Assembly (NCBI GenBank): GCA_030586155.1
Contig: CP130741.1
Span: 1,420,680-1,484,679, forward strand
Source: Eubacteriaceae bacterium ES3
Lineage (GTDB): Bacteria; Bacillota; Clostridia; Eubacteriales; Eubacteriaceae
Direction of reading: 5' to 3'
Length of the DNA stretch: 64,000 bases
Positions 1 to 64,000 of the stretch are shown one piece after another. The notes under the pieces were generated by a model. That model was given only the letters and a program-made list of their open reading frames with translations, was not told where the DNA came from and did not search any database. Numbering within the stretch: the stretch's first letter is position 1; each line of letters starts with the position of its first letter. The translations under genes were made by a program, and so were the position numbers.

Positions 1-128
1 GTCAAATCCCCTTCTGTTATTTCAAAATGTACCTGCCTGTTTTTTAAAAGCCTGGTGAGAACCAAACCCATCGAGACCTGATCGGTAATACCTTCCACTA
101 AAAAGAGAACAACTTTTTTTCTAGTCAT
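1..128 (-). CDS. Partial gene, N-terminus of TOPRIM-like partner of the AAA ATPase
   Basis: An ATG at 126-128 (minus strand) opens a frame that runs off the left edge of the window. The product starts MTRKKVVLFLVEGITDQVSM, a hydrophobic strand followed by EGxTD, which resembles the first acidic motif of TOPRIM or OLD-type nuclease domains. It overlaps the last 8 bases of the upstream ATPase gene, so translation is probably coupled. AAA ATPases paired with TOPRIM or DUF4435 proteins are known from OLD, Gabija and PARIS defence systems. Only about 42 residues are visible, so the family is inferred from the motif and the neighbour. Confidence 0.6.
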   Translation of the reverse strand, partial: MTRKKVVLFLVEGITDQVSMGLVLTRLLKNRQVHFEITEGDL

Positions 129-1491
129 GCAAAAGCCTCCCGGCCTTTCTAAAGGCCCGACTAATTTCAAAGACATTGGTAGAGGCGTAAATCTCTTCTC
201 TCTGGCCGCCCAGGTTAATTGTGCGCAAATAGAGATCGCGCATATTATTGTCGCCGTTATCTTCGGAAAAACGAATATAGCGGTTTTGCGCATTGGTGGT
301 GGTAAAAAGCATTGAAGACTTATGAATCATTTCTAGCGGTCGCAGGTTGTGCGAGGTAAATAATAACTGGCCTTTGCCATTTTTTTCAAGGACTTCCAGC
401 AGTTCACCAAGGAGATATTCGTAAACACCGGCATCCAATTCGTCAATGGCCACGCAGATTCCGGGGAAATGGTAAACAGCGATGAGCAGATTTAGGATTG
501 ATAGAATTTTTTTAATCCCTTCGGACTCGTATCTTAAGGGGACTTGATGTTGATTGCGAACAGACAGGATTTCGAAACGAATCCCTTCCTCCCCACTTGC
601 TGTCATCTGGGGTCCATAATTTTTAACAGTTAATGCCATGTCAGGGATCATGGCGGTGATGACCAGATTAATACTTTCGATTATTTGTTGAAGCAGTTGA
701 AATGTTTTTTGGGGAAAAATTGAAGGTTCGGATAGTGAAATGGGCAGATCGCCAAAAACGTCCCGGTTGTCATATTCCTGAATAAATGAAAAGGGCATGA
801 CCATATTGAGGTTGATAAAGCTGGAGTGAATGCTTTTAATGACAAACAGATTTTTAGTAGCGTAACGTTTTAAGATCGTTAAAAGGAGAGATAAATCTGG
901 GATATCTGCTGTTTCTAAAAGATGGAGTAGCTCGTCAGAAAAGAAAAAGGAGCGACATTCCTTAAATGCCAGTTTTTTAGCTACGGCAGCATCGATGAAA
1001 CGATCCTGATTGTTTTGAATTAAGGCATTAAATTGCTCTTGTGGTGTAAAGAGTAGCTCTTGATTATCGATTTGATATTCCAGCTTTACCACTTGACTAT
1101 CGGTGAGCGCTCTTTTAAAGAAAAGTTTTTCCTCGGTGATTGCGGGACGGTTTTCCGAATTTTGTATTTTAAAGCGATAGTCAAAATTAAAGGCATCGCC
1201 ATTATGACTGATCCAAAAGGAAAACTGGCACTCAGCTGATTTTTCCCCCTTGGTTAGATAATTCATTATTTCAGGTGGTAAGGAGCTTCCCGACATCAAC
1301 CTCTTTAGGAAATCCAGCACTTCGATAACAGCTGTTTTACCTGAACCATTTTGGCCATAAATCCCTAGAATATCGGCATTCATTTCATCAATCGGCTCAG
1401 CCAGCTTGCCCAGATGATCTATTTTTCCGTAGCAGACATTTTTGATGTTGTTAATTTCAATTGTGCAGATTCTGACTATGATATCTTTCAT
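121..1491 (-). CDS. AAA family ATPase (AAA_15/AAA_21, RecF/ABC-like)
   Basis: 456 residues. Walker A is GQNGSGKT at about 46-53, preceded by an N-terminal strand pattern typical of SMC/RecF-like ATPases. A signature-like segment (RYESEGIKK) lies in the C-terminal half, followed by Walker B (CVAIDELDAG) and an H-loop (FTSHN). This arrangement is that of the AAA_15/AAA_21 ATPases often found in defence or DNA-repair modules. GGGGTGGAGA just before the ATG is a usable ribosome binding site. The gene overlaps the following minus-strand gene, whose product starts with an EGxTD motif, by 8 bases, so the two form a coupled pair. The ATPase assignment is firm; a defence role is inference from the pairing. 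Confidence 0.85.
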   Translation of the reverse strand: MKDIIVRICTIEINNIKNVCYGKIDHLGKLAEPIDEMNADILGIYGQNGSGKTAVIEVLDFLKRLMSGSSLPPEIMNYLTKGEKSAECQFSFWISHNGDAFNFDYRFKIQNSENRPAITEEKLFFKRALTDSQVVKLEYQIDNQELLFTPQEQFNALIQNNQDRFIDAAVAKKLAFKECRSFFFSDELLHLLETADIPDLSLLLTILKRYATKNLFVIKSIHSSFINLNMVMPFSFIQEYDNRDVFGDLPISLSEPSIFPQKTFQLLQQIIESINLVITAMIPDMALTVKNYGPQMTASGEEGIRFEILSVRNQHQVPLRYESEGIKKILSILNLLIAVYHFPGICVAIDELDAGVYEYLLGELLEVLEKNGKGQLLFTSHNLRPLEMIHKSSMLFTTTNAQNRYIRFSEDNGDNNMRDLYLRTINLGGQREEIYASTNVFEISRAFRKAGRLLHD

Positions 1492-1659
1492 TCTCCACCC
1501 CCCTTTAATTTTCTGTACATTAGAACTGATAGCTGATAGTAATTTTATTCCCTTTCTTCATTTAGATAAACGACACAATTATTAATTCGAATCTCATGAT
1601 TGAAGAAACAGAACAGATTAAATATGCTTTGTCATGATAGGCAATTATAAAGAATTCGT

Positions 1660-1952
1660 TCAATTCGATAGTATAAGTTCCAAATCCGACTTGATATATG
1701 ATTCGTTCATTATATTATCCTGGGAAATTAAGTTAATGAAATATATTGGCAGTAAATATCTTTTTGTAATATCTTCACTAATATCAGAAGGTACAAGCAA
1801 GTTTCCGTTCTCATTGGAGGGTTTTCTATCGATATTTCAACATATCCTTCATTGTAGTCCCAGTCAGTAGCGTTAATAGCGCTGAGCTTGGAAAAATTCA
1901 GTACCCAGTAGCTGGCTGTATCATCGATGGTTGATTGGATTAGTATCATCAC
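1660..1952 (-). pseudogene. Small unknown gene broken by one frameshift
   Basis: A frame starts at GTG 1952 or ATG 1949, two bases after the exonuclease stop, and encodes a protein-like segment (SYWVLNFSKLSAINATDWDY, then EGYVEISIENPP). Near 1808-1820 the coding signal moves to another frame, which continues as ENGNLLVPSDISEDITKRYL and ends at the TCA (TGA) at 1660-1662. Together the two parts give about 97 codons of plausible protein. The family is not recognised. It could be a recently inactivated gene or a sequencing error in the CCTCCAATGAG stretch. Confidence 0.45.
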
Positions 1953-1954
1953 TC

Positions 1955-2512
1955 TTATAACCTGGCAACAGAGTATTTCTCAAATTTATGGTTGAGGAGT
2001 TTCATGATCATCAACTCATCAATCGCATCAGTCAAGGCATTGTGAAGCTCATGGTATTGGTGTTTTTCACTTAAAATCCGATAGATATTTTCGACACCAT
2101 AGCCGCGCTTCATGCGGCCGGATTTGCAGCATTCAAAATGATCCTTAATGCTTGGATTGTGCTGCCGATAGGCAGCGATCTTCATGATGTCATACCAGTT
2201 AAGATGTCCCAATTCCGGCAGGTGGAGGTGATCAAATGCAGCGTTGTAGGCAAATATCGAGTCGGCCTTGTAATCTGCCAAAAAAATTTTCAAATTAGTC
2301 ATTGCTTCGCGTCGCGAACATTCAAGATCAGGAACGATCCCCGTGGTATAAAGGGCATGGGAGTACATTCCGCCGTGGTCTTTATAGGGTGTTAAAATAT
2401 AGTAACGCTTGTCGATTGGATCAAAGGTTTTTGCGTCAGCAACGACAACTCCAACGGACATTACTGCATCATCCCAGGTGGTTTCAGTATCAATGACGGC
2501 AAATTTACTCAT
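1955..2512 (-). CDS. DEDDh-type 3'-5' exonuclease (DnaQ/RNase T-like)
   Basis: 185 residues forming a single DnaQ-like exonuclease domain. The metal-binding motifs are visible: ExoI as VIDTETTWDD near residue 7, ExoII in AYNAAFDHLHL in the middle, and ExoIII as HNALTDAIDE near the C-terminus, so this is the DEDDh subtype. The length suits a stand-alone exonuclease rather than a polymerase subunit. The start codon overlaps the stop of a 49-codon ORF upstream (TAA 2505-2507 lies inside this gene's first codons), which implies translational coupling. The likely role is trimming of DNA or RNA ends; the substrate cannot be read from the sequence. Confidence 0.85.
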   Translation of the reverse strand: MSKFAVIDTETTWDDAVMSVGVVVADAKTFDPIDKRYYILTPYKDHGGMYSHALYTTGIVPDLECSRREAMTNLKIFLADYKADSIFAYNAAFDHLHLPELGHLNWYDIMKIAAYRQHNPSIKDHFECCKSGRMKRGYGVENIYRILSEKHQYHELHNALTDAIDELMIMKLLNHKFEKYSVARL

Positions 2513-2654
2513 GGCTTGCTCCTTTTACAATAATACCAGATTGCTGATCAAGGCAGTAATCAATGGCTGACTGACTCTGATTTAGCTTTAAAATTTTCCA
2601 GTTATTGAGGTTAAGATGACAGTAATAGTAATCAAAATAGTATTTTCGTTTCAT
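2505..2654 (-). CDS. 49-residue hypothetical protein coupled to the exonuclease
   Basis: ATG at 2652-2654 follows GAGGAAAC. The frame runs MKRKYYFDYYYCHLNLNNWK and ends GASHE before a TAA at 2505-2507 that overlaps the exonuclease start. The good ribosome binding site, the 8-base overlap and the promoter and operator just upstream argue that it is translated. It is rich in Tyr and Asn, and no family is recognised. It may be a true small protein or a leader peptide that couples translation into the exonuclease. Confidence 0.5.
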   Translation of the reverse strand: MKRKYYFDYYYCHLNLNNWKILKLNQSQSAIDYCLDQQSGIIVKGASHE

Positions 2655-2663
2655 GTTTCCTCA

Positions 2664-2693
2664 CTTTGTATAGTATTTGACCGAACAGTCGGT
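2664..2693 (-). promoter_or_regulatory. Candidate promoter with TetR-type palindromic operator
   Basis: Bases 2680-2693 read ACCGAACAGTCGGT, a perfect 5-bp inverted repeat with a 4-base spacer, of the kind bound by TetR/AcrR repressors. On the minus strand it lies immediately upstream of a TACTAT -10-like hexamer and about 25 bases before the ATG of the 49-codon ORF, so a bound repressor would block the promoter. No cognate repressor gene is adjacent. Confidence 0.5.
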
Positions 2694-2779
2694 TTAGCTT
2701 TTTTAAAACATCGTTATGGCACCAGCTTTGGATCCTTTATTAGAAACTCTTTACGTATATGGCAGCATATGAGCTTTGG

Positions 2780-3355
2780 TTAATCATAAAACGTCACATT
2801 ATTAGTGGTTCCATCCGTTAAAATAACTGCCTGCAATAATGAACCGTCAGGGTTAACCCATACATAAATGTAGCTAATCTGATTGTCTTCAAAAGGGATT
2901 TGAGTTGCATCAATCTGTGTTCCATCACACCCCAGAATATTGACAATCTCATCATAAGTGGAACCAACAGGAATACTGTCAGCCTGATCTTCTGTTACAG
3001 TTTTACTTGTCAAAAAAGCAAGGTCTTTATGACTAGGATAAAATAGTGTCTTGCTGATTAACAATCCATCCTCATCAAATAAGGCGCTCACGCCAAAGCC
3101 AGTTTCTTCATTAACATAAGTATAACTGTTTTCTATTCCTGTATTCTCTTCAGGCGTGACTTGAAGACTCGCATCAACATCTTCTTTTGATTGTCCAAAT
3201 TGAATGCGATCATAAAATTCATACACAATTTCGCTGGAAGCAATTGTCGTTTCAGAGGATTCTATAGCTGTTTCACTACTGTTACCGTCGCAGCCGGACA
3301 TTAATAACACCACCGTCATCAATAAAATCATCACTAGAGTATTCTTTTTCATCAT
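2780..3355 (-). CDS. Secreted lipoprotein, BLIP/DUF3862-like
   Basis: 191 residues with a lipoprotein signal: charged MMKKN, a hydrophobic stretch and the lipobox LMSGC near residue 22, so it should be anchored outside the membrane. The mature part is low-complexity Ser/Thr/Glu for about 20 residues and then has two related units. The first contains IQFGQSKEDVDASL and the second IPVGSTYDEIVNILG, the pattern of the SmpA/BLIP-like fold (DUF3862). Proteins with this fold usually bind other proteins or the cell wall. No operon partner is evident. The fold call is moderate and the function is unknown. Confidence 0.7.
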   Translation of the reverse strand: MMKKNTLVMILLMTVVLLMSGCDGNSSETAIESSETTIASSEIVYEFYDRIQFGQSKEDVDASLQVTPEENTGIENSYTYVNEETGFGVSALFDEDGLLISKTLFYPSHKDLAFLTSKTVTEDQADSIPVGSTYDEIVNILGCDGTQIDATQIPFEDNQISYIYVWVNPDGSLLQAVILTDGTTNNVTFYD

Positions 3356-3555
3356 CGTTTCCTTTCATTTTAATATATTACGACTAATGTTTATTTAAAG
3401 CCTATTATAAATTTACCCCAAATATGTGGTTTTTATCTTTTTTCATAATTGATACACATAGGTTTTAAATTTTGAACACTATAGCAACACATTGCTAGCG
3501 TAAAATATTGATAATCTAATTTAAACAATGAGCAAATACAATTAAAGAGGGAAAA

Positions 3556-3762
3556 ATGATGTTAGAAAAATTTAATGAGGAACAGAAAAGAATTATAAAA
3601 AGTGGTTTTATCGATGGTCTTGATGCATCAATCTACGCTAACCCCAATTATTCAGCCAATTATATGCGACAAATGTATGTTGCTATGATGCTTAATTACT
3701 TTAATAGTCGTAATAAAAGGACCCCGAAATATCTTGAAACGATGGCCTTATTTGCTGATTAG
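3556..3762 (+). CDS. Small conserved-looking protein with an 'xYANPxY...QM' motif
   Basis: 68 residues after AAAGAGGG, a good ribosome binding site. The sequence FIDGLDASIYANPNYSANYM with QMYVAMM following resembles short helical units (ANPxFxxxQMxxI) that recur in clostridial hypothetical proteins. It has no membrane segment or Cys. It is divergent from the lipoprotein gene and alone in its transcript. The function is not known. Confidence 0.6.
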   Translation: MMLEKFNEEQKRIIKSGFIDGLDASIYANPNYSANYMRQMYVAMMLNYFNSRNKRTPKYLETMALFAD

Positions 3763-3810
3763 TGACTAGACTTTTTAGTGAGTTTAGTTAATGTGACAAA
3801 TTTGTATTGA

Positions 3811-3862
3811 ACGCAAAGGGACGGCACTTTTGAGCTTCGCGCTCAATACCACCGTCCCTCGC
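3811..3862. repeat. REP-like palindrome (GGGACGG ... CCGTCCC)
   Basis: GGGACGG at 3818-3824 pairs with CCGTCCC at 3852-3858, with an inner hairpin (GAGC TTCGC GCTC). A degraded relative with the same left arm lies at 10641-10695. Such AAAGGGACGG palindromes are common short interspersed elements in Firmicutes and are associated with Y1 (IS200-like/RAYT) transposases. No such transposase is in this window. It may also end transcription of the large minus-strand gene that finishes at 3873. Confidence 0.6.
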
Positions 3863-3872
3863 GAGTTCCGCG

Positions 3873-6554
3873 TTACCAGTCAAAATATTGTTTTTTCAAT
3901 TGCTGGCATATCCTGACATCTGTTGAAAATAAAGAGACTTCATTCAACGAAGCTTCATCTATAGAAGCAATGTCTTTTGCAGTTTCAGCCGTAGTTGTTT
4001 CATCTTTTGCTTTATCATCTATCTCGGCTTCATTTCTATAATTTTCGCCAGCAGATATAACATTTGTTCTACTTAAAATAAAGCTTTTGTCATCAAAAAG
4101 CATAACTTTTGCATATGTATTGCCGCGTTTTGTAATTGCATTTCTTCCTAATCTAAGTTCTAGTTTGGAAGCTTTTTTGAACTCTGCTTCAGAAGCATAC
4201 ATATCTTCCTCATGATCCTTTCCAGGTCGAACCTTCATACCATATAATAATCTCACTTTTAAATCAGGATAATTCGACATAGCCGTTCCTAAGTTATTAA
4301 GCAAATTGTTAAATTGCCGGTCATCTAAAATAGGATCTACTATATAGATATATTTGCGTGCTGCTTCAATCTGCCTATACAATTCATCATCAAAATCCTG
4401 ATTAGTCAGCAACTTCGCCTTAATTCCTTCGAGTTCTTTTCTTAATTTGACAACTTTTGCTTTTTCAACGCTAAAGAAATTCTCATATTTCAACAAATCT
4501 TCCTCGATAGTAGAAATATTTCTTATTTGCGTTTGTATACTTTCTTCTAATTCTTTTTTCTCTTTTTTGAGTAAAGTGATGTCATTTTTAAGATTTTGCG
4601 TAATTTCCTTGTCTTTTATTTTATTAGTTTTCATTTTCTCAAGCAGCCTTGATTTTAAATAAATATCAAGTGATTTTTGTTTATGCTCCTGTTCTTTGTT
4701 ATTAATTTCTAATTTTTTACTTTCGAGTTCATTTTTAAACTCACTATTTATTTGCTGATGTTCATTTATCTCATCATCCTGTTTGTCACATAGTTGTAGC
4801 AGTTTCTCTTTTTGCTCATTCACGTATTCAAGATCTTCCAATAGTTTGTCATTTTCATCAATTTTCACTTCATAATTGCTCTCCAATTTTCTGAGCTCCT
4901 CTGTTTGCTCTGCAAGAGACTTACTTAGTTCATCAGATGTCGTTGTTTTTTCCAGTTGTTTCTGCAAAACCTCACAATCTTTTTCTTTTGCAACAATTTG
5001 ATTCTGTAAGTCGTCGATCTTATCGTAAGAAAATTTAATATCTGACAACAATTTTTCTTTTTGATTTTCAAAATCAGTTGCTTCATCTTTAATTTTTTGT
5101 CGCTCTAGGTCCCATATATTTTGTTGCTTATGTAATTCCATAATTTGAACTTCATACTCCGTCAATAGATCTTTATTTTTATCTGAACCGGAGTTTTCAT
5201 ATATGCTTATTACCTGTTGTAATTCCTCACGGGATAACTGAGTTTCCTGAAGTGCTACTGCTCTATCAATTTTAAAGAATGTTGGAGTTGATGAATGGTT
5301 CAAGCTAAACGTCATGGTTGCAAGATCCATGGTACTCGTCAAAAATGACAGTGAATACCCTCCTGTAATACGTTTTGCCAAAGATTTCGGTGATGTTGTG
5401 TTACAAACCTCAAATATTCTCTTTTCGACAAGGCTGAAATCTGCCAGGGAGAATTTTCTTATGAGGTCAAAGACAAAGTCTTGAGAAAATTCAGCATTAC
5501 AGAATATTTTTTTCCACATCCCAATGATCGTATTGGAGGTGTCTGTTTCAATAAAATTCAGCAATTGCTGGTATTTTTTTAAGTCAAGGGTCTTGTTTTC
5601 AAGGCTTTGCTGCAAATCTGTCTTTTCCTCAGTAAGTGATTTGTTTTCGATTTTCTTATCTTCAATAATTCGAAAAGAATCACTATTTTTTTTTGCCGAA
5701 TTATTGTCTGTCATAATTTTATTATTGGAAATAATTTGACGTTCAATGGCAGTTATTCTTTGTTTGATATCATCATTTTCAGCCGCCATATTATTGACTG
5801 ATTTCCAAAGATTATGGATGGTACGCACGTCTAAAAGCATTTTTTGTCTGGTTGTATTGTTGATTAGATCCAATGGCAGTTTACCTTTACTCTCGTTGAA
5901 ACCACCAGCACCAGATGCAGCAAGCCATACAAATCTTGCCAGTTTCCAAGTCGAAAGCCTTGCCCTAATCAAAGAATAGATAAGCGGTTGAATTGCGAAA
6001 AAAATACCAATCAATAATAAAGCTGGTAAATTCCAATAGACTATTGCTAGAAGTAGTGCTAATAAAAGTAATGCTTCACAAAGTATCGTTCCTAATAACA
6101 AATTCTCGAAGTCCGGCTTTGTTAGATTGGGATATTTTTGAAAAAGCAAATCATTGATCTCATAGACTGATTTTCCCTTAATCTCATTCTTGCTAAGTAT
6201 GCGTGATGATTTTTGGGTAACGCTCGCCAGTAATTCGTCATCGCTTTGAAAGTCATTTCCTCGGACAGCTTTTGTCAGAAGTCTTTTATATTCTTCTTTT
6301 AAGGCTGACATTGAATAATCCGAATACTCAATTTGTTTTTTTTCATAACGCTGCTGTACGGAATCTGGTTTTAAGCTATCACTTTTTTCCTCTAGTTTTG
6401 GAAAAAACAACGCTAAAAATGTAATGATAATTCTCTTTATATTATAAAACAGGACTTTGATATAAGTATCAGTATTAAATGTTGCCAATTCAGCAAGTTC
6501 ATTGACTGCTTCTGATTGACCAACGTTTTGAATTCCATCAAGTAGTGTTTTCAC
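3873..6554 (-). CDS. Large membrane-anchored coiled-coil protein with degenerate PLD-like C-terminus
   Basis: 893 residues. A hydrophobic segment lies at about 35-52 and a strong double membrane segment at 152-197. Long Glu/Lys/Gln-rich coiled coils fill about 250-340 and 450-740. The last 150 residues resemble a phospholipase D-like domain: YIYIVDPILDD near 750, then TYAKVMLFDDKSFILSRTN, which fits the HxK(x)4D region except that the catalytic His is Tyr. Enzymatic activity is therefore doubtful. It stands alone between a REP element and a long non-coding stretch, in an accessory region with a restriction remnant and an IS. A stress or defence scaffold is possible but not shown. Confidence 0.6.
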   Translation of the reverse strand: MKTLLDGIQNVGQSEAVNELAELATFNTDTYIKVLFYNIKRIIITFLALFFPKLEEKSDSLKPDSVQQRYEKKQIEYSDYSMSALKEEYKRLLTKAVRGNDFQSDDELLASVTQKSSRILSKNEIKGKSVYEINDLLFQKYPNLTKPDFENLLLGTILCEALLLLALLLAIVYWNLPALLLIGIFFAIQPLIYSLIRARLSTWKLARFVWLAASGAGGFNESKGKLPLDLINNTTRQKMLLDVRTIHNLWKSVNNMAAENDDIKQRITAIERQIISNNKIMTDNNSAKKNSDSFRIIEDKKIENKSLTEEKTDLQQSLENKTLDLKKYQQLLNFIETDTSNTIIGMWKKIFCNAEFSQDFVFDLIRKFSLADFSLVEKRIFEVCNTTSPKSLAKRITGGYSLSFLTSTMDLATMTFSLNHSSTPTFFKIDRAVALQETQLSREELQQVISIYENSGSDKNKDLLTEYEVQIMELHKQQNIWDLERQKIKDEATDFENQKEKLLSDIKFSYDKIDDLQNQIVAKEKDCEVLQKQLEKTTTSDELSKSLAEQTEELRKLESNYEVKIDENDKLLEDLEYVNEQKEKLLQLCDKQDDEINEHQQINSEFKNELESKKLEINNKEQEHKQKSLDIYLKSRLLEKMKTNKIKDKEITQNLKNDITLLKKEKKELEESIQTQIRNISTIEEDLLKYENFFSVEKAKVVKLRKELEGIKAKLLTNQDFDDELYRQIEAARKYIYIVDPILDDRQFNNLLNNLGTAMSNYPDLKVRLLYGMKVRPGKDHEEDMYASEAEFKKASKLELRLGRNAITKRGNTYAKVMLFDDKSFILSRTNVISAGENYRNEAEIDDKAKDETTTAETAKDIASIDEASLNEVSLFSTDVRICQQLKKQYFDW

Positions 6555-6979
6555 AAATGTTTACCTCTCATGTAACCAGATAGTTCTAGGTTTATTTATC
6601 CTTATAATTAGAATCTGTTTAATCTTTGATTTCGATAATTTTTAGAAGATTGTTTTCATGTTAGACCTAATGGGTTGTTGGCTCCTATTTTTGAATAGAG
6701 TCTTTGTAACTTTATCGTCAATTTATCGTTTTTCTTTAGATTTGTTTTCTTATATATTTCATCAAAAAATCATAAAAACAAATTTATTTACCCGGATAAA
6801 CAACTTTTCAAAAATGTCAAGTAAATACAAAAAAATTAACTAAATCATGAGCTATAGACAGTCAAGAAAAGGGGATAATATTACTTTTATTGGATCAGCT
6901 TGTCTAGTTATCGGAGGAACTGTTGCTTTGATTTGAGTTATGCTATAATGAATAAAATATTTTAATAAAAGGATGACAG
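6555..6979. other. Intergenic region, mostly AT-rich
   Basis: The upstream regions of the divergent coiled-coil gene and the Sel1-like gene. A 29-codon frame at 6847-6936 (MSYRQSRKGDNITFIG start, then a short hydrophobic tail) may be a gene remnant. TGCTATAAT at 6942-6950 is an extended -10 element for the gene at 6980. No other gene-like signal was seen. Confidence 0.5.
6942..6950 (+). promoter_or_regulatory. Extended -10 promoter element
   Basis: A consensus TATAAT at 6944-6949 is preceded by TG one base before the hexamer, 30 bases upstream of the ATG at 6980. A -35 match is weak (TTGCTT-like), as is usual for extended -10 promoters. Confidence 0.45.
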
Positions 6980-7204
6980 ATGAACGAGAACAAACTCAAT
7001 TTACTCCGTATGCTAGTCAATGATGGTGATGAAGTGGCGCTACAGGAATTAGCCGATTATTATTATTTTAAAACCAACAAACAAACCCTCTCGTTTCAAG
7101 TCAGGCAAGAGGGTTTAAATGTTTATCACCAATTGGCCGAAACAGGTAACGCTCATGACATGGCGACCCTGGGCGTTATCTATTATGAAGGGCTTATTCT
7201 ATAA
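6980..7204 (+). CDS. Short Sel1/TPR-like repeat protein
   Basis: 74 residues following AAAGGATGACAG. The helix pairs (EVALQELADYYYF and AHDMATLGVIYYEG) have the Ala/Leu/Gly/Tyr spacing of Sel1-like repeats, giving roughly one and a half units. Full Sel1 proteins are longer, so this may be a trimmed copy, but a perfect terminator directly after the stop suggests a finished gene. The IS5 element inserted 56 bases beyond does not touch it. The role is presumably protein binding. Confidence 0.6.
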   Translation: MNENKLNLLRMLVNDGDEVALQELADYYYFKTNKQTLSFQVRQEGLNVYHQLAETGNAHDMATLGVIYYEGLIL

Positions 7205-7236
7205 AAAAAGAGACATTTATAGAGATGTCTCTTTTT
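7205..7236. terminator. Intrinsic terminator after the Sel1-like gene
   Basis: A perfect 12-bp stem, AAAAAGAGACAT (7205-7216) with ATGTCTCTTTTT (7225-7236). The stem's own T-run serves the plus strand and the A-run would serve the minus strand. Confidence 0.85.
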
Positions 7237-7288
7237 CAGTGTCATAAGAAATATTTGCTAGGGTGTGTCTGAAAAGTCAAAACACCAA

Positions 7289-7714
7289 TTATTTTGACAA
7301 AAGCCAGATGCCAGCAATGTAAACAAAGCTACAAAACGAAGATGCCAGCTTGTCATAACGAGTCGCAACTCTACGAAAATGTTTGATTTTATTGAAAAAG
7401 CATTCAACCAGATGGCGTTCTTTATAAAGCCACCAGTCACAGTCCCAGGGTTCTTTGGTGTTTGACTTTGGCGGAATTGTATAGGTTGCACCCTGTGAAG
7501 TGATATAAGTCCGGATCTCTTTAGTTCCATAAGCTTTATCACCCAAAATGTTGGCATTTTTGATTTCAATGTTTGCCAGTAGACCAATTGCAGCGGTATT
7601 ATCGCTAATCTGGCCGCCTGAAAGTTCAAAGTGAATCGGATTACCCAGAGCGTCGACGACTGCGTGAATTTTAGTCGTGTTACCGCCCCGGCTTTTACCG
7701 ATGTATTGATTCAC
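7289..7714 (-). CDS. IS5-family transposase, OrfB (catalytic C-terminal part)
   Basis: 141 residues shown from a GTG, but in practice expressed by -1 frameshifting from OrfA. It carries a catalytic Asp in KIHAVVDALGNP, the GDKAYG motif, and the ERHLVECFFNKIKHFRR block with the catalytic Glu and the downstream Arg/Lys. The C-terminus (YIAGIWLLSK) is typical of the group. No independent ribosome binding site is obvious. Confidence 0.85.
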   Translation of the reverse strand: MNQYIGKSRGGNTTKIHAVVDALGNPIHFELSGGQISDNTAAIGLLANIEIKNANILGDKAYGTKEIRTYITSQGATYTIPPKSNTKEPWDCDWWLYKERHLVECFFNKIKHFRRVATRYDKLASSFCSFVYIAGIWLLSK

Positions 7715-7722
7715 TTCTGCAT

Positions 7723-8058
7723 TTACAGCCCCTTTTTAGCACCAGCACTGTGCTGATGCGCTTTTACAATGGTTGAATCAATGCTGAGATTTTCAAAGTC
7801 AGCATCGGTATTTAAGGCATGAAAAATATTTGCCAGTGTTTCGTCATCACGCCATTTACAGAAACGGCTGTAGACCGTTTTCCACGAACCAAAACGTTCG
7901 GGAAGATCTCGCCACGCAGCACCACTTCGCGCAATCCATAAAATTGCGTTGAAGATTAACCGATTATCTTTTGGCGGTCGACCAGTTTTCGCTTTGGGAA
8001 ATAAAGCTTTAATCTGTTCCCATTGTTCGTCTGTAATTTCATAGCGTTTTGATGGCAT
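7723..8058 (-). CDS. IS5-family transposase, OrfA
   Basis: 111 residues: the DUF4096-like N-terminal domain (ITDEQWEQIKALFP, GRPPKDNR, ARSGAAWRDLPERFG), then the first catalytic Asp in LSIDSTIVKAHQHSAGAKKG. The frame stops right after an A5G4 run (bases 7729-7737 on the complement). A -1 slip there joins it to OrfB and restores the DDE transposase. Upstream of the run both parts are free of stops. Confidence 0.85.
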   Translation of the reverse strand: MPSKRYEITDEQWEQIKALFPKAKTGRPPKDNRLIFNAILWIARSGAAWRDLPERFGSWKTVYSRFCKWRDDETLANIFHALNTDADFENLSIDSTIVKAHQHSAGAKKGL

Positions 8059-8164
8059 TATCGTGCTCCCAACGTTTTGGTTTTATTTTAAAACGCATTG
8101 TGGTGATTGTAAAGATTTTGTTTTCAGACACGCCCTAGTGTCGCTTTGTCTGAAATGCAAGAAA

Positions 8165-9733
8165 TTATTCAGCCGGTTTCCATTCTGAGTTCATCGATAA
8201 TTTGAAATCGTGCCACATAAAAGTAATTGTTTTCCAGGTGACTTCTTTGGGGATAATTTCGGTCATGCCGGCACCATAAAACTCATAACTCGATTCACCT
8301 TCGCTGTTGACCTTAAATTCATTTTGCAGATAGTCCTGAAGGGTGCCTTCCGAATATAGGTCATCATCATAAATATTCTTGCCGACTTCAGCAATATCAC
8401 CATCGAATAAAATTGTACCATTACTGTCCGTTAGCATGAGATTGACATCTTGGCCAATATCTTTAAGACTTGTAAGATCTGCAGCAAAATCATACAGACG
8501 AGCCTGTGCAACAATATAACCGGCAATTTCATCATCTTTTACAACCGGTGTTATAAAGCCCAACTGCTGCAATGCGGAAGTCTGAGCATCGGAAAAACTT
8601 ATTTCAGTAATGAAGGGCTGTCTGTCAGATGTTAAAGAAGGTATATCAAGATCATATAAATCAAATGAATTCCCTTCATAATAACTGGGATAGGATGTGA
8701 TGATCATATTATCGGTGTCAACAAAAACGACAGCCTTGGCAATTAAACTATTCTGAGATACTTGCGCCAGGGCCGTTGAAAAAGCGTCACTGTCGGGACC
8801 AGATTCCTGGTAAGCGACTACAGCTGTATCCGTTAAAGTTTCAAGGGTGGTGAATTCATCATAAATATAGTCAGAAGCCTCATCAAACCAGGCCAATTCT
8901 TCGGCATTAAAAGATCGCAATTCGGATACGGTGGTTTCACTTCCCGGTTCCGTATTAGCATAAACGCGAAGGTCCTGCCCGAAAGCATTGACCGTATTCC
9001 ATTCAATTTCTTTTTCAACCGGTTCACTTGTACCTGTCGCATTGTAGGTGTAAGAGCCTTGGCCCTGTGCATTCGGGATGATTTGTTTCTGCACAAGGGT
9101 CTGCATGCCTACAAACGAATCATACATATGATCGGTTAAAATGTTTTTTCCGATTTCGGTCATGTTATTGGTATAGATATTAGTGCCGTTTGTATCAAGG
9201 ATGCCAAGATCCAGATCCTGTCCAATGGCAAACTGACTGAATTCAGCCCCAAAAGAATAGGGGTCAATATAGGCAATGACCCATCCCCCATTCTCAATTG
9301 GAACAGACGCATAGAGAAAGGGTGTACTGTCAGAACTGGAATTCTGTTTGATGATCAGCATCGGGGTGTCAACAAAGAGTTCATTTAACTGGTTGACGCT
9401 TTTCAAGTTCAGACCGATATAGGGAGTATCGACTTTGGTGGCGACTTGCGTTATATTTGTCTGGGCATCGGTAACCAGGATATCGTAAAAATATGCTTTT
9501 GAGTTAAGTCTCTCATTAAGTGAAGCATAGATTTCTTCATCACCAGCTGCCGCATCCCCGATAGAGGCTCCGATATCGGAAAGCATCAACTGCAATGAGT
9601 CCATCTCTTCCTGTAAGTAGGCAGTTCCGTCAGCAAGGGGGTCCGTTTCACTAGTATCTGAATTATTTGAATTTGAACAGGCCGAAAACAACAAGGTTAA
9701 AATAAGCATAAGAGGCAGTAACTTCTTTGTCAT
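8165..9733 (-). CDS. Lipoprotein with duplicated Cache-like sensor domains
   Basis: 522 residues with the lipobox FSAC near residue 19 after a hydrophobic signal peptide. The mature protein contains two related units. The first ends LDLGILDTNGTNIYTN, then EIGKNILTDHMY; the second ends NLMLTDSNGTILFDGD, then EVGKNIYDDDLY. This 'tDsnGtil...GkniyDD' pattern is that of extracellular Cache/sensory domains. No transmembrane or signalling output domain follows, so it may act as a binding protein for a partner receptor; the chemoreceptors in this window lack membrane segments. The IS5 element lies 29 bases past its stop codon and leaves it intact. Confidence 0.7.
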   Translation of the reverse strand: MTKKLLPLMLILTLLFSACSNSNNSDTSETDPLADGTAYLQEEMDSLQLMLSDIGASIGDAAAGDEEIYASLNERLNSKAYFYDILVTDAQTNITQVATKVDTPYIGLNLKSVNQLNELFVDTPMLIIKQNSSSDSTPFLYASVPIENGGWVIAYIDPYSFGAEFSQFAIGQDLDLGILDTNGTNIYTNNMTEIGKNILTDHMYDSFVGMQTLVQKQIIPNAQGQGSYTYNATGTSEPVEKEIEWNTVNAFGQDLRVYANTEPGSETTVSELRSFNAEELAWFDEASDYIYDEFTTLETLTDTAVVAYQESGPDSDAFSTALAQVSQNSLIAKAVVFVDTDNMIITSYPSYYEGNSFDLYDLDIPSLTSDRQPFITEISFSDAQTSALQQLGFITPVVKDDEIAGYIVAQARLYDFAADLTSLKDIGQDVNLMLTDSNGTILFDGDIAEVGKNIYDDDLYSEGTLQDYLQNEFKVNSEGESSYEFYGAGMTEIIPKEVTWKTITFMWHDFKLSMNSEWKPAE

Positions 9734-9923
9734 AACGTTTACACTCCTTCAAAATAATATTTATTAATTATTCTAACATAATAATAAACGTAAAATCAAA
9801 GTAAATGGTAAACATATTGTATATTTATTGAATTCTGTGTATGCTTTTGTTCAAAATTAGAGCACATAGGGACCCACCATACTACCTTAACTCACATCTT
9901 TGCATTATCCTTTTAAGGTATTG

Positions 9924-10532
9924 TTAACTGATTTTTACACCCGTCATCAGGAGCTGTGTCCTCTTCTTTATCGCTGAAATCTTTTTAAAGCCACTCTCTT
10001 CATAAAAGTCTCTGAGCTCCTTTTGGTTGTAACATTTGACATCGCCCATTTTCAGAAACGGTAGAAACAGATTTTCAAGCTGCCTGATCACTGGTGGCAG
10101 GCACGGATCGGCAATCAGTAATTGCCCGCCCGGCTTGATGATCCGATAAGCTTCTGCCATAAAGGCTGCCGGCCGGGTAAAATGATGAAAAGCGCAACAA
10201 ACGGTCAGCAGATCAAACTGATCGTTCTTAAAAGGCATTTGATCGGCCGTAGCAACCTGAAAAACCATTCCCTCATTGGCCGCCCGCGCTGTTTTTATCA
10301 TTTCTTCGGAAACATCAATGCCATATGCGTTCACCTCGGCCTGACGGGCTAGCATCTGTAACATGCGGCCATCCCCGCAGGCTACATCTAAAATAGTATC
10401 ACCGTCGCGAAGTAGCGCCTGCTGGCTGATCAAGTGATTATAGGAAAGCGTAAACCGGCCTTCCGGCGAATTCTGATAGTCTTTGGCTTTCAGATTATAG
10501 GATTGTCTTGATTGTTCGGTTTTTTTGTCCAT
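9924..10532 (-). CDS. Class I SAM-dependent methyltransferase
   Basis: 202 residues. Motif I is ILDVACGDGRML near 47-58 and the acidic loop is YGIDVSEEMI. The post-motif FDLLTVCCAFHHFTRPAAF and the GGQLLIADP strand place it in the UbiE/Methyltransf_11 group. The substrate cannot be told: such proteins methylate quinones, small metabolites or resistance targets. It is monocistronic; the gap to the next gene carries a REP-like remnant. Confidence 0.8.
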   Translation of the reverse strand: MDKKTEQSRQSYNLKAKDYQNSPEGRFTLSYNHLISQQALLRDGDTILDVACGDGRMLQMLARQAEVNAYGIDVSEEMIKTARAANEGMVFQVATADQMPFKNDQFDLLTVCCAFHHFTRPAAFMAEAYRIIKPGGQLLIADPCLPPVIRQLENLFLPFLKMGDVKCYNQKELRDFYEESGFKKISAIKKRTQLLMTGVKIS

Positions 10533-10640
10533 CTGTGACTCCTAAGTATTTTTGCGGTAATTGGATTGGTTAGTTTGATTAATATTAGAATTAATATTTT
10601 GTTTTGGGAGATAAGTATTAACAACTTTACCCGAGAACTC

Positions 10641-10695
10641 AAAGGGACGGCTCTTATGTGTTACATCTAATGAACACTGCACCACCGTTTCTATG
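10641..10695. repeat. Degraded REP-like element
   Basis: AAAGGGACGGCTCTT at 10641-10655 matches the left half of the element at 3811-3862, and ACCACCG at 10681-10687 matches its right half, but the remainder of the right arm has mutated (TTTCTATG in place of TCCCTCGC), so the outer stem is broken. Confidence 0.45.
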
Positions 10696-10820
10696 TGTTC
10701 CGGTCGTTATTTTTTGAGTGGTAATTACTATCATTAAACAAACGTTTTTACCATTTTTTAGATAACTATAACCGGTTAACGACAGATTTAAACGATCATT
10801 AGCTTATAATTATTTGTTAT

Positions 10821-12029
10821 TCAAATTTGCTCTTCTGGTTCCTTTTTATTATCAGAGCCTTTAAACAATGCTGCTAACAAATCGGGTATAACTTTACCAA
10901 TGTCTTTTGGATCTTTTGAAACCTTCTCAATGATCGGCGTCATTTTTTCTATAAACCCTGATGATAATTGTTCTTCCATAACTTTTCTAACCCAATCAAT
11001 ATCGGCTAAACTCTTTTCACCCAAATATATTTTTTCAAATACGTAAATTGCCCCTTCTCCAATTGCTGCAACAATAGCGCCGGCAATGATCGCATTAATA
11101 GGTATCGCAGCCAGGTTTATTCCAGGAATAAGTTTCAAGGTACCGATTGCACCTTTGGCAACAAGGCTTACTGTACCAACATCAACAATTGTATTAAAAA
11201 ACATTTTGGAGTTTTCATCATCTTTTATGCCGTAGATACTGCCTACCCCTTTAATTAGTCCCATTTCAATTGGAACGAGTATGAATGCATCAGCAGATGG
11301 TATAGTTGGTACTGCCCCAACTGTTGCACCTGCTGCTGTTGCCGCGCCAACTAGACTGTGTGCCATTGCTCTTTTGCGGTTAAGAATAAATTTGGATACA
11401 GCCAGTTTACCTTTTTGAATGCCCTCTGGCATTAATACATTTGTAGCATCAATTAATTCTGCAATACCCATCGGTGGTGCAAAAGCTGTTTCATTGAGGA
11501 CATATACTGACGCAACAACTGGAATTATCTTCCGTAAATTTTTAAAAGCTTTTTCTTTACTTTCTATTATCTGGTTCATCAATTCGATATGTGTATCTCG
11601 TTCAGGAAGAGCAAATGATTTGGTAATAACGACAATTACAGGAACCGACTTCCATGTTGAAGTTGCTTTTGAGAGATCTTTCATAGATGTTTTAAACTCT
11701 TTACTATTTGTAGCGTCTACACAAAACCAGATCACATTGATCTGATTATCATTATGACCTTCTTTTACACCTTCTTTAGTCCATTTTTTAATGGCGTTAA
11801 TTGTCTTTTGCTGCTTAATAATTGACGGTTCGAAACAAACTGTTTCAACCAGTCTAAAAGGAATTACTTGACTTTCAAAAATATCGAGTTCATCGATATC
11901 ATCAACAGGACCCCATCCTTTCTCTGTGGTTTCATCACCGAGAACAGCCTGTATCAATGTAGATTTACCAACTTCCTGATTTCCGATTACCAGAACATTT
12001 CCCCACATTGTGGATTTTTCAATTTCCAT
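10821..12029 (-). CDS. GTPase with C-terminal DUF697-like membrane-associating domain
   Basis: 402 residues. The P-loop GNQEVGKSTLIQ lies near residue 16. The G3 position reads LVETV rather than DTPG, and G4 is reduced to TKS, so nucleotide specificity is uncertain. From about residue 205 the protein has the Ala/Gly-rich helices of DUF697 (AHSLVGAATAAGATVGAVP and IPGINLAAIPINAIIAGA), which in the YcjF/dynamin-like group associate with membranes. The C-terminus is acidic and Lys-rich. The gene is alone, next to the hsdR remnant. The role is unknown; membrane stress or defence functions are known for distant relatives. Confidence 0.75.
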   Translation of the reverse strand: MEIEKSTMWGNVLVIGNQEVGKSTLIQAVLGDETTEKGWGPVDDIDELDIFESQVIPFRLVETVCFEPSIIKQQKTINAIKKWTKEGVKEGHNDNQINVIWFCVDATNSKEFKTSMKDLSKATSTWKSVPVIVVITKSFALPERDTHIELMNQIIESKEKAFKNLRKIIPVVASVYVLNETAFAPPMGIAELIDATNVLMPEGIQKGKLAVSKFILNRKRAMAHSLVGAATAAGATVGAVPTIPSADAFILVPIEMGLIKGVGSIYGIKDDENSKMFFNTIVDVGTVSLVAKGAIGTLKLIPGINLAAIPINAIIAGAIVAAIGEGAIYVFEKIYLGEKSLADIDWVRKVMEEQLSSGFIEKMTPIIEKVSKDPKDIGKVIPDLLAALFKGSDNKKEPEEQI

Positions 12030-12178
12030 TTTTCACCTCTCATAAATGGCATTATTTATTCTCTTTTCATTATAGTAATTGCAAATTTCGCTCGGCTCAT
12101 TTATTTGATACAAATTCACCTGGAGTTTGTACTGTTTTTCGCTAAGTTAGTTGATTTAGGTGAATGAGTATAATGTTT

Positions 12179-13395
12179 CTACACCACAATACTTGCACTC
12201 ATCAGCTCAGCCTGCTTAATGACTGTGTCAATTGCATTCTTTGCCTGATCTGGTGGATACTTATATTTATGCAGAAGATGTTTTATCTGCGTTCTCATAT
12301 AAGCTCTTGCTGATTGCTTTTTATCCCAATCAAACGTCCTGCTTTTTTGAATCAGCCTTGTCAATTCATGGGCCATCTCTACTAGCGTGGCATCTTCCAT
12401 ATTTCTAAGCACTTCCGGATCAGCAACAAGGGCATCATAAAAAGTTAATTCTTCTTGCGACAAACCTTTTGCATTACCGGCAGCATAAGCTTCCGTCATT
12501 TACTTTGAAAGATGCAGCAGTTCCTCAATGACCTCTGCACTGGTTATCATTCGATTATTGTAGCGTTTTAAAACGCTCTGCATTTTTTCTGAAAAAAGCT
12601 GCGCCTTGACAACCCCTGTTCTTGCAAACACTCTGATGTTATCTTCCAACAGTTTGCGTAGCATTTCTGCAGCGATATTTTTATGCTTCATTCTTCGCAC
12701 TTGCGCCATATACTCATCAGACAATAAAGAAATTTCCGGATTTTTCTGTCCCGATTGTTTAAAAATATTGACAACACCATCCTGTTCAATTGCCTGTTCT
12801 AGCATTTTTAGAATACGCGCATTAATCTCGTTAGCGGTGATTTTACCTTTGCCACCTACTTTAAAAAGCCCAGCCTTTACACACTTAAAAAATTCTATTT
12901 CTTTTTTCGTGTAATCATCTAAAAGACTACGACAAAGGGTCTCTGCCTGACTGAGTGCTGTTGCTTCCTCAATGTATTCCTTCAACTCTTCTTCCTCAAA
13001 TCCAAGTGCAAATTCAACACCGTCAGCAATCACTTTTAGTCTTTGAACATCAGATTTTCCAAAGAAATCAAGATAATCAAAGCCATAGAACATATCTCGC
13101 ATCACTTCCAGTTTTGCCATTGCAATTGAATAAGCAATGCCATGATCGGCACTTTATCCTAGTCAGGACGTTTTTCTAAAAGCGTTTTATACAAATTGAT
13201 GGTAATTCGAAGAGTCATACTCACAATCATTGCCTTGCCGGTTAATACGTATTGCCTGTCTTCATAGTGGGCAATGATATCATCAGCTAACATATTTAAA
13301 CGGTCCGAAGATCCAACGAACACTTCAATAGTGGATAAATATGATATCAGCGTCCCCTGAGTTTCTTGGCAAGTGCACAGGATCAGTTTAACCAA
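12179..13395 (-). pseudogene. hsdR: Remnant of type I restriction enzyme R subunit
   Basis: Three segments are recognisable as HsdR. Bases 13159-13395 encode the helicase-region motif around DRLNMLADDIIAHYEDRQ and GKAMIVSMTLRI, up to RPD. Bases 12500-13120 encode the helical region starting MAKLEVMRDMFYGFDYLDFF. Bases 12179-12499 encode the C-terminal DUF3387-like end (EELTFYDALVADPEVL). An in-frame TAA at 12500-12502 separates the last two, a TAG follows RPD, and the frame changes before MAKLEV. Comparison with the usual HsdR layout indicates that about 150 residues between the motif and the helical region are missing, as is everything N-terminal. No hsdM or hsdS is present. The gene is dead. 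Confidence 0.85.
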
Positions 13396-14540
13396 TTTGC
13401 ATAGTTTATTTGTGAATTAAAGAACAACTTATATAAGGACGACTGATAATCGCTAAAATCCATTTTTAAATGATTTTTCATATTATCAGCTGAAACGGTG
13501 ACACCGGCGTTATGCATTGTTACAAAATAATAGTATTGGCAAAATTCCTGATTGGCAAGCGGTTCGTCCGTATAAGGGCTGGTATTAAATGTGCCGGTAT
13601 ATACATATACTGTTTTCATGTGATCACCGGGGATTAGATTTAAATAGTTCGTTTGCATTTCACTTAAATCTAAGATGGTGTTCTTGTCAAATTGGATTTC
13701 GATTTCCTGGAAACCATCAACTTTCACAACCTGATAAACGTCATATACCTGGCCATTTTTCAGTCCGGTGATCGAGTCTATCTCTGCGTAGGAATTACTG
13801 GACGACAAATAGGACACGGGAGTATCCAGGTCACTGTAACTTAACGTATAAACATTCTGAATATCAAGATACCAATAATCTCCGCTAGCGTAAATATATT
13901 CGCCAGCAGGCAAATCGGTTATTTCTCCATCACCGGCAGTGCCAAAAGAACCCTCAGCCAGAATTACTGTCGCTTCTTCGTCCTCCCTCATTTCAGAATC
14001 GTGTTTTACAATTTTTATTTCCAGTGCTTCCAGACGTAGTGACTCACCGGTAGTTCCGAGGGTTTCACCATTTTTAACCCAGCCCCATTCATTGTCTGTC
14101 TGAGGCAGATCCCCTTTGTTTTGGACATGGCCCCGGTAATAGACATCATAATCGTCTAGATTCGTCAACGAAATCCGGATCGCTTCAATTTGCAGATTCT
14201 CCCCTGTTGATCCTGTAAATTCACCATTACTGACCGGGTCCAGCCAACCCATATTTTGAACATGAACCTGATAGGTTATAGCTCCATCTTCCGGGACATC
14301 TCCAGTTAGTTCAATCCATAAAGCTTCAAGTCGGAGTCCCTGTCCACTGCTGCCAACTGCCACTGGACCAGTAACAAAACTACCATCCGGCACCGGGACA
14401 TTGCCAATATCTTGCATATGGGCCCGATAGGAGACTCCCAGATTACTGGTTTCAATTTCTTCATCTGCCAAAACAACAGTCGTTTGGACACATATAACTA
14501 ATAATAGAATCATCCACAAACTCACAACTTTTAATCTCAT
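13383..14540 (-). CDS. Secreted protein with three N-terminal ChW repeats
   Basis: 385 residues with a signal peptide (MRLKVVSLWMILLLVICVQ) cleaved near ALA-like VLADEE. Three clostridial hydrophobic W repeats follow at about 33-80, 82-127 and 131-185, each with the core YxxHxQNxG...G...G..G..LRLEA. The C-terminal half has repeated acidic, Tyr-rich strands (AGEYIYASGDYWYLD) and no known domain. ChW proteins are cell-surface or cell-wall associated in clostridia. Its stop overlaps the broken hsdR sequence by 13 bases, so the hsdR deletion reached precisely to the end of this gene. AAGGTG serves as ribosome binding site. Confidence 0.8.
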   Translation of the reverse strand: MRLKVVSLWMILLLVICVQTTVVLADEEIETSNLGVSYRAHMQDIGNVPVPDGSFVTGPVAVGSSGQGLRLEALWIELTGDVPEDGAITYQVHVQNMGWLDPVSNGEFTGSTGENLQIEAIRISLTNLDDYDVYYRGHVQNKGDLPQTDNEWGWVKNGETLGTTGESLRLEALEIKIVKHDSEMREDEEATVILAEGSFGTAGDGEITDLPAGEYIYASGDYWYLDIQNVYTLSYSDLDTPVSYLSSSNSYAEIDSITGLKNGQVYDVYQVVKVDGFQEIEIQFDKNTILDLSEMQTNYLNLIPGDHMKTVYVYTGTFNTSPYTDEPLANQEFCQYYYFVTMHNAGVTVSADNMKNHLKMDFSDYQSSLYKLFFNSQINYANWLN

Positions 14541-14985
14541 TCTGCACCTTTTTCTCTTTACTAACTAAGTTTGTATTTTTGATATTAAGTAGGCTGGCAT
14601 AACTACACTGTAGTTAATTTATTTATCGCTACCATTCTACTGCCAATAAATTCTGAATTTTAAATGTAGTTTTTACAAAAATTCAAAATCATTCTCTTTA
14701 TGTTTTTCTTATCCATCGTTAACAGCCTTTCGACCAGATTTAATTACTACTTAATCAAGTTATAACAACTAAATTTTTCAATAAACCGTCAGTACAGCTG
14801 GTGGCTCTCGTTTATTTAAGGGGTCTTGCCTTTCGTCTTAGAGGTTAAATCTGTTGGGGTTGCTGATGCTAAAGTCCTAGCCTGGTCCTGCGTTCATTGT
14901 ATGCTATTATTATACCGAAAAATTCATTACAATTAACTATTTTATAGTAAATATTAGAGTAAAGTTTTGTAAAGAATAGGAAGTT
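14541..14985. other. Intergenic region without a clear gene
   Basis: AT-rich upstream region of the ChW protein gene. Short open stretches around 14815-14930 are not backed by a start codon with a ribosome binding site. No hairpin or repeat stood out. Confidence 0.4.
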
Positions 14986-15190
14986 ATGCCTTTTAAAAAG
15001 TTGCAAAAAAAAGAAAAAAGCCGCAGTAGTTTCAAACAAAAGACAAACTATAGCATTTGACCGGGTAACAAACTTGATTGGTAGCATTTATCTGCAGATT
15101 GAAACCGTCGTGTTAGCTAATGATGGTAAAATTGATTGTAGCGAAAAGTGCTACTTCTCTATAAATGACTATTTGGAAAGTGAGAAATAA
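14986..15190 (+). pseudogene. Small unknown gene with a homopolymer frameshift
   Basis: AGGAAG precedes ATG 14986. The first frame (MPFKKLQKK) stops early, but a one-base shift inside the A8/A6 runs at about 15004-15020 continues as AAVVSNKRQTIAFDRVTNLI, then IETVVLANDGKIDCSEKCYF and NDYLESEK, to TAA 15188-15190. The combined product of about 67 residues looks like a compact real protein. The family is not recognised. It may be inactive, phase-variable through the poly-A run, or a base-calling error. Confidence 0.4.
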
Positions 15191-15191
15191 A

Positions 15192-15350
15192 CTAGTCAAC
15201 TTTCATTTGTGGTTGTTGTATCAGCTGACTGACCGCAACCTCCTTGAATTTCAATCGATTTGATTTCATCGTCAGATCCCAGGGTATTTTTAGCTTTTGG
15301 CCACCTGTGGTTAAAAAACTTATCCTCTGGTCGAATGTGTATGTTTTCAC
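15192..15350 (-). pseudogene. Possible C-terminal gene remnant
   Basis: From a GTG at 15348-15350 the minus strand encodes 52 residues (VKTYTFDQRISFLTTGG, then RLKFKEVAVSQLIQPQ) ending at TAG 15192-15194. The same frame remains open a little upstream until a TGA, and beyond it continues in frame (MFQLVCEWALNDSW). The composition looks coding, and a decayed transposase is possible, but no family could be assigned and there is no ribosome binding site. Confidence 0.25.
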
Positions 15351-15531
15351 AATAATTCGTAAATAATAAAAATAGTTGTTCTCACATCAACAATTCCACG
15401 AATCATTTAATGCCCACTCACAGACCAGTTGAAACATTTATTGTTTTATAGCCATTAACACTTTCAAGCTTGTTTCCGGTTTCGTTCTAACATATAATAG
15501 AATAATGTGAATAAATATGACGGGGGTTAAA

Positions 15532-16689
15532 ATGTCGGATAAACTTAAACAAAACAGCTTACTGAATATCGTTGATGCCAATGAAATCTATACGCTTCTG
15601 TTAAAACGCCTGCTGCGCTCGACCCATGCTTCTACCGTGGCTATTTATTTTTATCATCCTGAAAACGCATCGGTCAGTCTTTTTTCGGTCCGTGGAGATA
15701 ACTGCGGCCTCTTTTCTGATGAACATAAGATCGCTTTTGAAGAAAAAGCGCTGGAAACCTGTCAGAAGGCACAGTCCTCTTTGTCTCAGGATATTTCATT
15801 GGTCCGGGAGCTGATGGCCATTCCTATGTCTAACGGACCGGAACAGGTCTTTGCCTGTGCCCTCTTTACCGATAAAGTAGATGGCGATTTTGATGAAGAA
15901 GACCTGGGCATGGCGGAAGTGGTGGTGGAAGCTTTTGTCTATTATTTGAACGAAAACGAAGTGGATGCCCGGGTTTTAAAACCCCGTAACATTTTTCTTT
16001 CTACCCAGAGCCTTAATAAATTTTATGGTGAGGGAATTGGACAGGTCAAGGCCCTTAACGATGTCAGCTTTAACATCGGCCGGGGTGAGCTGATTGTCAT
16101 TCTCGGATCAAGCGGTTCGGGTAAAAGCACCCTCTTAAATATTATTGGCGGGATGACGCCCCCGACCTCGGGCAAGGTCGAGATTGGCTCGATTGATCTC
16201 TGCCAGGCCAACGAAAAGATGCTGACGGATTTTAGGCGCAATACCGTCGGTTTTGTTTTTCAGTTCTATAATCTAATTGGGGACCTGACCGCTCGGGAAA
16301 ATGTCGCCCTATCGGCTGGATTATCCAACAACCCCATGGATGTGGATGAGGCACTGGCTTTAGTGGGGCTTGCTGACCGAGCTCAGGCTTACCCCTCCCA
16401 GATGAGTGGCGGTGAACAGCAGCGGGTATCGATTGCCCGTGCTCTGGTCAAACGGGCCGATTTTCTTTTGTGCGACGAACCCACTGGGGCCCTGGATTCC
16501 AAAACCGGTCGCCAGATTTTAAGACTTTTAGAGTCAATCTGCAAAGAACAGGAACAGACCATCGTGATCGTTACCCACTCCACTCCCATTGCTTCCATGG
16601 CTAATCGGATCATCCATATGGATAGCGGCAGAATCATCGAGGAAATCGTCAACCTCTCGCCCATCAGTGCCGACCAGATTGACTATTAG
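15532..16689 (+). CDS. ABC transporter ATP-binding protein with N-terminal GAF-like domain (MacB/LolD type)
   Basis: 385 residues from ATG 15532, chosen because GGGGGTT stands just before it; an ATG at 15517 has no ribosome binding site. Residues 1 to about 155 form a GAF-like sensor domain (NEIYTLLLKRLLRSTHASTVA, AIPMSNGPEQVFACALF, DEEDLGMAEVV). The rest is a complete MacB/LolD-type ATPase: Walker A GSSGSGKST, Q-loop FQFYN, signature MSGGEQQRVSIARAL, Walker B LLCDEPTGALD, and H-loop VTHS. The permease gene follows 9 bases later. A fused GAF domain is unusual for this family and suggests direct control of transport by a small ligand or redox state. Confidence 0.85.
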   Translation: MSDKLKQNSLLNIVDANEIYTLLLKRLLRSTHASTVAIYFYHPENASVSLFSVRGDNCGLFSDEHKIAFEEKALETCQKAQSSLSQDISLVRELMAIPMSNGPEQVFACALFTDKVDGDFDEEDLGMAEVVVEAFVYYLNENEVDARVLKPRNIFLSTQSLNKFYGEGIGQVKALNDVSFNIGRGELIVILGSSGSGKSTLLNIIGGMTPPTSGKVEIGSIDLCQANEKMLTDFRRNTVGFVFQFYNLIGDLTARENVALSAGLSNNPMDVDEALALVGLADRAQAYPSQMSGGEQQRVSIARALVKRADFLLCDEPTGALDSKTGRQILRLLESICKEQEQTIVIVTHSTPIASMANRIIHMDSGRIIEEIVNLSPISADQIDY

Positions 16690-16698
16690 GAGGCTGCA

Positions 16699-19032
16699 AT
16701 GGAAGGAAACTTAATCAAAAGCAAACTCCCCTCAATTATTAAAAGCAATACTAAAATATTTATTTCCATCGCTCTGATCGCTTCGATGGGCATGATCACC
16801 CTTATTGCCTTGCTTTCTTCCTACCAGACACTAACCGCGTCGCTGGAGGATTTTAGGCTTAATTACGGTTTTCCCGATATTACCATCAGTACCAGCCTGC
16901 TGACTGAGGATGACAGTTTGATCGATAGGATTAAGGAAATTGATGGGGTTGATTCCGTGGAGACGCGGATGGTGGCTGATATGCAGTTGACGCGTTCGGA
17001 TGGCCGGGGTTTGACGGGCCGGATGATGGGTTACATCGATAATGATCTTTTTAATACCATCAATGTCATCGAATCAGGCGGCCAAGGTGATGGTATTGGC
17101 CTTTCGGCGGACCAGTATTTTGCCGGCCTTAACGAACTTGGGGTTGGGGATTCTCTGGATATTACAGTCAACGGAGAGACTCATTCGGCTTATGTGGAAA
17201 GAATTGTTTCGGCATTCGAGTCAACTAGTGTGACACGCAACGACTTCACCTATTTTGACACCATGGATTTCGGCTACGTCTATCTTGAAAATCAAGACCT
17301 GGAAGAACTTTTAAACAGTCCGGTTGATGTAAGCAATCAGATCTTTGTTTCGGTTAAAGACACATACATAGATACGGCAGTCCTTGAGGAAATTGAAAAC
17401 CTTGAAGCCTCGGAAATTCTGGACGCCTATACCTACGAGGATTCGCCTCAAAAATCGGTTTTGGATTCCAGCGTTATTCCGCTAAAAACTCTTAGCTTTG
17501 CTATTCCCCCCCTCTTGTATCTGATTACCCTTTTAATAACCTATCTTTTTATCTATCAGGTGATCCAGGAGCAGCGGCATGAGATCGGGGTCTTGCGGGC
17601 CCTGGGCTTTTCTTCGGCTCAGATTCGAAATCTCTATTTTGCCTTTTCTTTAGCCATCTCGGCGGTGTCGGCGGTCATCGGAATTCCAGCAGGATTAGCA
17701 TTAACCTGGTATGTCAGCGATACCTATAAAATAGTTTATGGGATTCCTGAGCTTCAGTATGTGTATGATATTCGGGTCATGGTTTTGGCCCTGGTGGTGA
17801 CGACCCTGACTGGCCTGATGGGGACCTATATTTCCGCTAAATCAATCTTAAAAATCAGTCCGGCTGAAGCTATGCGGGAAAAATCGGCCCAGCAGGTTTC
17901 GGCTCCGGCGGCCAGAAAACTGGTAGCTTCCTTTAATTCGGTAGCCAAGGTGGCGATTTCCTCAAGTCTTCGCAACAAACGGCGAGTATTTATCTCTCTT
18001 TTGTCGGTTATATTAACCAGCCTGATGATCCTGGTATCCCTCTCCTATTCCTTTGCGGTAAGGGATATTCTGGAGCATACTTTTAATGACCGCTACCTTT
18101 ATGATGCCCAGATTTTCTTTGATGACGCGACTGATCAGGCTGGGATTGAATTGCGCCTGGATGGTTTTACAGAAATTTCTGAAATCGAGGCGGTTGGCAT
18201 GAAAAGTGTCACCATTTCCTATGGCGATATGGAAGAAGAAGCTTTGGTTTGTGGTCTTCAACCTGAAACTTCAATGATTACTGTTTCCGATGCTAGCCGG
18301 AACACTTTGACGATTCCTGCAGAAGGGATTATCCTGGAAGACCGGATTGCCACTGATCTGGGTCTAGCTGTTGGGGACAAGGTTATAATCGAAGGAAAAG
18401 AAATTCTTGTTTCGGCCATTTCTAAAGAGAATATCAACTACACTCAGTACTGTTCCCTAGAAAGTTTTGAAGAATTATTCGGGGCTGAAAGCATCAACTC
18501 TGCCCTGGTTACAATGACCGATCCAGCTGATGAAATTGGCTTCTATAATGCTTTGTCAGGTGCCGAAAACTTTGATTACCTGTCATTTAATTCGATTCAG
18601 GAACAAAGTGTTGCGTCCACCTTTGCCACCACAAATGCCGGGGTTTATACAATTATTATCTGCGCCTTTATTGTCGGGTCTTTAATTATTTATAACATGT
18701 CCCTGATTAATATCAAGGAGCGACTGAGAGATTATGCCATTATGCGGGTCCTGGGTATCAGTCCGGGGGCTATTGCCCGGGGAACCTATCTGGAAATTCT
18801 GATCCAGTTTATTATCTCTATCATCATTGGTCTGGGGCTGGGTAATGTTTTTGCCGATGCTATGCTACAAAATATGAACTCGGCCAATATCACCTATTTT
18901 AATGCCAATACCATGAGCGTCTTTGTCCTGATCGCCCTGGCCGTTTTTGCCTTTATGTCTTTTGGTCATTTTCTGGCGGTAACTAGAATCTACAAACTGG
19001 ACCTGATTGAATCGTTAAAAACCCGCGAATAA
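16699..19032 (+). CDS. FtsX/MacB-type ABC transporter permease
   Basis: 777 residues with AGGAGG seven bases before the ATG, inside the 9-base gap to the ATPase gene. The membrane segment at 19-41 is followed by a large extracytoplasmic MacB_PCD-like domain. The first FtsX core lies at about 265-385 (YLITLLITYLFIYQVIQE, EIGVLRALGFSSAQIR). After the connecting segment near 425-450 and a second external domain, a second FtsX core fills the C-terminus (INIKERLRDYAIMRVLGISP, KLDLIESLKTRE). This duplicated layout is typical of Firmicute MacB-like exporters of peptides or lipoproteins. The substrate is unknown. Confidence 0.85.
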   Translation: MEGNLIKSKLPSIIKSNTKIFISIALIASMGMITLIALLSSYQTLTASLEDFRLNYGFPDITISTSLLTEDDSLIDRIKEIDGVDSVETRMVADMQLTRSDGRGLTGRMMGYIDNDLFNTINVIESGGQGDGIGLSADQYFAGLNELGVGDSLDITVNGETHSAYVERIVSAFESTSVTRNDFTYFDTMDFGYVYLENQDLEELLNSPVDVSNQIFVSVKDTYIDTAVLEEIENLEASEILDAYTYEDSPQKSVLDSSVIPLKTLSFAIPPLLYLITLLITYLFIYQVIQEQRHEIGVLRALGFSSAQIRNLYFAFSLAISAVSAVIGIPAGLALTWYVSDTYKIVYGIPELQYVYDIRVMVLALVVTTLTGLMGTYISAKSILKISPAEAMREKSAQQVSAPAARKLVASFNSVAKVAISSSLRNKRRVFISLLSVILTSLMILVSLSYSFAVRDILEHTFNDRYLYDAQIFFDDATDQAGIELRLDGFTEISEIEAVGMKSVTISYGDMEEEALVCGLQPETSMITVSDASRNTLTIPAEGIILEDRIATDLGLAVGDKVIIEGKEILVSAISKENINYTQYCSLESFEELFGAESINSALVTMTDPADEIGFYNALSGAENFDYLSFNSIQEQSVASTFATTNAGVYTIIICAFIVGSLIIYNMSLINIKERLRDYAIMRVLGISPGAIARGTYLEILIQFIISIIIGLGLGNVFADAMLQNMNSANITYFNANTMSVFVLIALAVFAFMSFGHFLAVTRIYKLDLIESLKTRE

Positions 19033-19042
19033 GGAGAACTTT

Positions 19043-19837
19043 ATGATCGCCCAACCCTTCAATTTAACTCTGATGGCTCTATTGGGCCTGATTGTTCTGA
19101 CCATTTTTCTACTCTGGTTTTTTCTCCGTGAAAAGGATGAAAAAACCAGACGTAAAGCCCTGCTGATTTTAAGCGGTCTCTTGATTGTTTCGTACACGAT
19201 TAACCGGATTCTGATTTTTAACGATCCCGATCTGGTTGCCCTTTGGGGTGGTAAAGGCTATATTCTCAGAGAGACTCTTCCTTTTCAGCTCTGCGGCCTG
19301 GGAATGATTTTTATCCCCCTGGCCCTGGTCACAAAAAAAGAAATATTATACGCTTTCTGTTTTGTGGCAACCCCTCTCGCGGCTGCTCTGGCAATTATGT
19401 TTCCGCCGACCCCCTATGATGTGACCCCCTTTTATGATCCATCCTATTTCACTTTTTATCTGGATCATGCTTTCTGCATCGTTAATGGCATCAGCCTGGT
19501 AACTCTGGGGCTCTATCAACCAAGGTTGAAAACAGGCCTTTTAACCACCTTCTTTGTTACCTTCCTGGCCTTTATCGCCCATCTGATTAATCTGGCCGCG
19601 GCTGTGATCGGTCTTGAGGGCGTTAATTACTTTTATACCCTGGACCCGGAGGGCAGTGGCCTTTTAGAACTCTTCTGGTCCTTTATCCCGATTCCCTATG
19701 TCTATCTGCTTTTGTATATTCCGGTGCTGTTAACCTATTATTTTCTGCTGGTGGGTTTTGTCCTGATGATTAGAAGATTTCAGGAAGGCAAAGAACAAAG
19801 TGTGGTGGAAGGAGCGGTCGGTCAGGAAGAGGCGTGA
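19043..19837 (+). CDS. YwaF/TMEM164-family integral membrane protein
   Basis: 264 residues with about seven membrane helices and the family's conserved segments: RETLPFQLCGLGMIF, the acidic/His loop FYLDHAFCIVNG, and HLINLAAAV with NYFYTLDPEGSG. This matches TIGR02206/PF14808 (Bacillus YwaF, animal TMEM164, an acyltransferase of phospholipids). AAGGAG lies before the ATG and the gap to the permease gene is 10 bases, so it is the third gene of the ABC operon. A strong terminator follows. A lipid-related activity for the bacterial protein is inference from the animal homologue. Confidence 0.75.
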   Translation: MIAQPFNLTLMALLGLIVLTIFLLWFFLREKDEKTRRKALLILSGLLIVSYTINRILIFNDPDLVALWGGKGYILRETLPFQLCGLGMIFIPLALVTKKEILYAFCFVATPLAAALAIMFPPTPYDVTPFYDPSYFTFYLDHAFCIVNGISLVTLGLYQPRLKTGLLTTFFVTFLAFIAHLINLAAAVIGLEGVNYFYTLDPEGSGLLELFWSFIPIPYVYLLLYIPVLLTYYFLLVGFVLMIRRFQEGKEQSVVEGAVGQEEA

Positions 19838-19841
19838 GTTT

Positions 19842-19864
19842 AGAGGCTTAGGCCTCTTTTTTTA
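19842..19864 (+). terminator. Intrinsic terminator of the ABC transporter operon
   Basis: AGAGGC (19842-19847), loop TTAG, GCCTCT (19852-19857), then seven T residues, five bases after the stop of the YwaF-like gene. Confidence 0.85.
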
Positions 19865-20076
19865 GGGCCGAAAATGTTTTTAAATGTAGTAAACAACTTT
19901 TTAAGACAGTCCCAGTCTATCCCAGCGGCAAGGCTGATACCTGCGAAAATGTAAAGTAGGCCTGATCTATTCGAGGAGAAGTCCAAGAAGTATTTAGTTT
20001 GAAAAGCTTATGGAGTAGGTAAAAAATGTTCTCTAAGAAGACCCTGTTCTAACCTATAATAGTAATTTCGACAAAT

Positions 20077-20116
20077 AATAAGCCCGACTACGAATTTGTT
20101 TGTAGTCGGGCTTATT
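20077..20116. terminator. Strong bidirectional-type terminator
   Basis: A 15-bp perfect stem, AATAAGCCCGACTAC (20077-20091) with its complement at 20102-20116. It lies 38 bases past the stop of the minus-strand chemoreceptor gene and can also stop plus-strand readthrough. Confidence 0.85.
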
Positions 20117-20153
20117 TTACATCTTGACCAGGAGCCGTTTCGTCGTCATGTTT

Positions 20154-22184
20154 TTATCTTCTTAATTTAAACTGATTAATATTATTCTGCAGCAGGGTTG
20201 CCTGGCTGGATAATTCCTGGCTGGCGGCGGCACTTTCTTCCGATGTGGCGGAATTCTGTTGGACAACGTGTGACACCTGATCAACGCCAACATTAATTTG
20301 GGCAATCTCCGATGCCTGCAGATTAGTGGCATTGGCGATGTTTTCTGTTAGATTACTGACTTTTTCAACCCCAACAACGATATCAACCAGGGCTTTAGCC
20401 GTTGCATCTGCGATTTTTGTCCCTTCCTTAACTTTGTCAATCGACCCTTCTATTAAGCTGGTAGTCTGATGAGCGGCATCAGCACTGCGGGCAGCCAGCG
20501 TTCTGACTTCCTCAGCAACTACCGCGAATCCTTTTCCATGTTCACCGGCTCTGGCGGCTTCAACTGCTGCATTAAGAGCCAGAATATTGGTCTGGAAGGC
20601 AATATCATCGATGACTTTAATAATTTTGGAAATATCGTTTGATGATGAATTGATGTCTGCCATCGACAGCTGCATTTCATTCATCTGACTGTTTCCGATC
20701 TCGGCATTTTTCATTACTTCATCGGTCAGGTTTTTAGCCTGATTGGCATCTTCAGCGTTCTTTTTAGTCTGATCGGCTACTTCTGTAATCGAGGCAGTCA
20801 GTTCTTCTATGGAGCTGGCCTGTTCGGTTGAGCCCTGGGCCAGTGACTGACTGGCAGAAGAAACCTGATCAGCACCCGAATTAACCTGTTCAGCTGCAAT
20901 TCGGATATCTTTTAAGAGGGTGTTGAGTGAATCAATAATGGTGTTTAAGGAGACGGAAACAGTTTCAAAGTCACCTCTGAAAATTTCCTGACGTTCAAGA
21001 TCTAAATTACCGGTACTGATTTGACCAAGCAGATAAGTGATACTGCTGATAATTTCATTCAGAACCATGGTGGTTTCATTAACTGAGTTTTTCAGGTTGT
21101 TAAATTCCCCCTGATACTCCCCGGTGACAGAGACATTCAGTTTACCCTGGGAAATTTCATTAAGTACGCCGGCAACTTCACTCATTGGTTTTGATATTTC
21201 TTCGAGAATATGGTTCATACCTTCAATCAGGTTTTGCCAGCAGCCACTGAACTTGCTTTCATCCCGGCGGTCATCCAAATTGCCGGTCAAAGCAGATTCG
21301 GTCAGGGCGGTTGCATCTTCGACCAGAAGGCCAATGCTTTCAGACACATCTGTTAAACTATGGTTGATTGATGCGAATTGATCAAAAATTTCTACAGTAT
21401 ATTCACCAGCAGCTTCAATATTTAAATCGAAGTTAAGATCTCCCTGAGCCAGTTGTTTTAAATTATTTTCCAGACGGGCAACTTCATTTTTGGTGTAGAC
21501 ATTAACGCTCATTGATGGTGTGGTATCATGGGATATTTCAACGTAACCAATTTGCTGACCAGCCTGATCTTTAATAAACTGCGAATCCATCCGGTAATAG
21601 CGACCTGCATATTCAAAGGGATATTCCGTTAAGCCTCTTTCTGATAGCCGTCTAAAGCCGCAATTCTCTGTACCACACATTTCCAGAGAAGTTTCATTAC
21701 ATGGATGCTGATAAATATCTTCTCTTGTCTTGATCATACCGACGCTTAGCATCAGGTCTTCAAGAATTTTATTGACAAAAATAATTTTCAGATCATTATC
21801 CATCGCTGTAATACGATAAGGAAGAGCATCGAGAATACCCAGATATAAATCACTTTTTTCTTTCTGGGCTTCGATGATTCTGATCATGGTATCGGTAATC
21901 GACTGATAAATGCCTGACTGGCTGCTTTTATGATTTTCAGCTTTAAAGATCCCGGCTTTCACATCAGCTTCAATTTTCTTTAAATCGGCATCAAGCTGAG
22001 ATAGTGAATCTGTAATCTGGCCTAAAGAGCTTCCCAGGGAATCATTGTCATTTTGATCTGGAATCTCCACAGCCAGATTGCCTTCGGCAATCCCAAGAGC
22101 GGCTGCAATGTAAGAATTTTTTAAATTCTCAAATTCTCTTTTAGCCAATAAATCTTCATCATTTCGTTTGTTAAAAAAACCCAT
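20154..22184 (-). CDS. Soluble methyl-accepting chemotaxis protein with Cys-containing PAS domain
   Basis: 676 residues with no membrane segment, so a cytoplasmic receptor. An N-terminal HAMP-like unit (about 30-75) is followed by a PAS domain at 113-230 carrying C162, C170 and C175 in a Cx7Cx4CGxRRL arrangement that could bind a metal, Fe-S cluster or haem, or sense redox. Several HAMP-like units (about 240-420) lead to the signalling domain, whose tip [20 protein letters not shown] is canonical. The C-terminus ends [10 protein letters not shown] without an obvious CheR tether. GGAGAAAAGA serves as ribosome binding site. It is a paralogue of the next minus-strand gene upstream. The ligand is unknown. 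Confidence 0.9.
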
Positions 22185-22491
22185 TCTTTTCTCCTTCTCA
22201 CTTTGGACAGTAGTTTGTTAGTAAATAAATTTCATGTGATAACTAATAATGTAAATTAATTAAATGCAACAAATAATGACGGCAGTCATCAAATGATAGA
22301 TAAATATAAAATATACATAAATAAAAGATGAATATGATATAATCCCATTATAAATATCGACATTTAGTACAAATAGTTAAATAATAAATGGATTTAAATT
22401 ATAAAAAAGTATAAATTTTAAAGTATATTTATAAATTTATTGCTATGCAAAAAAAAAGAGCCCTTAAATAAGCTCTTGATATTAAAGCAAT
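22185..22491. other. Intergenic region between the two chemoreceptor genes
   Basis: A very AT-rich 307 bases. It holds the terminator of the upstream receptor gene (22449-22477) and presumably the promoter of the downstream one. No clear sigma-A or sigma-28 promoter could be picked by eye. Confidence 0.5.
22449..22477 (-). terminator. Terminator of the second chemoreceptor gene
   Basis: Read on the minus strand: AAGAGC, a 10-base loop, GCTCTT, then a run of T residues (22449-22457 on the complement), 14 bases past the stop. Confidence 0.8.
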
Positions 22492-24522
22492 TTATCGCCT
22501 TAATGTAAACTGGTCAATATTATTCTGCAGCAGAGTCGCCTGGCCTGACAATTCCTGGCTGGCTGCGGCACTTTCTTCAGCAGTGGCAGAATTCTGCTGA
22601 ACAACGTGTGAAACCTGATCAACACCGACATTTATCTGGGCAATTTCCGATGCCTGAAGATTGGTTGCATTAGCGATGTTTTCTGTCAAGTGGCTGACTT
22701 TTTCAATACCTGTAACAATATCAATCAGAGCTTTTGCTGTTTCGTCGGCAATTTTCGTTCCCTCTTTAACTTTTTCAATCGACCCTTCAATTAGGCTGGT
22801 TGTCTGATGCGCGGCATCAGCACTGCGGGCAGCCAGCGTTCGGACCTCCTCAGCAACAACGGCAAATCCTTTACCGTGTTCACCGGCTCTTGCGGCTTCA
22901 ACGGCAGCGTTTAGGGCTAAAATATTGGTCTGGAAGGCGATGTCATCGATGACTTTGATAATTTTTGAAATATCGTTGGATGATGAATTGATGGCAGACA
23001 TTGAAAGCTGCATTTCGTTCATCTGGCTGTTCCCTATTTCAGCATTTTTCATTACTTCAGCAGTCAGGTTTTTAGCCTGATTAGCATCTTCGGCATTCTT
23101 CTTAGTCTGATCTGCCACTTCTGTAATTGATGCGGTCAGTTCTTCTATGGAACTGGCCTGTTCGGTTGAGCCCTGGGCCAGTGACTGGCTGGCAGAAGAT
23201 ACCTGATCAGCCCCGGAATTGACCTGCTCAGCTGCAATTCGGATATCCTTTAGGAGGGTATTTAGTGAATCCAGGATGGCATTAAGGGAGACGGAAACAG
23301 CCTCGAAATCGCCTTTGAAGATCTCCTGGCGATCAAGATTTAAATTGCCCTTACTGATTTCGCTAATCAAAAATGTAATGCTGGAAATCACACTATTTAA
23401 ACCAGTAGTTGTTTCGTTAACTGAAGATTTCAGGTTTTCAAACGCTCCATGATAGTCTCCATTGATTGTAACATTTAAGTTTCCGACGGAAATATCAGCC
23501 ATTACTGCGGCCACTTCATTGATCGGTTTAGAGACTTCTTCGAGAATCTGGTTCATGCCACTAATCAAATTTTGCCAGCAGCCATTAAACAGGCTTTCGT
23601 CCCGGCGCACATCTAATTCTCCAGACAAGGCAGAATCAGTTAAGACACTGGCATCCTCCACCAGTTGTCCAATACTAGAGCTGACATCAGATAAACTCTG
23701 ATTAATTGACAAGAAGCTTTCTGAAATTTCTGAGGTATATTCAGTTGCTTCTTCAATATTCAGATCAAAGTCAAGGTTTCCCTGGGCCAGTTGTTTTAAA
23801 TTGTTCTCCAGGCGAGCCACTTCATTTTTAGTATAGACGTTTACGCTCATAGTTGGTGTAATGTCATGGGATACTTCAACATACCCAATTTTTTGTCCTG
23901 CCTGATCTTTTAGATACTGAGTGTCCATTCTGTAATGGCGTCCACGATATTCAAAAGGTAATTCGGTTAACCCTCTTTCATTTAATCGTCGGATTCCACA
24001 GTCTTCGTTACTACATATTTGAAGTTGATTGTCTGAACAGGGGCGATTGTACATATCCTCTCTTTTTGTAGCAGATCCGACGGTGATCATCAGATCTTCG
24101 AGAATCTTATTGATAAAAGTCATGTTGGTATCATTATCCATAACGGTTATTCGATAAGGCAAGGCATCAAGGATGGCAAGATAAAAATCGCTTTTTTTCT
24201 TCTCGGCATCGATAATTCTGATCATGGTATCGGCAATGGTCTGATAGATACCGGACTGACTGCTTTTATGATCTTCTGCGTTGAAAGACCCGGCGTTTAG
24301 ATCAGCTTCCATATTCTTTAAATCAGCGTCCAGTTGTGTTAGAGAATCAGTTATTTGGCCTAAGCTGCCTGCAAATACATCATTCTCACTCTGGGTAGGT
24401 ATCTGAACAGACATATCTCCAGCTGCAATCGCCTGAACGGCAGCAATATAAGAGTCTTTCAAATTTTCAAATTCTCTTTTAGCAATCACATCATAATCGT
24501 TTCGTTTATTAAATAAACCCAT
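22492..24522 (-). CDS. Soluble methyl-accepting chemotaxis protein, paralogue of the preceding receptor
   Basis: 676 residues, the same length and architecture as its neighbour. The signalling half from about residue 425 is nearly identical, while the PAS region has diverged. The three Cys are at exactly the same positions (C162, C170, C175), although the residues between them differ (SDNQLQI, SNED), which points to a selected function. It lacks membrane segments. AAGGAGAGCTAA precedes the ATG. The pair arose by duplication; a separate terminator between them means they are independent transcripts. Two receptors with the same sensor fold may report different levels of the same signal. Confidence 0.9.
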
Positions 24523-24790
24523 TTAGCTCTCCTTTTGATTTCAAACATTAGTTATAGTTAATTAAAAGCTTTAACTTTAAAATAAATATCCTCAGAAAAA
24601 AACTTCAGAAATGTTGATACAAATCAATCTATAAAGTAAAGACAGTTTGATTTGACAAAAATATTTTTAATCGTTTAAATACGTTATAATAATACCTTTT
24701 TCTAAATGATATTTAAAGCTAAAATTAAAATAAATTTAAAAATTAAAACCCTTTATATATTATGTGTTTAAATGTTTTGCTATTCTTAAA

Positions 24791-27700
24791 TTAAGTCTGC
24801 TTAAATTTGTTGGATGCCTGACTCAGCATCAGCTTAATACGGCTAATCTGATTAACCTCACTGGCTCCGGCATCATAGTCTACGGCCACGATATTGGCCT
24901 GGGGATAAAGATGGCGGATTACTTTTAATACGCCTTTGCCGGCTACATGACTGGGAAGGCAGCCAAAAGGCTGAACACAGATAATATTATTGACACCCTG
25001 GTCAAGGAGTTCGCAGATTTCACCGCTTAAAAACCAGCCTTCTCCAGTATGGTTGCCTACAGAGATAATCGGTTCGGCAAAATCGATCAGTTTTGAGATG
25101 GGTGTTGGCGGGATAAATCGCTGGCTGGAAAATAGCGCATCACTTGCCGGTTTTCGCAAGAATTCCAGGATTTTGATTGATGCTTTTCCTAAATGGGACA
25201 GAACCTTTTCTTTGCCCAAATATCGGGCGTTAAAAACATAGTCGTAACAGCAGTAAGAAAAGAAGTTAAAAATTCCGGGAACCTCTACTTCAACTCCGTC
25301 TGCTTCCAGTAAATTGACCAGATGATTATTGGCAGTTGGCAGATATTTGACATAAATCTCGCCGACAATTCCCACCCGTGGTTTTCTGACTGTTTGCCTC
25401 AGTGCGAGGACTTCAAAATCGGCAACCATTTCGTTGATATTTTGCTTGTAATCCTTCCAGGGTGTTTTGCTTTCAAGGGTTTTTATACATCGATCCCGCC
25501 ATTTTTGATAAAGATTATTGGCTGAACCGGCTTCCAGTTCGTATGGTCTGGTTCGTAAAAGGAGATGGCTAAGGACATCACCATAGATTAGCCCCTGGAG
25601 TCCGTTAAATAAAAGCTTTGGTGAGACACTAAAGCCGGGGTTTTTTTCCAGGCCGACAGGATTTAAGGAGATGACAGGAATATGGGAAAAGCCTGCTTTA
25701 TCCAGAGCACGGCGAATAAAACCGATATAATTGGATGCCCGGCATCCCCCACCAGTTTGCATCATCATTACCGCTATTTGACTCAGATCATACTGACCGG
25801 ATAAAAGAGCAGACATCATCTGGCCCACGACGATTATGGAAGGAAAGCAGGCGTCGTTATTGACATATTGCAGGCCAAGAGTGATGACTTCCGGACCAAA
25901 ATCTTGCAGAAATTCGAATTTATAACCACAGGATTTAAAAACTGGGGTTAAAAAATCGAAATGAATCGGAGACATTTGCGGAGCAAGAATGGTATAGTTC
26001 TGCTTCATTGCTTTTGTAAAGATGACCCGCTGATGAGCAGTATTGATCCTTTGCGACGGACTTTGCCTATTTTGGTCTAGTACAGCCAGCAGTGATCGGA
26101 TACGGATTCTGACTGCAGCAGTATTTTTTATCTCATCGATTTTTAAAACAGTATTTGTCTTATTGGATTTTTCCAGCATTTCAGCTACCTGATCACAAGC
26201 TACTGCGTCAAGACCACAGCCAAAAGAATTAAGCTGGACCAGCTCCAGATTGTCCTGGGTACCGACATATGCAGCAGCGGCATAGAGCCGGGAATGATAC
26301 ATCCATTGGTCTAAGACCAGGGTTGGCCTATCCACCCGCCCCAAATGAGAAATAGAATCCTCGGTTAAAACTGCGACCCCATACGAAGCGATCAGGTCGG
26401 GAATGCCATGATTTATTGCCGGATCAAGATGATATGGTCGGCCGGAGAGGACTATCCCTCTGCTACCGTTTATTTCTAAAAAATCCAGAGTTTCCTCCCC
26501 TTTACGTGACAGATCGGCCCGTGCTTGCAGGAGTTCCGCCCAGCCGGCATCGACAGCTGATGAAACCTCGCGTACAGGGATGTTTTTTTCGGTGGAGAAA
26601 AGCTCCAGTAATCTTTTTTTAAGGATACGCTTGCTTTCAAAAGACAGAAAAGGCTTTTCAAAGTTAATCAGATTATCGATATTGTTTGCAATATTTTCGG
26701 GATAAGAGGTGACCATAGGACAATTGTAATGATCATTGGCGTCACAAAACTCTTTTCGTTCGTAAGCCACACAGGGGTAAAATATCGTATCGATGCCCTG
26801 ACTGATCAGCCATTTTACATGTCCGTGGGCCAGTTTCGCTGGGTAACAGGCTGTTTCACTGGGCATTGATTCCATTCCCAGCTCATATATTTTATGACTG
26901 GATAGCGGCGAAAGTACTACCTGATAGGAAAGTTGGGTGAAAAAAGTATGCCAGAAGGGATAGTTTTCGTACATATTTAAAACTCTGGGAATACCCACCT
27001 TTCCCCTTTGGGCCTGGTCGGTTGGAAGGGATGTATAGGAAAAAGTCCGTTTTAATTTATAATCATAAAGATTGGGGACAGTTTTAAGATGTATTCCTGT
27101 TTCATTACTTTTCTGATATTTAGGGATATGCTGAGTTTGTCCGCGTTCGCACCGATTTCCAGAGACATGCTTGCGGTCATCCGAAAAAGAGTTGATCGTC
27201 AGCAGACAGGCGTTGGCACAGCGCTTACAGCGTTCAGTAACGGTTGAGATCTTCAGCTGCTCCAGTTGTCTGGCCGATAGAAGGGTTGATTTCTCTTTAC
27301 TATCCCGAGCAATTAAAGCTGCGCCCAAAGCCCCCATAATTCCCGCTTGTTGGGGCCGGATTGCTGTAAGTCCGGTAAGCATTTCAAAACTTCTGAGAAC
27401 GGCATCATTTAAAAAGCTGCCGCCCTGGACGACAACCTTTTGACCCAGGTACTGGGCATCGGTTAGTTTAATGACCTTAAAGAGAGCGTTTTTTATGACC
27501 GCATAGCTTAAACCGGCGGCAATATCCGAAAGATTTGCCTCTTCCTTCTGAGCCTGTTTAACCCGGGAATTCATAAAGACGGTGCATCGGTTTCCCAGAT
27601 CTACAGGATTTTGAGCCGCCATGGCCAGCTGCGAAAAATCTTCAATCGACAAATTTAGAGATGCAGCAAAGGTTTCCAGAAAAGACCCGCAGCCAGAGGA

Positions 27701-29032
27701 ACAGGCTTCATTTAATAATATGCTGTCGATTTGCTGATCTTTAATTCGGATGAATTTCATATCCTGACCGCCGATGTCAAGTATAGCTTCTACTGATGGT
27801 TCAAAAAACTGCGCAGCCTTGTAGTGCGCAAGGGTTTCTACTTCCCCCAGATCCAGGTTAAAGGCGGCTTTTAATAAGCTTTCGCCATAGCCGGTAACAC
27901 ACGACTGTCTGATGACCGCAGTTTGCGGCAGCTGACGGTAGAGTTCTTTTAAGGCCTGACTAGTGGTTTGAACTGGACTTCCCTGGTTGTTATCGTAGAA
28001 TGAGTAGAGCAGGCTGCCATCATCGGCAATTAAAGCTAGTTTTGTCGTGGTAGAACCAGCGTCAATTCCCAGGTAACAGTCACCTGTATAATTGCCTAGC
28101 TTTCTTTTAGTAAGAGTTGTCTGGGAATGCCTTGTTTTAAAAGCCTGAACCTGATTGTCATTTTTAAAAAGCGGTTCAAGGCGATTATTTTCAAAGGGGA
28201 TTTGAATCCCGAATAAGACCTGATGCAAGATTGCGCTCAAATCATCAGGCATCTGCTCGCTGATATTTGATGCGGCACCAATTGCGGCAAAAAGGTGGGC
28301 GTGGTCGGGACTGATGATATGATTTTTCTTTAAGGCCAGGGTTCTGATAAAAGATTCTTTCAGTCCATCCAGAAAAGATAGCGGCCCACCTAAAAAAGCT
28401 ACATTTCCGACAATTGGTCGGCCACAAGCTAGACCACTGATAGTCTGATTGACTACAGCCTGAAAAATAGAGGCTGAAAGATCAGACTGACTGACCCCTT
28501 CATTAATCAGGGGCTGAAGATCAGTTTTGGCAAAGACCCCACACCGGGCAGCGATGGGATAAATGGTGGTAGAATTTTTGGCAAGGATATTTAGGCCGTT
28601 GGCATCCGTTTTTAACAGTGTGGCCATCTGGTCGATAAAAGAGCCGGTACCACCGGCACAGATACCATTCATCCGCTGCTCTAAGCCATTTGTAAGGTAG
28701 ATGATTTTAGCATCCTCCCCACCCAGCTCAATTGCTACATCAGTTGCAGGTGCATATTGTTTAAGAGCGGTGGTGACAGCTGCAACTTCATGAATATGTG
28801 GAATTCCAAGCGCTTTGTTAAGCGTCATGCCGCCAGAACCTGTAATTGCGGCTAAAACAGGAAGATCTCCGACCTGGCTTATTGCTTCTTGGAGCATAGT
28901 AGCTAGAGTTTCGGGGATTTGAGCAAAATGTCTTTTGTAATCAGAAAATATTATGTTAGCATCACGATTGAGAACCACAATTTTAAGGGTGGTGGAACCA
29001 ATATCGATGCCCAGTCTATGAAGTTGTTCCAT
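24791..29032 (-). CDS. Giant 2-hydroxyacyl-CoA dehydratase activase/dehydratase-like fusion (BadF family, DUF2229)
   Basis: 1413 residues. There are two ASKHA activase domains (1-265 and 318-575) starting LGIDIGSTTLK and LGIDAGSTTTK. The [4Fe-4S] ligands of HgdC are matched twice with the same 39-residue spacing: C125/C164 and C444/C483. A Cys cluster follows (CKRCANAC at 602-609, C628), then DUF2229 (RVLNMYENYPFWHTFF, ESMPSETACYPAKLAHGH) and an HgdB-like part with conserved Cys (NDACFPSIIVVGQ, TGGGCRASNY, PFGCLPSHVAGKG). Such proteins couple ATP hydrolysis to low-potential electron transfer, as in dehydratases and double-cubane cluster proteins. No dehydratase subunit or CoA-transferase gene lies nearby, so the acceptor is unknown. 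Confidence 0.85.
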   Translation of the reverse strand: MEQLHRLGIDIGSTTLKIVVLNRDANIIFSDYKRHFAQIPETLATMLQEAISQVGDLPVLAAITGSGGMTLNKALGIPHIHEVAAVTTALKQYAPATDVAIELGGEDAKIIYLTNGLEQRMNGICAGGTGSFIDQMATLLKTDANGLNILAKNSTTIYPIAARCGVFAKTDLQPLINEGVSQSDLSASIFQAVVNQTISGLACGRPIVGNVAFLGGPLSFLDGLKESFIRTLALKKNHIISPDHAHLFAAIGAASNISEQMPDDLSAILHQVLFGIQIPFENNRLEPLFKNDNQVQAFKTRHSQTTLTKRKLGNYTGDCYLGIDAGSTTTKLALIADDGSLLYSFYDNNQGSPVQTTSQALKELYRQLPQTAVIRQSCVTGYGESLLKAAFNLDLGEVETLAHYKAAQFFEPSVEAILDIGGQDMKFIRIKDQQIDSILLNEACSSGCGSFLETFAASLNLSIEDFSQLAMAAQNPVDLGNRCTVFMNSRVKQAQKEEANLSDIAAGLSYAVIKNALFKVIKLTDAQYLGQKVVVQGGSFLNDAVLRSFEMLTGLTAIRPQQAGIMGALGAALIARDSKEKSTLLSARQLEQLKISTVTERCKRCANACLLTINSFSDDRKHVSGNRCERGQTQHIPKYQKSNETGIHLKTVPNLYDYKLKRTFSYTSLPTDQAQRGKVGIPRVLNMYENYPFWHTFFTQLSYQVVLSPLSSHKIYELGMESMPSETACYPAKLAHGHVKWLISQGIDTIFYPCVAYERKEFCDANDHYNCPMVTSYPENIANNIDNLINFEKPFLSFESKRILKKRLLELFSTEKNIPVREVSSAVDAGWAELLQARADLSRKGEETLDFLEINGSRGIVLSGRPYHLDPAINHGIPDLIASYGVAVLTEDSISHLGRVDRPTLVLDQWMYHSRLYAAAAYVGTQDNLELVQLNSFGCGLDAVACDQVAEMLEKSNKTNTVLKIDEIKNTAAVRIRIRSLLAVLDQNRQSPSQRINTAHQRVIFTKAMKQNYTILAPQMSPIHFDFLTPVFKSCGYKFEFLQDFGPEVITLGLQYVNNDACFPSIIVVGQMMSALLSGQYDLSQIAVMMMQTGGGCRASNYIGFIRRALDKAGFSHIPVISLNPVGLEKNPGFSVSPKLLFNGLQGLIYGDVLSHLLLRTRPYELEAGSANNLYQKWRDRCIKTLESKTPWKDYKQNINEMVADFEVLALRQTVRKPRVGIVGEIYVKYLPTANNHLVNLLEADGVEVEVPGIFNFFSYCCYDYVFNARYLGKEKVLSHLGKASIKILEFLRKPASDALFSSQRFIPPTPISKLIDFAEPIISVGNHTGEGWFLSGEICELLDQGVNNIICVQPFGCLPSHVAGKGVLKVIRHLYPQANIVAVDYDAGASEVNQISRIKLMLSQASNKFKQT

Positions 29033-29182
29033 CTGATCTCCTAGGGCGGTTAAATTAAACTGTTTTAAAATGAGAATACATTGTTAGTGGATTATCTTGT
29101 TAAAGATTTTTCTTCGAGTATCTTGAAAATACATTATACAAATTATTGGCATGTCTTTCAAGCGATAAGATATTTGCGAAAT

Positions 29183-30193
29183 TTACTTCAACTTTCCCAC
29201 ATCTTTCAGCCAGACAACAGTATCTATGATTGATTCATTCAAGGTTCGGCAGATAAAACCCAACTCAGCTTCAGCTTTTTGAGTATCGTAATTATTATTG
29301 CGCTCCAGATTATAGATGGTAAAGTGGGAAAACCATGAAGGTGTTCTGGTTAGTTTGCCATAAAGCCCCCCCAACCCGGCATAGGGTCGCAGCAGGAGAA
29401 GTGGAATATTGAAGCGGGGCCGTTTAATACCCGCTGCATCACAAATAGAGACAATTAGTTGCTTAAAAGTGTAACAACGGTTAGCCATTATGTATCCTTC
29501 CCCTTTACGTCCCTTTTGAGCACAGGCAATGACTCCGTGAGCCAAATCTCTGGCATCTACAGAATTAAAGGTTCCGCCAATAGAAATTTTAATCTTACCT
29601 TGAGCAAACATAATTACACTGCTGGTGATTAGGCCGTAGCTGTAATCATTTGGTCCGAAAATTCCGCTGGGAAAAACGATAGACGCATCAAGATTATGAT
29701 TACGCACAGCCTCCATCACAATTTTTGTGGCCATTGTTTTTGTTTTGGCGTAGTAGCCAATAACCAGGTCTTCATTAAAAGAATCGACTTCGCTTATCAA
29801 CTGACCATGTGGCAACTCAGGAATAACGCTGGTGGAGCTGATATAAACCAGTTTTTTAACCTTATACTTTAGACATTTTTCAACAATATTCTTTGTGCCG
29901 TCAACATTAACTGCTCTAACGTTTTCATTAGGTTTAGGGTCGAGGGTGACTAGCCCTGCGGCATGGATTACAATCAGGTCAGCTTCATTTTCGCTATAAA
30001 AAAATTGTTCCAGGGATTCAGAATCTAAGAGGTCGCCTTCGATTATTTCCACGTTTTCCGGCATTTTAGAAACGGCAGGATCACCTGGCATCACCAGAGC
30101 GTGAACCTCTTCGCAACTCTCAACCAGTGCTCTGACAATATTTCCGCCTAGAAGTCCGGTGGCTCCTGTCAGTAAAAAAATTCGCTTTTTCAT
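29183..30193 (-). CDS. NAD(P)-dependent epimerase/dehydratase-type reductase
   Basis: 336 residues of the extended short-chain dehydrogenase family. The Rossmann motif GATGLLGGNIV is at about 9-19, an acidic residue follows in IEGDLLD, HAAGL marks strand 4, and the catalytic YxxxK is YYAKTK near residue 148 with Ser in SSTSVIPE. The layout resembles dihydroflavonol-4-reductase or 3-beta-HSD-like enzymes. It is 44 bases downstream of the anchored extracellular protein gene, so the two are probably cotranscribed, though the functional link is unclear. Substrate unknown. Confidence 0.8.
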   Translation of the reverse strand: MKKRIFLLTGATGLLGGNIVRALVESCEEVHALVMPGDPAVSKMPENVEIIEGDLLDSESLEQFFYSENEADLIVIHAAGLVTLDPKPNENVRAVNVDGTKNIVEKCLKYKVKKLVYISSTSVIPELPHGQLISEVDSFNEDLVIGYYAKTKTMATKIVMEAVRNHNLDASIVFPSGIFGPNDYSYGLITSSVIMFAQGKIKISIGGTFNSVDARDLAHGVIACAQKGRKGEGYIMANRCYTFKQLIVSICDAAGIKRPRFNIPLLLLRPYAGLGGLYGKLTRTPSWFSHFTIYNLERNNNYDTQKAEAELGFICRTLNESIIDTVVWLKDVGKLK

Positions 30194-30237
30194 TAAAACA
30201 CCTCACAAAAGGACTAGAATTTGAAGTCAATGATAAA

Positions 30238-33087
30238 TCACTTAAATAGCTCATCCGCCGGTGTATTGAGAACCCGGTACTCATAAACCGGTTCGATATC
30301 ATAAACGTAGACATCGGGATGCAGTGAATTGGTTCCAGTGACTTGTTGTTCGGCTGCGGCGGTTTCCAGATCAACTACGTCATATTGTGCCCGAATCACC
30401 AGTTCACATTCTCCAGTGTTGCCATTGTAGTACTCTTTATAAATTGGCAGCTCGGTGTTGCCAGGACTTAGATAAACACGAATAAAGGTAGATTCTCCAG
30501 GTCCCAGTGACGGGATTGATAAAGTCATGGTATCATAAATTTTAAAATGTGGTTTACCTGGTGGATAATATGAAATCATTAGTGTGCCCGATGGGCTGCG
30601 CTGAGCATGTTGGTTATGCAGTTCGACATCGACAAAGGCTGGTTGATACTGGGCCTCGGTTGCTGGTTTGAGATACGATACATTAAAAGGATTAACGGTT
30701 TTCATCTCTGTCAGTCGATCAAGCTCGCTGGAGACTTCTTCCGCGATGGCATTGCGGACATCAGCAGGGATCTGCTCAACTGGTATATCCATTGATCGGG
30801 CTGTCTCCTCTAAAGCGACACGGACACAATAATCCAGCCCCTGGTCGGCCAGTTCGTCAAAATTAGGTAAAGATGGCGGCAGTCCCACCGAAACCAGACC
30901 GTAGTCAATCAGCCCTGTGACCGCTGTTTTGATATAGGACTGCATTTCTTCACCGAGGAAGGCAAAGCGGTCGGCTACGGTATTGGCAACCGTCACCTTG
31001 AGATCAGCATAGGCTTTGGACACGCCTTCGTATATTTGTGATAAAAGATCAAAGAAATCTGACCAAAATGCATCCCATCCACTTTGTGTAATGGATAGAT
31101 GAAACCAGGCCCCCACGGGCAGCATTCGGTCTACAATGGCCTGATATTCCGCTCGCGTTGTGTTGGGGTATAAATACATATGCATTTCATAAGGATAAAG
31201 AAAATCACCGGTCTTGTTATTTTTGATGTAAAAACAGATTTCTTCGGCTTCAATTGGTCGGGTGACTTCAAAATATTCATCGGCATTGTCAATAGCCCAT
31301 CGGGTCGGAATATAGCGCAGGAATTCAGTTGAAGGCACATAAGAATGAACTGTCACTTCTTCCGGGGGCTGGTCGTTAATATCAAAACTGCCGGCTAAAT
31401 AGATGGCGTAATCTCCGGTAAAGACTATGGAAGACTCTTTGGTTGCCAGCGGAACCATAGTCCCAGGTGTTTCACCTGGCACATAACAGACTGCACGTAG
31501 ATAATAGCGGATGGTGCCGTTACCCAGGATGTTTAGTTTTGGGATAATTTCAGAAAAGCTGAGTTCATAAAACTTGGTAACAGTTGTATAAGTGATTCCA
31601 GTCTTTTGGTCGCGGTAGACCAGTCCGGCTGGTTGGGTGAAATCTGTCATCGTCTGGTTATTAAAAGGTTGGCTGGCGATTTGCAGATCAATCTCTACGG
31701 ATTCACCAGGAATGTCTGAAAGCATCAGAGTGCGGTCAAATGCGCCATCGTTAAAAAGATATAGACCGTTTTCAGGAAATTCTTCAAAGCTTCCAGGCTC
31801 AAATCCGGGCTCTGTTTTCGCCGATAATATGGGCGATGGCAGATCACTTGTGGGGACTTCTGAATTCAAATCAATGGAAGGTTGACCGACTATCAGTTCG
31901 AAGCCTGAGCCGGAAGCCTCAATCAGCTGATTGTCTTGATCATATAATAAGACCCGCAGATAAACTGCCCGCTGAGACTGAACCGGAAGAAATATCTCTG
32001 GAGCCAGGGTGAAATCACTTCCATGATTTTCAACTTCCTGATTATTTCCGTAACTGCCAAGGATTGATGCAAAATCAAGATTGAAGCTAATCGCCTTGCC
32101 AGGCAGTGTGCCTGTGGCGATCAGACCGATATCACTAATTTGCTCCTCATCACAGGAAGATTTTACTGTGGACAACTGCCAGACAATATGGTCCACGTTG
32201 TTAAAATCATGGTCCAGCCAGAATGATCGGACAGTATCCCCGGTTAAAGAGATCATTTCGCCATCATTAGTGGTATAGAGATTGGGGTCAATCTCAGGAG
32301 TTATATTGTTTTGGTTTTCGCTGGCGCTTGCATCCTGCTCAGGTTCTACATTTTCTTCAGGCTGAGTTTCGGTCGTAGCTTCTGTCTGGTTATTCGCATT
32401 ATTTTCTTCGCTGGATTCAGTTGCCGGTGTAACAACGCTGAATATGTCTGACTGGTTATAGCCTAATAGGGCTGTTCCAACCCAGACGTTTATTCGAAAA
32501 AGACAGTTTTGCGATTCTGTATCCGGTATCGTGACTGTGGTTTCATCCTGATTGGCGATTCCGGTTGCCAGATCCATATAGGTAGCCCCGCCGTCACTAC
32601 TGAATAAAACATCCACACTAACCTCCCGGCGAGTGTCAATTGACCATTTAAGTAAAAAATCTGAACCTGCGGTTAGCTTTTGGTCTTCTACCGGTGTCAG
32701 CACCTGAATTCCATTGGAAGGCGGGTTGACTGTTAATTCAGAAGGTAAAACATAAGGTTTGGTTGTAAGAGTAAAGTTTACTGTATCAGCCTCTTCATCT
32801 TCTGTCGGGGTGAACGCTTTAATGTATAACTGCATCTGGGGCTGACATCCTTCAGTAGCAATTTCACCGGTATTAATATCTCTGGACGGGGCTTCTATGA
32901 GGTCCACAATTTCGGCATAGCCAACTTCCGGATCAAGATAATAAGTGTCTGACTCATAATTTTCGATGGCTTCCTGGATACGCTTGGCTTCACATGATCT
33001 GAAGATGAACATCATAAGAACCAGCAGCAAAATCCCAACAGCAATAACCAAGAAGATACGGATCCACTGTTTTTTCTTTTGGTCCAT
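30238..33087 (-). CDS. Membrane-anchored extracellular protein with Ig-like N-terminal domain
   Basis: 949 residues. A short basic N-terminus and a membrane segment at about 8-29 (RIFLVIAVGILLLVLMMFIF) leave the rest outside. Around 120-220 lies an Ig-like/KNH-type domain (GIQVLTPVEDQKLTAGSDFL, LKWSIDTRREVSVDVLFSSD). A Glu/Thr/Gln-rich linker near 225-260 is followed by a large domain with no recognised family and a helical part around 680-780. The C-terminal 170 residues look like another beta-domain. GGGAGGCGAG lies before the ATG. A structural or adhesion role is possible. It heads a two-gene operon with the reductase gene. Confidence 0.65.
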   Translation of the reverse strand: MDQKKKQWIRIFLVIAVGILLLVLMMFIFRSCEAKRIQEAIENYESDTYYLDPEVGYAEIVDLIEAPSRDINTGEIATEGCQPQMQLYIKAFTPTEDEEADTVNFTLTTKPYVLPSELTVNPPSNGIQVLTPVEDQKLTAGSDFLLKWSIDTRREVSVDVLFSSDGGATYMDLATGIANQDETTVTIPDTESQNCLFRINVWVGTALLGYNQSDIFSVVTPATESSEENNANNQTEATTETQPEENVEPEQDASASENQNNITPEIDPNLYTTNDGEMISLTGDTVRSFWLDHDFNNVDHIVWQLSTVKSSCDEEQISDIGLIATGTLPGKAISFNLDFASILGSYGNNQEVENHGSDFTLAPEIFLPVQSQRAVYLRVLLYDQDNQLIEASGSGFELIVGQPSIDLNSEVPTSDLPSPILSAKTEPGFEPGSFEEFPENGLYLFNDGAFDRTLMLSDIPGESVEIDLQIASQPFNNQTMTDFTQPAGLVYRDQKTGITYTTVTKFYELSFSEIIPKLNILGNGTIRYYLRAVCYVPGETPGTMVPLATKESSIVFTGDYAIYLAGSFDINDQPPEEVTVHSYVPSTEFLRYIPTRWAIDNADEYFEVTRPIEAEEICFYIKNNKTGDFLYPYEMHMYLYPNTTRAEYQAIVDRMLPVGAWFHLSITQSGWDAFWSDFFDLLSQIYEGVSKAYADLKVTVANTVADRFAFLGEEMQSYIKTAVTGLIDYGLVSVGLPPSLPNFDELADQGLDYCVRVALEETARSMDIPVEQIPADVRNAIAEEVSSELDRLTEMKTVNPFNVSYLKPATEAQYQPAFVDVELHNQHAQRSPSGTLMISYYPPGKPHFKIYDTMTLSIPSLGPGESTFIRVYLSPGNTELPIYKEYYNGNTGECELVIRAQYDVVDLETAAAEQQVTGTNSLHPDVYVYDIEPVYEYRVLNTPADELFK

Positions 33088-33325
33088 AGTTCTCGCCTCC
33101 CTTTACAATCAATATACCCCTTGTCGGAAGCCTTTAACAAAGCGCAGGATAGATACAAATGTTTGGGCTATAGGATGAATAAACCAGTTGATAGTAACAA
33201 TGAAGCAAGGAAACATTATACTTTATTTTTATTCCTACTAATTAATGGCAATATTTTCGTGAAACTTATTATTGCATTGGAGGGTGTTTTTTGGTAGAAT
33301 TTTTATCGCTGTGAAAAATATCAGC

Positions 33326-33408
33326 ACTCTGGAGAGTCTCGCGAAACGAGCGCCGAAGGTGTAGCCTGTAGATAATGCAGGTGATCTCTCAGGCAAAAGG
33401 ACAGAGCA
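33326..33408 (+). ncRNA. Glycine riboswitch (single aptamer)
   Basis: The conserved aptamer is plain: CTCTGGAGAG opening, GCGCCGAAGG core, a variable stem, then CTCTCAGGCAAAAGGACAGAG. Only one full aptamer is present, so it is of the singlet type. It lies 47 bases upstream of the AGCS symporter start. Downstream, TTCTCCTCTT (33421-33430) can pair with AAGAAGGAGGA (33438-33448), hiding the ribosome binding site. CAAC/GTTG pairing at 33407-33420 and the aptamer's 3' strand could compete, giving translational control by glycine. Confidence 0.9.
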
Positions 33409-33455
33409 ACGTAAAAGTTGTTCTCCTCTTCATTAATAAGAAGGAGGAAACAAAG

Positions 33456-34904
33456 ATGTTTCAACAAATTAACTGTTTTCTGGTCTGGTTTGATGACCTG
33501 GTCTGGGGCCTGCCTCTGATCATTTTTATTCTGGCAGTTGGTATTATTTTAACCATTCGTTTGGGTGGGTTGCAGATCATACATTTACCCAAAGCCTTGA
33601 AGTTTATGGTCAAGAATGAAGCAGATGGAACAGGTGAAGTCAGTAGTTTTGGTGCTTTGTGTACTGCTCTTTCAGCAACCGTAGGAACCGGCAATATTGT
33701 CGGGGTTGCAACGGCTATCGTTGCTGGTGGTCCTGGTGCTCTTTTCTGGATGTGGATTGCCGCTTTTTTTGGTATGGCAACAAAGTATGCGGAAGGTTTA
33801 TTGGCGGTAAAATACCGGGTGATAGAATCTGATGGTCATGTCCTGGGCGGTCCTTTTTACTATATCGAAAACGGTATGGGCAAAAAATGGGCATGGTTGG
33901 GCAAGGTATTTGCCTTTTTTGGAGCCGGTGTAGGTCTACTTGGGATTGGGACCTTTACCCAGGTAAACGGGATTGCCGGAGCGGTTAAAAACTTTTTTGA
34001 TCCTAACAGCCTAACGACGGTTAATATTCTGGGCATGGATTATTCGATTAGTGTTCTGATCACCAGTGTTATTTTAACAATTCTGGTCGGATTGGTTGTC
34101 ATTGGTGGAATTAAACGAATTGCCGGTGTTTCTCAAATTGTTGTTCCTTTTATGATTGTCATTTATGTGCTGTGCTGCCTGGTTATTCTGGTCTTTAACG
34201 CCGGAAAGATTCCTGCTGCTCTGGTCGAGATTTTTGCCAGCGCTTTTGGACTGCGGGCTGTTGCTGGTGGTGCTTTAGGAGCAGTTATTGTGGCCATGCA
34301 AAAAGGAATTGCCAGAGGAATTTTTTCCAATGAAGCCGGTCTGGGGAGTGCCCCGATTGCGGCAGCAGCAGCCCAAACTAAAGAGCCTGCCCGACAGGGT
34401 CTGGTTTCGATGACGGGAACATTTCTTGATACTATTGTTGTCTGTACAATGACAGGTCTGGCAATTGTTTTAACCGGATCATGGAATATAGGACTGGAGG
34501 GTGTTGAAGTTACGACTAATGCTTTCCAGATGGGACTGCCGATTCCGCCGCAGATCAGTTCTTTTATTCTTATGACCTGCCTGGTATTCTTTGCTTTTAC
34601 CACTATTCTTGGATGGAACTATTACGGTGAACGATGTCTGGAATATTTGTCTAACGGCAATCGTAAAGCGGTCATGACTTATCGCTGGCTGTATATTCTG
34701 GCAGTTTTCATTGGTCCTTTTATGACGGTTTCAGCCGTCTGGATGATTGCTGATATTTTTAATGCCCTGATGGCGTTGCCAAACCTGATTGCTATTCTGG
34801 CCTTATCGGGTGTCGTGGCATCAGAAACAAAAGCTTACTTAAAGCGTTTGAAAGAAGAACCGTCAACCGGGGAAACAAAGGTTGAAGAAGAAATGGCTGC
34901 TTAA
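33456..34904 (+). CDS. Sodium:alanine/glycine symporter (AGCS family)
   Basis: 482 residues from ATG 33456, chosen because AAGGAGG lies eight bases before it and because the longer frame would begin inside the riboswitch aptamer. It has about ten or eleven membrane helices. The AGCS signatures are clear: ALSATVGTGNIVGVATAI near the N-terminus, FWMWIAAFFGMATKYAEG, GGPFYYIENGMG, and SNEAGLGSAPIAAAAA. The family imports glycine or alanine with Na+. The preceding glycine riboswitch shows that glycine is the relevant substrate. The C-terminus is acidic. A terminator follows directly. Confidence 0.92.
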   Translation: MFQQINCFLVWFDDLVWGLPLIIFILAVGIILTIRLGGLQIIHLPKALKFMVKNEADGTGEVSSFGALCTALSATVGTGNIVGVATAIVAGGPGALFWMWIAAFFGMATKYAEGLLAVKYRVIESDGHVLGGPFYYIENGMGKKWAWLGKVFAFFGAGVGLLGIGTFTQVNGIAGAVKNFFDPNSLTTVNILGMDYSISVLITSVILTILVGLVVIGGIKRIAGVSQIVVPFMIVIYVLCCLVILVFNAGKIPAALVEIFASAFGLRAVAGGALGAVIVAMQKGIARGIFSNEAGLGSAPIAAAAAQTKEPARQGLVSMTGTFLDTIVVCTMTGLAIVLTGSWNIGLEGVEVTTNAFQMGLPIPPQISSFILMTCLVFFAFTTILGWNYYGERCLEYLSNGNRKAVMTYRWLYILAVFIGPFMTVSAVWMIADIFNALMALPNLIAILALSGVVASETKAYLKRLKEEPSTGETKVEEEMAA

Positions 34905-34914
34905 AAAGTATAAT

Positions 34915-34952
34915 AAAAGCTTCACTTGCCTGTTTAGGTAAGTGAAGCTTTT
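34915..34952. terminator. Bidirectional terminator between convergent genes
   Basis: AAAAGCTTCACTT (34915-34927) pairs with AAGTGAAGCTTTT (34940-34952), with T-runs on both strands. It serves the AGCS gene and the convergent TauE/SafE gene, which ends at 34958. Confidence 0.85.
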
Positions 34953-34957
34953 TTTAA

Positions 34958-35725
34958 TTAGCCCAAAAACAATACGGCTAAACCGAATGTCACTAGAATC
35001 GAACCGGTGATTCGATTAAGAGTGATATGGTCAACCTTATTGGCTATTTTGGCAGCAATTCTGGCCCAGATGAGGGTCGAAAAAACACAAACAGCCAGAT
35101 AAAAAAGATTGGGAATCCCGCCAATTACAAAATGGCTAAGCGCCCCTGTTAATGCGGTAAAGGTCATAATAAAGACACTGGTTCCAACCGCCATCTTAAG
35201 TTCATAGCCTAAGATTGCAGTTAGAATGATGAGCATCATCATTCCCCCACCCGCACCGATAAAGCCGCAGATAAAACCAACTAGAGTTCCTGAGAGGACT
35301 GAGCGGATGATTCTGGCTTTAGGGTCAAGGTTACTCATTGCTTCAGGAGAACCTGTAACTGGTTTAATCAGAAATTTGATCCCCAGGACCATAGTCATAA
35401 TTACTGAAAAACTGCCCATTGTAGTACTGGGAAGAAAACTTGAGACCAGACTGCCCACTAATGTAAAGGTTAAAACAGCAATCATCATCACCAAACCATT
35501 TCTGATATCGACATTTTTGTGTTTGGCGTAGGTAATTGAACTGACTCCGCTGGCTAGAACATCGCTGGCAAGGGCAATACCAACCGCTTCATAGGCTGGA
35601 ACGCCCAGAAAAGTAATCAAAACCGGGCTAATGATCGCAGCCGCGCTCATGCCGGCAAAACCGGTTCCCAATCCGGCGCCAGCACCGGCTATAAAACAAA
35701 TTAAAAAGCTTAATAATAATGACAC
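34958..35725 (-). CDS. TauE/SafE-family permease
   Basis: 255 residues with about eight membrane helices. The family's two repeats are seen: GAGAGLGTGFAGMSAAAIISP at the N-terminus (first part of repeat 1) and GFICGFIGAGGGMMMLIIL in the middle. Start is GTG 35725 with TAGGAG eight bases before it; no nearby ATG fits better. The family exports sulfite, sulfoacetate or other small organic anions. It is monocistronic and convergent with the glycine transporter. Substrate unknown. Confidence 0.85.
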   Translation of the reverse strand: MSLLLSFLICFIAGAGAGLGTGFAGMSAAAIISPVLITFLGVPAYEAVGIALASDVLASGVSSITYAKHKNVDIRNGLVMMIAVLTFTLVGSLVSSFLPSTTMGSFSVIMTMVLGIKFLIKPVTGSPEAMSNLDPKARIIRSVLSGTLVGFICGFIGAGGGMMMLIILTAILGYELKMAVGTSVFIMTFTALTGALSHFVIGGIPNLFYLAVCVFSTLIWARIAAKIANKVDHITLNRITGSILVTFGLAVLFLG

Positions 35726-35908
35726 GTTAAGAACTCCTATACATATAAAATAAATTTACAAAATTAAATTGTTGAATTTAATCGCAATTAGGATATTATA
35801 ACTTATTTTTATTGTTTTGTAAAAACAGTGTCTATGTTTAAATTAATGATTAAGATGAAATATACATTAGTGTTATGACACTTTTATAAAACACAACAAA
35901 ACTAATGC

Positions 35909-35916
35909 TTTAATAT
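35909..35916. repeat. 8-bp target site duplication, left copy
   Basis: TTTAATAT directly before the IS256-family left end; the same eight bases follow the right end at 37271-37278. Confidence 0.8.
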
Positions 35917-37270
35917 GATAAAGTCCGTATAATGGTGTAAAAAGAAAATGAGCCAAGAGCTCAAACCTCGGTTAAAATAAAAGTACCACCCAATACCTAA
36001 TCGAGGAGATGAACAAATGGCTCAATTAAATATTACACTGGACACAGAACTTTTGCACGGACTTTTTACAAAAGATTCCCGGGATGAGGCTTTTTCAAAG
36101 CTTCTGGAAACAATTCTTAACCAGGTGCTTGTAGCGCAATCGGCTGAGCAACTTGGTGCTGAACGCTATGAGCGATGCGAGGATCGGACAGCTTACCGTA
36201 ACGGTTTTAGGGATCGTGAATTAACAACGCGAATCGGTGGTATCACCCTGCGGATCCCTCGTCATCGTAACGGCGAATTCAGCACGACGATGTTTCAGCG
36301 CTACCAGCGGAGCGAGCAGGCTCTGATGCTGGCAATGATCGAAATGGTCATTAATGGGGTTTCAACCCGCAAAATCGAAAACATTACAGAAGAACTTTGT
36401 GGCCAGAGCTTTTCAAAATCAACAGTTTCAAAGCTGTGTGAAAATCTGGATCCGGTAGTAAACGGTTTTCGTAACCGAACGCTTGAAAAGCATTATCCAT
36501 TTATAATTGTGGATGCTTTATATCTCAAAGTTCGCGAAGACAGCAGAGTCCGGTCAAAAGGTCTATTGGTAGCAACCGCAGTCAACGAAAATGGCAATCG
36601 TGAAGTAATTGGTTTTCAGCTGAATGATACCGAAACAGAATCAAGCTGGGGAGATTTTTTTCAAAATCTCAAAGAGCGTGGTCTGACAGCCGTTGATCTG
36701 ATAGTATCCGATAATCACAAAGGACTTGTAAATGCGATTAAAAAACATTTTCAGGGATCCACCTGGCAGAGATGCCAGACACATTTCTCAAGAAATGTAC
36801 TGGATAAAACGCCCAAAAATCAGCAGTCCGAATTGAAATCCTATCTGAAACGCATCTACAATGCAGTAAATATTGAAGATGCCCGCAACCTGCTGAAAGA
36901 CACACTGAGACATTTTGAATCCAAAGCACCAAAAGCGATTGAAATACTCGAAGAAGGTTTTGATGATGTGATGGCTGTAATGAGTCTTCCTGAGAAATAC
37001 CGGAAAAGACTGCGCACAACCAACAGTATCGAACGACTCAACGAGGAAATCAGGCGTCGTGATCGCGTGATCCGCATTTATCCCAACGAAAAATCGGTTA
37101 TCCGTTTACTGGGTGCGCTGCTTATGGAACAGGATGAAAAATGGTCTTCCGGCAGAAAATATCTGGATATGCAGGATTACTATGAATTTTTAAAAGAACA
37201 GACGGCTGCTGTTTCATCAGCAGCCTAGTTAAACCCACCGAGGTTTTTACACACTATTTTGGACTTGACT
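35917..37270 (+). mobile_element. IS256-family insertion sequence, 1354 bp
   Basis: The left end GATAAAGTCCGTATAATGG, continuing TGTAAAAA, is the characteristic IS256 terminus. The right end, read on the complement, is AGTCAAGTCCAAAATAGTG, continuing TGTAAAAA. An 8-bp direct repeat flanks the element, as expected for IS256. The transposase is intact. It sits between the TauE/SafE and ftsH genes and interrupts neither. Confidence 0.9.
36017..37228 (+). CDS. IS256-family transposase (mutator type)
   Basis: 403 residues, the usual length. GAGGAGATGAACAA precedes the ATG. The DDE residues lie in IIVDALYLKVRED, LIVSDNHKGLVNA and TTNSIERLNEEIRRRDRVIR. N-terminal features (GAERYERCEDRTAYRNGFRD, EFSTTMFQRYQRSEQAL) are those of the Transposase_mut family. 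Complete and probably active. Confidence 0.93.
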   Translation: MAQLNITLDTELLHGLFTKDSRDEAFSKLLETILNQVLVAQSAEQLGAERYERCEDRTAYRNGFRDRELTTRIGGITLRIPRHRNGEFSTTMFQRYQRSEQALMLAMIEMVINGVSTRKIENITEELCGQSFSKSTVSKLCENLDPVVNGFRNRTLEKHYPFIIVDALYLKVREDSRVRSKGLLVATAVNENGNREVIGFQLNDTETESSWGDFFQNLKERGLTAVDLIVSDNHKGLVNAIKKHFQGSTWQRCQTHFSRNVLDKTPKNQQSELKSYLKRIYNAVNIEDARNLLKDTLRHFESKAPKAIEILEEGFDDVMAVMSLPEKYRKRLRTTNSIERLNEEIRRRDRVIRIYPNEKSVIRLLGALLMEQDEKWSSGRKYLDMQDYYEFLKEQTAAVSSAA

Positions 37271-37278
37271 TTTAATAT
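37271..37278. repeat. 8-bp target site duplication, right copy
   Basis: TTTAATAT, identical to the copy at 35909-35916. Confidence 0.8.
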
Positions 37279-37404
37279 TGGTAACAGATATAGAAGATGT
37301 AAATTTTTACAATTGTAGTAAAACACTATATAATAATGATATCAGATTTTTAAGGTTAAATGTTACAAGTGCCTTGAAAATAGACTAAACAAAAGGAGAT
37401 TGCA

Positions 37405-39228
37405 ATGATGGAAGAAGAACCAAAGAAACCGCAAAAAGGGATACTCTATTATTATGGCCTCGTTATTTTGGGCATCCTGGTATTTAACGCTCTGGTCGCT
37501 CCCCTACTGGTTGAGCAAACAATTGAGCCAGTCGGTTATAATCAGTTGCTGGCTGATATTGAATCCGGAACGGTCACTGAAATGGAAATAAACGATCAGC
37601 AAATTTATTACCGTATAGTTGATGCAGACGGACAGGAAGTGGTTCGTTCGACTGGTGCCATGGATGATCCGGATTTTGTGACTCGTTTGCAAGCACATCC
37701 TGAAGTAACATATACTAAAATTGTTCCCCAGGAAATGTCACCATTGGCAAAATTCCTGACTTCATGGTTGCTGCCATTTATTTTATTGTTCGCGATCGGT
37801 CAATTTTTTATGTCTCGGATGCAAAAACGGATGGGTGGCGGCAATGCTATGGCTTTTGGTAAGAGTAACGCCAAAATTTATGTTAAAGCCCAAACAGGCG
37901 TTAATTTTTCTGATGTGGCAGGGCAAAACGAAGCCAAAGAAGCTATGGGAGAAATTGTTGATTTCCTGCATAATCCGCAAAAATACACTGAAATTGGAGC
38001 TACCCTCCCTAAAGGAGCCCTACTGGTTGGCCCACCGGGAACCGGTAAAACGCTATTGGCTAAGGCTGTGGCAGGTGAAGCGGAAGTTCCCTTTTTCTCT
38101 ATTTCCGGTTCTGAATTTGTTGAGATGTTTGTTGGGATGGGAGCCGCCAAAGTCCGTGATCTCTTTAAACAAGCCAATGAAAAAGCTCCCTGTATTGTTT
38201 TTATTGATGAAATTGATACTATTGGTAAAAAGCGAAACAGCGGGATGGGTGGAAATGATGAACGGGAACAAACTCTTAATCAGCTGTTGACAGAGATGGA
38301 TGGATTCGATGGCAAAAAAGGTGTGGTGATTTTGGCTGCAACTAACCGACCGGAGAGTCTTGACCCGGCACTTCTGCGTCCTGGACGGTTTGATCGACGG
38401 ATTCCTGTTGAATTGCCTGATTTAGCAGGGCGCGAGGCTATTCTCAAGGTTCATTCCACAAAAGTGAAAATGGAAGATGCCATTGATTTAAATGCGATTG
38501 CCCGGGCGACGTCAGGAGCTTCTGGCGCGGAATTGGCTAATATGGTAAACGAAGCGGCATTAAGAGCAGTCCGTATGGAGAGAAATGCGATCTCCCAATC
38601 GGATTTGGAAGAAAGCGTAGAAGTAATTCTCGCCGGATATCAGCGAAAAAATTCGCTGATTTCTGAAAAAGAAAAGAAAATTGTCGCCTATCACGAAATC
38701 GGTCATGCTCTGGTGGCCGCTAAACAAAGCGGTACGGCTCCGGTCCATAAAATTACCATTGTCCCCAGAACATCTGGTGCATTGGGCTATACCATGCAGG
38801 TAGAAGAAGGCGAAAAAGTGTTAATGAGCAAAACAGAAGCCTTGCAAAAGATTTGTACCTATACCGGTGGTCGAGCAGCTGAAGCACTGATCTTTGATTC
38901 GATCACATCGGGGGCCTCCAACGATATCGAGCAGGCTACTAAGATTGCCAGGATGATGGTCTCCAAGCTGGGAATGAGTGATACTTTTGGTATGACGTCT
39001 TTTGAGACCCAGCAAAATCAGTATCTTGGTGGTGAAAGCAGCCTCAATTGTTCTCCGGAAACAGCCCGGGAAATTGACATGCAGGTCATGACCATTATAG
39101 CAGGCCAGTATGAAAAAGCAACGGAAATCCTTAAGGAAAACAAGGATAAACTCAATGAACTTGCAGACTATTTACTTGAGAAAGAAACAATCAGCGGCGA
39201 TGAGTTTATGTCGATCTTGTCTGCTTAA
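37405..39228 (+). CDS. ftsH: ATP-dependent zinc metalloprotease FtsH
   Basis: 607 residues. Two membrane helices (about 14-34 and 118-137) enclose a small external domain. The AAA module has Walker A GPPGTGKT at 209-216, Walker [10 protein letters not shown] ending at 271, and the second region of homology around 313-332 ([20 protein letters not shown]). The zinc site is HEIGH at 430-434 with a third ligand near [15 protein letters not shown] precedes the ATG at 37405; a second ATG follows at once. It degrades misfolded membrane proteins and short-lived regulators. The IS256 element ends about 130 bases upstream and may affect its promoter. Confidence 0.95.
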
Positions 39229-39279
39229 AAATTATTACTGATAAAACTATTTTACACGATTATCCTCCATGCTCAAAGG

Positions 39280-39333
39280 AAAGATATCAGAACGATTATA
39301 TGCGATAGTATATGCGTTCTGGTATCTTTTTTT
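39280..39333 (+). terminator. Terminator of ftsH
   Basis: AAAGATATCAGAACG (39280-39294) pairs with CGTTCTGGTATCTTT (39315-39329), 15 bp with one G-U pair, followed by T residues. Confidence 0.85.
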
Positions 39334-39450
39334 AGTATGCACCTAGTTCATTTCATGCAACTTCAAATAATTTGAAATTTTTATAAAAATGGAGTAAACT
39401 TTTATTTAAATAATGCTTTAAAAGTGATTAAAGAGAGGATTGGGGTTGCG

Positions 39451-40050
39451 ATGAATATTAAAGCCTACGATAAACTGATAAAAATCATCATTTTTTTGAT
39501 GCTTGCAACCCTTTTAATTTTTATTATTGATCTTTACAGTAAAGGTATTTTTGCATCAACTCAGTCCTTTGAAAACTATATCAAAAGCTTTGGTCCCTGG
39601 GAAGCCCTTGTTTTTATTGGCTTCCAGATGATTATGGTTATTTTTCCCTTTATGCCTTCATCGATTGGGACTGTTGTTGGTATCATCCTCTTCGGTCCGA
39701 TACTGGGTTTTGTCTATAATTATATTGCCATTTGTACTGCATCAGTGATAGATTTTTTTCTTTCTCGAAAATATGGTGTAGAACTGGTTAAAAAAATGGT
39801 CAGCCAGAAGACTCTTGATAAATATTTCAATGTCCTCAGTGACCAAAAGCGGTTTGAGAAAATTTTTGCCGGGGCCATTTTTCTGCCCGGCGCTCCCGAT
39901 GATTATTTATGTTATCTGGCTGGTCTTTCAACCATGAAGTTCTCCCACTATTTTATCATAATACTCTTGGGAAAAATTCCTTCCATCGCGGTTTTTAGTT
40001 TAGGAATTACCTCTCTGTTTCATTTTCTGCTGTCGCTTTTTACCGGATAA
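39451..40050 (+). CDS. VTT-domain (TVP38/TMEM64, DedA-like) membrane protein
   Basis: 199 residues from ATG 39451, preferred over the GTG at 39424 because GAGAGGATTGGGG lies just before it. It has five or six membrane segments with the VTT core: FPFMPSSIGTVVGIILFGP, a re-entrant loop, and FFLSRKYGVELVKKM, then FLPGAPDDYLCYLAGLSTM. This DedA superfamily acts in lipid flipping and membrane homeostasis. It starts a cluster with a glycosyltransferase fusion and an acyltransferase-like gene on the same strand, which suggests a part in glycolipid or membrane-lipid handling. Confidence 0.85.
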   Translation: MNIKAYDKLIKIIIFLMLATLLIFIIDLYSKGIFASTQSFENYIKSFGPWEALVFIGFQMIMVIFPFMPSSIGTVVGIILFGPILGFVYNYIAICTASVIDFFLSRKYGVELVKKMVSQKTLDKYFNVLSDQKRFEKIFAGAIFLPGAPDDYLCYLAGLSTMKFSHYFIIILLGKIPSIAVFSLGITSLFHFLLSLFTG

Positions 40051-40193
40051 CTATATATCTTTCGTAGACAATGCGCCAATACGATCCAGGCGATTGAATC
40101 AGACCACCATCTTTTTGTAAAACCACGATTAAGGTTTGTATTGATGGGTCTTTGACCCTGTGTGATGTATAAGGAAAAAGAAAGGAGCGGCGT

Positions 40194-42380
40194 TTGAATC
40201 GAAAAATTTTAAAAATCATTATTGTTACTCTGATTAGTCTGCTGGCAATAGTCAGTGCCTATAAAATATATCTGATTGTTAATGAGAGAGATTATCTGGA
40301 TCACAATTATTCGGCCATTAAAACTCTGACTGACAATCAAAATCTAGCAGATTATAGTTTTGCAGTTGTCGGTAATGCCGAGAATTCAAACGATGTGTTT
40401 AGCAAACGAATTGTAGAAAGTATGAATAATGATGCTGATATCGCCTTTCTTATTTCTACCGGTAATGCAGTTCTAGATGGTGCTGAAGAAAAGTACAGGC
40501 TACTGAATAAAAGTCTTGATAACCTGAATGTTCCCAGCATTATCGGCGTTGGCAGCAACGAAGTATCCGATGGCGGTTATGTCCGTTTTTATAATCACCT
40601 TGGACCAACATATTTTTCATTTACCTATAATCAGGATTATTTTATTTTTCTCGATTCGACGGAAGCCACGACTTTTGAAGTTCAGGAAGAATGGCTGCTG
40701 AGTGAACTCGCAATGGCCCGGGATTATCGACATCGGTTTATCATTATGGAGCAAAGTCCTCTTGATGTTACAACCGATGTGGTTGATTATTCTGGCGGCC
40801 TGAGACAAATGTTTTCGGAAAATGGTGTTACCGGTGTCTTTTATTCTGCCAAGGACTATGACCAGATGACAGTAGATGGTGTGGTTTATTACGCATCAGG
40901 CAATGCAGGCGGCTTTACAGACAGCGAGGATTACGGTTATCTGAAGATTTCTGTAACAGAGAATAGCCCGGTGGCTGATTATGTTCAAGTCATGCCGGCT
41001 TATAATAATGTTTTTATGCAGACATATATCGGATTCTGGTATAAACTCCATACCCTCATCTATGTCCAGTTTTTTAATATTATCATTGTTCTGTCAGTCT
41101 TGCTTTTGAGCGGGATTCTGGCTTACCGACGAATTAGCCGGGAAACTGACTACTATCGCGATTTTTCAGTTGCAAATAGAGGGGATTATGATGATCGTAA
41201 ACTATCGATTGCCATGTTCACCAATAACTACCTTCCTTTTATCGGTGGTGTACCCATTTCAATTTCCCGTTTATCGGAGGAATTGAGAAAAAATGGCCAC
41301 AGGGTAGTGATTTTTGCACCTAATTATCCGAATAGCCAAGAAGATGAAAGTGATGTGATTCGCTGTCCTCTGCTGAAATATTACAAATCGGCTCAAATCC
41401 CCTTTCCCATAGCCAATATATACTCACCAAAAATTGAAAAGGCTTTTAAAGATTTTGATCTGGTCCATGTCCATCATCCATTTTGGATGGGAAAAAAGGG
41501 TTTAAGGTTAGGTCAAAAAGCTAATTTACCGGTGGTTCTTACTTATCATACCAGGCTGGAAAAGTATTCACAAAACCTGCCATTTGGTCGGATGATGTTT
41601 AAAAACTTTGTTTCCCACCATATGATTCGAGTTTTTGGACAGCAATGTGATGGCATTGTTGCCCCCACACAATCGGCAAAAGAGTATTTGGAGAATGTTG
41701 GTGTCAGCCGCCCAAAACTGATTATGCCAACAGGGATTGATTTAACTGCATATCATAAAAATGATCTTCAGCGTATCGCTGAAATTCGAGCTAACTATGT
41801 TGATGAGGATACTCTGCTACTATGCTCTGTTTTTAGATTATCAAAGGAAAAAAACCCCGAATTTCTAATCGAAGGAATTGATGTAGTTAGAAAGCTCACT
41901 ACTGTTAAATTTAAGTGTATTATCATTGGCGAAGGCCCGGAAAGAGAACAGATTACCGAGAAAATTAATGAACTTGATCTATCTGAGACGGTTGTCCTCG
42001 TAGGTAAAATCAGTCCCGAAAAAATGGCAGCTTATTACCAGGCCGCAGACCTGTTTGTTTTTTCTTCCCAATCAGAAACCCAGGGAATGGTTTTACTGGA
42101 AGCTATGGCAGGAAAATGTCCTGTCGTCTGTATTCGCTCCAGCGGAACAGATGATGTTGTTCTGAATGGTTTTAATGGCTTTAAAACTTTGGCAAAAACT
42201 GAAGAGTGGGCAAACCGGGTTGTCGATATGCTAAAAGATGACCAGTTTCGCCGAACGATTTCTGATAACGCCTTGACGACTGCTGAACAATACAGTATTG
42301 AAGCGCTTGCAAAGAAACTGGAAGGCTTCTATTATGACTTAATTGCTCAAAAAGGAAGCAAACAAAATGAAATGGATTAA
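40194..42380 (+). CDS. Pseudo-metallophosphoesterase fused to GT4 glycosyltransferase
   Basis: 728 residues from a TTG start with AAAGGAG seven bases upstream. A membrane helix at 5-25 is followed by a calcineurin-like phosphoesterase fold at about 52-265. Every metal-binding motif is altered: VVGNAE for DxH, STGNAV for GD, VGSNEV for GNHE, MEQSP and FYSAKD for the His motifs, so catalysis is unlikely. A second membrane helix at 286-309 leads to a complete GT4 domain (FTNNYLPFIGGVPISISRL, IGEGPEREQI, and SETQGMVLLEAMAG with the E-x7-E motif) like diacylglycerol glucosyltransferases. The phosphoesterase part should lie outside the cell and the glycosyltransferase inside. Confidence 0.8.
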   Translation: MNRKILKIIIVTLISLLAIVSAYKIYLIVNERDYLDHNYSAIKTLTDNQNLADYSFAVVGNAENSNDVFSKRIVESMNNDADIAFLISTGNAVLDGAEEKYRLLNKSLDNLNVPSIIGVGSNEVSDGGYVRFYNHLGPTYFSFTYNQDYFIFLDSTEATTFEVQEEWLLSELAMARDYRHRFIIMEQSPLDVTTDVVDYSGGLRQMFSENGVTGVFYSAKDYDQMTVDGVVYYASGNAGGFTDSEDYGYLKISVTENSPVADYVQVMPAYNNVFMQTYIGFWYKLHTLIYVQFFNIIIVLSVLLLSGILAYRRISRETDYYRDFSVANRGDYDDRKLSIAMFTNNYLPFIGGVPISISRLSEELRKNGHRVVIFAPNYPNSQEDESDVIRCPLLKYYKSAQIPFPIANIYSPKIEKAFKDFDLVHVHHPFWMGKKGLRLGQKANLPVVLTYHTRLEKYSQNLPFGRMMFKNFVSHHMIRVFGQQCDGIVAPTQSAKEYLENVGVSRPKLIMPTGIDLTAYHKNDLQRIAEIRANYVDEDTLLLCSVFRLSKEKNPEFLIEGIDVVRKLTTVKFKCIIIGEGPEREQITEKINELDLSETVVLVGKISPEKMAAYYQAADLFVFSSQSETQGMVLLEAMAGKCPVVCIRSSGTDDVVLNGFNGFKTLAKTEEWANRVVDMLKDDQFRRTISDNALTTAEQYSIEALAKKLEGFYYDLIAQKGSKQNEMD

Positions 42381-42984
42381 TCATGTAATATCTCGAATAA
42401 TTTCAAAAAGTATGTATTCGTACAGCCGATTGGTTTATCACAGCAGTCAGATCCGGCTGAATGGTCTGGACACTATTCGTGAGGATGAGGACGAAAAAGT
42501 GGTGTTCGTTTTCTGGCATGGTGACAGTTTCTGCCTCTACCCTGCTTTTTCAGGCCATGAGTTGTCAGTAATTACAACTATTAACCGAAGAGGTGACTTT
42601 ATTGCCGATGCTTGCCGGCGTTTTGGATATAGGCCCGTTCGTTTACCCGATGAACATCAGGAGAATTTTGACCTGCTGGCAATTGTCAGAATGCTTTCCA
42701 ACTCTAAAACCGACCTGGCTATTGCTCTTGATGGCCCCCTTGGTCCCTACCATATTCCCAAAGAGTTTCCAATTGTTATGGCTCATCTGCTGAAGCGAAA
42801 GATTGTGCCAATTACCGTTAATGTAAAAAGAAAAGTCGTTATAAAACATCGTTGGGATGATTTTAAGATCCCTCTTCCCGGTAATGAGATTGAACTTGTT
42901 TTTCATCAACCTATTCGCCTTAAACAGGCTGACAAATATGAAAAATATTTTTCTGTTATGGATGCTATTAAAAGATACAGTTAG
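42367..42984 (+). CDS. DUF374 lysophospholipid acyltransferase-like protein
   Basis: 205 residues from ATG 42367, with AAAAAGGAAG eight bases before it. The gene overlaps the glycosyltransferase gene by 14 bases, so the two are cotranslated. DUF374 signatures are VVFVFWHGDSFCLYPAF and TDLAIALDGPLGPYHIPKEF, in which FWHG is the counterpart of the acyltransferase HX4D box. Relatives are LpxL/PlsC-like enzymes of membrane or Kdo-lipid synthesis. The context suggests acylation of the glycolipid made by the neighbouring GT4 enzyme; this is inference. Confidence 0.75.
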   Translation: MKWINHVISRIISKSMYSYSRLVYHSSQIRLNGLDTIREDEDEKVVFVFWHGDSFCLYPAFSGHELSVITTINRRGDFIADACRRFGYRPVRLPDEHQENFDLLAIVRMLSNSKTDLAIALDGPLGPYHIPKEFPIVMAHLLKRKIVPITVNVKRKVVIKHRWDDFKIPLPGNEIELVFHQPIRLKQADKYEKYFSVMDAIKRYS

Positions 42985-43016
42985 TATTTTGCTTTATTGA
43001 GTTGACAGGCTCACTT

Positions 43017-43562
43017 TTATTCAGTCAGATCAAAGTATGGCAGATCTAGCCCTTTTAAGATTTCAACCAGCACCTCTGATGAAACTCTTTTGGGGTCTTT
43101 CATCCACCAAAAAAGAAGTTGAGAGAGCCCTCCTGCATAATATGCCATTTTATAATAAATATATGAAGTCTGGTTATCTTTGTGCTCAAACAAAGCAGTT
43201 AAATCGCGAATCGATGCGATAAAAACTTGAACAAAAATCATTTCTTGATGATCACGAATCAAACAATCTACCAGCTTCTGATTCTCATAAAATGCCTGAA
43301 CGAAGATCAAAATAGACATGTTAGCATCCATTTCATATGTTTGTTTCTTTATTATTTCATCAAAAACGTTTCTAATGCAAGACCTTAAAAGCGCTTCTTT
43401 TGTTTCAATTAAATTATAGAATGTTTGTCTGGAAACACCAGAATATTCGCAAATATCTTTAATGGAGATTTTTTCATAAGGTCTTTCGTTCATTAAATCT
43501 ATCAATCCATCAATTAATAAATTCATCGATAATAGTGCTTTTGGATTATTCCCATCATACAT
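43017..43562 (-). CDS. TetR/AcrR-family transcriptional regulator
   Basis: 181 residues. The N-terminal helix-turn-helix reads YEKISIKDICEYSGVSRQTF, then YNLIETKEALL, a textbook TetR domain at about 10-60. The C-terminal ligand-binding part is typical of the TetR_C_8-like group. AAGGGAAG precedes the ATG. It is divergent from the CruF-like gene, and a perfect palindrome lies in the shared region, so it probably represses that neighbour and perhaps itself. Confidence 0.9.
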   Translation of the reverse strand: MYDGNNPKALLSMNLLIDGLIDLMNERPYEKISIKDICEYSGVSRQTFYNLIETKEALLRSCIRNVFDEIIKKQTYEMDANMSILIFVQAFYENQKLVDCLIRDHQEMIFVQVFIASIRDLTALFEHKDNQTSYIYYKMAYYAGGLSQLLFWWMKDPKRVSSEVLVEILKGLDLPYFDLTE

Positions 43563-43647
43563 ATTCTTCCCTTTAAATCTTTCAGCATTTAATAAGAATT
43601 ATTAAGTTTTACAGTTAAATACTTTTAGTCTAAGTTTAAAATTTTTA

Positions 43648-43676
43648 TTGAATTTAAAAGTTAACAATAGTATAAT
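43648..43676 (+). promoter_or_regulatory. Promoter of the CruF-like gene
   Basis: TTGAAT (43648-43653), exactly 17 bases, then a consensus TATAAT (43671-43676). Transcription would start near 43683, inside the adjoining operator. Confidence 0.7.
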
Positions 43677-43684
43677 GCAAAACA

Positions 43685-43698
43685 TTGACACATGTCAA
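43685..43698. promoter_or_regulatory. Palindromic operator, likely TetR binding site
   Basis: TTGACACATGTCAA is a perfect 6-bp inverted repeat with a 2-base spacer. It covers the expected transcription start of the CruF-like gene and lies 123 bases from the TetR gene start, so binding would block transcription. Confidence 0.65.
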
Positions 43699-43724
43699 TA
43701 ATATTTGATATAAGGAGAAGACTT

Positions 43725-44639
43725 ATGATTTTTGGAACACCCATTAGTTGGTTTCTTAATGAAATTATTGCATCTATTTTGCTGCTTATATGTATCGCCC
43801 ATATCGTTAAGCAGGAAAACTCGACGATTAAACTTTTCGAACTGTTTGCCTACATGATTACCGCTGGAATATTTGAAAATATCGGTGTATTTTCAAATGC
43901 ATATTATTATAGTCATCAACGTCTGATGATGTTTGGAAATGTCCCATTTAGTATATTATTTATCGAAGGGGCCATTCTTTATACCACATTTCAGCTTTTC
44001 TCACTACTTAAAGCACCAAAATGGATCATTCCGTTTGGGGCCGGTTTATTGGCATCGATTCAGGATATGACTTTAGATCCGAGTTCAATTTATGATTTAA
44101 ATTTAGTGAATGGGGTTTTAGAAGGACAATGGAATTGGACAAAATTTTATGATGGGGGTTATGTAGACATTCCCTTCTATAATTTTTCTGGATGGTTTAC
44201 AATGATTTTCTTTTTTTCTGTATGTATGCTTACTGGAAGATTTCTTTATGAAAAATATAAAAAACGTTGGATTGGTATTACCTACCCATTTGCCTCAATA
44301 ATTGTTACGGTTACCCTACTAATAAGTCCTATCAATCAGTTTCTGTTATATACAGTTCCCTTTGCAGAGATCAACACCAAAACGAACGAATTGATTATGC
44401 TGCTTTTATTATACACGATTTCAGCTTTATTGATATTCAGATTTGTAAAATATGATAGTTATATTGTCAAAAAGGATAGAATTGTTTTTGCGATACCGAT
44501 TTTCTTACATATCTATGCGATCATTACTTGTATAACTCTAGGGATTACTTATGCTATTTTACCGGTTGTTATTGTCGCAGCGCTACATAGTGCCTACTTG
44601 ATATTTGTTTACCTAAAAACTAAGAATGCTGAACGATAA
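43725..44639 (+). CDS. CruF-like (carotenoid synthesis family, PF04240) membrane protein
   Basis: 304 residues from ATG 43725, chosen because AAGGAG lies eight bases before it; the ATG at 43692 lies within the operator. There are about eight membrane helices. The family pattern is recognisable: a Glu-containing helix (GIFENIGVFSNAYYY), FGNVPFSILFIEGAILY, an Asp-rich segment SIQDMTLDPSSI, WNWTKFYDGGY, and IPFYNFSGWF. In CruF this family hydrates carotenes; whether this anaerobe makes carotenoids cannot be seen, since no phytoene synthase gene is near. It is controlled by the divergent TetR gene. Confidence 0.7.
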   Translation: MIFGTPISWFLNEIIASILLLICIAHIVKQENSTIKLFELFAYMITAGIFENIGVFSNAYYYSHQRLMMFGNVPFSILFIEGAILYTTFQLFSLLKAPKWIIPFGAGLLASIQDMTLDPSSIYDLNLVNGVLEGQWNWTKFYDGGYVDIPFYNFSGWFTMIFFFSVCMLTGRFLYEKYKKRWIGITYPFASIIVTVTLLISPINQFLLYTVPFAEINTKTNELIMLLLLYTISALLIFRFVKYDSYIVKKDRIVFAIPIFLHIYAIITCITLGITYAILPVVIVAALHSAYLIFVYLKTKNAER

Positions 44640-44643
44640 ATTC

Positions 44644-44670
44644 AAAAAGTAGCCGTCAAGGCTACTTTTT
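44644..44670. terminator. Bidirectional terminator between convergent genes
   Basis: AAAAAGTAGCC (44644-44654), loop GTCAA, GGCTACTTTTT (44660-44670). It closes the CruF-like gene and the convergent lipid kinase gene. Confidence 0.85.
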
Positions 44671-45563
44671 TATAAAGTAATAAACTGCACCATGCTGGGC
44701 AAGTTTTTAATCTTAACATCACAAAACTTACCAGCATATTCTCCATCAATGGTCCATGATGCACTGTTTTCAAAATTAAAAGTAACAGTATCAGCTTTTA
44801 GAAAAGCAATATTAACGTTGTCATATTTATGTTCAAACAAGCCCTTGTTAATTCCTCTCAGATCTTTTAATCTTGTTGGATTTTTAATTAAAAGAACTTC
44901 AAATTTGCCATCATCGAATGTAACTTCAGAATCTAAAAACTTCACAACACCGCCAATACTTTTGGAATTGGAGACTGATCCGAAGAGGAAATCGCCTGCA
45001 ATTTCTTCTCCATCTGCTGTTACAGTAACCTTATAGGAGTGAATTTTGGGAAGACTAATGATTCCGTGCAAAATATAGGCTAAATAGCCAAAAGAATTTT
45101 TTAACCATTGCGGTGTGGAATAGGATACCTTTGAAAATGCTCCAAAAGAAGCCAGATAAGTAAAATATTGGTCTTCATTAAAAGCTCCTATGTCATGTTG
45201 CTGGATTTTATCACCCATCGCCGTATTAATGGCCAGTTCATATTTAGTAGGCAGACCTAGAGAGTTTGCCAGATCATTGGTGGTACCAGTCGGTATATAA
45301 CCTAGGGGTATTTTTTTATTTAAATGTGCGAGTCCGGAAATTACTTCATTCAATGTTCCGTCACCACCGGCACAGATAATTTTATCGTAGTCGCTGCCAT
45401 ATTGAATGACAAGATCTGTCGCTTCATATCTTTTAGTCGTCGAGAAAATGGTCGTTTTGCAATTATTTTTGCTAAGCGTACTGACAATCTGATACATCTT
45501 CTTGTAGGCTTTTTGTCTTCCTGCAACAGAGTTTATGATCAATAGAACATTTTGTTTCTGCAT
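44670..45563 (-). CDS. Diacylglycerol kinase family lipid kinase (YegS/DagK-like)
   Basis: 297 residues. The catalytic glycine-rich loop is ICAGGDGTLNEVISGL at about 60-76, and GYIPTGTTNDLANSLGLP follows, both hallmarks of the DAGK_cat family. The C-terminal half is the NAD-kinase/YegS-like beta-sandwich with FDDGKFEVLLIKN and WTIDGEYAG. It phosphorylates diacylglycerol, sphingoid bases or another lipid alcohol. AAAGGAAAGG lies before the ATG. Convergent with the CruF-like gene and monocistronic. Confidence 0.88.
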   Translation of the reverse strand: MQKQNVLLIINSVAGRQKAYKKMYQIVSTLSKNNCKTTIFSTTKRYEATDLVIQYGSDYDKIICAGGDGTLNEVISGLAHLNKKIPLGYIPTGTTNDLANSLGLPTKYELAINTAMGDKIQQHDIGAFNEDQYFTYLASFGAFSKVSYSTPQWLKNSFGYLAYILHGIISLPKIHSYKVTVTADGEEIAGDFLFGSVSNSKSIGGVVKFLDSEVTFDDGKFEVLLIKNPTRLKDLRGINKGLFEHKYDNVNIAFLKADTVTFNFENSASWTIDGEYAGKFCDVKIKNLPSMVQFITL

Positions 45564-46099
45564 TTCCTTTCCTTTCGACTGGTTAATGAAAAACCTGTGT
45601 GTGAGTTTTTAGTTTTAAATAAATATAATCTTATTATAACCCGAATTCTTTAGAAATGATGAGATTTCTAAAAAACTATAACCTGGTTCATTAATATTAA
45701 TAAGAAACTTTCTTTATATCATATCGAACAATTTACAGGAATACAATACTTTAATGATTTCAGGAGAAGACTAATGCACACTGATATGATTTAATGCTAA
45801 CCAGTCAGGTATTTCATCGCCATCATAAGATGAATAATGAGCGTTCAAGCCTACTATGATGACACTGTTCAGGTTTAAGACGAGAAGGTTTTATTAAGAC
45901 TATTTAGAATCTTTAAATTAAAATTTATTTTAAAATTGGACAATCAAAAAAGGCAGATACAAACAACTTGATGTTTGTATCTGTCCTTTTTAAAATGTAG
46001 TTTCCCTATTCCATTTTGTCTAGAGGAGTTAATCAACATTAAAGAGCTGGGAAATGAAAATATTTTTACAATTCATCTAATGATATTTCAGTATACTAC
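45564..46099. other. Long intergenic region with a terminator, no gene seen
   Basis: 536 bases of AT-rich sequence. The only clear structure is the hairpin at 45946-45991. No frame longer than a few dozen codons with a ribosome binding site was found. Confidence 0.5.
45946..45991. terminator. Hairpin terminator, probably for the glycyl radical enzyme gene
   Basis: GGCAGATACAAA pairs with TTTGTATCTGTCC around a 10-base loop, with A- and T-runs on the two sides, 109 bases past the stop of the minus-strand glycyl radical enzyme gene. Confidence 0.7.
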
Positions 46100-48553
46100 T
46101 TAAAAACTATGCTCAGCTCGAGAGATTATATCTTCCTGCATAGCCGGCGTCATATCGACAAAATAGGCACTAAAGCCAGCGATACGGACGACAAGATTCT
46201 GATAGTCTTCAGGTTTTTCCTGGGCTTTTCTAAGGGTTGCAGCATCAACTACATTATACTGTACTTCCATTCCGCCCTGATTAAAATAGGCTTTAGTTAC
46301 ATCTTCCAACTTGGTTATGCCATCATTTCCTTTCATTACGGTTGGGCGTACTTTAAGGTTTAGAGCCATCCCATCCATGAAATGTGAATGATTAAAGCTG
46401 ACAGATGAAGTAAAGACTGAAGTTGGACCATTAATATCTCTTCCTTGGGCTGGACTGGCAGCATCAGCGATTGGCGTACCGGTTTTTCGCCCATCTGGGG
46501 TTGCCCAGGTTATCTCACCCTGTACAACGTGGTCAGAGGCACCAAAGGTACCGCATTTATAGACTTCACAGCGATGGGTTGAGAAGTTTCTGGAAATATC
46601 ATAATACAGATCCAGAACATATTTCATTTCAGAGTCAGCATAAGGGTCGGCGTTGCCAAAATGCGGAACTTCGTTAAGAATTCTCTGACGGAGTGGCTCA
46701 TAACCTTCCCAATCAGCCAGGAGCGCATCAAGATATTCTTTTCCTGAAATTAACTTATTATCAAATACCATGTACTTAAGGGCTGTCAGGCTGTCGGCTG
46801 TGGTTGCCAATCCCGTTGCAGTCCCACCGTAAGAGTTATATTTTGCTCCACCTTCAGATACGTCTTTACCGCTTTCCATACAACCAGTGGTAGAAATAGA
46901 AAGGTTCGGGAAAGGAAATAATCGAGGGTATTCATGTTCAGTGTAATTATTAAGTGTTGCCGACCAGGTCAGCATCCAGGTTGTAATTTTTTCAAATGCG
47001 GCTCGCACTTCATCCATAGATTTCATGTCTGAAAGATATCCGGAACGTAATTTCTCAGGAACCTGTTCTCCGTTGATGGGGTTAATGCCATTGTTAAGTG
47101 CCATATCTAATGCGATTGCCCAATAGATACCGGAGTGAGACATCGATGAACCGTTGGGTGCCGGATAATCACAACCTGATCCAGTAATTTCCTGGCAGCC
47201 GATAAAAGCAAAGTTTCTGGCATCTTCCAAAGTAAATCCCAACTCCTGCTGAATTGCAGGCACAATGACTTCGTCATTTTGAAGCAGAGGCAGACCACCT
47301 ACGCGCATGGACGTTGCCATTGCACAATCCCAGATCTCTTTTGGCGTATTTTTATTGGTTCTCAATGAAACAGTTGGCTCGTGTAAATCCAGGCGTGCCA
47401 TAGCTTCCAGAACCATATAGGAGACGGGGTTTGTAGCGTCTTCCCCAGTTTCTGGGACTAAGCCGCCAATAGTGGTATGCTGTCCCAAATGGCCGATTCC
47501 AGCGGTTTGCTGCATCTTGCCAAAGCCGCCGCCGTAGAAAGTGTTTATTTTTAGGAAGAAGGCATCGACTAGTTCCTGAGCTTCGTCCATTGTGATGGTA
47601 CCGTTTTTAAGGTCTTTTTCAAGGTATGGCCAGGTGTAATAGTCAAATCTACCCATACTTGTTACAAAGGGATCATTATCTACCTTAAGAAAAACATTGT
47701 ACATCATTACCTGCTGGCAGGCTTCCCAGAAGGTGCGAGATGGTTTTTCGGCGATCCAGTCTAGGCCTTCAGCCATCTTTTCGAGTTCTGCTTTACGTTC
47801 GGCCGTTGGTGCTGTGTTGGCTTTAACTCTTGCGCAGTCAGCATAACGCCTTGTCATGGTAATAGCACCATCACAGGCAACTGTCGCTGCTTTATAGAAC
47901 ATATACTTGCCCATGTTATCGCCTTGAACGTTACCTTGATGTTTATCCAGCCAATCCTGAGCTTCCTTACGGATATCAGCATAGCCTCGTTTAAGGATAT
48001 TCTGGAAGCCAGGAGTCAGATGGCCAGGCGGTAACATGGTCGGGAAACCACCAATTTTTCCGTAGTCTGAAGCCTGTAGCTTAAAAAAGTCGTGGGCTCC
48101 ATCTGGCAGCCATTCTTCTGGTGGAAAATTATTGCCATAAACCGACATCCGCTTGGCAAAAATATCACGCAGCTCTTTAAGATCAGCCGGTGAAATCGCC
48201 AGTTTCTGATGAGAGTAAAACGGATCATCATCGGGTGCATGATGTAAACCGTCAGCTTCGATTGGCCAGGTGTTTTCTATATCCGCCATCAGCCACATTT
48301 CGCCAAGTGCAGCACCCCAGCCTTTGTTTCCCAGGTCTCCGGCAAAATATTCGTCTTCTCGGATATCAATAGGCATATTGGAAATGACATACAGTGATTC
48401 ATAAGGCTTTTCCAGCATTGGCGGAAAATCATGATATTTCTGCGATGCCTCCAGCTTTAAACGTGCTTTCTCTGCATCTGCAACAATCACTCTGTTGCGA
48501 ACCTTGTCACGCATTCTTTCAATGCGTTCCGTGTGCGGTTTAAACGTATACAT
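46100..48553 (-). CDS. Glycyl radical enzyme of the PFL-like superfamily, substrate unknown
   Basis: 817 residues. The glycyl radical site is RIAGFSAYF with G793, and the thiyl site is IGCQEITGSGC with C453 and E455. Dehydratases and C-N/C-S lyases of this superfamily normally read GCVE, so the Glu base is kept while Val is replaced by Gln. C461 adds a second Cys close by. The N-terminal PFL domain runs from about residue 10 to 690 and shows no signal or membrane part. AAAGGAG lies seven bases before the ATG. No radical-SAM activase is adjacent on either side, so activation must come from elsewhere. A. woodii-type acetogens hold several such enzymes, and the reaction cannot be assigned here. 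Confidence 0.88.
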   Translation of the reverse strand: MYTFKPHTERIERMRDKVRNRVIVADAEKARLKLEASQKYHDFPPMLEKPYESLYVISNMPIDIREDEYFAGDLGNKGWGAALGEMWLMADIENTWPIEADGLHHAPDDDPFYSHQKLAISPADLKELRDIFAKRMSVYGNNFPPEEWLPDGAHDFFKLQASDYGKIGGFPTMLPPGHLTPGFQNILKRGYADIRKEAQDWLDKHQGNVQGDNMGKYMFYKAATVACDGAITMTRRYADCARVKANTAPTAERKAELEKMAEGLDWIAEKPSRTFWEACQQVMMYNVFLKVDNDPFVTSMGRFDYYTWPYLEKDLKNGTITMDEAQELVDAFFLKINTFYGGGFGKMQQTAGIGHLGQHTTIGGLVPETGEDATNPVSYMVLEAMARLDLHEPTVSLRTNKNTPKEIWDCAMATSMRVGGLPLLQNDEVIVPAIQQELGFTLEDARNFAFIGCQEITGSGCDYPAPNGSSMSHSGIYWAIALDMALNNGINPINGEQVPEKLRSGYLSDMKSMDEVRAAFEKITTWMLTWSATLNNYTEHEYPRLFPFPNLSISTTGCMESGKDVSEGGAKYNSYGGTATGLATTADSLTALKYMVFDNKLISGKEYLDALLADWEGYEPLRQRILNEVPHFGNADPYADSEMKYVLDLYYDISRNFSTHRCEVYKCGTFGASDHVVQGEITWATPDGRKTGTPIADAASPAQGRDINGPTSVFTSSVSFNHSHFMDGMALNLKVRPTVMKGNDGITKLEDVTKAYFNQGGMEVQYNVVDAATLRKAQEKPEDYQNLVVRIAGFSAYFVDMTPAMQEDIISRAEHSF

Positions 48554-48762
48554 AGAATTTCTCCTTTCGTTTGCATTTTTATTTATGTTATCACATTAGA
48601 TACGCTATGTAAATCATTTATAATTAAATTATTGTAAACCTTTAATAAATTCACTTATAATTCAATAAATACGCCAATACAAAGCCATTATAATAATGTA
48701 TCTATAAGAGCATTAATTAATTTGAGTTATACACACATAAATTAAATTAGTTTCCACATTGT

Positions 48763-49101
48763 CTATTTGATATACACATTTTTGCTAAGTAAAAAAACAG
48801 CTGAAAAAATTATCAGCTGTTGAAAATTGGTCTGAATCAAGATTATTGGAGATGATCTGATTGGCATTGCGGAGAAATTTGTATTTAAATTTAGACAAAA
48901 AGATGGTAACATCTTTTCCTTGCGCAGTTCCGGTAAACTTGCAGGAATTGCGACATTATTTTGAACGAGAATCGTGATTGTACTTCCCTCACCTGCTTCA
49001 CTGATTTCTTCCAGAGCTTTATCGACATCAATATCGGGATTTTCCGGTTCTACAGGCGTTATCGGGCTTGAGAGGGTGTCATAACACGTACCGTCCTTCA
49101 T
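48763..49101 (-). pseudogene. Truncated copy of the ChW-repeat surface protein gene
   Basis: The frame carries SPITPVEP, then DIDVDKALEEISEAGEGSTI, nearly identical to the intact gene at 52635-53981. The first 20 bases match that gene's 5' region and are joined directly to the segment before SPITPVEP, so roughly 300 bases with the signal peptide are missing. After PASLPEL one base is lost relative to the intact gene (GGAACTGCG against GGAAGCTGTG), the frame shifts, and homology ends after GATGTTACCATC. It is the decayed end of the duplicated module. Confidence 0.8.
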
Positions 49102-49104
49102 TTC

Positions 49105-51950
49105 TTAAAGCACTGTTGGATTCTCTAGCGCATTATTTGACAGATTGTCCACAATATAGACTTCTATTACATCCCCTGTCTGTGCATTGAAGGCTGCACC
49201 AGCCCCGCTTAAGGTATCAAAATCGCCAATAATAAAGGTCGTTCCAATTTGCATATCGTTTCTTTTTTGTACAAACAAGCAGACTTCTTCCCCGTCATGT
49301 CCAGATACTTTGGAAATATTTACCCGAAAATAGGTAAAGCCCGATACACCCTCATTAATAGTTAGTGTCGGAATACCATCGTCAGTATAGCTGCCGGTGT
49401 AAGCGGCGTCGCCATCAGAGGCAATCAGGTAGGCCCCGTTACCGCAGCCTCTTTGGACGACAAGGGTATAGTCGCAAGAACCGGTTACGCCATTTTCATC
49501 CGTCGCGGTAATGGTAACGGCGTAGCTTCCCACCTCACTCTCAACGGGTGTACCGGTAAGAAGTCCGTCACTGTCAATACTCAGTGAGCCTGGCAATCCA
49601 GTCGCAGACCAGGTAAAGGCACCAGTCCCGCCGAGGATTCAAAGCTGAGATTATAGGTGATTCCAACCATGCCAACCGGCATTGAGCTGTTGGTGATTGT
49701 AATTTGATCCTGCCTTGTCACTTCAATTGTATAGGTTCGGGTGGTAACACCATCGCTGCCGGTTACCACTACGGTAATAGTGTTGGTGCCCACAGACAAA
49801 TTGACCGGCACAGAGGCATCATTACCATTGACCGTAACATCTGTCCCGCTATCGGTGGATGTTGGCGTTACCGTCAGACTGTCAACGGCATTTTCAACCG
49901 TTGCTGTATAGGCAGTAGTCGTTTTTGCAAAGGCTGGCGAAAGCGTCCCCTCTGATAAGGTCAAACCGGACAGGGTTGCGTCACTGTCCCCGCGATTAAT
50001 GGTTAAAGTATAGGTTTTAGTCGTCGCGTCCTGGGCAATGACCATCAGTTTAATTTCATTATCCCCCACTGAAAGCGGGATGGTCTTTAAAGCTCCATGG
50101 CTTAAAATGACACCGTCTAAGAGCATGATGGCCTTTTCATCAGAAGCTGAGGCGGTCAGCGTAATTTCATCCACATCGCTGCCTACATTGGCATAGTAAG
50201 CTGTAGTCCCTGCATCAAAGGCGGGACTTAAAGAGCCTGTATTTAGCGACAGGCTGGCTAAATTAGCATCACTGACTGTTCCATTCACAGAGAGTATATA
50301 GGATTTCTGGCTGCCGTCCTGAGCGGTTACGACAACCGCAATCATATTGGCGCCGTTATCAAGGTCAACGGATGCTTCAGAACCAGAAGTTGCCAGGCTG
50401 CCGTTAATGGTCATAGTTGCTCCGGGGTCAAGGGTCTGGGCAGTAATGCCGATGCTGTCGATGCCGGTAGCATCTACACTGTAGGCAGCGGTATCCGGAT
50501 CAAAGACAGGGTTTAAGCTACCCGTATTAACGGCAAGGCTCGAAAGGTCTGCCGGTGCTTCGGTGGTGAAGCTGGCACTATCGGCTGTCATGGTAGTCCC
50601 ATAGCTGTCCTGAAAACCGGAAATGTCTATGCTACAGCTTTGGTAGTAGTTTAAACCAGAATAGGGTATTGTATAGGTTCGACCGCTGTTAGACCAGGCC
50701 CCGCCACTGAGAGCAGTGCCATTAATCGATACCGTTCCGGTTACAGAAGTATCCATATCGTTATTAAAGGAGATGACTACATTTCCGTCAATAGGGGAAT
50801 CGTTGTCAGCTGGACTTATGTTGCCGATCATCGATGTTTTATCTGCTGTCCAAATGGCGTAAAGGGTTATATCTTCGGACACCGTAATACTGTCCCCTGG
50901 TGCATAAGATGTGCCGCTGCCGTCTGATTCTGAGTTCCACTCTATAAATGTATAACCTGGATTTGTAAAACCACTGGAATCATCGACTGTTGTTGTACCA
51001 TCTACAGGCAGAATCGAATTTTTAACGCCTGTTCCACCATTGTCTTCATAGTTGATCGAACATGCTCTAGCATAGAAGCCAGCATCTGTCCAATCCTCAT
51101 CGTCAGGCAGGCTAAAGCCATAGAGTGGCCCTGATATTGGAAAGTGCGTATGGCCTTTAACGGGTGTTAAAAAGGAATCGTTGGCTGAAAATACTAAGGC
51201 GTCACCCCCTATTGAAAGAGAACCACCACTTTTTCCCAATCCAGGACCGACATCACAATTTTCTCCAACCCAATGGAAGGCATACACCGTACCACCTGTT
51301 ATGCTAATCGTTCCTCCATCTCCGCGATCACCACCGCCAATACCGGCAGCATAAATTGCGCCGGTAGCTTTGACTGTGCCACCTGTTATGGTAGTCGTAC
51401 CACCATCTCCGTTACTTCCACCGTCGATACCGGCAGCCAAACCCCTACCGCTTGCAATCACCGTACCACCTGTTATGGTAATCGTACCAGCATCTCCATA
51501 TTCTCCACCGCCGATACCGGCAGCTTTCCTTCCGCCAGTTACATCAAGACTTCCGTCACCCTTTATTTCAAGTTCTGTACCGGCTTCAACTCGAATACCT
51601 GGATATTGGTCACTACTTATGAGTTTGTTTTCCCCACTTAGAATCAGGGTGTTACTGCTGCCTGTAAATATGAGTGCATAAATATAACTGTTGATTGTCA
51701 CCGAATCAAGCGTTAATGTGACATTCTCCTTACAAGAGATAAGAACATTTTTACTTCCGGTCAGCCTTGCAGTTGCGTCTTCTTCAACCACAACTAAATC
51801 ACCTGCTCCACAGCTACTGATATCAAATGTCTGGCCGTCAGAAACGGTATGAGTTGCTGCCAGGGCCGTCTGCGGAGACAGTCCGACAATCATCAACAAG
51901 CCAATCACGATCAACAAACATTTTGGTATTATTCTAATTGATTTTTCCAT
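49105..51950 (-). pseudogene. Large surface protein gene, third paralogue, broken by a frameshift
   Basis: The 789-residue N-terminal part (49581-51950) and the 163-residue C-terminal part (49105-49596) match successive regions of the two intact paralogues. Near 49630 the sequence reads GAATCCTCGGCGGGACTGG where the paralogues have one base more, so SFESSAG shifts out of frame and the next segment resumes at LPGSLSIDSDG. The signal peptide (PQTALA), about three Gly-rich repeats, the InlB-like unit, the Big_5-like unit, three cadherin-like units and the C-terminal domain are all present. A two-part product or a frameshift-corrected protein is possible; otherwise it is inactive. Confidence 0.8.
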
Positions 51951-51965
51951 TGCTCTTTCTCCCTT

Positions 51966-52196
51966 TTATTTTTTTATCATTTCAAAAACTTCGCTGGTTG
52001 ACAGTTCAACCTTATTGCCCCAGCTGATGACCCTGCCGTCGGTTTCAGCCCTCTGAAAAAAGGCTTCATCACGCAGCAGGCCAAAGCGGATGGTTTTAAG
52101 CTTAGGTTTTAAATTCAGGGTAATAATACTGCCGTTGGTAAGATTTACCTCCAGCTGATAATTTTCTTTTGCTTTTACTGCTTTGATTTCAGTCAT
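51966..52196 (-). CDS. DUF2442 protein (copy B)
   Basis: 76 residues from ATG 52196, with GAAGGAG nine bases upstream; the TTG at 52214 has no such site. DUF2442 features are EIKAVKAKENYQLEVNLTNG near the N-terminus, LNLKPKL, and ISWGNKVELSTSEVFEMIKK at the end. The fold is thought to be a small DNA-binding-like or NAC-type domain of unknown function. It lies 15 bases upstream of the broken surface protein gene and behind a promoter-like element. It is almost identical to the copy at 60498-60728. Confidence 0.8.
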   Translation of the reverse strand: MTEIKAVKAKENYQLEVNLTNGSIITLNLKPKLKTIRFGLLRDEAFFQRAETDGRVISWGNKVELSTSEVFEMIKK

Positions 52197-52260
52197 AAAA
52201 GTTCGCTCCTTCAATTCATACTCTCTTATTATTTATTGTACAATAGCTGGTTTCTGCCTG

Positions 52261-52290
52261 TATACTACCCACCGGGTGGTTTTGAGGGAG
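52261..52290 (-). promoter_or_regulatory. Regulator-box promoter element, copy B
   Basis: On the minus strand, TCAAAAC (52279-52285) is followed by the near-palindrome CCACCCGGTGG (52269-52279) and a TAGTAT -10-like hexamer (52262-52267). No -35 consensus is present, as in activator-dependent promoters. It matches the element at 60794-60823 base for base in its core and lies about 65 bases before the DUF2442 start. Confidence 0.6.
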
Positions 52291-52318
52291 TTTTTATGGT
52301 TTTGTATTTCAGGTATAA

Positions 52319-52353
52319 AAACAACTGCCATACTCATTGTATAGCAGTCGTTA
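52319..52353 (-). terminator. Terminator after the regulator remnant
   Basis: On the minus strand, ACGACTGCTATAC, a short loop, and GTATGGCAGTTGT form a stem followed by TTTT. The intact module has the same structure at 60852-60888. Confidence 0.75.
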
Positions 52354-52380
52354 AGTGCTGGATTTTGTGCTGCGGGTAGT

Positions 52381-52625
52381 TTTATACTTCGCTCGTAATA
52401 TTAATTTTTTCAAAGCAGGTGTTTCGGGTAATCAGTTCAATATGAATATTCTCAATCTCATTTTCGATCAGCATCGTCAGAAAGAGGTCAACTTCCAGAT
52501 TTTTGAGCAGATAGCAGTCGTCCAGAACTAAAAAGTCTATTGAAGATTATTAAGAAGCTTGAGGACTTTCCGTAAAGTGACTAAGTCGTCAGTACAACCA
52601 AGACTGAAAGCTTGTGATAGAGTTC
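52381..52625 (-). pseudogene. Remnant of a second MalT-like LuxR regulator gene
   Basis: Bases 52381-52415 match the 3' end of the intact regulator gene (60917 onward) and bases 52411-52625 match its region 62936-63160. The two are joined at TTTTCAAAG, a 9-base string present at both places in the intact gene, so about 2 kb was lost by deletion between these short repeats. The 5' end is also missing. Nothing translatable of useful length remains. Confidence 0.85.
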
Positions 52626-52634
52626 TCCTTTAAA

Positions 52635-53981
52635 TCAGCTTTCAAAAAATGGATCTTGCGTGTTACCTGGTACTGCTTCCCCTTTAGCGACAACTACAAT
52701 CCTGATCGCCTCCAGTCGGTAGCCAAACCCGGCAGTTCCGGCTGCTTCCCCATTTTTAGCCCAATCCAACCATCCAAAATTCTGGGCATGGACCTGATAG
52801 TAAATGTCATAGTTGTCCGCATCATCACCCGTCAGATTAATCTTGATCGCTTCCAGTCGCAGTGCCTGTCCTTCGGTCCCGCTCATTGCACCATCCGATA
52901 CAAAATCCTGCCAGCCAATATTTTGGACATGAGTTGAATATTCGACACCAATGTTTTCCTGATCCTCAAGTTCTATTTTAATGCCTTCAAGCCTTAAACT
53001 CTGTCCTTCGGTTCCGCTCATTTCACCATTCGATACAAAACCCTGCCAGCCGATGTTCTCAACATGGGTCTGATAGCTGCAGATGATGTCTTCAGTTACC
53101 GGTTCCAGCGTTGTTGAAATAACATATTTTGATGCATGGCTAAATTCGAAACAAACACATCCATCACTGACTTTTGCTTCTTCCTGATATTCAAGCTCAC
53201 CTGTTTCTTCATTGTAAAAGTAGAGGTAAGCTGTTTTTTCGTTTAAAGTAGCGTCCATTTTGTAAGTTAAGATTGTAGTAAATGGAAGCTCCCCGGAATA
53301 GGTGATTTCTATTTCCATAGAATCAGAATCACCAGCCAGTTTAGATAATTCAGCATCTTCGATTTCTGTAATACTTAAATCAAAGCTTTCTATTCCCTCA
53401 GGAAGATCAGTGATGCTCATACCATTTATCGCCCAGCTATAGTCTCCAAAGTCAAAAATGATGGTAACATCTTTTCCTTGCACAGCTTCCAGTAAACTTG
53501 CAGGGATTGCGGCATTATTTTGAACGGGAATCGTGATTGTACTTCCCTCACCTGCCTCACTGATTTCTTCCAGAGCTTTATCGACATCAATATCGGGATC
53601 TACCGGTTCTACAGGCGTTATCGGACTTGGATATGAGGGTGTCTTAACATATACTGTAAAGGTCGCACTGGTTACCTCAGAGCCGGCACCAATAACTATC
53701 GTTAGAGTTGTCGGATCAATCTCCGGTACAACAAATTCTGTACTATAAGAACCGTCATTAGCTGTCAGTACCGGATTTATATAGACAATATTACCATCTG
53801 AATCCGTCGCTTTTACGGTGATCCATGTATCTGGATCATAGGTTCCCGACAGAGTAACAGTTTCGCCCGCTACTCCGCTTTGTTTACTCAGTTCCAGGGT
53901 TACTTCCGTCGCTAAAACCGTATTAGTTAGAAGCAGCATAAAAAGGATACTGTTTAATAAGGTTAATGTTATTTTTTTCAT
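52635..53981 (-). CDS. Secreted protein with three C-terminal ChW repeats
   Basis: 448 residues from ATG 53981, chosen because GGGAGGCGG lies just before it; the ATG at 53999 has no site. A signal peptide (KKITLTLLNSILFMLLL, cleaved near VLA) is followed by an Ig-like unit at about 25-115, a Pro/Asp/Glu linker, a middle domain (about 135-290) and three ChW repeats of about 45 residues (YSTHVQNIGWQDFVSDG is the clearest, then GTEGQ.LRLEAIKI). ChW repeats mediate surface or substrate binding in clostridia. The gene is 21 bases downstream of the second surface protein gene. Confidence 0.82.
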   Translation of the reverse strand: MKKITLTLLNSILFMLLLTNTVLATEVTLELSKQSGVAGETVTLSGTYDPDTWITVKATDSDGNIVYINPVLTANDGSYSTEFVVPEIDPTTLTIVIGAGSEVTSATFTVYVKTPSYPSPITPVEPVDPDIDVDKALEEISEAGEGSTITIPVQNNAAIPASLLEAVQGKDVTIIFDFGDYSWAINGMSITDLPEGIESFDLSITEIEDAELSKLAGDSDSMEIEITYSGELPFTTILTYKMDATLNEKTAYLYFYNEETGELEYQEEAKVSDGCVCFEFSHASKYVISTTLEPVTEDIICSYQTHVENIGWQGFVSNGEMSGTEGQSLRLEGIKIELEDQENIGVEYSTHVQNIGWQDFVSDGAMSGTEGQALRLEAIKINLTGDDADNYDIYYQVHAQNFGWLDWAKNGEAAGTAGFGYRLEAIRIVVVAKGEAVPGNTQDPFFES

Positions 53982-54002
53982 CAATCCGCCTCCCTTCATT
54001 TC

Positions 54003-57000
54003 TTAAAGCACTGTTGGATTCTCTGTCGTATTATTTGACAGATTGTCCACAATATAAACTTCAATCACGTCGCCTGCCTTGACGTTAAAGCCGGCGCCCG
54101 CATAGTTGACCGTATCGTAATCCGCCCTGTTAAAGCAAAAGGCAATTTGAGAGCCATTTCGTATCAGCACATAGACACAGGTCTCTTTACCACTGTGGCC
54201 GGCAACCGGCGAAATATTCACACCAAAATAGGTAAAGCCCGATACACCCTCATTAACGGTCAAGGTCGGAATGCCATCATCGGTATAGCTACCGGTGTAA
54301 GCGGCATCTCCGTCAGAGGCAATCAGGTAGGCACCGTTACCACAACCTGTTTGAATAACAAGCGTGTAGTCACGAGAGCCAATCACATCATTTCCATCTT
54401 TTGCGGTAATGGTAACGGCGTAGCTTCTCACTTCACTCTCTAGAGGTGTACCGGTAAGAAGTCCGTCACTGTCTAACGTAAGTGAGCTAGGCAGACCCGC
54501 AGCAGACCAGGTAAAGGCACCAGTCCCGCCGGAGGCTTCAAAGCTTTCATTGTAGTTGACTCCGACCATTCCAATCGGCACTGAGCTGTTGGTGATTGTT
54601 ATTTGGTCCTGCCTTGTCACTTCAATTTTATAGGTTCGGGTGGTAACGCCATCGCTGCCGGTTACCACAATCGTAATGGTATTGGTACCCCCTGTTAGAT
54701 CGACAGGCACAGACGCATCATCGCCATTGACAGTAATACTTGCTCCGCTGTCGGTCGCTGTTGGTGTTACCGTCAGGCTGTCAACGGCATTTTCAACGGT
54801 TGCTGTATAGGCAGTAGTCGTTTGTGCAAAGGCTGGCGAAAGCGTCCCCTCCGAAAGGGTTATACTGGACAGGGTTGCGTCACTATCGCCACGATTGATA
54901 GTCAGGCTATAAGTCTGAGTGCTTGCGTCCTGGGCAATGACCATCAGTTTAATTTCATTATCCCCCACTGAAAGCGGAATCGTCTTTGAAGATCCTTGGC
55001 TCAAAATGATGCCATCTACAAGCATGACGGCCTTTGTGTCAGAGGCTGAGGCGGTCAGCTTAATTTCATCTACATCGCTGCCCACATTAGCGTAGTAAGT
55101 GGTGGTCCCTGCATCAAAGGCTGGACTTAAGGAGCCGGTATTTAGTGATAGGCTGGCCAAGTTAGCATCGCTGACCGTTCCGTTAACAGAAATAATATAG
55201 GATTTCTGGCTGCCGTCCTGGGCGGTTACGACAACCGGAATCATATTGGCGCCGTTATCAAGGTCAACGGATGCTTCTGTACCAGAAGTTGTTAGGCTGC
55301 CGTTAATGGTCATGCTTGCTCCGGGGTCAAGGGTCTGGGCGGTAATGCCGATGCTGTCAATGCCGGAGGCATCCACACTGTAGGCGGCTGTACCCGGATC
55401 AAAGACAGCGTTTAAGCTGCCTGTATTAACGGCGAGACTTGAAAGGTCTGCCGGAGATTCAGAGGTAAAGCTGGCACTATCATCTGTCATGGTAGTCCCA
55501 TAGGAATCCTGAAAACCGGAAATATCTATGGTACAGCTTTGGTAGTAGTCTAAACCATAATAAGGTATTGTATAGGTTCGACCGCTGTTTGACCAGGCCC
55601 CGCCACTGAGAGCAGTGCCATTAATCGATACCGTTCCAGTTACGGAGGTGTCCATATCGTTATTAAAGGTGATGATTACATTTCCGTCAATCGGCGCATC
55701 ATAGTCAGCTGGACTGATACTCCCGATCATCGATGTTTTATCTGCTGTCCAAATGGCGTAAAGGGTTATATCTTTGGACACCGTAATATTGTCCCCTGGT
55801 GCATAAGATGTGCCGCTGCCGTTCGCCTTAGTATTCCACTCTTTAAAGTTGTACCCTGGATTTTCAAACCCGCTGTCATCATCGACTGTTATTGTACCAT
55901 TTACCGGCATATTCGCATTTTTAGTGCCTGTACCACCATTGTCGTCATAGGTCATCACACACGCTCTGGCATAGATTCCGGCATCCGTCCATCCATCCGG
56001 CAGACTAAAGCCATAGAGCGGTCCTGATTTTGAAAAGTGTGTATGGGTTATTGTATTGGGCGTTAAGCATGCATCGTTCGCTAAAAATATTAATGCATCT
56101 CCACTGATCGAAAGTGAACCACTACTTGAAGAATTACCAGGGCCAATATCTTTATTACCCGATGAGCCACGCTTGGCAAATACAGTACCGCCTGTTATTG
56201 AAATTGTGCCGCCACCTAAAGAAGAACTGCCGCCGATACCGGCACCTCCATATCCTCCGGTTGCAGTAACGGTACCCCCTGTTATGGTAGTAATTGTATT
56301 GCCATATACAGAAGAACCGCCGCCGATACCGGCACCACCATAGCCGCCGGTTGCAGTGACAGTACCGCCTGATATTGTAATTGTACCGTTATCCGAATTG
56401 CGGCCGCCGCCGATACCGGTAGCAGAATCGCCGCCGGTTGCAGTGACAGTACCGCCTGATACTGTAATCGTACCGCCATCTCCAGAAGAACCGCCGCCGA
56501 TACCGGCACCTTTATCTCCGCCGGTTACAGTGACAGTACCGCCTGATACTGCAATCGTACCGCCATCTCCATGATCGCCGCCGCCGATACCGGCACCTCC
56601 CTCACCGCCGGTTGCAGTAACTATGCCGCCTGATATTGTAATCGTACCGCTATCTGCATAGCAGCAGTAGCCGCCGCCGATACCGGCACCTTTATCTCCG
56701 CCGGTTACAGTAACAGTACCACCAGATATTGTAATCGTACCGCCATCGGTAGAGAAGCCGCCGCCGATACCGGCACCATATTTTCCGCCAGTTACATCAA
56801 GAATGCCATCTCCTTTAATTTCTAGCTTTGTGTCTGTTTCTACTTGGATACCAGGCTCATTAGAACCGCTTTTAAATGTGTTTGTTCCACTTAGAATCAG
56901 GGTGTTACCGCTGCCTGAAAAGTTGAGGGCACAGGCATTAGATGTTGCACTGACATCGCTTGTCACCGAATCAAGCGTTAGTGTGACACCCTCGCTACAA

Positions 57001-57215
57001 GAGATAAGAACATTTTGACTTCCGGTCAGCGTTGCGGTTGCGCCAGCATCTACCTCAACTATATCGCCGGCAGCACAGCTACTAATATCAAATGTCTGGC
57101 TGTCAGAAACGGTATGAGTTGCTGCCAGGGCCGTCTGCGGAGAAAGTCCGACAATCATCAACAAGCCAATCACGATCAACAAACATTTTGGTATTATTCT
57201 AATTGATTTTTCCAT
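54003..57215 (-). CDS. Giant secreted repeat protein, paralogue 2
   Basis: 1070 residues. In order: signal peptide (cleaved after LSPQTALA); an 80-residue N-terminal domain; about seven Gly-rich repeats of 27-31 residues with the core GGTITISGGTVTATGG and GAGIGGG; an InlB-type repeat (FKEWNTKANGSGTSYAPG, LYAIW); a Big_5-like unit (PIDGNVIITFNNDMD); three cadherin-like beta-sandwich units each starting with LSSLAVNTGSL-like text; a He_PIG unit (WSAAGLPSSLTLDSDGLLTG); and a conserved C-terminal domain of about 90 residues (GCGNGAYLIASDGDAAYTGS). There is no LPXTG or membrane anchor. It probably forms an extended surface or matrix fibre. Confidence 0.85.
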   Translation of the reverse strand: MEKSIRIIPKCLLIVIGLLMIVGLSPQTALAATHTVSDSQTFDISSCAAGDIVEVDAGATATLTGSQNVLISCSEGVTLTLDSVTSDVSATSNACALNFSGSGNTLILSGTNTFKSGSNEPGIQVETDTKLEIKGDGILDVTGGKYGAGIGGGFSTDGGTITISGGTVTVTGGDKGAGIGGGYCCYADSGTITISGGIVTATGGEGGAGIGGGDHGDGGTIAVSGGTVTVTGGDKGAGIGGGSSGDGGTITVSGGTVTATGGDSATGIGGGRNSDNGTITISGGTVTATGGYGGAGIGGGSSVYGNTITTITGGTVTATGGYGGAGIGGSSSLGGGTISITGGTVFAKRGSSGNKDIGPGNSSSSGSLSISGDALIFLANDACLTPNTITHTHFSKSGPLYGFSLPDGWTDAGIYARACVMTYDDNGGTGTKNANMPVNGTITVDDDSGFENPGYNFKEWNTKANGSGTSYAPGDNITVSKDITLYAIWTADKTSMIGSISPADYDAPIDGNVIITFNNDMDTSVTGTVSINGTALSGGAWSNSGRTYTIPYYGLDYYQSCTIDISGFQDSYGTTMTDDSASFTSESPADLSSLAVNTGSLNAVFDPGTAAYSVDASGIDSIGITAQTLDPGASMTINGSLTTSGTEASVDLDNGANMIPVVVTAQDGSQKSYIISVNGTVSDANLASLSLNTGSLSPAFDAGTTTYYANVGSDVDEIKLTASASDTKAVMLVDGIILSQGSSKTIPLSVGDNEIKLMVIAQDASTQTYSLTINRGDSDATLSSITLSEGTLSPAFAQTTTAYTATVENAVDSLTVTPTATDSGASITVNGDDASVPVDLTGGTNTITIVVTGSDGVTTRTYKIEVTRQDQITITNSSVPIGMVGVNYNESFEASGGTGAFTWSAAGLPSSLTLDSDGLLTGTPLESEVRSYAVTITAKDGNDVIGSRDYTLVIQTGCGNGAYLIASDGDAAYTGSYTDDGIPTLTVNEGVSGFTYFGVNISPVAGHSGKETCVYVLIRNGSQIAFCFNRADYDTVNYAGAGFNVKAGDVIEVYIVDNLSNNTTENPTVL

Positions 57216-57234
57216 TTCTCGTTCTCCCTTTAAT

Positions 57235-57290
57235 TTTTTTTCATTTCAAAAAATTCGCTGGTTGACAGTTCCACCTTATTGCCTAGCTAA
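57235..57290 (-). pseudogene. Remnant of a third DUF2442 gene
   Basis: On the minus strand this reads GNKVELSTSEFFEMKKN then stop, matching the last 16 residues of the DUF2442 proteins. It lies just upstream of the paralogue 2 surface gene, in the place the complete DUF2442 gene holds in the other units. It shows that [DUF2442 + surface gene] was duplicated as a unit. Confidence 0.8.
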
Positions 57291-57342
57291 TTACCAGCCA
57301 TTAGTTTTCACCTGGCTTAAAAGTCAAGCTTATTTCTATCTT

Positions 57343-60300
57343 CTAAAGAACAGTGGGATTATCCGAGGTATTATTTGTCAAATCATCGACGATATAGACT
57401 TCGATTACATCTCCAGATTTAATATTAAAAGCTGCATAAGCGCTTCCTACTGTGTCAAAATCCGCTTTAACGGCATTCATACCAAGCTGAACACCGTCTC
57501 TTTTGTGGACAAATAAACAGACTTCTTCCCCGGCATGTCCGGTTACCGGCGAAATGTCTACGCCAAAATAGGTAAAGCCCGATACACCCTTATTAACGGT
57601 CAGAGTCGGAATGCCGTCATCGGTATAGCTGCCAGTGTAAGCGGCATCTCCGTCAGAAGCTATCAGGTAGGCACCGTTACCACAACCTGCTTGGATAACA
57701 AGCGTGTAGTTACGAGAGCCAGTTACATCATTTCCATCTTTTGCGGTAATGGTAACGGCGTAGCTACCAACCTCACTCTCAACGGGTGTGCCGGAGAGCA
57801 GTCCTGAACTGTCTAAACTAAGTGAGCCTGGTAGACCTGTCGCTGACCAGGTAAAGACATCAGTCCCGCCGGAGGCTTCAAAGCTTTCATTGTAGGTGAC
57901 CCCAACCATGCCAACCGGCATTGAGCTGTTGGTGATTGTAATCTGGTTCTGCCTTGTCACATTTATGGTATAGGTTCGGGTGGTAACGGCATCGCTGCCG
58001 GTTACCACAATCGTAATGGTATTGGTACCTACTGTCAGATTGACCGGCACAGAGGCATCATTGCCATTGACCATAATATCTGCTCCGCTGTCGGTCGCTG
58101 TTGGTGTCACCGTCAGACTGTCAACAGCATTTCCAACGGTTGCTGTATAGGCAGTGGTCGTTTGTGCAAAGGTCGGCGAAAGCGTCCCCTCTGATAGGCT
58201 CAAATCGGACAGGGTTGCGTCACTGTCACCGCGGTTGATGGTCAGGCTATAGGTTTGAGTCGATGCATCCTGGGCAATGACCATCAGTTCTACTTCATTA
58301 TCCCCCACTGAAAGCGGAATGGTCTTTGAAGCTCCCTGGCTTAAAATGACGCCGTCTAAAAGCATGATGGCCTTTTCATCAGAAGCTGAGGCAGTCAGTG
58401 TAATTTCATCTATATCGCTGCCCACATTGGCGTAGTAAGTGGTAGTCCCTGCCTCAAAGGCCGGACTTAATGAGCCGGTATTTAGTGACAGGCTGGCCAA
58501 GTCGGCAACGCTGACCGTACCGTTAACGGAGATGATATAGGATTTCTGGCTGCTGTCCTGGGCGGTTACAACAATTGGTATCATATTGGCGCCGTTATCG
58601 AGGCTGACACTTACTTTAGTGCCGGAAGTTGCTTCCGACCCGTTAATGGTCATGCTTGCTCCGGAATCAAGGGACTGGGCAGTAATGCCGATGCTGTTAA
58701 TGCCGGTGGCATCCACGCTGTAGGCGGCTGTATCCGGGTCAAAGCCCGGGCTTAGGCTGCCCGTATTAACGGCAAGGCTCGAAAGGTCTGCCGGTGCTTT
58801 AGTGGTGAAGCTGGCACTATCGGCTGTCATGGTTGTCCCATAGGAATCCTGAAAACCGGAAATATCTATGCTACAGCTTTGGAAGTAGTCTAAACCAGAA
58901 TAAGGTATTGTATAGGTTCGACCGCTGTTAGACCAGGCCCCGCCACTGAGAGCAGTGCCATTAATCGATACCGTTCCGGTTACTGAGGTATCCATATCGT
59001 TATTAAAGGTGATGACTACATTTCCGTCAATCGGCGCATCGTTGTCAGCTGGACTGATATTCCCAACCATTGCTGCTTCTTCAGGTGTCCAAATGGCATA
59101 CAGGGTTAGATCACCGGATAGTCTAATACTTTCACCTGGTTCATAACTTGTTCCACTGCCGTCCACTCTGGTATTCCACTCTTTAAATGTGTATCCTGGA
59201 TTCATAAAGCTGCTATCGTCAGCAATTGTTATAATAATGCCGACGAGTGAATTTTCTAGTTCACCATCACCTGTCCCTCCGTTGTCGTCATATGCCAACA
59301 AACAGGGTATACCATAGATGCCCGCATCAGTCCATCCGTCCGGTAGTCCATAGAAAGAATATGATGCCAAATAGTGTATATGGGTTTGTGTATCGGGTGT
59401 TAAACAGGTATCATTTGCTAAAAACACCAAGGCGTCACCGCTGATTGAAAGTGAACCATCACTTGCACTAGTACCTGGGCCAATATCGTTATTACCGTTA
59501 TCACCATGTTTTGCATATATAGTACCGCTGGATATAGAAATCGTGCCTCCTCCTCCAGCTGCACCACCGCCGATACCGGCACTACCGTCTCCGCCGGTTG
59601 CAGTGACTGTACCACTTGATATCGTGATCGTACCGCCATCTCCCATACCATCAACGGCAAACATTCCGCCATTAAAACCTCCTCCAATAGCAGCACCTCC
59701 GTAACCTCCGATTGCATTGATCGTACCACCCGTTATGGTAATCGTACCGCCATTTGCATAAGCGCCACCGCCGATGCCAGCACCACAATATCCACCGGTT
59801 GCATTAACGATACCGCTCGATATTGTGATCGTGCCTCCATCTCCATACATACTGCCTCCGATACCGGCGCTGTAACCTCCACTAGTTGCAGTAACCGTAC
59901 CACCCGATATCGTAATCGTACCGCCAGCTCCTTCGAAACCGCCGCCGATACCGGCAGCGAAGGCTCCGCCGGTTGCAGTGACTGTACCACTCGTTATGGT
60001 AATCGTACCGCCAGTTCCATTATTGCCACCGCCGATGCCGGCACCATTATCTCCGCCTGTTCCATCAAGACTTCCATCACCCTGTATTTCAAGTTCAGTC
60101 TCGTCTTCCACAAGGACACCCGCTTCATTTTCTCCGCTTTTAAGCATACTTGCCCCACTTAAAATCAGGGTGTTACCGCTGCCTGTAAAGCAAAGAGCAC
60201 AAGCATCATATGTTTCACTGACATCGCTTGTCACCGAATCAAGCGTTAGTGTGACACCCTCACCACAAGAGATAAGAACATTTTGACTTCCGGTCAGTGT

Positions 60301-60498
60301 TGCGGTTACACCTGCATCTACATTAACTGTATCGCCGGCAGTACAGCTGCTAATATCAAATGACTGGCCGTCTGATACGGTGTGCGTTACCGCCCGAGCT
60401 ATCTGCGGCTGCAGCGCGATGATCATAAACAAACCAATGATAATCAATAAGCATTGCGGTATTCTTCTAATTGATTTTTCAATTCCTCTTTCTCCCAT
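57343..60498 (-). CDS. Giant secreted repeat protein, paralogue 1
   Basis: 1051 residues with the same domain order as its neighbour, including about six Gly-rich repeats (one expanded around GGGFNGGMFAVDGMGDGG), an InlB-like unit, a Big_5-like unit, three cadherin-like units, He_PIG and the 90-residue C-terminal domain. The ATG at 60496-60498 overlaps the DUF2442 stop as TAATG. The position of the start codon in the paralogues, behind GGGAGAAAGAG, is ATT here. Either the coupled ATG or the rare ATT could be used. The signal peptide differs (QIARAVTHTV) but remains functional in form. First structural gene of the intact module. Confidence 0.85.
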   Translation of the reverse strand: MGERGIEKSIRRIPQCLLIIIGLFMIIALQPQIARAVTHTVSDGQSFDISSCTAGDTVNVDAGVTATLTGSQNVLISCGEGVTLTLDSVTSDVSETYDACALCFTGSGNTLILSGASMLKSGENEAGVLVEDETELEIQGDGSLDGTGGDNGAGIGGGNNGTGGTITITSGTVTATGGAFAAGIGGGFEGAGGTITISGGTVTATSGGYSAGIGGSMYGDGGTITISSGIVNATGGYCGAGIGGGAYANGGTITITGGTINAIGGYGGAAIGGGFNGGMFAVDGMGDGGTITISSGTVTATGGDGSAGIGGGAAGGGGTISISSGTIYAKHGDNGNNDIGPGTSASDGSLSISGDALVFLANDTCLTPDTQTHIHYLASYSFYGLPDGWTDAGIYGIPCLLAYDDNGGTGDGELENSLVGIIITIADDSSFMNPGYTFKEWNTRVDGSGTSYEPGESIRLSGDLTLYAIWTPEEAAMVGNISPADNDAPIDGNVVITFNNDMDTSVTGTVSINGTALSGGAWSNSGRTYTIPYSGLDYFQSCSIDISGFQDSYGTTMTADSASFTTKAPADLSSLAVNTGSLSPGFDPDTAAYSVDATGINSIGITAQSLDSGASMTINGSEATSGTKVSVSLDNGANMIPIVVTAQDSSQKSYIISVNGTVSVADLASLSLNTGSLSPAFEAGTTTYYANVGSDIDEITLTASASDEKAIMLLDGVILSQGASKTIPLSVGDNEVELMVIAQDASTQTYSLTINRGDSDATLSDLSLSEGTLSPTFAQTTTAYTATVGNAVDSLTVTPTATDSGADIMVNGNDASVPVNLTVGTNTITIVVTGSDAVTTRTYTINVTRQNQITITNSSMPVGMVGVTYNESFEASGGTDVFTWSATGLPGSLSLDSSGLLSGTPVESEVGSYAVTITAKDGNDVTGSRNYTLVIQAGCGNGAYLIASDGDAAYTGSYTDDGIPTLTVNKGVSGFTYFGVDISPVTGHAGEEVCLFVHKRDGVQLGMNAVKADFDTVGSAYAAFNIKSGDVIEVYIVDDLTNNTSDNPTVL

Positions 60499-60728
60499 TA
60501 TTTTTTAATCATATCAAAAACTTCGCTGGTTGACAGTTCTACCTTATTGCCCCAACTGATGACCCTGCCGTCGGTTTCAGCCCTCTGAAAAAAGGCTTCA
60601 TCGCGCAGCAGGCCAAAGCGGATGGTCTCTAGCTTAGGTTTTAAATTCAGGGTAATCATGCTGCCGTTAGTAAGGTTAACTTCCAGCTGATAATTTTCCT
60701 TTGCTTTTACTGCTTTGATTTCAGTCAT
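60498..60728 (-). CDS. DUF2442 protein (copy A)
   Basis: 76 residues, nearly identical to the copy at 51966-52196, with GAAGGAG nine bases before the ATG. It begins MTEIKAVKAKENYQLEVNLT and ends STSEVFDMIKK. Its stop and the start of the surface protein gene share a base (TAATG), so the two are translated together. A promoter-like element lies about 65 bases upstream. DUF2442 has no established activity; its constant position ahead of the surface genes suggests a regulatory or folding-related role. Confidence 0.82.
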   Translation of the reverse strand: MTEIKAVKAKENYQLEVNLTNGSMITLNLKPKLETIRFGLLRDEAFFQRAETDGRVISWGNKVELSTSEVFDMIKK

Positions 60729-60793
60729 AAAAGTTTACTCCTTCAATTCAGACTTAGTTATTATTTATTGTACAATAGGGGGTTTCTGCCTGT

Positions 60794-60823
60794 ATACTAC
60801 CCACCGGGTGGTTTTGAGGGAGT
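60794..60823 (-). promoter_or_regulatory. Regulator-box promoter element, copy A
   Basis: On the minus strand, TCAAAAC (60811-60817), the near-palindrome CCACCCGGTGG (60801-60811) and TAGTAT (60794-60799), with the same spacing as copy B. Probably bound by the MalT-like regulator encoded just upstream. Confidence 0.6.
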
Positions 60824-60851
60824 TTTTTTATGGTTTTGTACTTTAAGGTAT

Positions 60852-60888
60852 AAAAAAACTGCCATAAAGATTGTATAACAGTTGTTTA
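60852..60888 (-). terminator. Terminator of the MalT-like regulator gene
   Basis: On the minus strand, AACAACTGTTATACA and TATGGCAGTTTTTTT form an imperfect stem with a T-run, about 30 bases past the regulator stop and before the promoter of the DUF2442 gene. Confidence 0.65.
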
Positions 60889-60916
60889 GTACTGGATATT
60901 GCACAGCGGATAGTTT

Positions 60917-63397
60917 TTATACTTCGCTCGTAATATTAATCTTTTCAAAGTGCTGCTTTAACAGGGTCCTGTTATTAATGGACAGTTTTGAATAGACCGA
61001 TTTAAGCGCTGATTTGACCGTATTGGCCGAAATAAAGAGTTTGTCGGCAATTGCTTTATTAGTTAGTCCCTGGGCTGCCAGAAGGGCAATTTCTTTTTCG
61101 CGGTCGGTGAGGCTTTGTTTGTCTTCAGGAAAGTATTTCGTTTTTAATTTTTCTCTGGCATTTTGATAGGTTTTAGAAAGGGCAAGAATATTTCTGAGTT
61201 CTGTTTTATAAATCCCCTGAGCTGCCAACTTTTTAAGAATTGGTCTGAGATAGTCACTGTTCTCGGCAAAGGGCATATAAAGTCCGTCTGGCATGGCAAT
61301 GTCCAGCGCTTTTTTCAGGCTTTCGAGGGCCTGGGCAGGACGATCTAATTTAGCATTTCCTGCCGCCAGATAAAGATGAGTGTAGATTACCCCCAGCATA
61401 TTAGGATAAAAGCCGGCAGTTTCTAGAAAATAATCCCCGCTGCCGATCAGTTTGGTATAGTGTTCATTGATCAGGAGTACCCGGCCGTAGATGATATTGA
61501 ACATGGCAAAAGAAGCGTGGAGCAGACGGATTTCACCGCGTTCCGGACGGGCCAGGCTTTCTGGTATTTTATACTTCTGATCACATTGGGCGTAAAAATA
61601 CATCTGACACAGCTCCAGATTATGCAGGTAATGATAATCAATGCGGCTTGCCATCTCTTCCTGCATCAGCGATTGTAGATGAAAGATATGAGGAAAATCC
61701 CCTTTCATCCAGTCAATACGCATCTGCAGAAACCGTGCTGCCAGTACAATGCCCCACTGATCAGATGGTTGCGCTTTATGAAGGGCTTTATTCAAGGCTA
61801 CTTCGGCACTTAAAAAGTCACCCTGATTATAATGATATTCGGCCGCCATCATTTCACTGCCTCCGCGGCCATTGCCTTTTGTCAGACTTTCATAACAAGG
61901 CAGGCCGATTTTTAAAGTATGTATATTATCCAAAAGTTTGCCGCTTTCCCGGTGATAAAGGTATAAAACCGAGAGGGAACCGTGAGTCCAGTCGGATTTC
62001 AGATCGTAAATTGAAGTTGATCCGGTCAGCAGCTGCCGGGATTTCTCAAAATGAGCGGCCATTTCGTTCAGATTATTGAAGCAGGAAACACCGTAGATAA
62101 GTTCAAATTCTCCGTACAGGGTCTTGCGCTGCTTGTCGGTTAAAGAAGGATCCGAACCAATATTTGCGGCCACTTCCTTAAACGTGTTTGTAAAAGCCGC
62201 AAATTCATTGTGCAGAAGAAAATGAACACACAGAATCAGCAAGGCGTAATGATGACGACTTCTGATTTCTTCTGGACATTCATCGAGATAATGACGCAGG
62301 GTTGCCATATTCTGACGGGTAAAGAGCCGAGCTTTTTCTTCCTCGATAGAGTTTAAAATCTGTTCAAAGTCGCCGCAGGCGTACAGGAACTGCCGGGCAA
62401 TGGTATATTCGCCTTGTTCAAGGTACCAGGCAGCGGCCTTTTGAGTCAGGATTTCCTGCTGACCATCTTCTTCCAGCTTTTCCTGGAGATAGTTTCTAAA
62501 CAGACTGTGAATCTGATAAGTTTTCGATTGTTGGTCATAAGCGATAAAGGCATTTTGCCTGACGATTGAATCCAGCATTGCCGCAGTGTCCGGTTTTCCC
62601 CATATAAACGCGGCCAGCCTGAGCGAAAAATGATTAAAAACGGACATCCTTGTTATAAAGTCCTGCTGTTTACTGGTAAGCGCTTTATAAACAGTTTTTT
62701 CAATCAGCTTGTAGATGCTGTCCGTGGGCTTTAAAATGCCATCTTCAATAAAGTTCAGAAGCATCAGGTAGAGGGCACTGATCCAGCCTTCGGTCATTGA
62801 ATGAAGCATTCTGGCCTGTTCTTGGCTAATTGTTACACTGCATTCCTGGTAGTATTCAGTAATGTCTTTTTCGCGTAGCTCAAAGGCTTCTCTGGTTAGA
62901 TGGTAGAGCTGTCCTTTAAGTGATAATTCTTCCATTTTTTCAAAGCTGGTGTAACGGGTAATCAGAACAATGTGAAGATTCTCAATCTTATTTTCGATCA
63001 GCATAGTCAGAAAGAGATCAACTTCCGGACTTTTAAGCAGGTGGTAGTCGTCCAGAACTAAAAAGTATTTAGTTGAGAATTTAAGATTATTAAGAAGCCT
63101 GAGGACTTCCCGCATAGAGACAGAGTCGTCAGGAAAACCGAGGCTGGAAAGCTCGTAATAGATTTCTTCTTTCAGTTCACCCAACAGTCTGGCAAAAGAA
63201 TCCCAGAAGCTGTCGATTGAGTCATCATAGATCTTCAGCCAGAGCACCTGATCGTCTGTAGCTTTGTGAAAGTGTCGGATTGCGGTGGTTTTTCCGTACC
63301 CCATGGGCGCTTCCACTATCGTGAGAGGATATTCCCGAATTGGTGAAAGTTTATTAAGCAGTTTTGTTGTGAAGTGCAGATTTTGAGTCTTCAGCAA
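60917..63397 (-). CDS. MalT-like LuxR-family transcriptional activator
   Basis: 826 residues from a TTG start with AAAGGAGG six bases upstream. A STAND-type NTPase occupies the N-terminus: Walker A APMGYGKTT at 30-38, LVLDDYHLL as Walker B near 120, and VLITRYTSF as sensor. A winged-helix part and about 400 residues of helical TPR-like repeats follow, and the LuxR helix-turn-helix is at 763-826 (LTDREKEIALLAAQGLTNKA, ISANTVKSALKSVYSKL). This is the architecture of MalT, which binds ATP and an inducer to activate promoters lacking a -35 box. The adjacent surface genes are its obvious targets. It is intact, unlike the copy at 52381-52625. Confidence 0.9.
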   Translation of the reverse strand: MLKTQNLHFTTKLLNKLSPIREYPLTIVEAPMGYGKTTAIRHFHKATDDQVLWLKIYDDSIDSFWDSFARLLGELKEEIYYELSSLGFPDDSVSMREVLRLLNNLKFSTKYFLVLDDYHLLKSPEVDLFLTMLIENKIENLHIVLITRYTSFEKMEELSLKGQLYHLTREAFELREKDITEYYQECSVTISQEQARMLHSMTEGWISALYLMLLNFIEDGILKPTDSIYKLIEKTVYKALTSKQQDFITRMSVFNHFSLRLAAFIWGKPDTAAMLDSIVRQNAFIAYDQQSKTYQIHSLFRNYLQEKLEEDGQQEILTQKAAAWYLEQGEYTIARQFLYACGDFEQILNSIEEEKARLFTRQNMATLRHYLDECPEEIRSRHHYALLILCVHFLLHNEFAAFTNTFKEVAANIGSDPSLTDKQRKTLYGEFELIYGVSCFNNLNEMAAHFEKSRQLLTGSTSIYDLKSDWTHGSLSVLYLYHRESGKLLDNIHTLKIGLPCYESLTKGNGRGGSEMMAAEYHYNQGDFLSAEVALNKALHKAQPSDQWGIVLAARFLQMRIDWMKGDFPHIFHLQSLMQEEMASRIDYHYLHNLELCQMYFYAQCDQKYKIPESLARPERGEIRLLHASFAMFNIIYGRVLLINEHYTKLIGSGDYFLETAGFYPNMLGVIYTHLYLAAGNAKLDRPAQALESLKKALDIAMPDGLYMPFAENSDYLRPILKKLAAQGIYKTELRNILALSKTYQNAREKLKTKYFPEDKQSLTDREKEIALLAAQGLTNKAIADKLFISANTVKSALKSVYSKLSINNRTLLKQHFEKINITSEV

Positions 63398-63946
63398 AAG
63401 AATCCTCCTTTAAAAATGATCTGGTTCAATATTTGTATTTTTCTGATGGCTGTATTAAATATTTTTTTATTCGTGAAAACTGAATACTTTTATTGTATCG
63501 CGTCCTATTAATTCTGTAAACAGTGAATATCCTCCCAAAACCCATGGTTACAAGCCGAGGTTTGATAAAAAATAATGAGAAGTTGAAAGTATTTACTGGT
63601 AATGGTGAGTTTTTGTTTACATACTACACGATGGTAAGTTTTGAAGGAGCTTTTCTTTGATAGAAAAATAAATTGCTTGCTTTTGATTATAGGAATAGGG
63701 TTATTAATATTTTGACGAGTTTGATAATCAGAAGCGTCCAATGCTATATATTTACTTAAATCATACAATATATAGGTTTGTATTGATTGCAAACGGGTAT
63801 TGTGATAATATAAGGTGAATATAGTTCTATTTATAAGGAGGAAAGATATAATATATATAAATAATGCAGATTTTGGTACTGGTCGTGTTCCAGATGAAAT
63901 CGATTCAATCAATGAAACGTTTTTATATTAAAAAGGAGAAAGTAAA
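63398..63946. other. Intergenic region between the regulator and the last gene
   Basis: 549 bases containing the third regulator-box element (63619-63648) and a short frame after AGGAGG at 63836-63841 that reads IIYINNADFGTGRVPDEIDS, then INETFLY and a stop at about 63930. That frame has only ATA or ATT-type start codons and may be a leader peptide or a gene remnant. Nothing else was recognised. Confidence 0.45.
63619..63648 (-). promoter_or_regulatory. Degenerate regulator-box element upstream of the MalT-like gene
   Basis: On the minus strand, TTCAAAAC (63638-63645) and TAGTAT (63621-63626) stand at the same distance as in copies A and B, with TTACCATCGTG between them in place of the better palindrome. 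It is about 220 bases upstream of the regulator start and may allow autoregulation. Confidence 0.45.
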
Positions 63947-64000
63947 ATGAAACGTCTAAAAACTTTAATTTCAGTAATGATTGCTTTAATGCTAGTTATT
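63947..64000 (+). CDS. Partial gene, secreted protein N-terminus
   Basis: ATG 63947 follows AAAAGGAG. Eighteen residues are visible (MKRLKTLISVMIALMLVI), a typical signal peptide start, before the window ends. The product is probably secreted or anchored outside the cell. Its family cannot be seen. Confidence 0.65.
   Translation, partial: MKRLKTLISVMIALMLVI

Follow-up and report, generated by a model that had tools for sequence, protein, structure and literature searches.

Recurrent association of a MalT-like regulator with a DUF2442 subfamily and secreted-looking proteins points to a widespread, apparently undescribed control of surface display

In a 64,000-nt stretch of the Eubacteriaceae bacterium ES3 genome (the window; the genome is a single contig of 3.39 Mb), the gene of a MalT-like regulator (REG) is followed by a DUF2442 gene and by genes for secreted-looking surface proteins. 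The set recurs in many related bacteria, where a conserved DNA switch accompanies it, and this points to a control of surface display that is widespread and apparently undescribed. An earlier note on this DNA had proposed that regulator, DUF2442 and secreted protein form a system that should recur in other Clostridia; we found it in many families, and the proposal is also backed by the co-phylogeny of REG and DUF2442 and by a conserved operator-promoter arrangement upstream of DUF2442. Recurrence in other genomes led us to reject chance or a purely local oddity as the explanation. In agreement with the view that this is not a described system, the published literature yielded no description of the pairing of REG, DUF2442 and surface genes, and no relevant account of MalT-like regulators of surface genes.

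Two copies of the series regulator, DUF2442, surface gene and ChW gene lie head to tail on the minus strand, as had been described, with every named gene in its place (Table 1). The similarity of the cassette copies is far above chance (60950-59900 vs 52415-51379, 82% identity over 1056 bp; surface genes 78-85% identical). The second cassette is, as also described, degenerate around an intact DUF2442 gene: its surface gene C is frameshifted, its ChW gene is a remnant, and so is its regulator, in which 52631-52404 matches 63172-62934 at 82% and the last residues of REG are joined on. The two DUF2442 genes differ at 15 nucleotides; 11 codons are changed silently and 3 with amino-acid replacement (dN 0.017, dS 0.298). 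An extra surface gene had been counted in the first cassette; the gene is present, but the 3' end of another DUF2442 in front of it suggests that surface B is part of a third cassette that has lost its 5' end. Surface A and surface B both have Cadherin-like, Beta_helix_3, Flg_new and He_PIG domains. Searches of plasmids and viral contigs gave no match or no confirmed relative.

Table 1. Features of the duplicated locus, in window coordinates
Feature	Position	Strand	Remark
Regulator (REG), MalT/LAL-type, 826 aa	60917..63397	-	intact ORF; NTPase with MGYGKTTA and C-terminal GerE
Weak terminator-like stem after REG, AACTGTTAT...ATGGCAGTT + T run	60852..60883	-	by eye; putative
Operator 1 (putative), CCACCCGGTGGGTAGTATACAG, inverted repeat with its centre 31.5 nt upstream of the -10	60790..60811	-	
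-10 box TACAAT, DUF2442-surface operon	60767..60772	-	consensus match
DUF2442 #1, 76 aa, REG-linked subfamily	60498..60728	-	fold match to PDB 2auw
Surface A, 1051 aa, beta-helix/List-Bact/cadherin-like/He_PIG	57343..60498	-	
DUF2442 third copy, 54-bp 3' remnant GNKVELSTSEFFEMKKN*	57230..57283	-	directly before surface B
Surface B, 1070 aa, architecture as surface A	54003..57215	-	
ChW-repeat secreted protein, 454 aa	52635..53999	-	ChW score 187 bits
Remnant of the regulator gene, deleted internally and joined to its C-terminal end	52385..52631	-	
Operator 2 (putative), identical to operator 1	52258..52279	-	
-10 box TACAAT, copy 2	52235..52240	-	consensus match
DUF2442 #2, intact, 96% identical to #1	51966..52196	-	
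Surface C 5' part, frameshifted	49581..51950	-	
Surface C 3' part, other frame	49105..49596	-	
ChW-gene remnant	48763..49101	-	49086-48896 vs 53649-53453, 92%

A search with the regulator alone gave at least 590 stretches and 502 relatives, of which the best 80 were taken (78 distinct, with near copies in L156/L157 and L174/L179). Among these best-scoring loci, 49 of 78 hold DUF2442, 43 of their 50 DUF2442 domains lying within 500 bp of REG, and the pair is found in loci of the gut-type genera Butyrivibrio, Gemmiger and Agathobaculum. The pairing is thus recurrent, but to call it constant, as was done before, is too strong: 29 of the 78 best-scoring loci are without DUF2442, four of them with a regulator cut by the contig end, and a search of 398 genomes gave 43 REG places of which 13 lack it within 10 kb. 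DUF2442 is thus not required by every relative of REG. The profile for DUF2442 (A3) derives from REG-linked sequences; it was tested on new genomes in the search of the 398 genomes and in that of loci L104-L143. REG is present in all 24 genomes with a strong match to the subfamily (E < 1e-13, a limit set after the list had been inspected) and in 34 of the 398 (hypergeometric 7e-31; the window's genome is counted among both the 24 and the 34), and in 2 of the 55 genomes with only weaker DUF2442 matches. DUF2442 lies within 1 kb at 25 and within 10 kb at 30 of the 43 REG places; in the place lists split regulator pieces were merged and some fragments kept, and the DUF2442 places are 31 strong ones plus four weaker ones seen beside a regulator. 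In loci L104-L143, REG lies within 10 kb of 29 of 32 REG-type DUF2442, the exceptions being L140, L125, which lies at a contig edge, and L126, where a 72-bit fragment at the contig end is all there is of REG. Of the 20 class-level places examined, 14 are near a REG. The distances of REG and DUF2442 co-vary (r = 0.91 over 71 pairs, reached by 0 of 2000 permutations), and paralogues within one genome also track each other, G397 and G239 being genomes with several pairs; repeated regulator or upstream sequences are omitted from this count and from the repeat and hairpin counts below. Segment-wise co-variation (mirror tree) of the two proteins gave no clear contact surface or domain.

REG has in common with E. 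coli MalT and other LAL-type LuxR regulators an NTPase, a C-terminal GerE helix-turn-helix (57.2 bits, cut-off 23.5) and perhaps a TPR-like middle. The NTPase, whose Walker A sequence GYGKTT is invariant, passes AAA_22 (27.5 bits, cut-off 27) and stays under the cut-off of AAA_16 (27.6 bits, 32.6); the MalT-like TPR region scores 17.7 bits against a cut-off of 45, which a relative in locus L129 passes (58.4 bits). The earlier label of a MalT-type regulator holds in the sense of MalT-like, but not of MalT itself, and MalT orthology was rejected at 160 bits against NF003420 (cut-off 537). Unlike MalT, REG sits with surface-protein genes and has DUF2442 as its partner gene, and where MalT promoters have MalT boxes, its loci have a palindrome some 30 nt upstream of the -10 box.

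This inverted repeat lies upstream of DUF2442 in many loci. The pattern CCC-N2-6-GGG occurs in 37 of 73 loci, as against 4.7 for shuffled sequences and 41 of 526 upstream regions used as controls, and the arms of the repeat co-vary. With patterns picked by eye after inspection, the repeat stands 29-31.5 nt from the -10 in 44 of 48 loci, window included; an unsupervised search, repeating the test without them, places it at 28-32 nt in 35 of 74 loci (shuffles: mean 1.7, max 5) and not in the other 39, and chose a different -10 for the window locus. The repeats are clade-specific in sequence and keep one distance from the -10. The first 18 bases of operator 1 have 2 exact sites in the whole genome. 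The lux box is centred at -42.5, and the dyad near -42 found here is, by analogy with LuxR-type class II promoters, at the place of a LuxR-type activator site. REG loci differ from these promoters in that the repeat sequence varies by clade and that codirectional loci have the -10 inside a terminator-like hairpin. Such a hairpin separates the REG gene from the DUF2442 gene in 51 of the 59 codirectional loci vs 1 of 12 divergent ones, with TAnnnT in its left arm or loop in 49 of the 51, as counted by hand without control. The window's own stem was missed by the terminator scan of the region and by the cross-locus hairpin search, and consensus sites resembling promoters or terminators are no commoner in the window region than in shuffles; copy 2 has a counterpart of the stem at about 52352-52317. 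Among codirectional loci, 5 of 61 carry the repeat upstream of REG, which is no enrichment, and a window operator there was rejected, the only candidate being a 36-mer with 12 mismatches at 63644-63609. The transcript predicted earlier, from 60,728 to 52,635, would fit the putative operator at 60811-60790 and the -10 at 60772-60767.

The gene after DUF2442 is mostly secreted-looking and often giant. By a crude hydrophobicity score for signal peptides it is signal-like in 69 of 81 cases (12 are not), vs 200 of 898 background ORFs, with repeated domains and 3 edge cases per group omitted; for 9 of 90 DUF2442, no gene in the same direction lies within 500 bp. The earlier expectation of a secreted cadherin-like neighbour is therefore borne out for mostly secreted-looking, but not for always cadherin-like, since the alternatives include SLH, ChW, CWB2 or LRR proteins, a two-partner-secretion pair and a type VII secretion gene set. 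In variant loci L127-L129, Che/MCP genes adjoin the module.

The interpretation we favour, with moderate confidence, is a surface-display module in which REG activates the DUF2442-surface operon from the repeat, and DUF2442 is its dedicated partner, most likely an anti-activator. REG, a MalT-like ATP-binding protein of LuxR type, would bind the inverted repeat near -42, as a dimer judging by the symmetry of the site, and switch on an operon in which DUF2442 comes first and secreted or surface proteins follow; that it acts through this operator is very probable. DUF2442, which is related to the antitoxin DhiA and stands here without DUF4160, would be the dedicated protein partner of REG, and we think it probable that REG is what it acts on. 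The activity of MalT is damped by its partner proteins MalK, MalY and Aes, and DUF2442 might likewise bind REG and damp it in a feedback anti-activation. We put this sign forward tentatively, at slightly less than an even chance, as the most likely one given that DUF2442 is encoded first in the predicted target operon of REG. In the window, the one intact REG would drive both operators in trans, operator 1 serving DUF2442 #1, surface A, surface B and ChW, and operator 2 the decaying cassette of DUF2442 #2; the conservation of DUF2442 #2 inside this cassette and the receiver-DUF2442 fusions described below were counted in favour of the module.

On a broader reading, whose chances we judge to be even, an antitoxin-family fold (DUF2442/DhiA) recruited across Bacillota may serve as a gate dedicated to a MalT-like STAND activator, in a general surface-display switch with interchangeable payload (S-layer, ChW, two-partner or type VII secretion), the gate being fused to a receiver in some lineages and set by a chemosensory array. 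This would give a domain of unknown function a testable role and link an antitoxin family to the control of giant surface proteins. With one palindrome for each regulator clade, set at a constant spacing from the -10, there could be a handle to predict which genes large LuxR-type regulators control in anaerobes, gut-type genera included. A switch that stays constant while its payload changes would help explain how these bacteria swap surface coats.

The same co-occurrence and co-phylogeny would result if DUF2442 were a co-activator or signal-receiving subunit needed by REG. Receiver-DUF2442 fusions in three chemosensory loci (L126-L128) would then be a phosphorylation-controlled form; Pfam found DUF2442 neither in the fusions nor in two of the small chemosensory-type proteins tried, and it is called there by the A3 profile. 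That DUF2442 #2 is intact although its cassette decayed also favours a required subunit. However, REG relatives without DUF2442 exist, and the window DUF2442 would be scarce before activation, as its gene is part of the predicted target operon, and we consider a co-activator unlikely.

Alternatively, DUF2442 could act on the surface protein or its messenger, as an export chaperone or through translation coupling, and not on REG. DUF2442 directly precedes the secreted gene, the start of surface A overlapping the stop of DUF2442 #1 by one base, and DUF2442 remnants precede surface genes without an adjoining REG in G010 (L042) and G012 (L043); G010 also has a locus with REG, DUF2442 and LRR/ChW genes (L047). 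Yet G010 and G011 have 96% identical DUF2442 beside surface proteins of different domains, the downstream genes cover SLH proteins as well as two-partner and type VII secretion, and DUF2442 distances track those of REG, all of which makes such a role improbable.

A more doubtful idea still is that DUF2442 is the antitoxin of a toxin-antitoxin pair, or its relic, kept in the locus for stability. One report (PMC8198452) gives DUF2442 as the antitoxin DhiA of dhiTA in Dickeya, where DhiA reduces the activity of its own promoter by about 50% and the DhiTA complex does so by 70-99% across three systems tested. REG loci probably share the DUF2442 family with dhiTA (DhiT DUF4160/DhiA DUF2442) but differ in having an 800-aa regulator as the neighbour. 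DUF4160, the usual partner, is found in 0 of the 78 best-scoring REG loci of at least 502 relatives and within 1 kb of 0 of 101 REG-type DUF2442, window included, and a toxin-antitoxin module was rejected on this ground. Moreover, REG-linked DUF2442 is a subfamily separate by sequence and context: 97 of the 101 REG-type entries lie within 10 kb of REG (89 of 93 distinct domains once between-collection duplicates are removed), whereas 0 of 44 canonical-type domains are near REG and 24 of 44 lie within 1 kb of DUF4160, as called with a home-made profile from 9 neighbours of canonical DUF2442 and upheld by Pfam in 7 of 7 tried. DUF2442 #2 scores 20.2 bits against PF10387, just under the cut-off of 23.9. 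Sequence searches of the PDB with DUF2442 gave no credible match; the best fold match is PDB 2auw, the protein NE0471 from Nitrosomonas europaea, with a TM of 0.81 normalised to query length and an rmsd of 1.8. NE0471 has its own helix-turn-helix (PMC9410881), whereas in REG loci the DNA-binding part is a separate protein.

Among the matches listed, the closest relative of the window's REG is from Anaerovorax odorimutans (62%), Acetobacterium relatives reaching 28-31% at full length and 35% for one 282-residue fragment, so the window locus may have been acquired. That REG is unrelated to its neighbours and the association a co-inherited mobile island is nevertheless highly implausible, as the association spans deep divergence and is seen whether the two genes are divergent or codirectional, and the repeats, though specific to clades, keep to one distance from the -10.

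The regulatory module around DUF2442, a domain of unknown function, is real and recurrent, with strong computational support for the co-occurrence of DUF2442 and a MalT-like LuxR-type regulator. In 391 genomes of the class a profile built from four DUF2442s of this kind (A1), and in 398 genomes of the phylum one built from 18 (A3), returned many full-length relatives, and at the best-scoring places a regulator and a DUF2442 gene adjoined, codirectional or divergent, mostly with a gene for a large signal-peptide-like protein as well. A search with the regulator only (A4) found DUF2442 in 49 of the 78 best-scoring named loci, among them those of Anaerovorax, Petroclostridium, Desulfosporosinus, Papillibacter, Pelosinus, Butyrivibrio, Gemmiger, Agathobaculum and Fusibacter, and a gene like DUF4160, the usual DUF2442 partner, in none of the 78. 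With regulator presence set at E <= 1e-60, 34 of the 398 phylum genomes had one, among them all 24 with a strong DUF2442 match and two of the 55 with weaker matches only, the match lying beside the regulator in both. The recurrence in other Clostridia for which the earlier note had proposed a search was found for the regulator and DUF2442.

The 29 of the 78 best-scoring loci without DUF2442 include one of Faecalibacterium (L195) and four whose regulator is cut off by the contig end (L150, L167, L202, L221); at others different genes adjoin, for example a molybdopterin oxidoreductase at L156, and likewise at the locus that L175 and L193 represent in Acetobacterium. Regulator relatives at L158 and L216 adjoin Nif11-like genes instead of DUF2442 (sub-threshold matches of 17.9 and 21.0 bits; cut-off 23.8). 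At L109, L113 and L098/L215 the regulator is split into several frames and DUF2442 is intact, as in the second copy of the window; recurrent loss, on/off switching or assembly errors are possible causes. Beside the regulator of L133 lies a 182-aa protein (9880-10428), seemingly with two DUF2442 domains (two A3 matches in one frame).

When the DUF2442s of all fetched loci were scored against models of both subfamilies, the regulator type comprised 101 entries, 97 of them within 10 kb of a regulator. The canonical type, fetched mainly from the same order as the window organism, comprised 44, with 24 within 1 kb of DUF4160 and none near a regulator; Pfam upheld the DUF4160 label in all seven cases tried. 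A quick tree, with few columns and many unresolved forks, agrees with the two types, requiring three changes between regulator- or chemosensory-linked rows and the others. The predicted structure of the first DUF2442 of the window (pLDDT 94.5) matches NE0471 (PDB 2auw; TM 0.81), a structure marked as unpublished in PMC9410881. The window's own genome also carries two ordinary dhiTA-like DUF4160-DUF2442 pairs (C1:2493462-2493677 and 2600315-2600530; L061 and L063), the DUF4160 of the L061 pair being confirmed by Pfam.

What follows DUF2442 varies, and the regulator-DUF2442 pair persists. Among 90 regulator-type DUF2442s with room to look downstream, 81 had a codirectional gene within 500 bp, whose product started signal-like in 69, 56 of these being at least 500 aa long; for background ORFs of the same loci the counts were 200/898 signal-like and 48/898 signal-like and at least 500 aa, and for genes downstream of canonical DUF2442s 2/21 signal-like. 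Pfam found SLH domains in seven of nine downstream proteins, and in Anaerovorax too. Other families were CWB2 at L148, a ShlB/TPS pair at the Pelosinus locus L214, and ChW in Acetobacterium. At L197 of Butyrivibrio there was an EssC of type VII secretion, scoring 1115 bits against a cut-off of 778, and its FHA and FtsK architecture recurs in L206. At some loci the next genes read as small or lipoprotein-like only. In L197, L206 and L212 (Butyrivibrio/Lachnospiraceae) the regulator-DUF2442 pair precedes gene sets with a 1530-aa protein.

In the window, gene coordinates confirm the duplicated minus-strand series of regulator, DUF2442, surface and ChW genes described in the earlier note, and every decayed element claimed for the second copy was found.

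Genes and remnants of the regulator-DUF2442 series in the window
Feature	Position	Strand
Regulator, intact	63397-60917	minus
DUF2442 #1	60728-60498	minus
Giant surface gene A	60498-57343	minus
Third DUF2442, last 18 codons including stop, 5' of surface gene B	57283-57230	minus
Giant surface gene B	57215-54003	minus
ChW gene	53999-52635	minus
Regulator remnant, second series	52631-52385	minus
DUF2442 #2, intact, second series	52196-51966	minus
Surface gene, frameshifted, second series	51950-49105	minus
ChW remnant, end of second series		minus

The first copy is intact and has its extra surface gene, as had been noted, but this gene is preceded by a DUF2442 3' remnant, which slightly extends the picture and suggests three cassettes. 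The two full DUF2442 copies differ with dN 0.017 and dS 0.298; such purifying selection on DUF2442 within a decayed cassette suggests that it acts in trans, though the cassette may have decayed only recently, after the DUF2442 changes arose. Directly downstream of the decayed cassette lies a glycyl radical enzyme gene (817 aa, 46100-48553, minus strand), which matched no NCBIfam family above cut-off (best TIGR01774, 449 of 678 bits).

A protein search of 61 genomes found relatives of the window DUF2442 in two, its own and G011. In G011 and G010 the regulator, 28-29% identical to the window's, is divergent from the DUF2442 gene, which is followed by a ChW protein of 1950 or 1842 aa; the DUF2442s of G010 and G011 are 96% identical, while their surface proteins are unlike (He_PIG and ChW vs LRR_5, Big_3 and ChW). 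Regulator-less surface genes are preceded by DUF2442-like ends in G010 (at L042, where the match is weak and spans 15 residues) and in G012 (L043), and in G017 a regulator relative precedes an LRR/ChW protein without DUF2442. The L042 surface gene (9307-12540), about 64-68% like the window's and with the possible DUF2442 end before it, comes after genes that read as type I restriction-modification.

Regulator and DUF2442 appear to have evolved together. Their pairwise distances correlate with r = 0.91 (Spearman 0.62, 71 pairs; highest of 2000 permutations 0.09), and the species tree alone is insufficient to account for this, because same-genome paralogues also track each other (DUF2442/regulator identities of 24%/29% in G239, 95%/87% in G710 and 37%/36% in G567). 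The window pair is nearest to that of Anaerovorax (regulator 62%, DUF2442 78%), closer than the full-length regulators found in its own genus (28-31%; a fragment in G018, 35%), which suggests that the pair was acquired.

A predicted operator in front of DUF2442 has good support. In the window this inverted repeat is CCACCCGGTGGGTAGTATACAG, identical in both copies, and its first 18 bases match the genome exactly only there; three mismatches admit one more site, and two for a reversed control pattern. The form ACTACCCGRTGGGTAGT is common to the clade of the window and ATCCCCCRTATGGGGGAT to most divergent loci, of which G010 and G011 have a variant form. The repeat occurs in 37 of 73 loci (4.7 in shuffles; 41/526 control upstreams), and its arms co-vary: positions 1-3 are complementary in 32, 30 and 33 of 36 (18.7, 17.0 and 16.4 would be expected), whereas the gain is small at position 4 (32 vs 27.7) and absent at position 5. 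With six groups of repeat patterns picked by eye, the centre lies 29-31.5 nt 5' of a TAnnnT box in 44 of 48 loci; a pattern-free search placed a repeat at 28-32 nt in 35 of 74 (40 shuffles: mean 1.7, maximum 5). Since the -10 element is taken to start at -12, the centre would fall near -42 of the predicted promoter, which is where class II activators of the LuxR type usually sit.

Between regulator and DUF2442, a terminator-like hairpin occurs in 51 of 59 codirectional loci (2.9 in shuffles) and in one of 12 divergent loci, where it is the repeat itself; the same scan found none in the window. Within the 130 bp before DUF2442, most codirectional loci have a -10-like box in the hairpin, either in its left arm or in its loop. 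Perhaps the promoter is built into the terminator of the preceding gene, such that the hairpin would terminate the regulator transcript and transcripts from the DUF2442 promoter would start inside it and escape termination.

In the mechanism that we infer for the two partners, the regulator would activate the DUF2442-surface operon through the repeat, and DUF2442 would bind the regulator and, once made, most likely restrain it. The main rival is that DUF2442 is a co-activator. MalT has inhibitor proteins, and because of this analogy, the gene order and the repression by DhiA of its own promoter, damping is the most likely sign. The DhiA repression is described in PMC8198452; among the open-licence PMC papers searched, that one and PMC12724237 included, we found none that connects DUF2442 with surface genes or with regulators of the LuxR or MalT type.

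DUF2442 may also relay a signal. In three genomes (G742, G651 and G793; L126-L128) a DUF2442-like domain, called by A3 and without a Pfam match, makes up the C-terminus of a protein that has a receiver domain, with Response_reg found in all three. The fusion gene is grouped with CheR, CheD and MCP genes in L127 and L128, with the regulator about 7 kb off; L126 has a regulator fragment only, at the contig end. That DUF2442 is joined to a phosphorylation switch, and this in the vicinity of the same regulator, suggests a role in carrying a signal to the regulator. In G448 (L129), a regulator adjoins two DUF2442-like genes that have CheW and MCP genes nearby.
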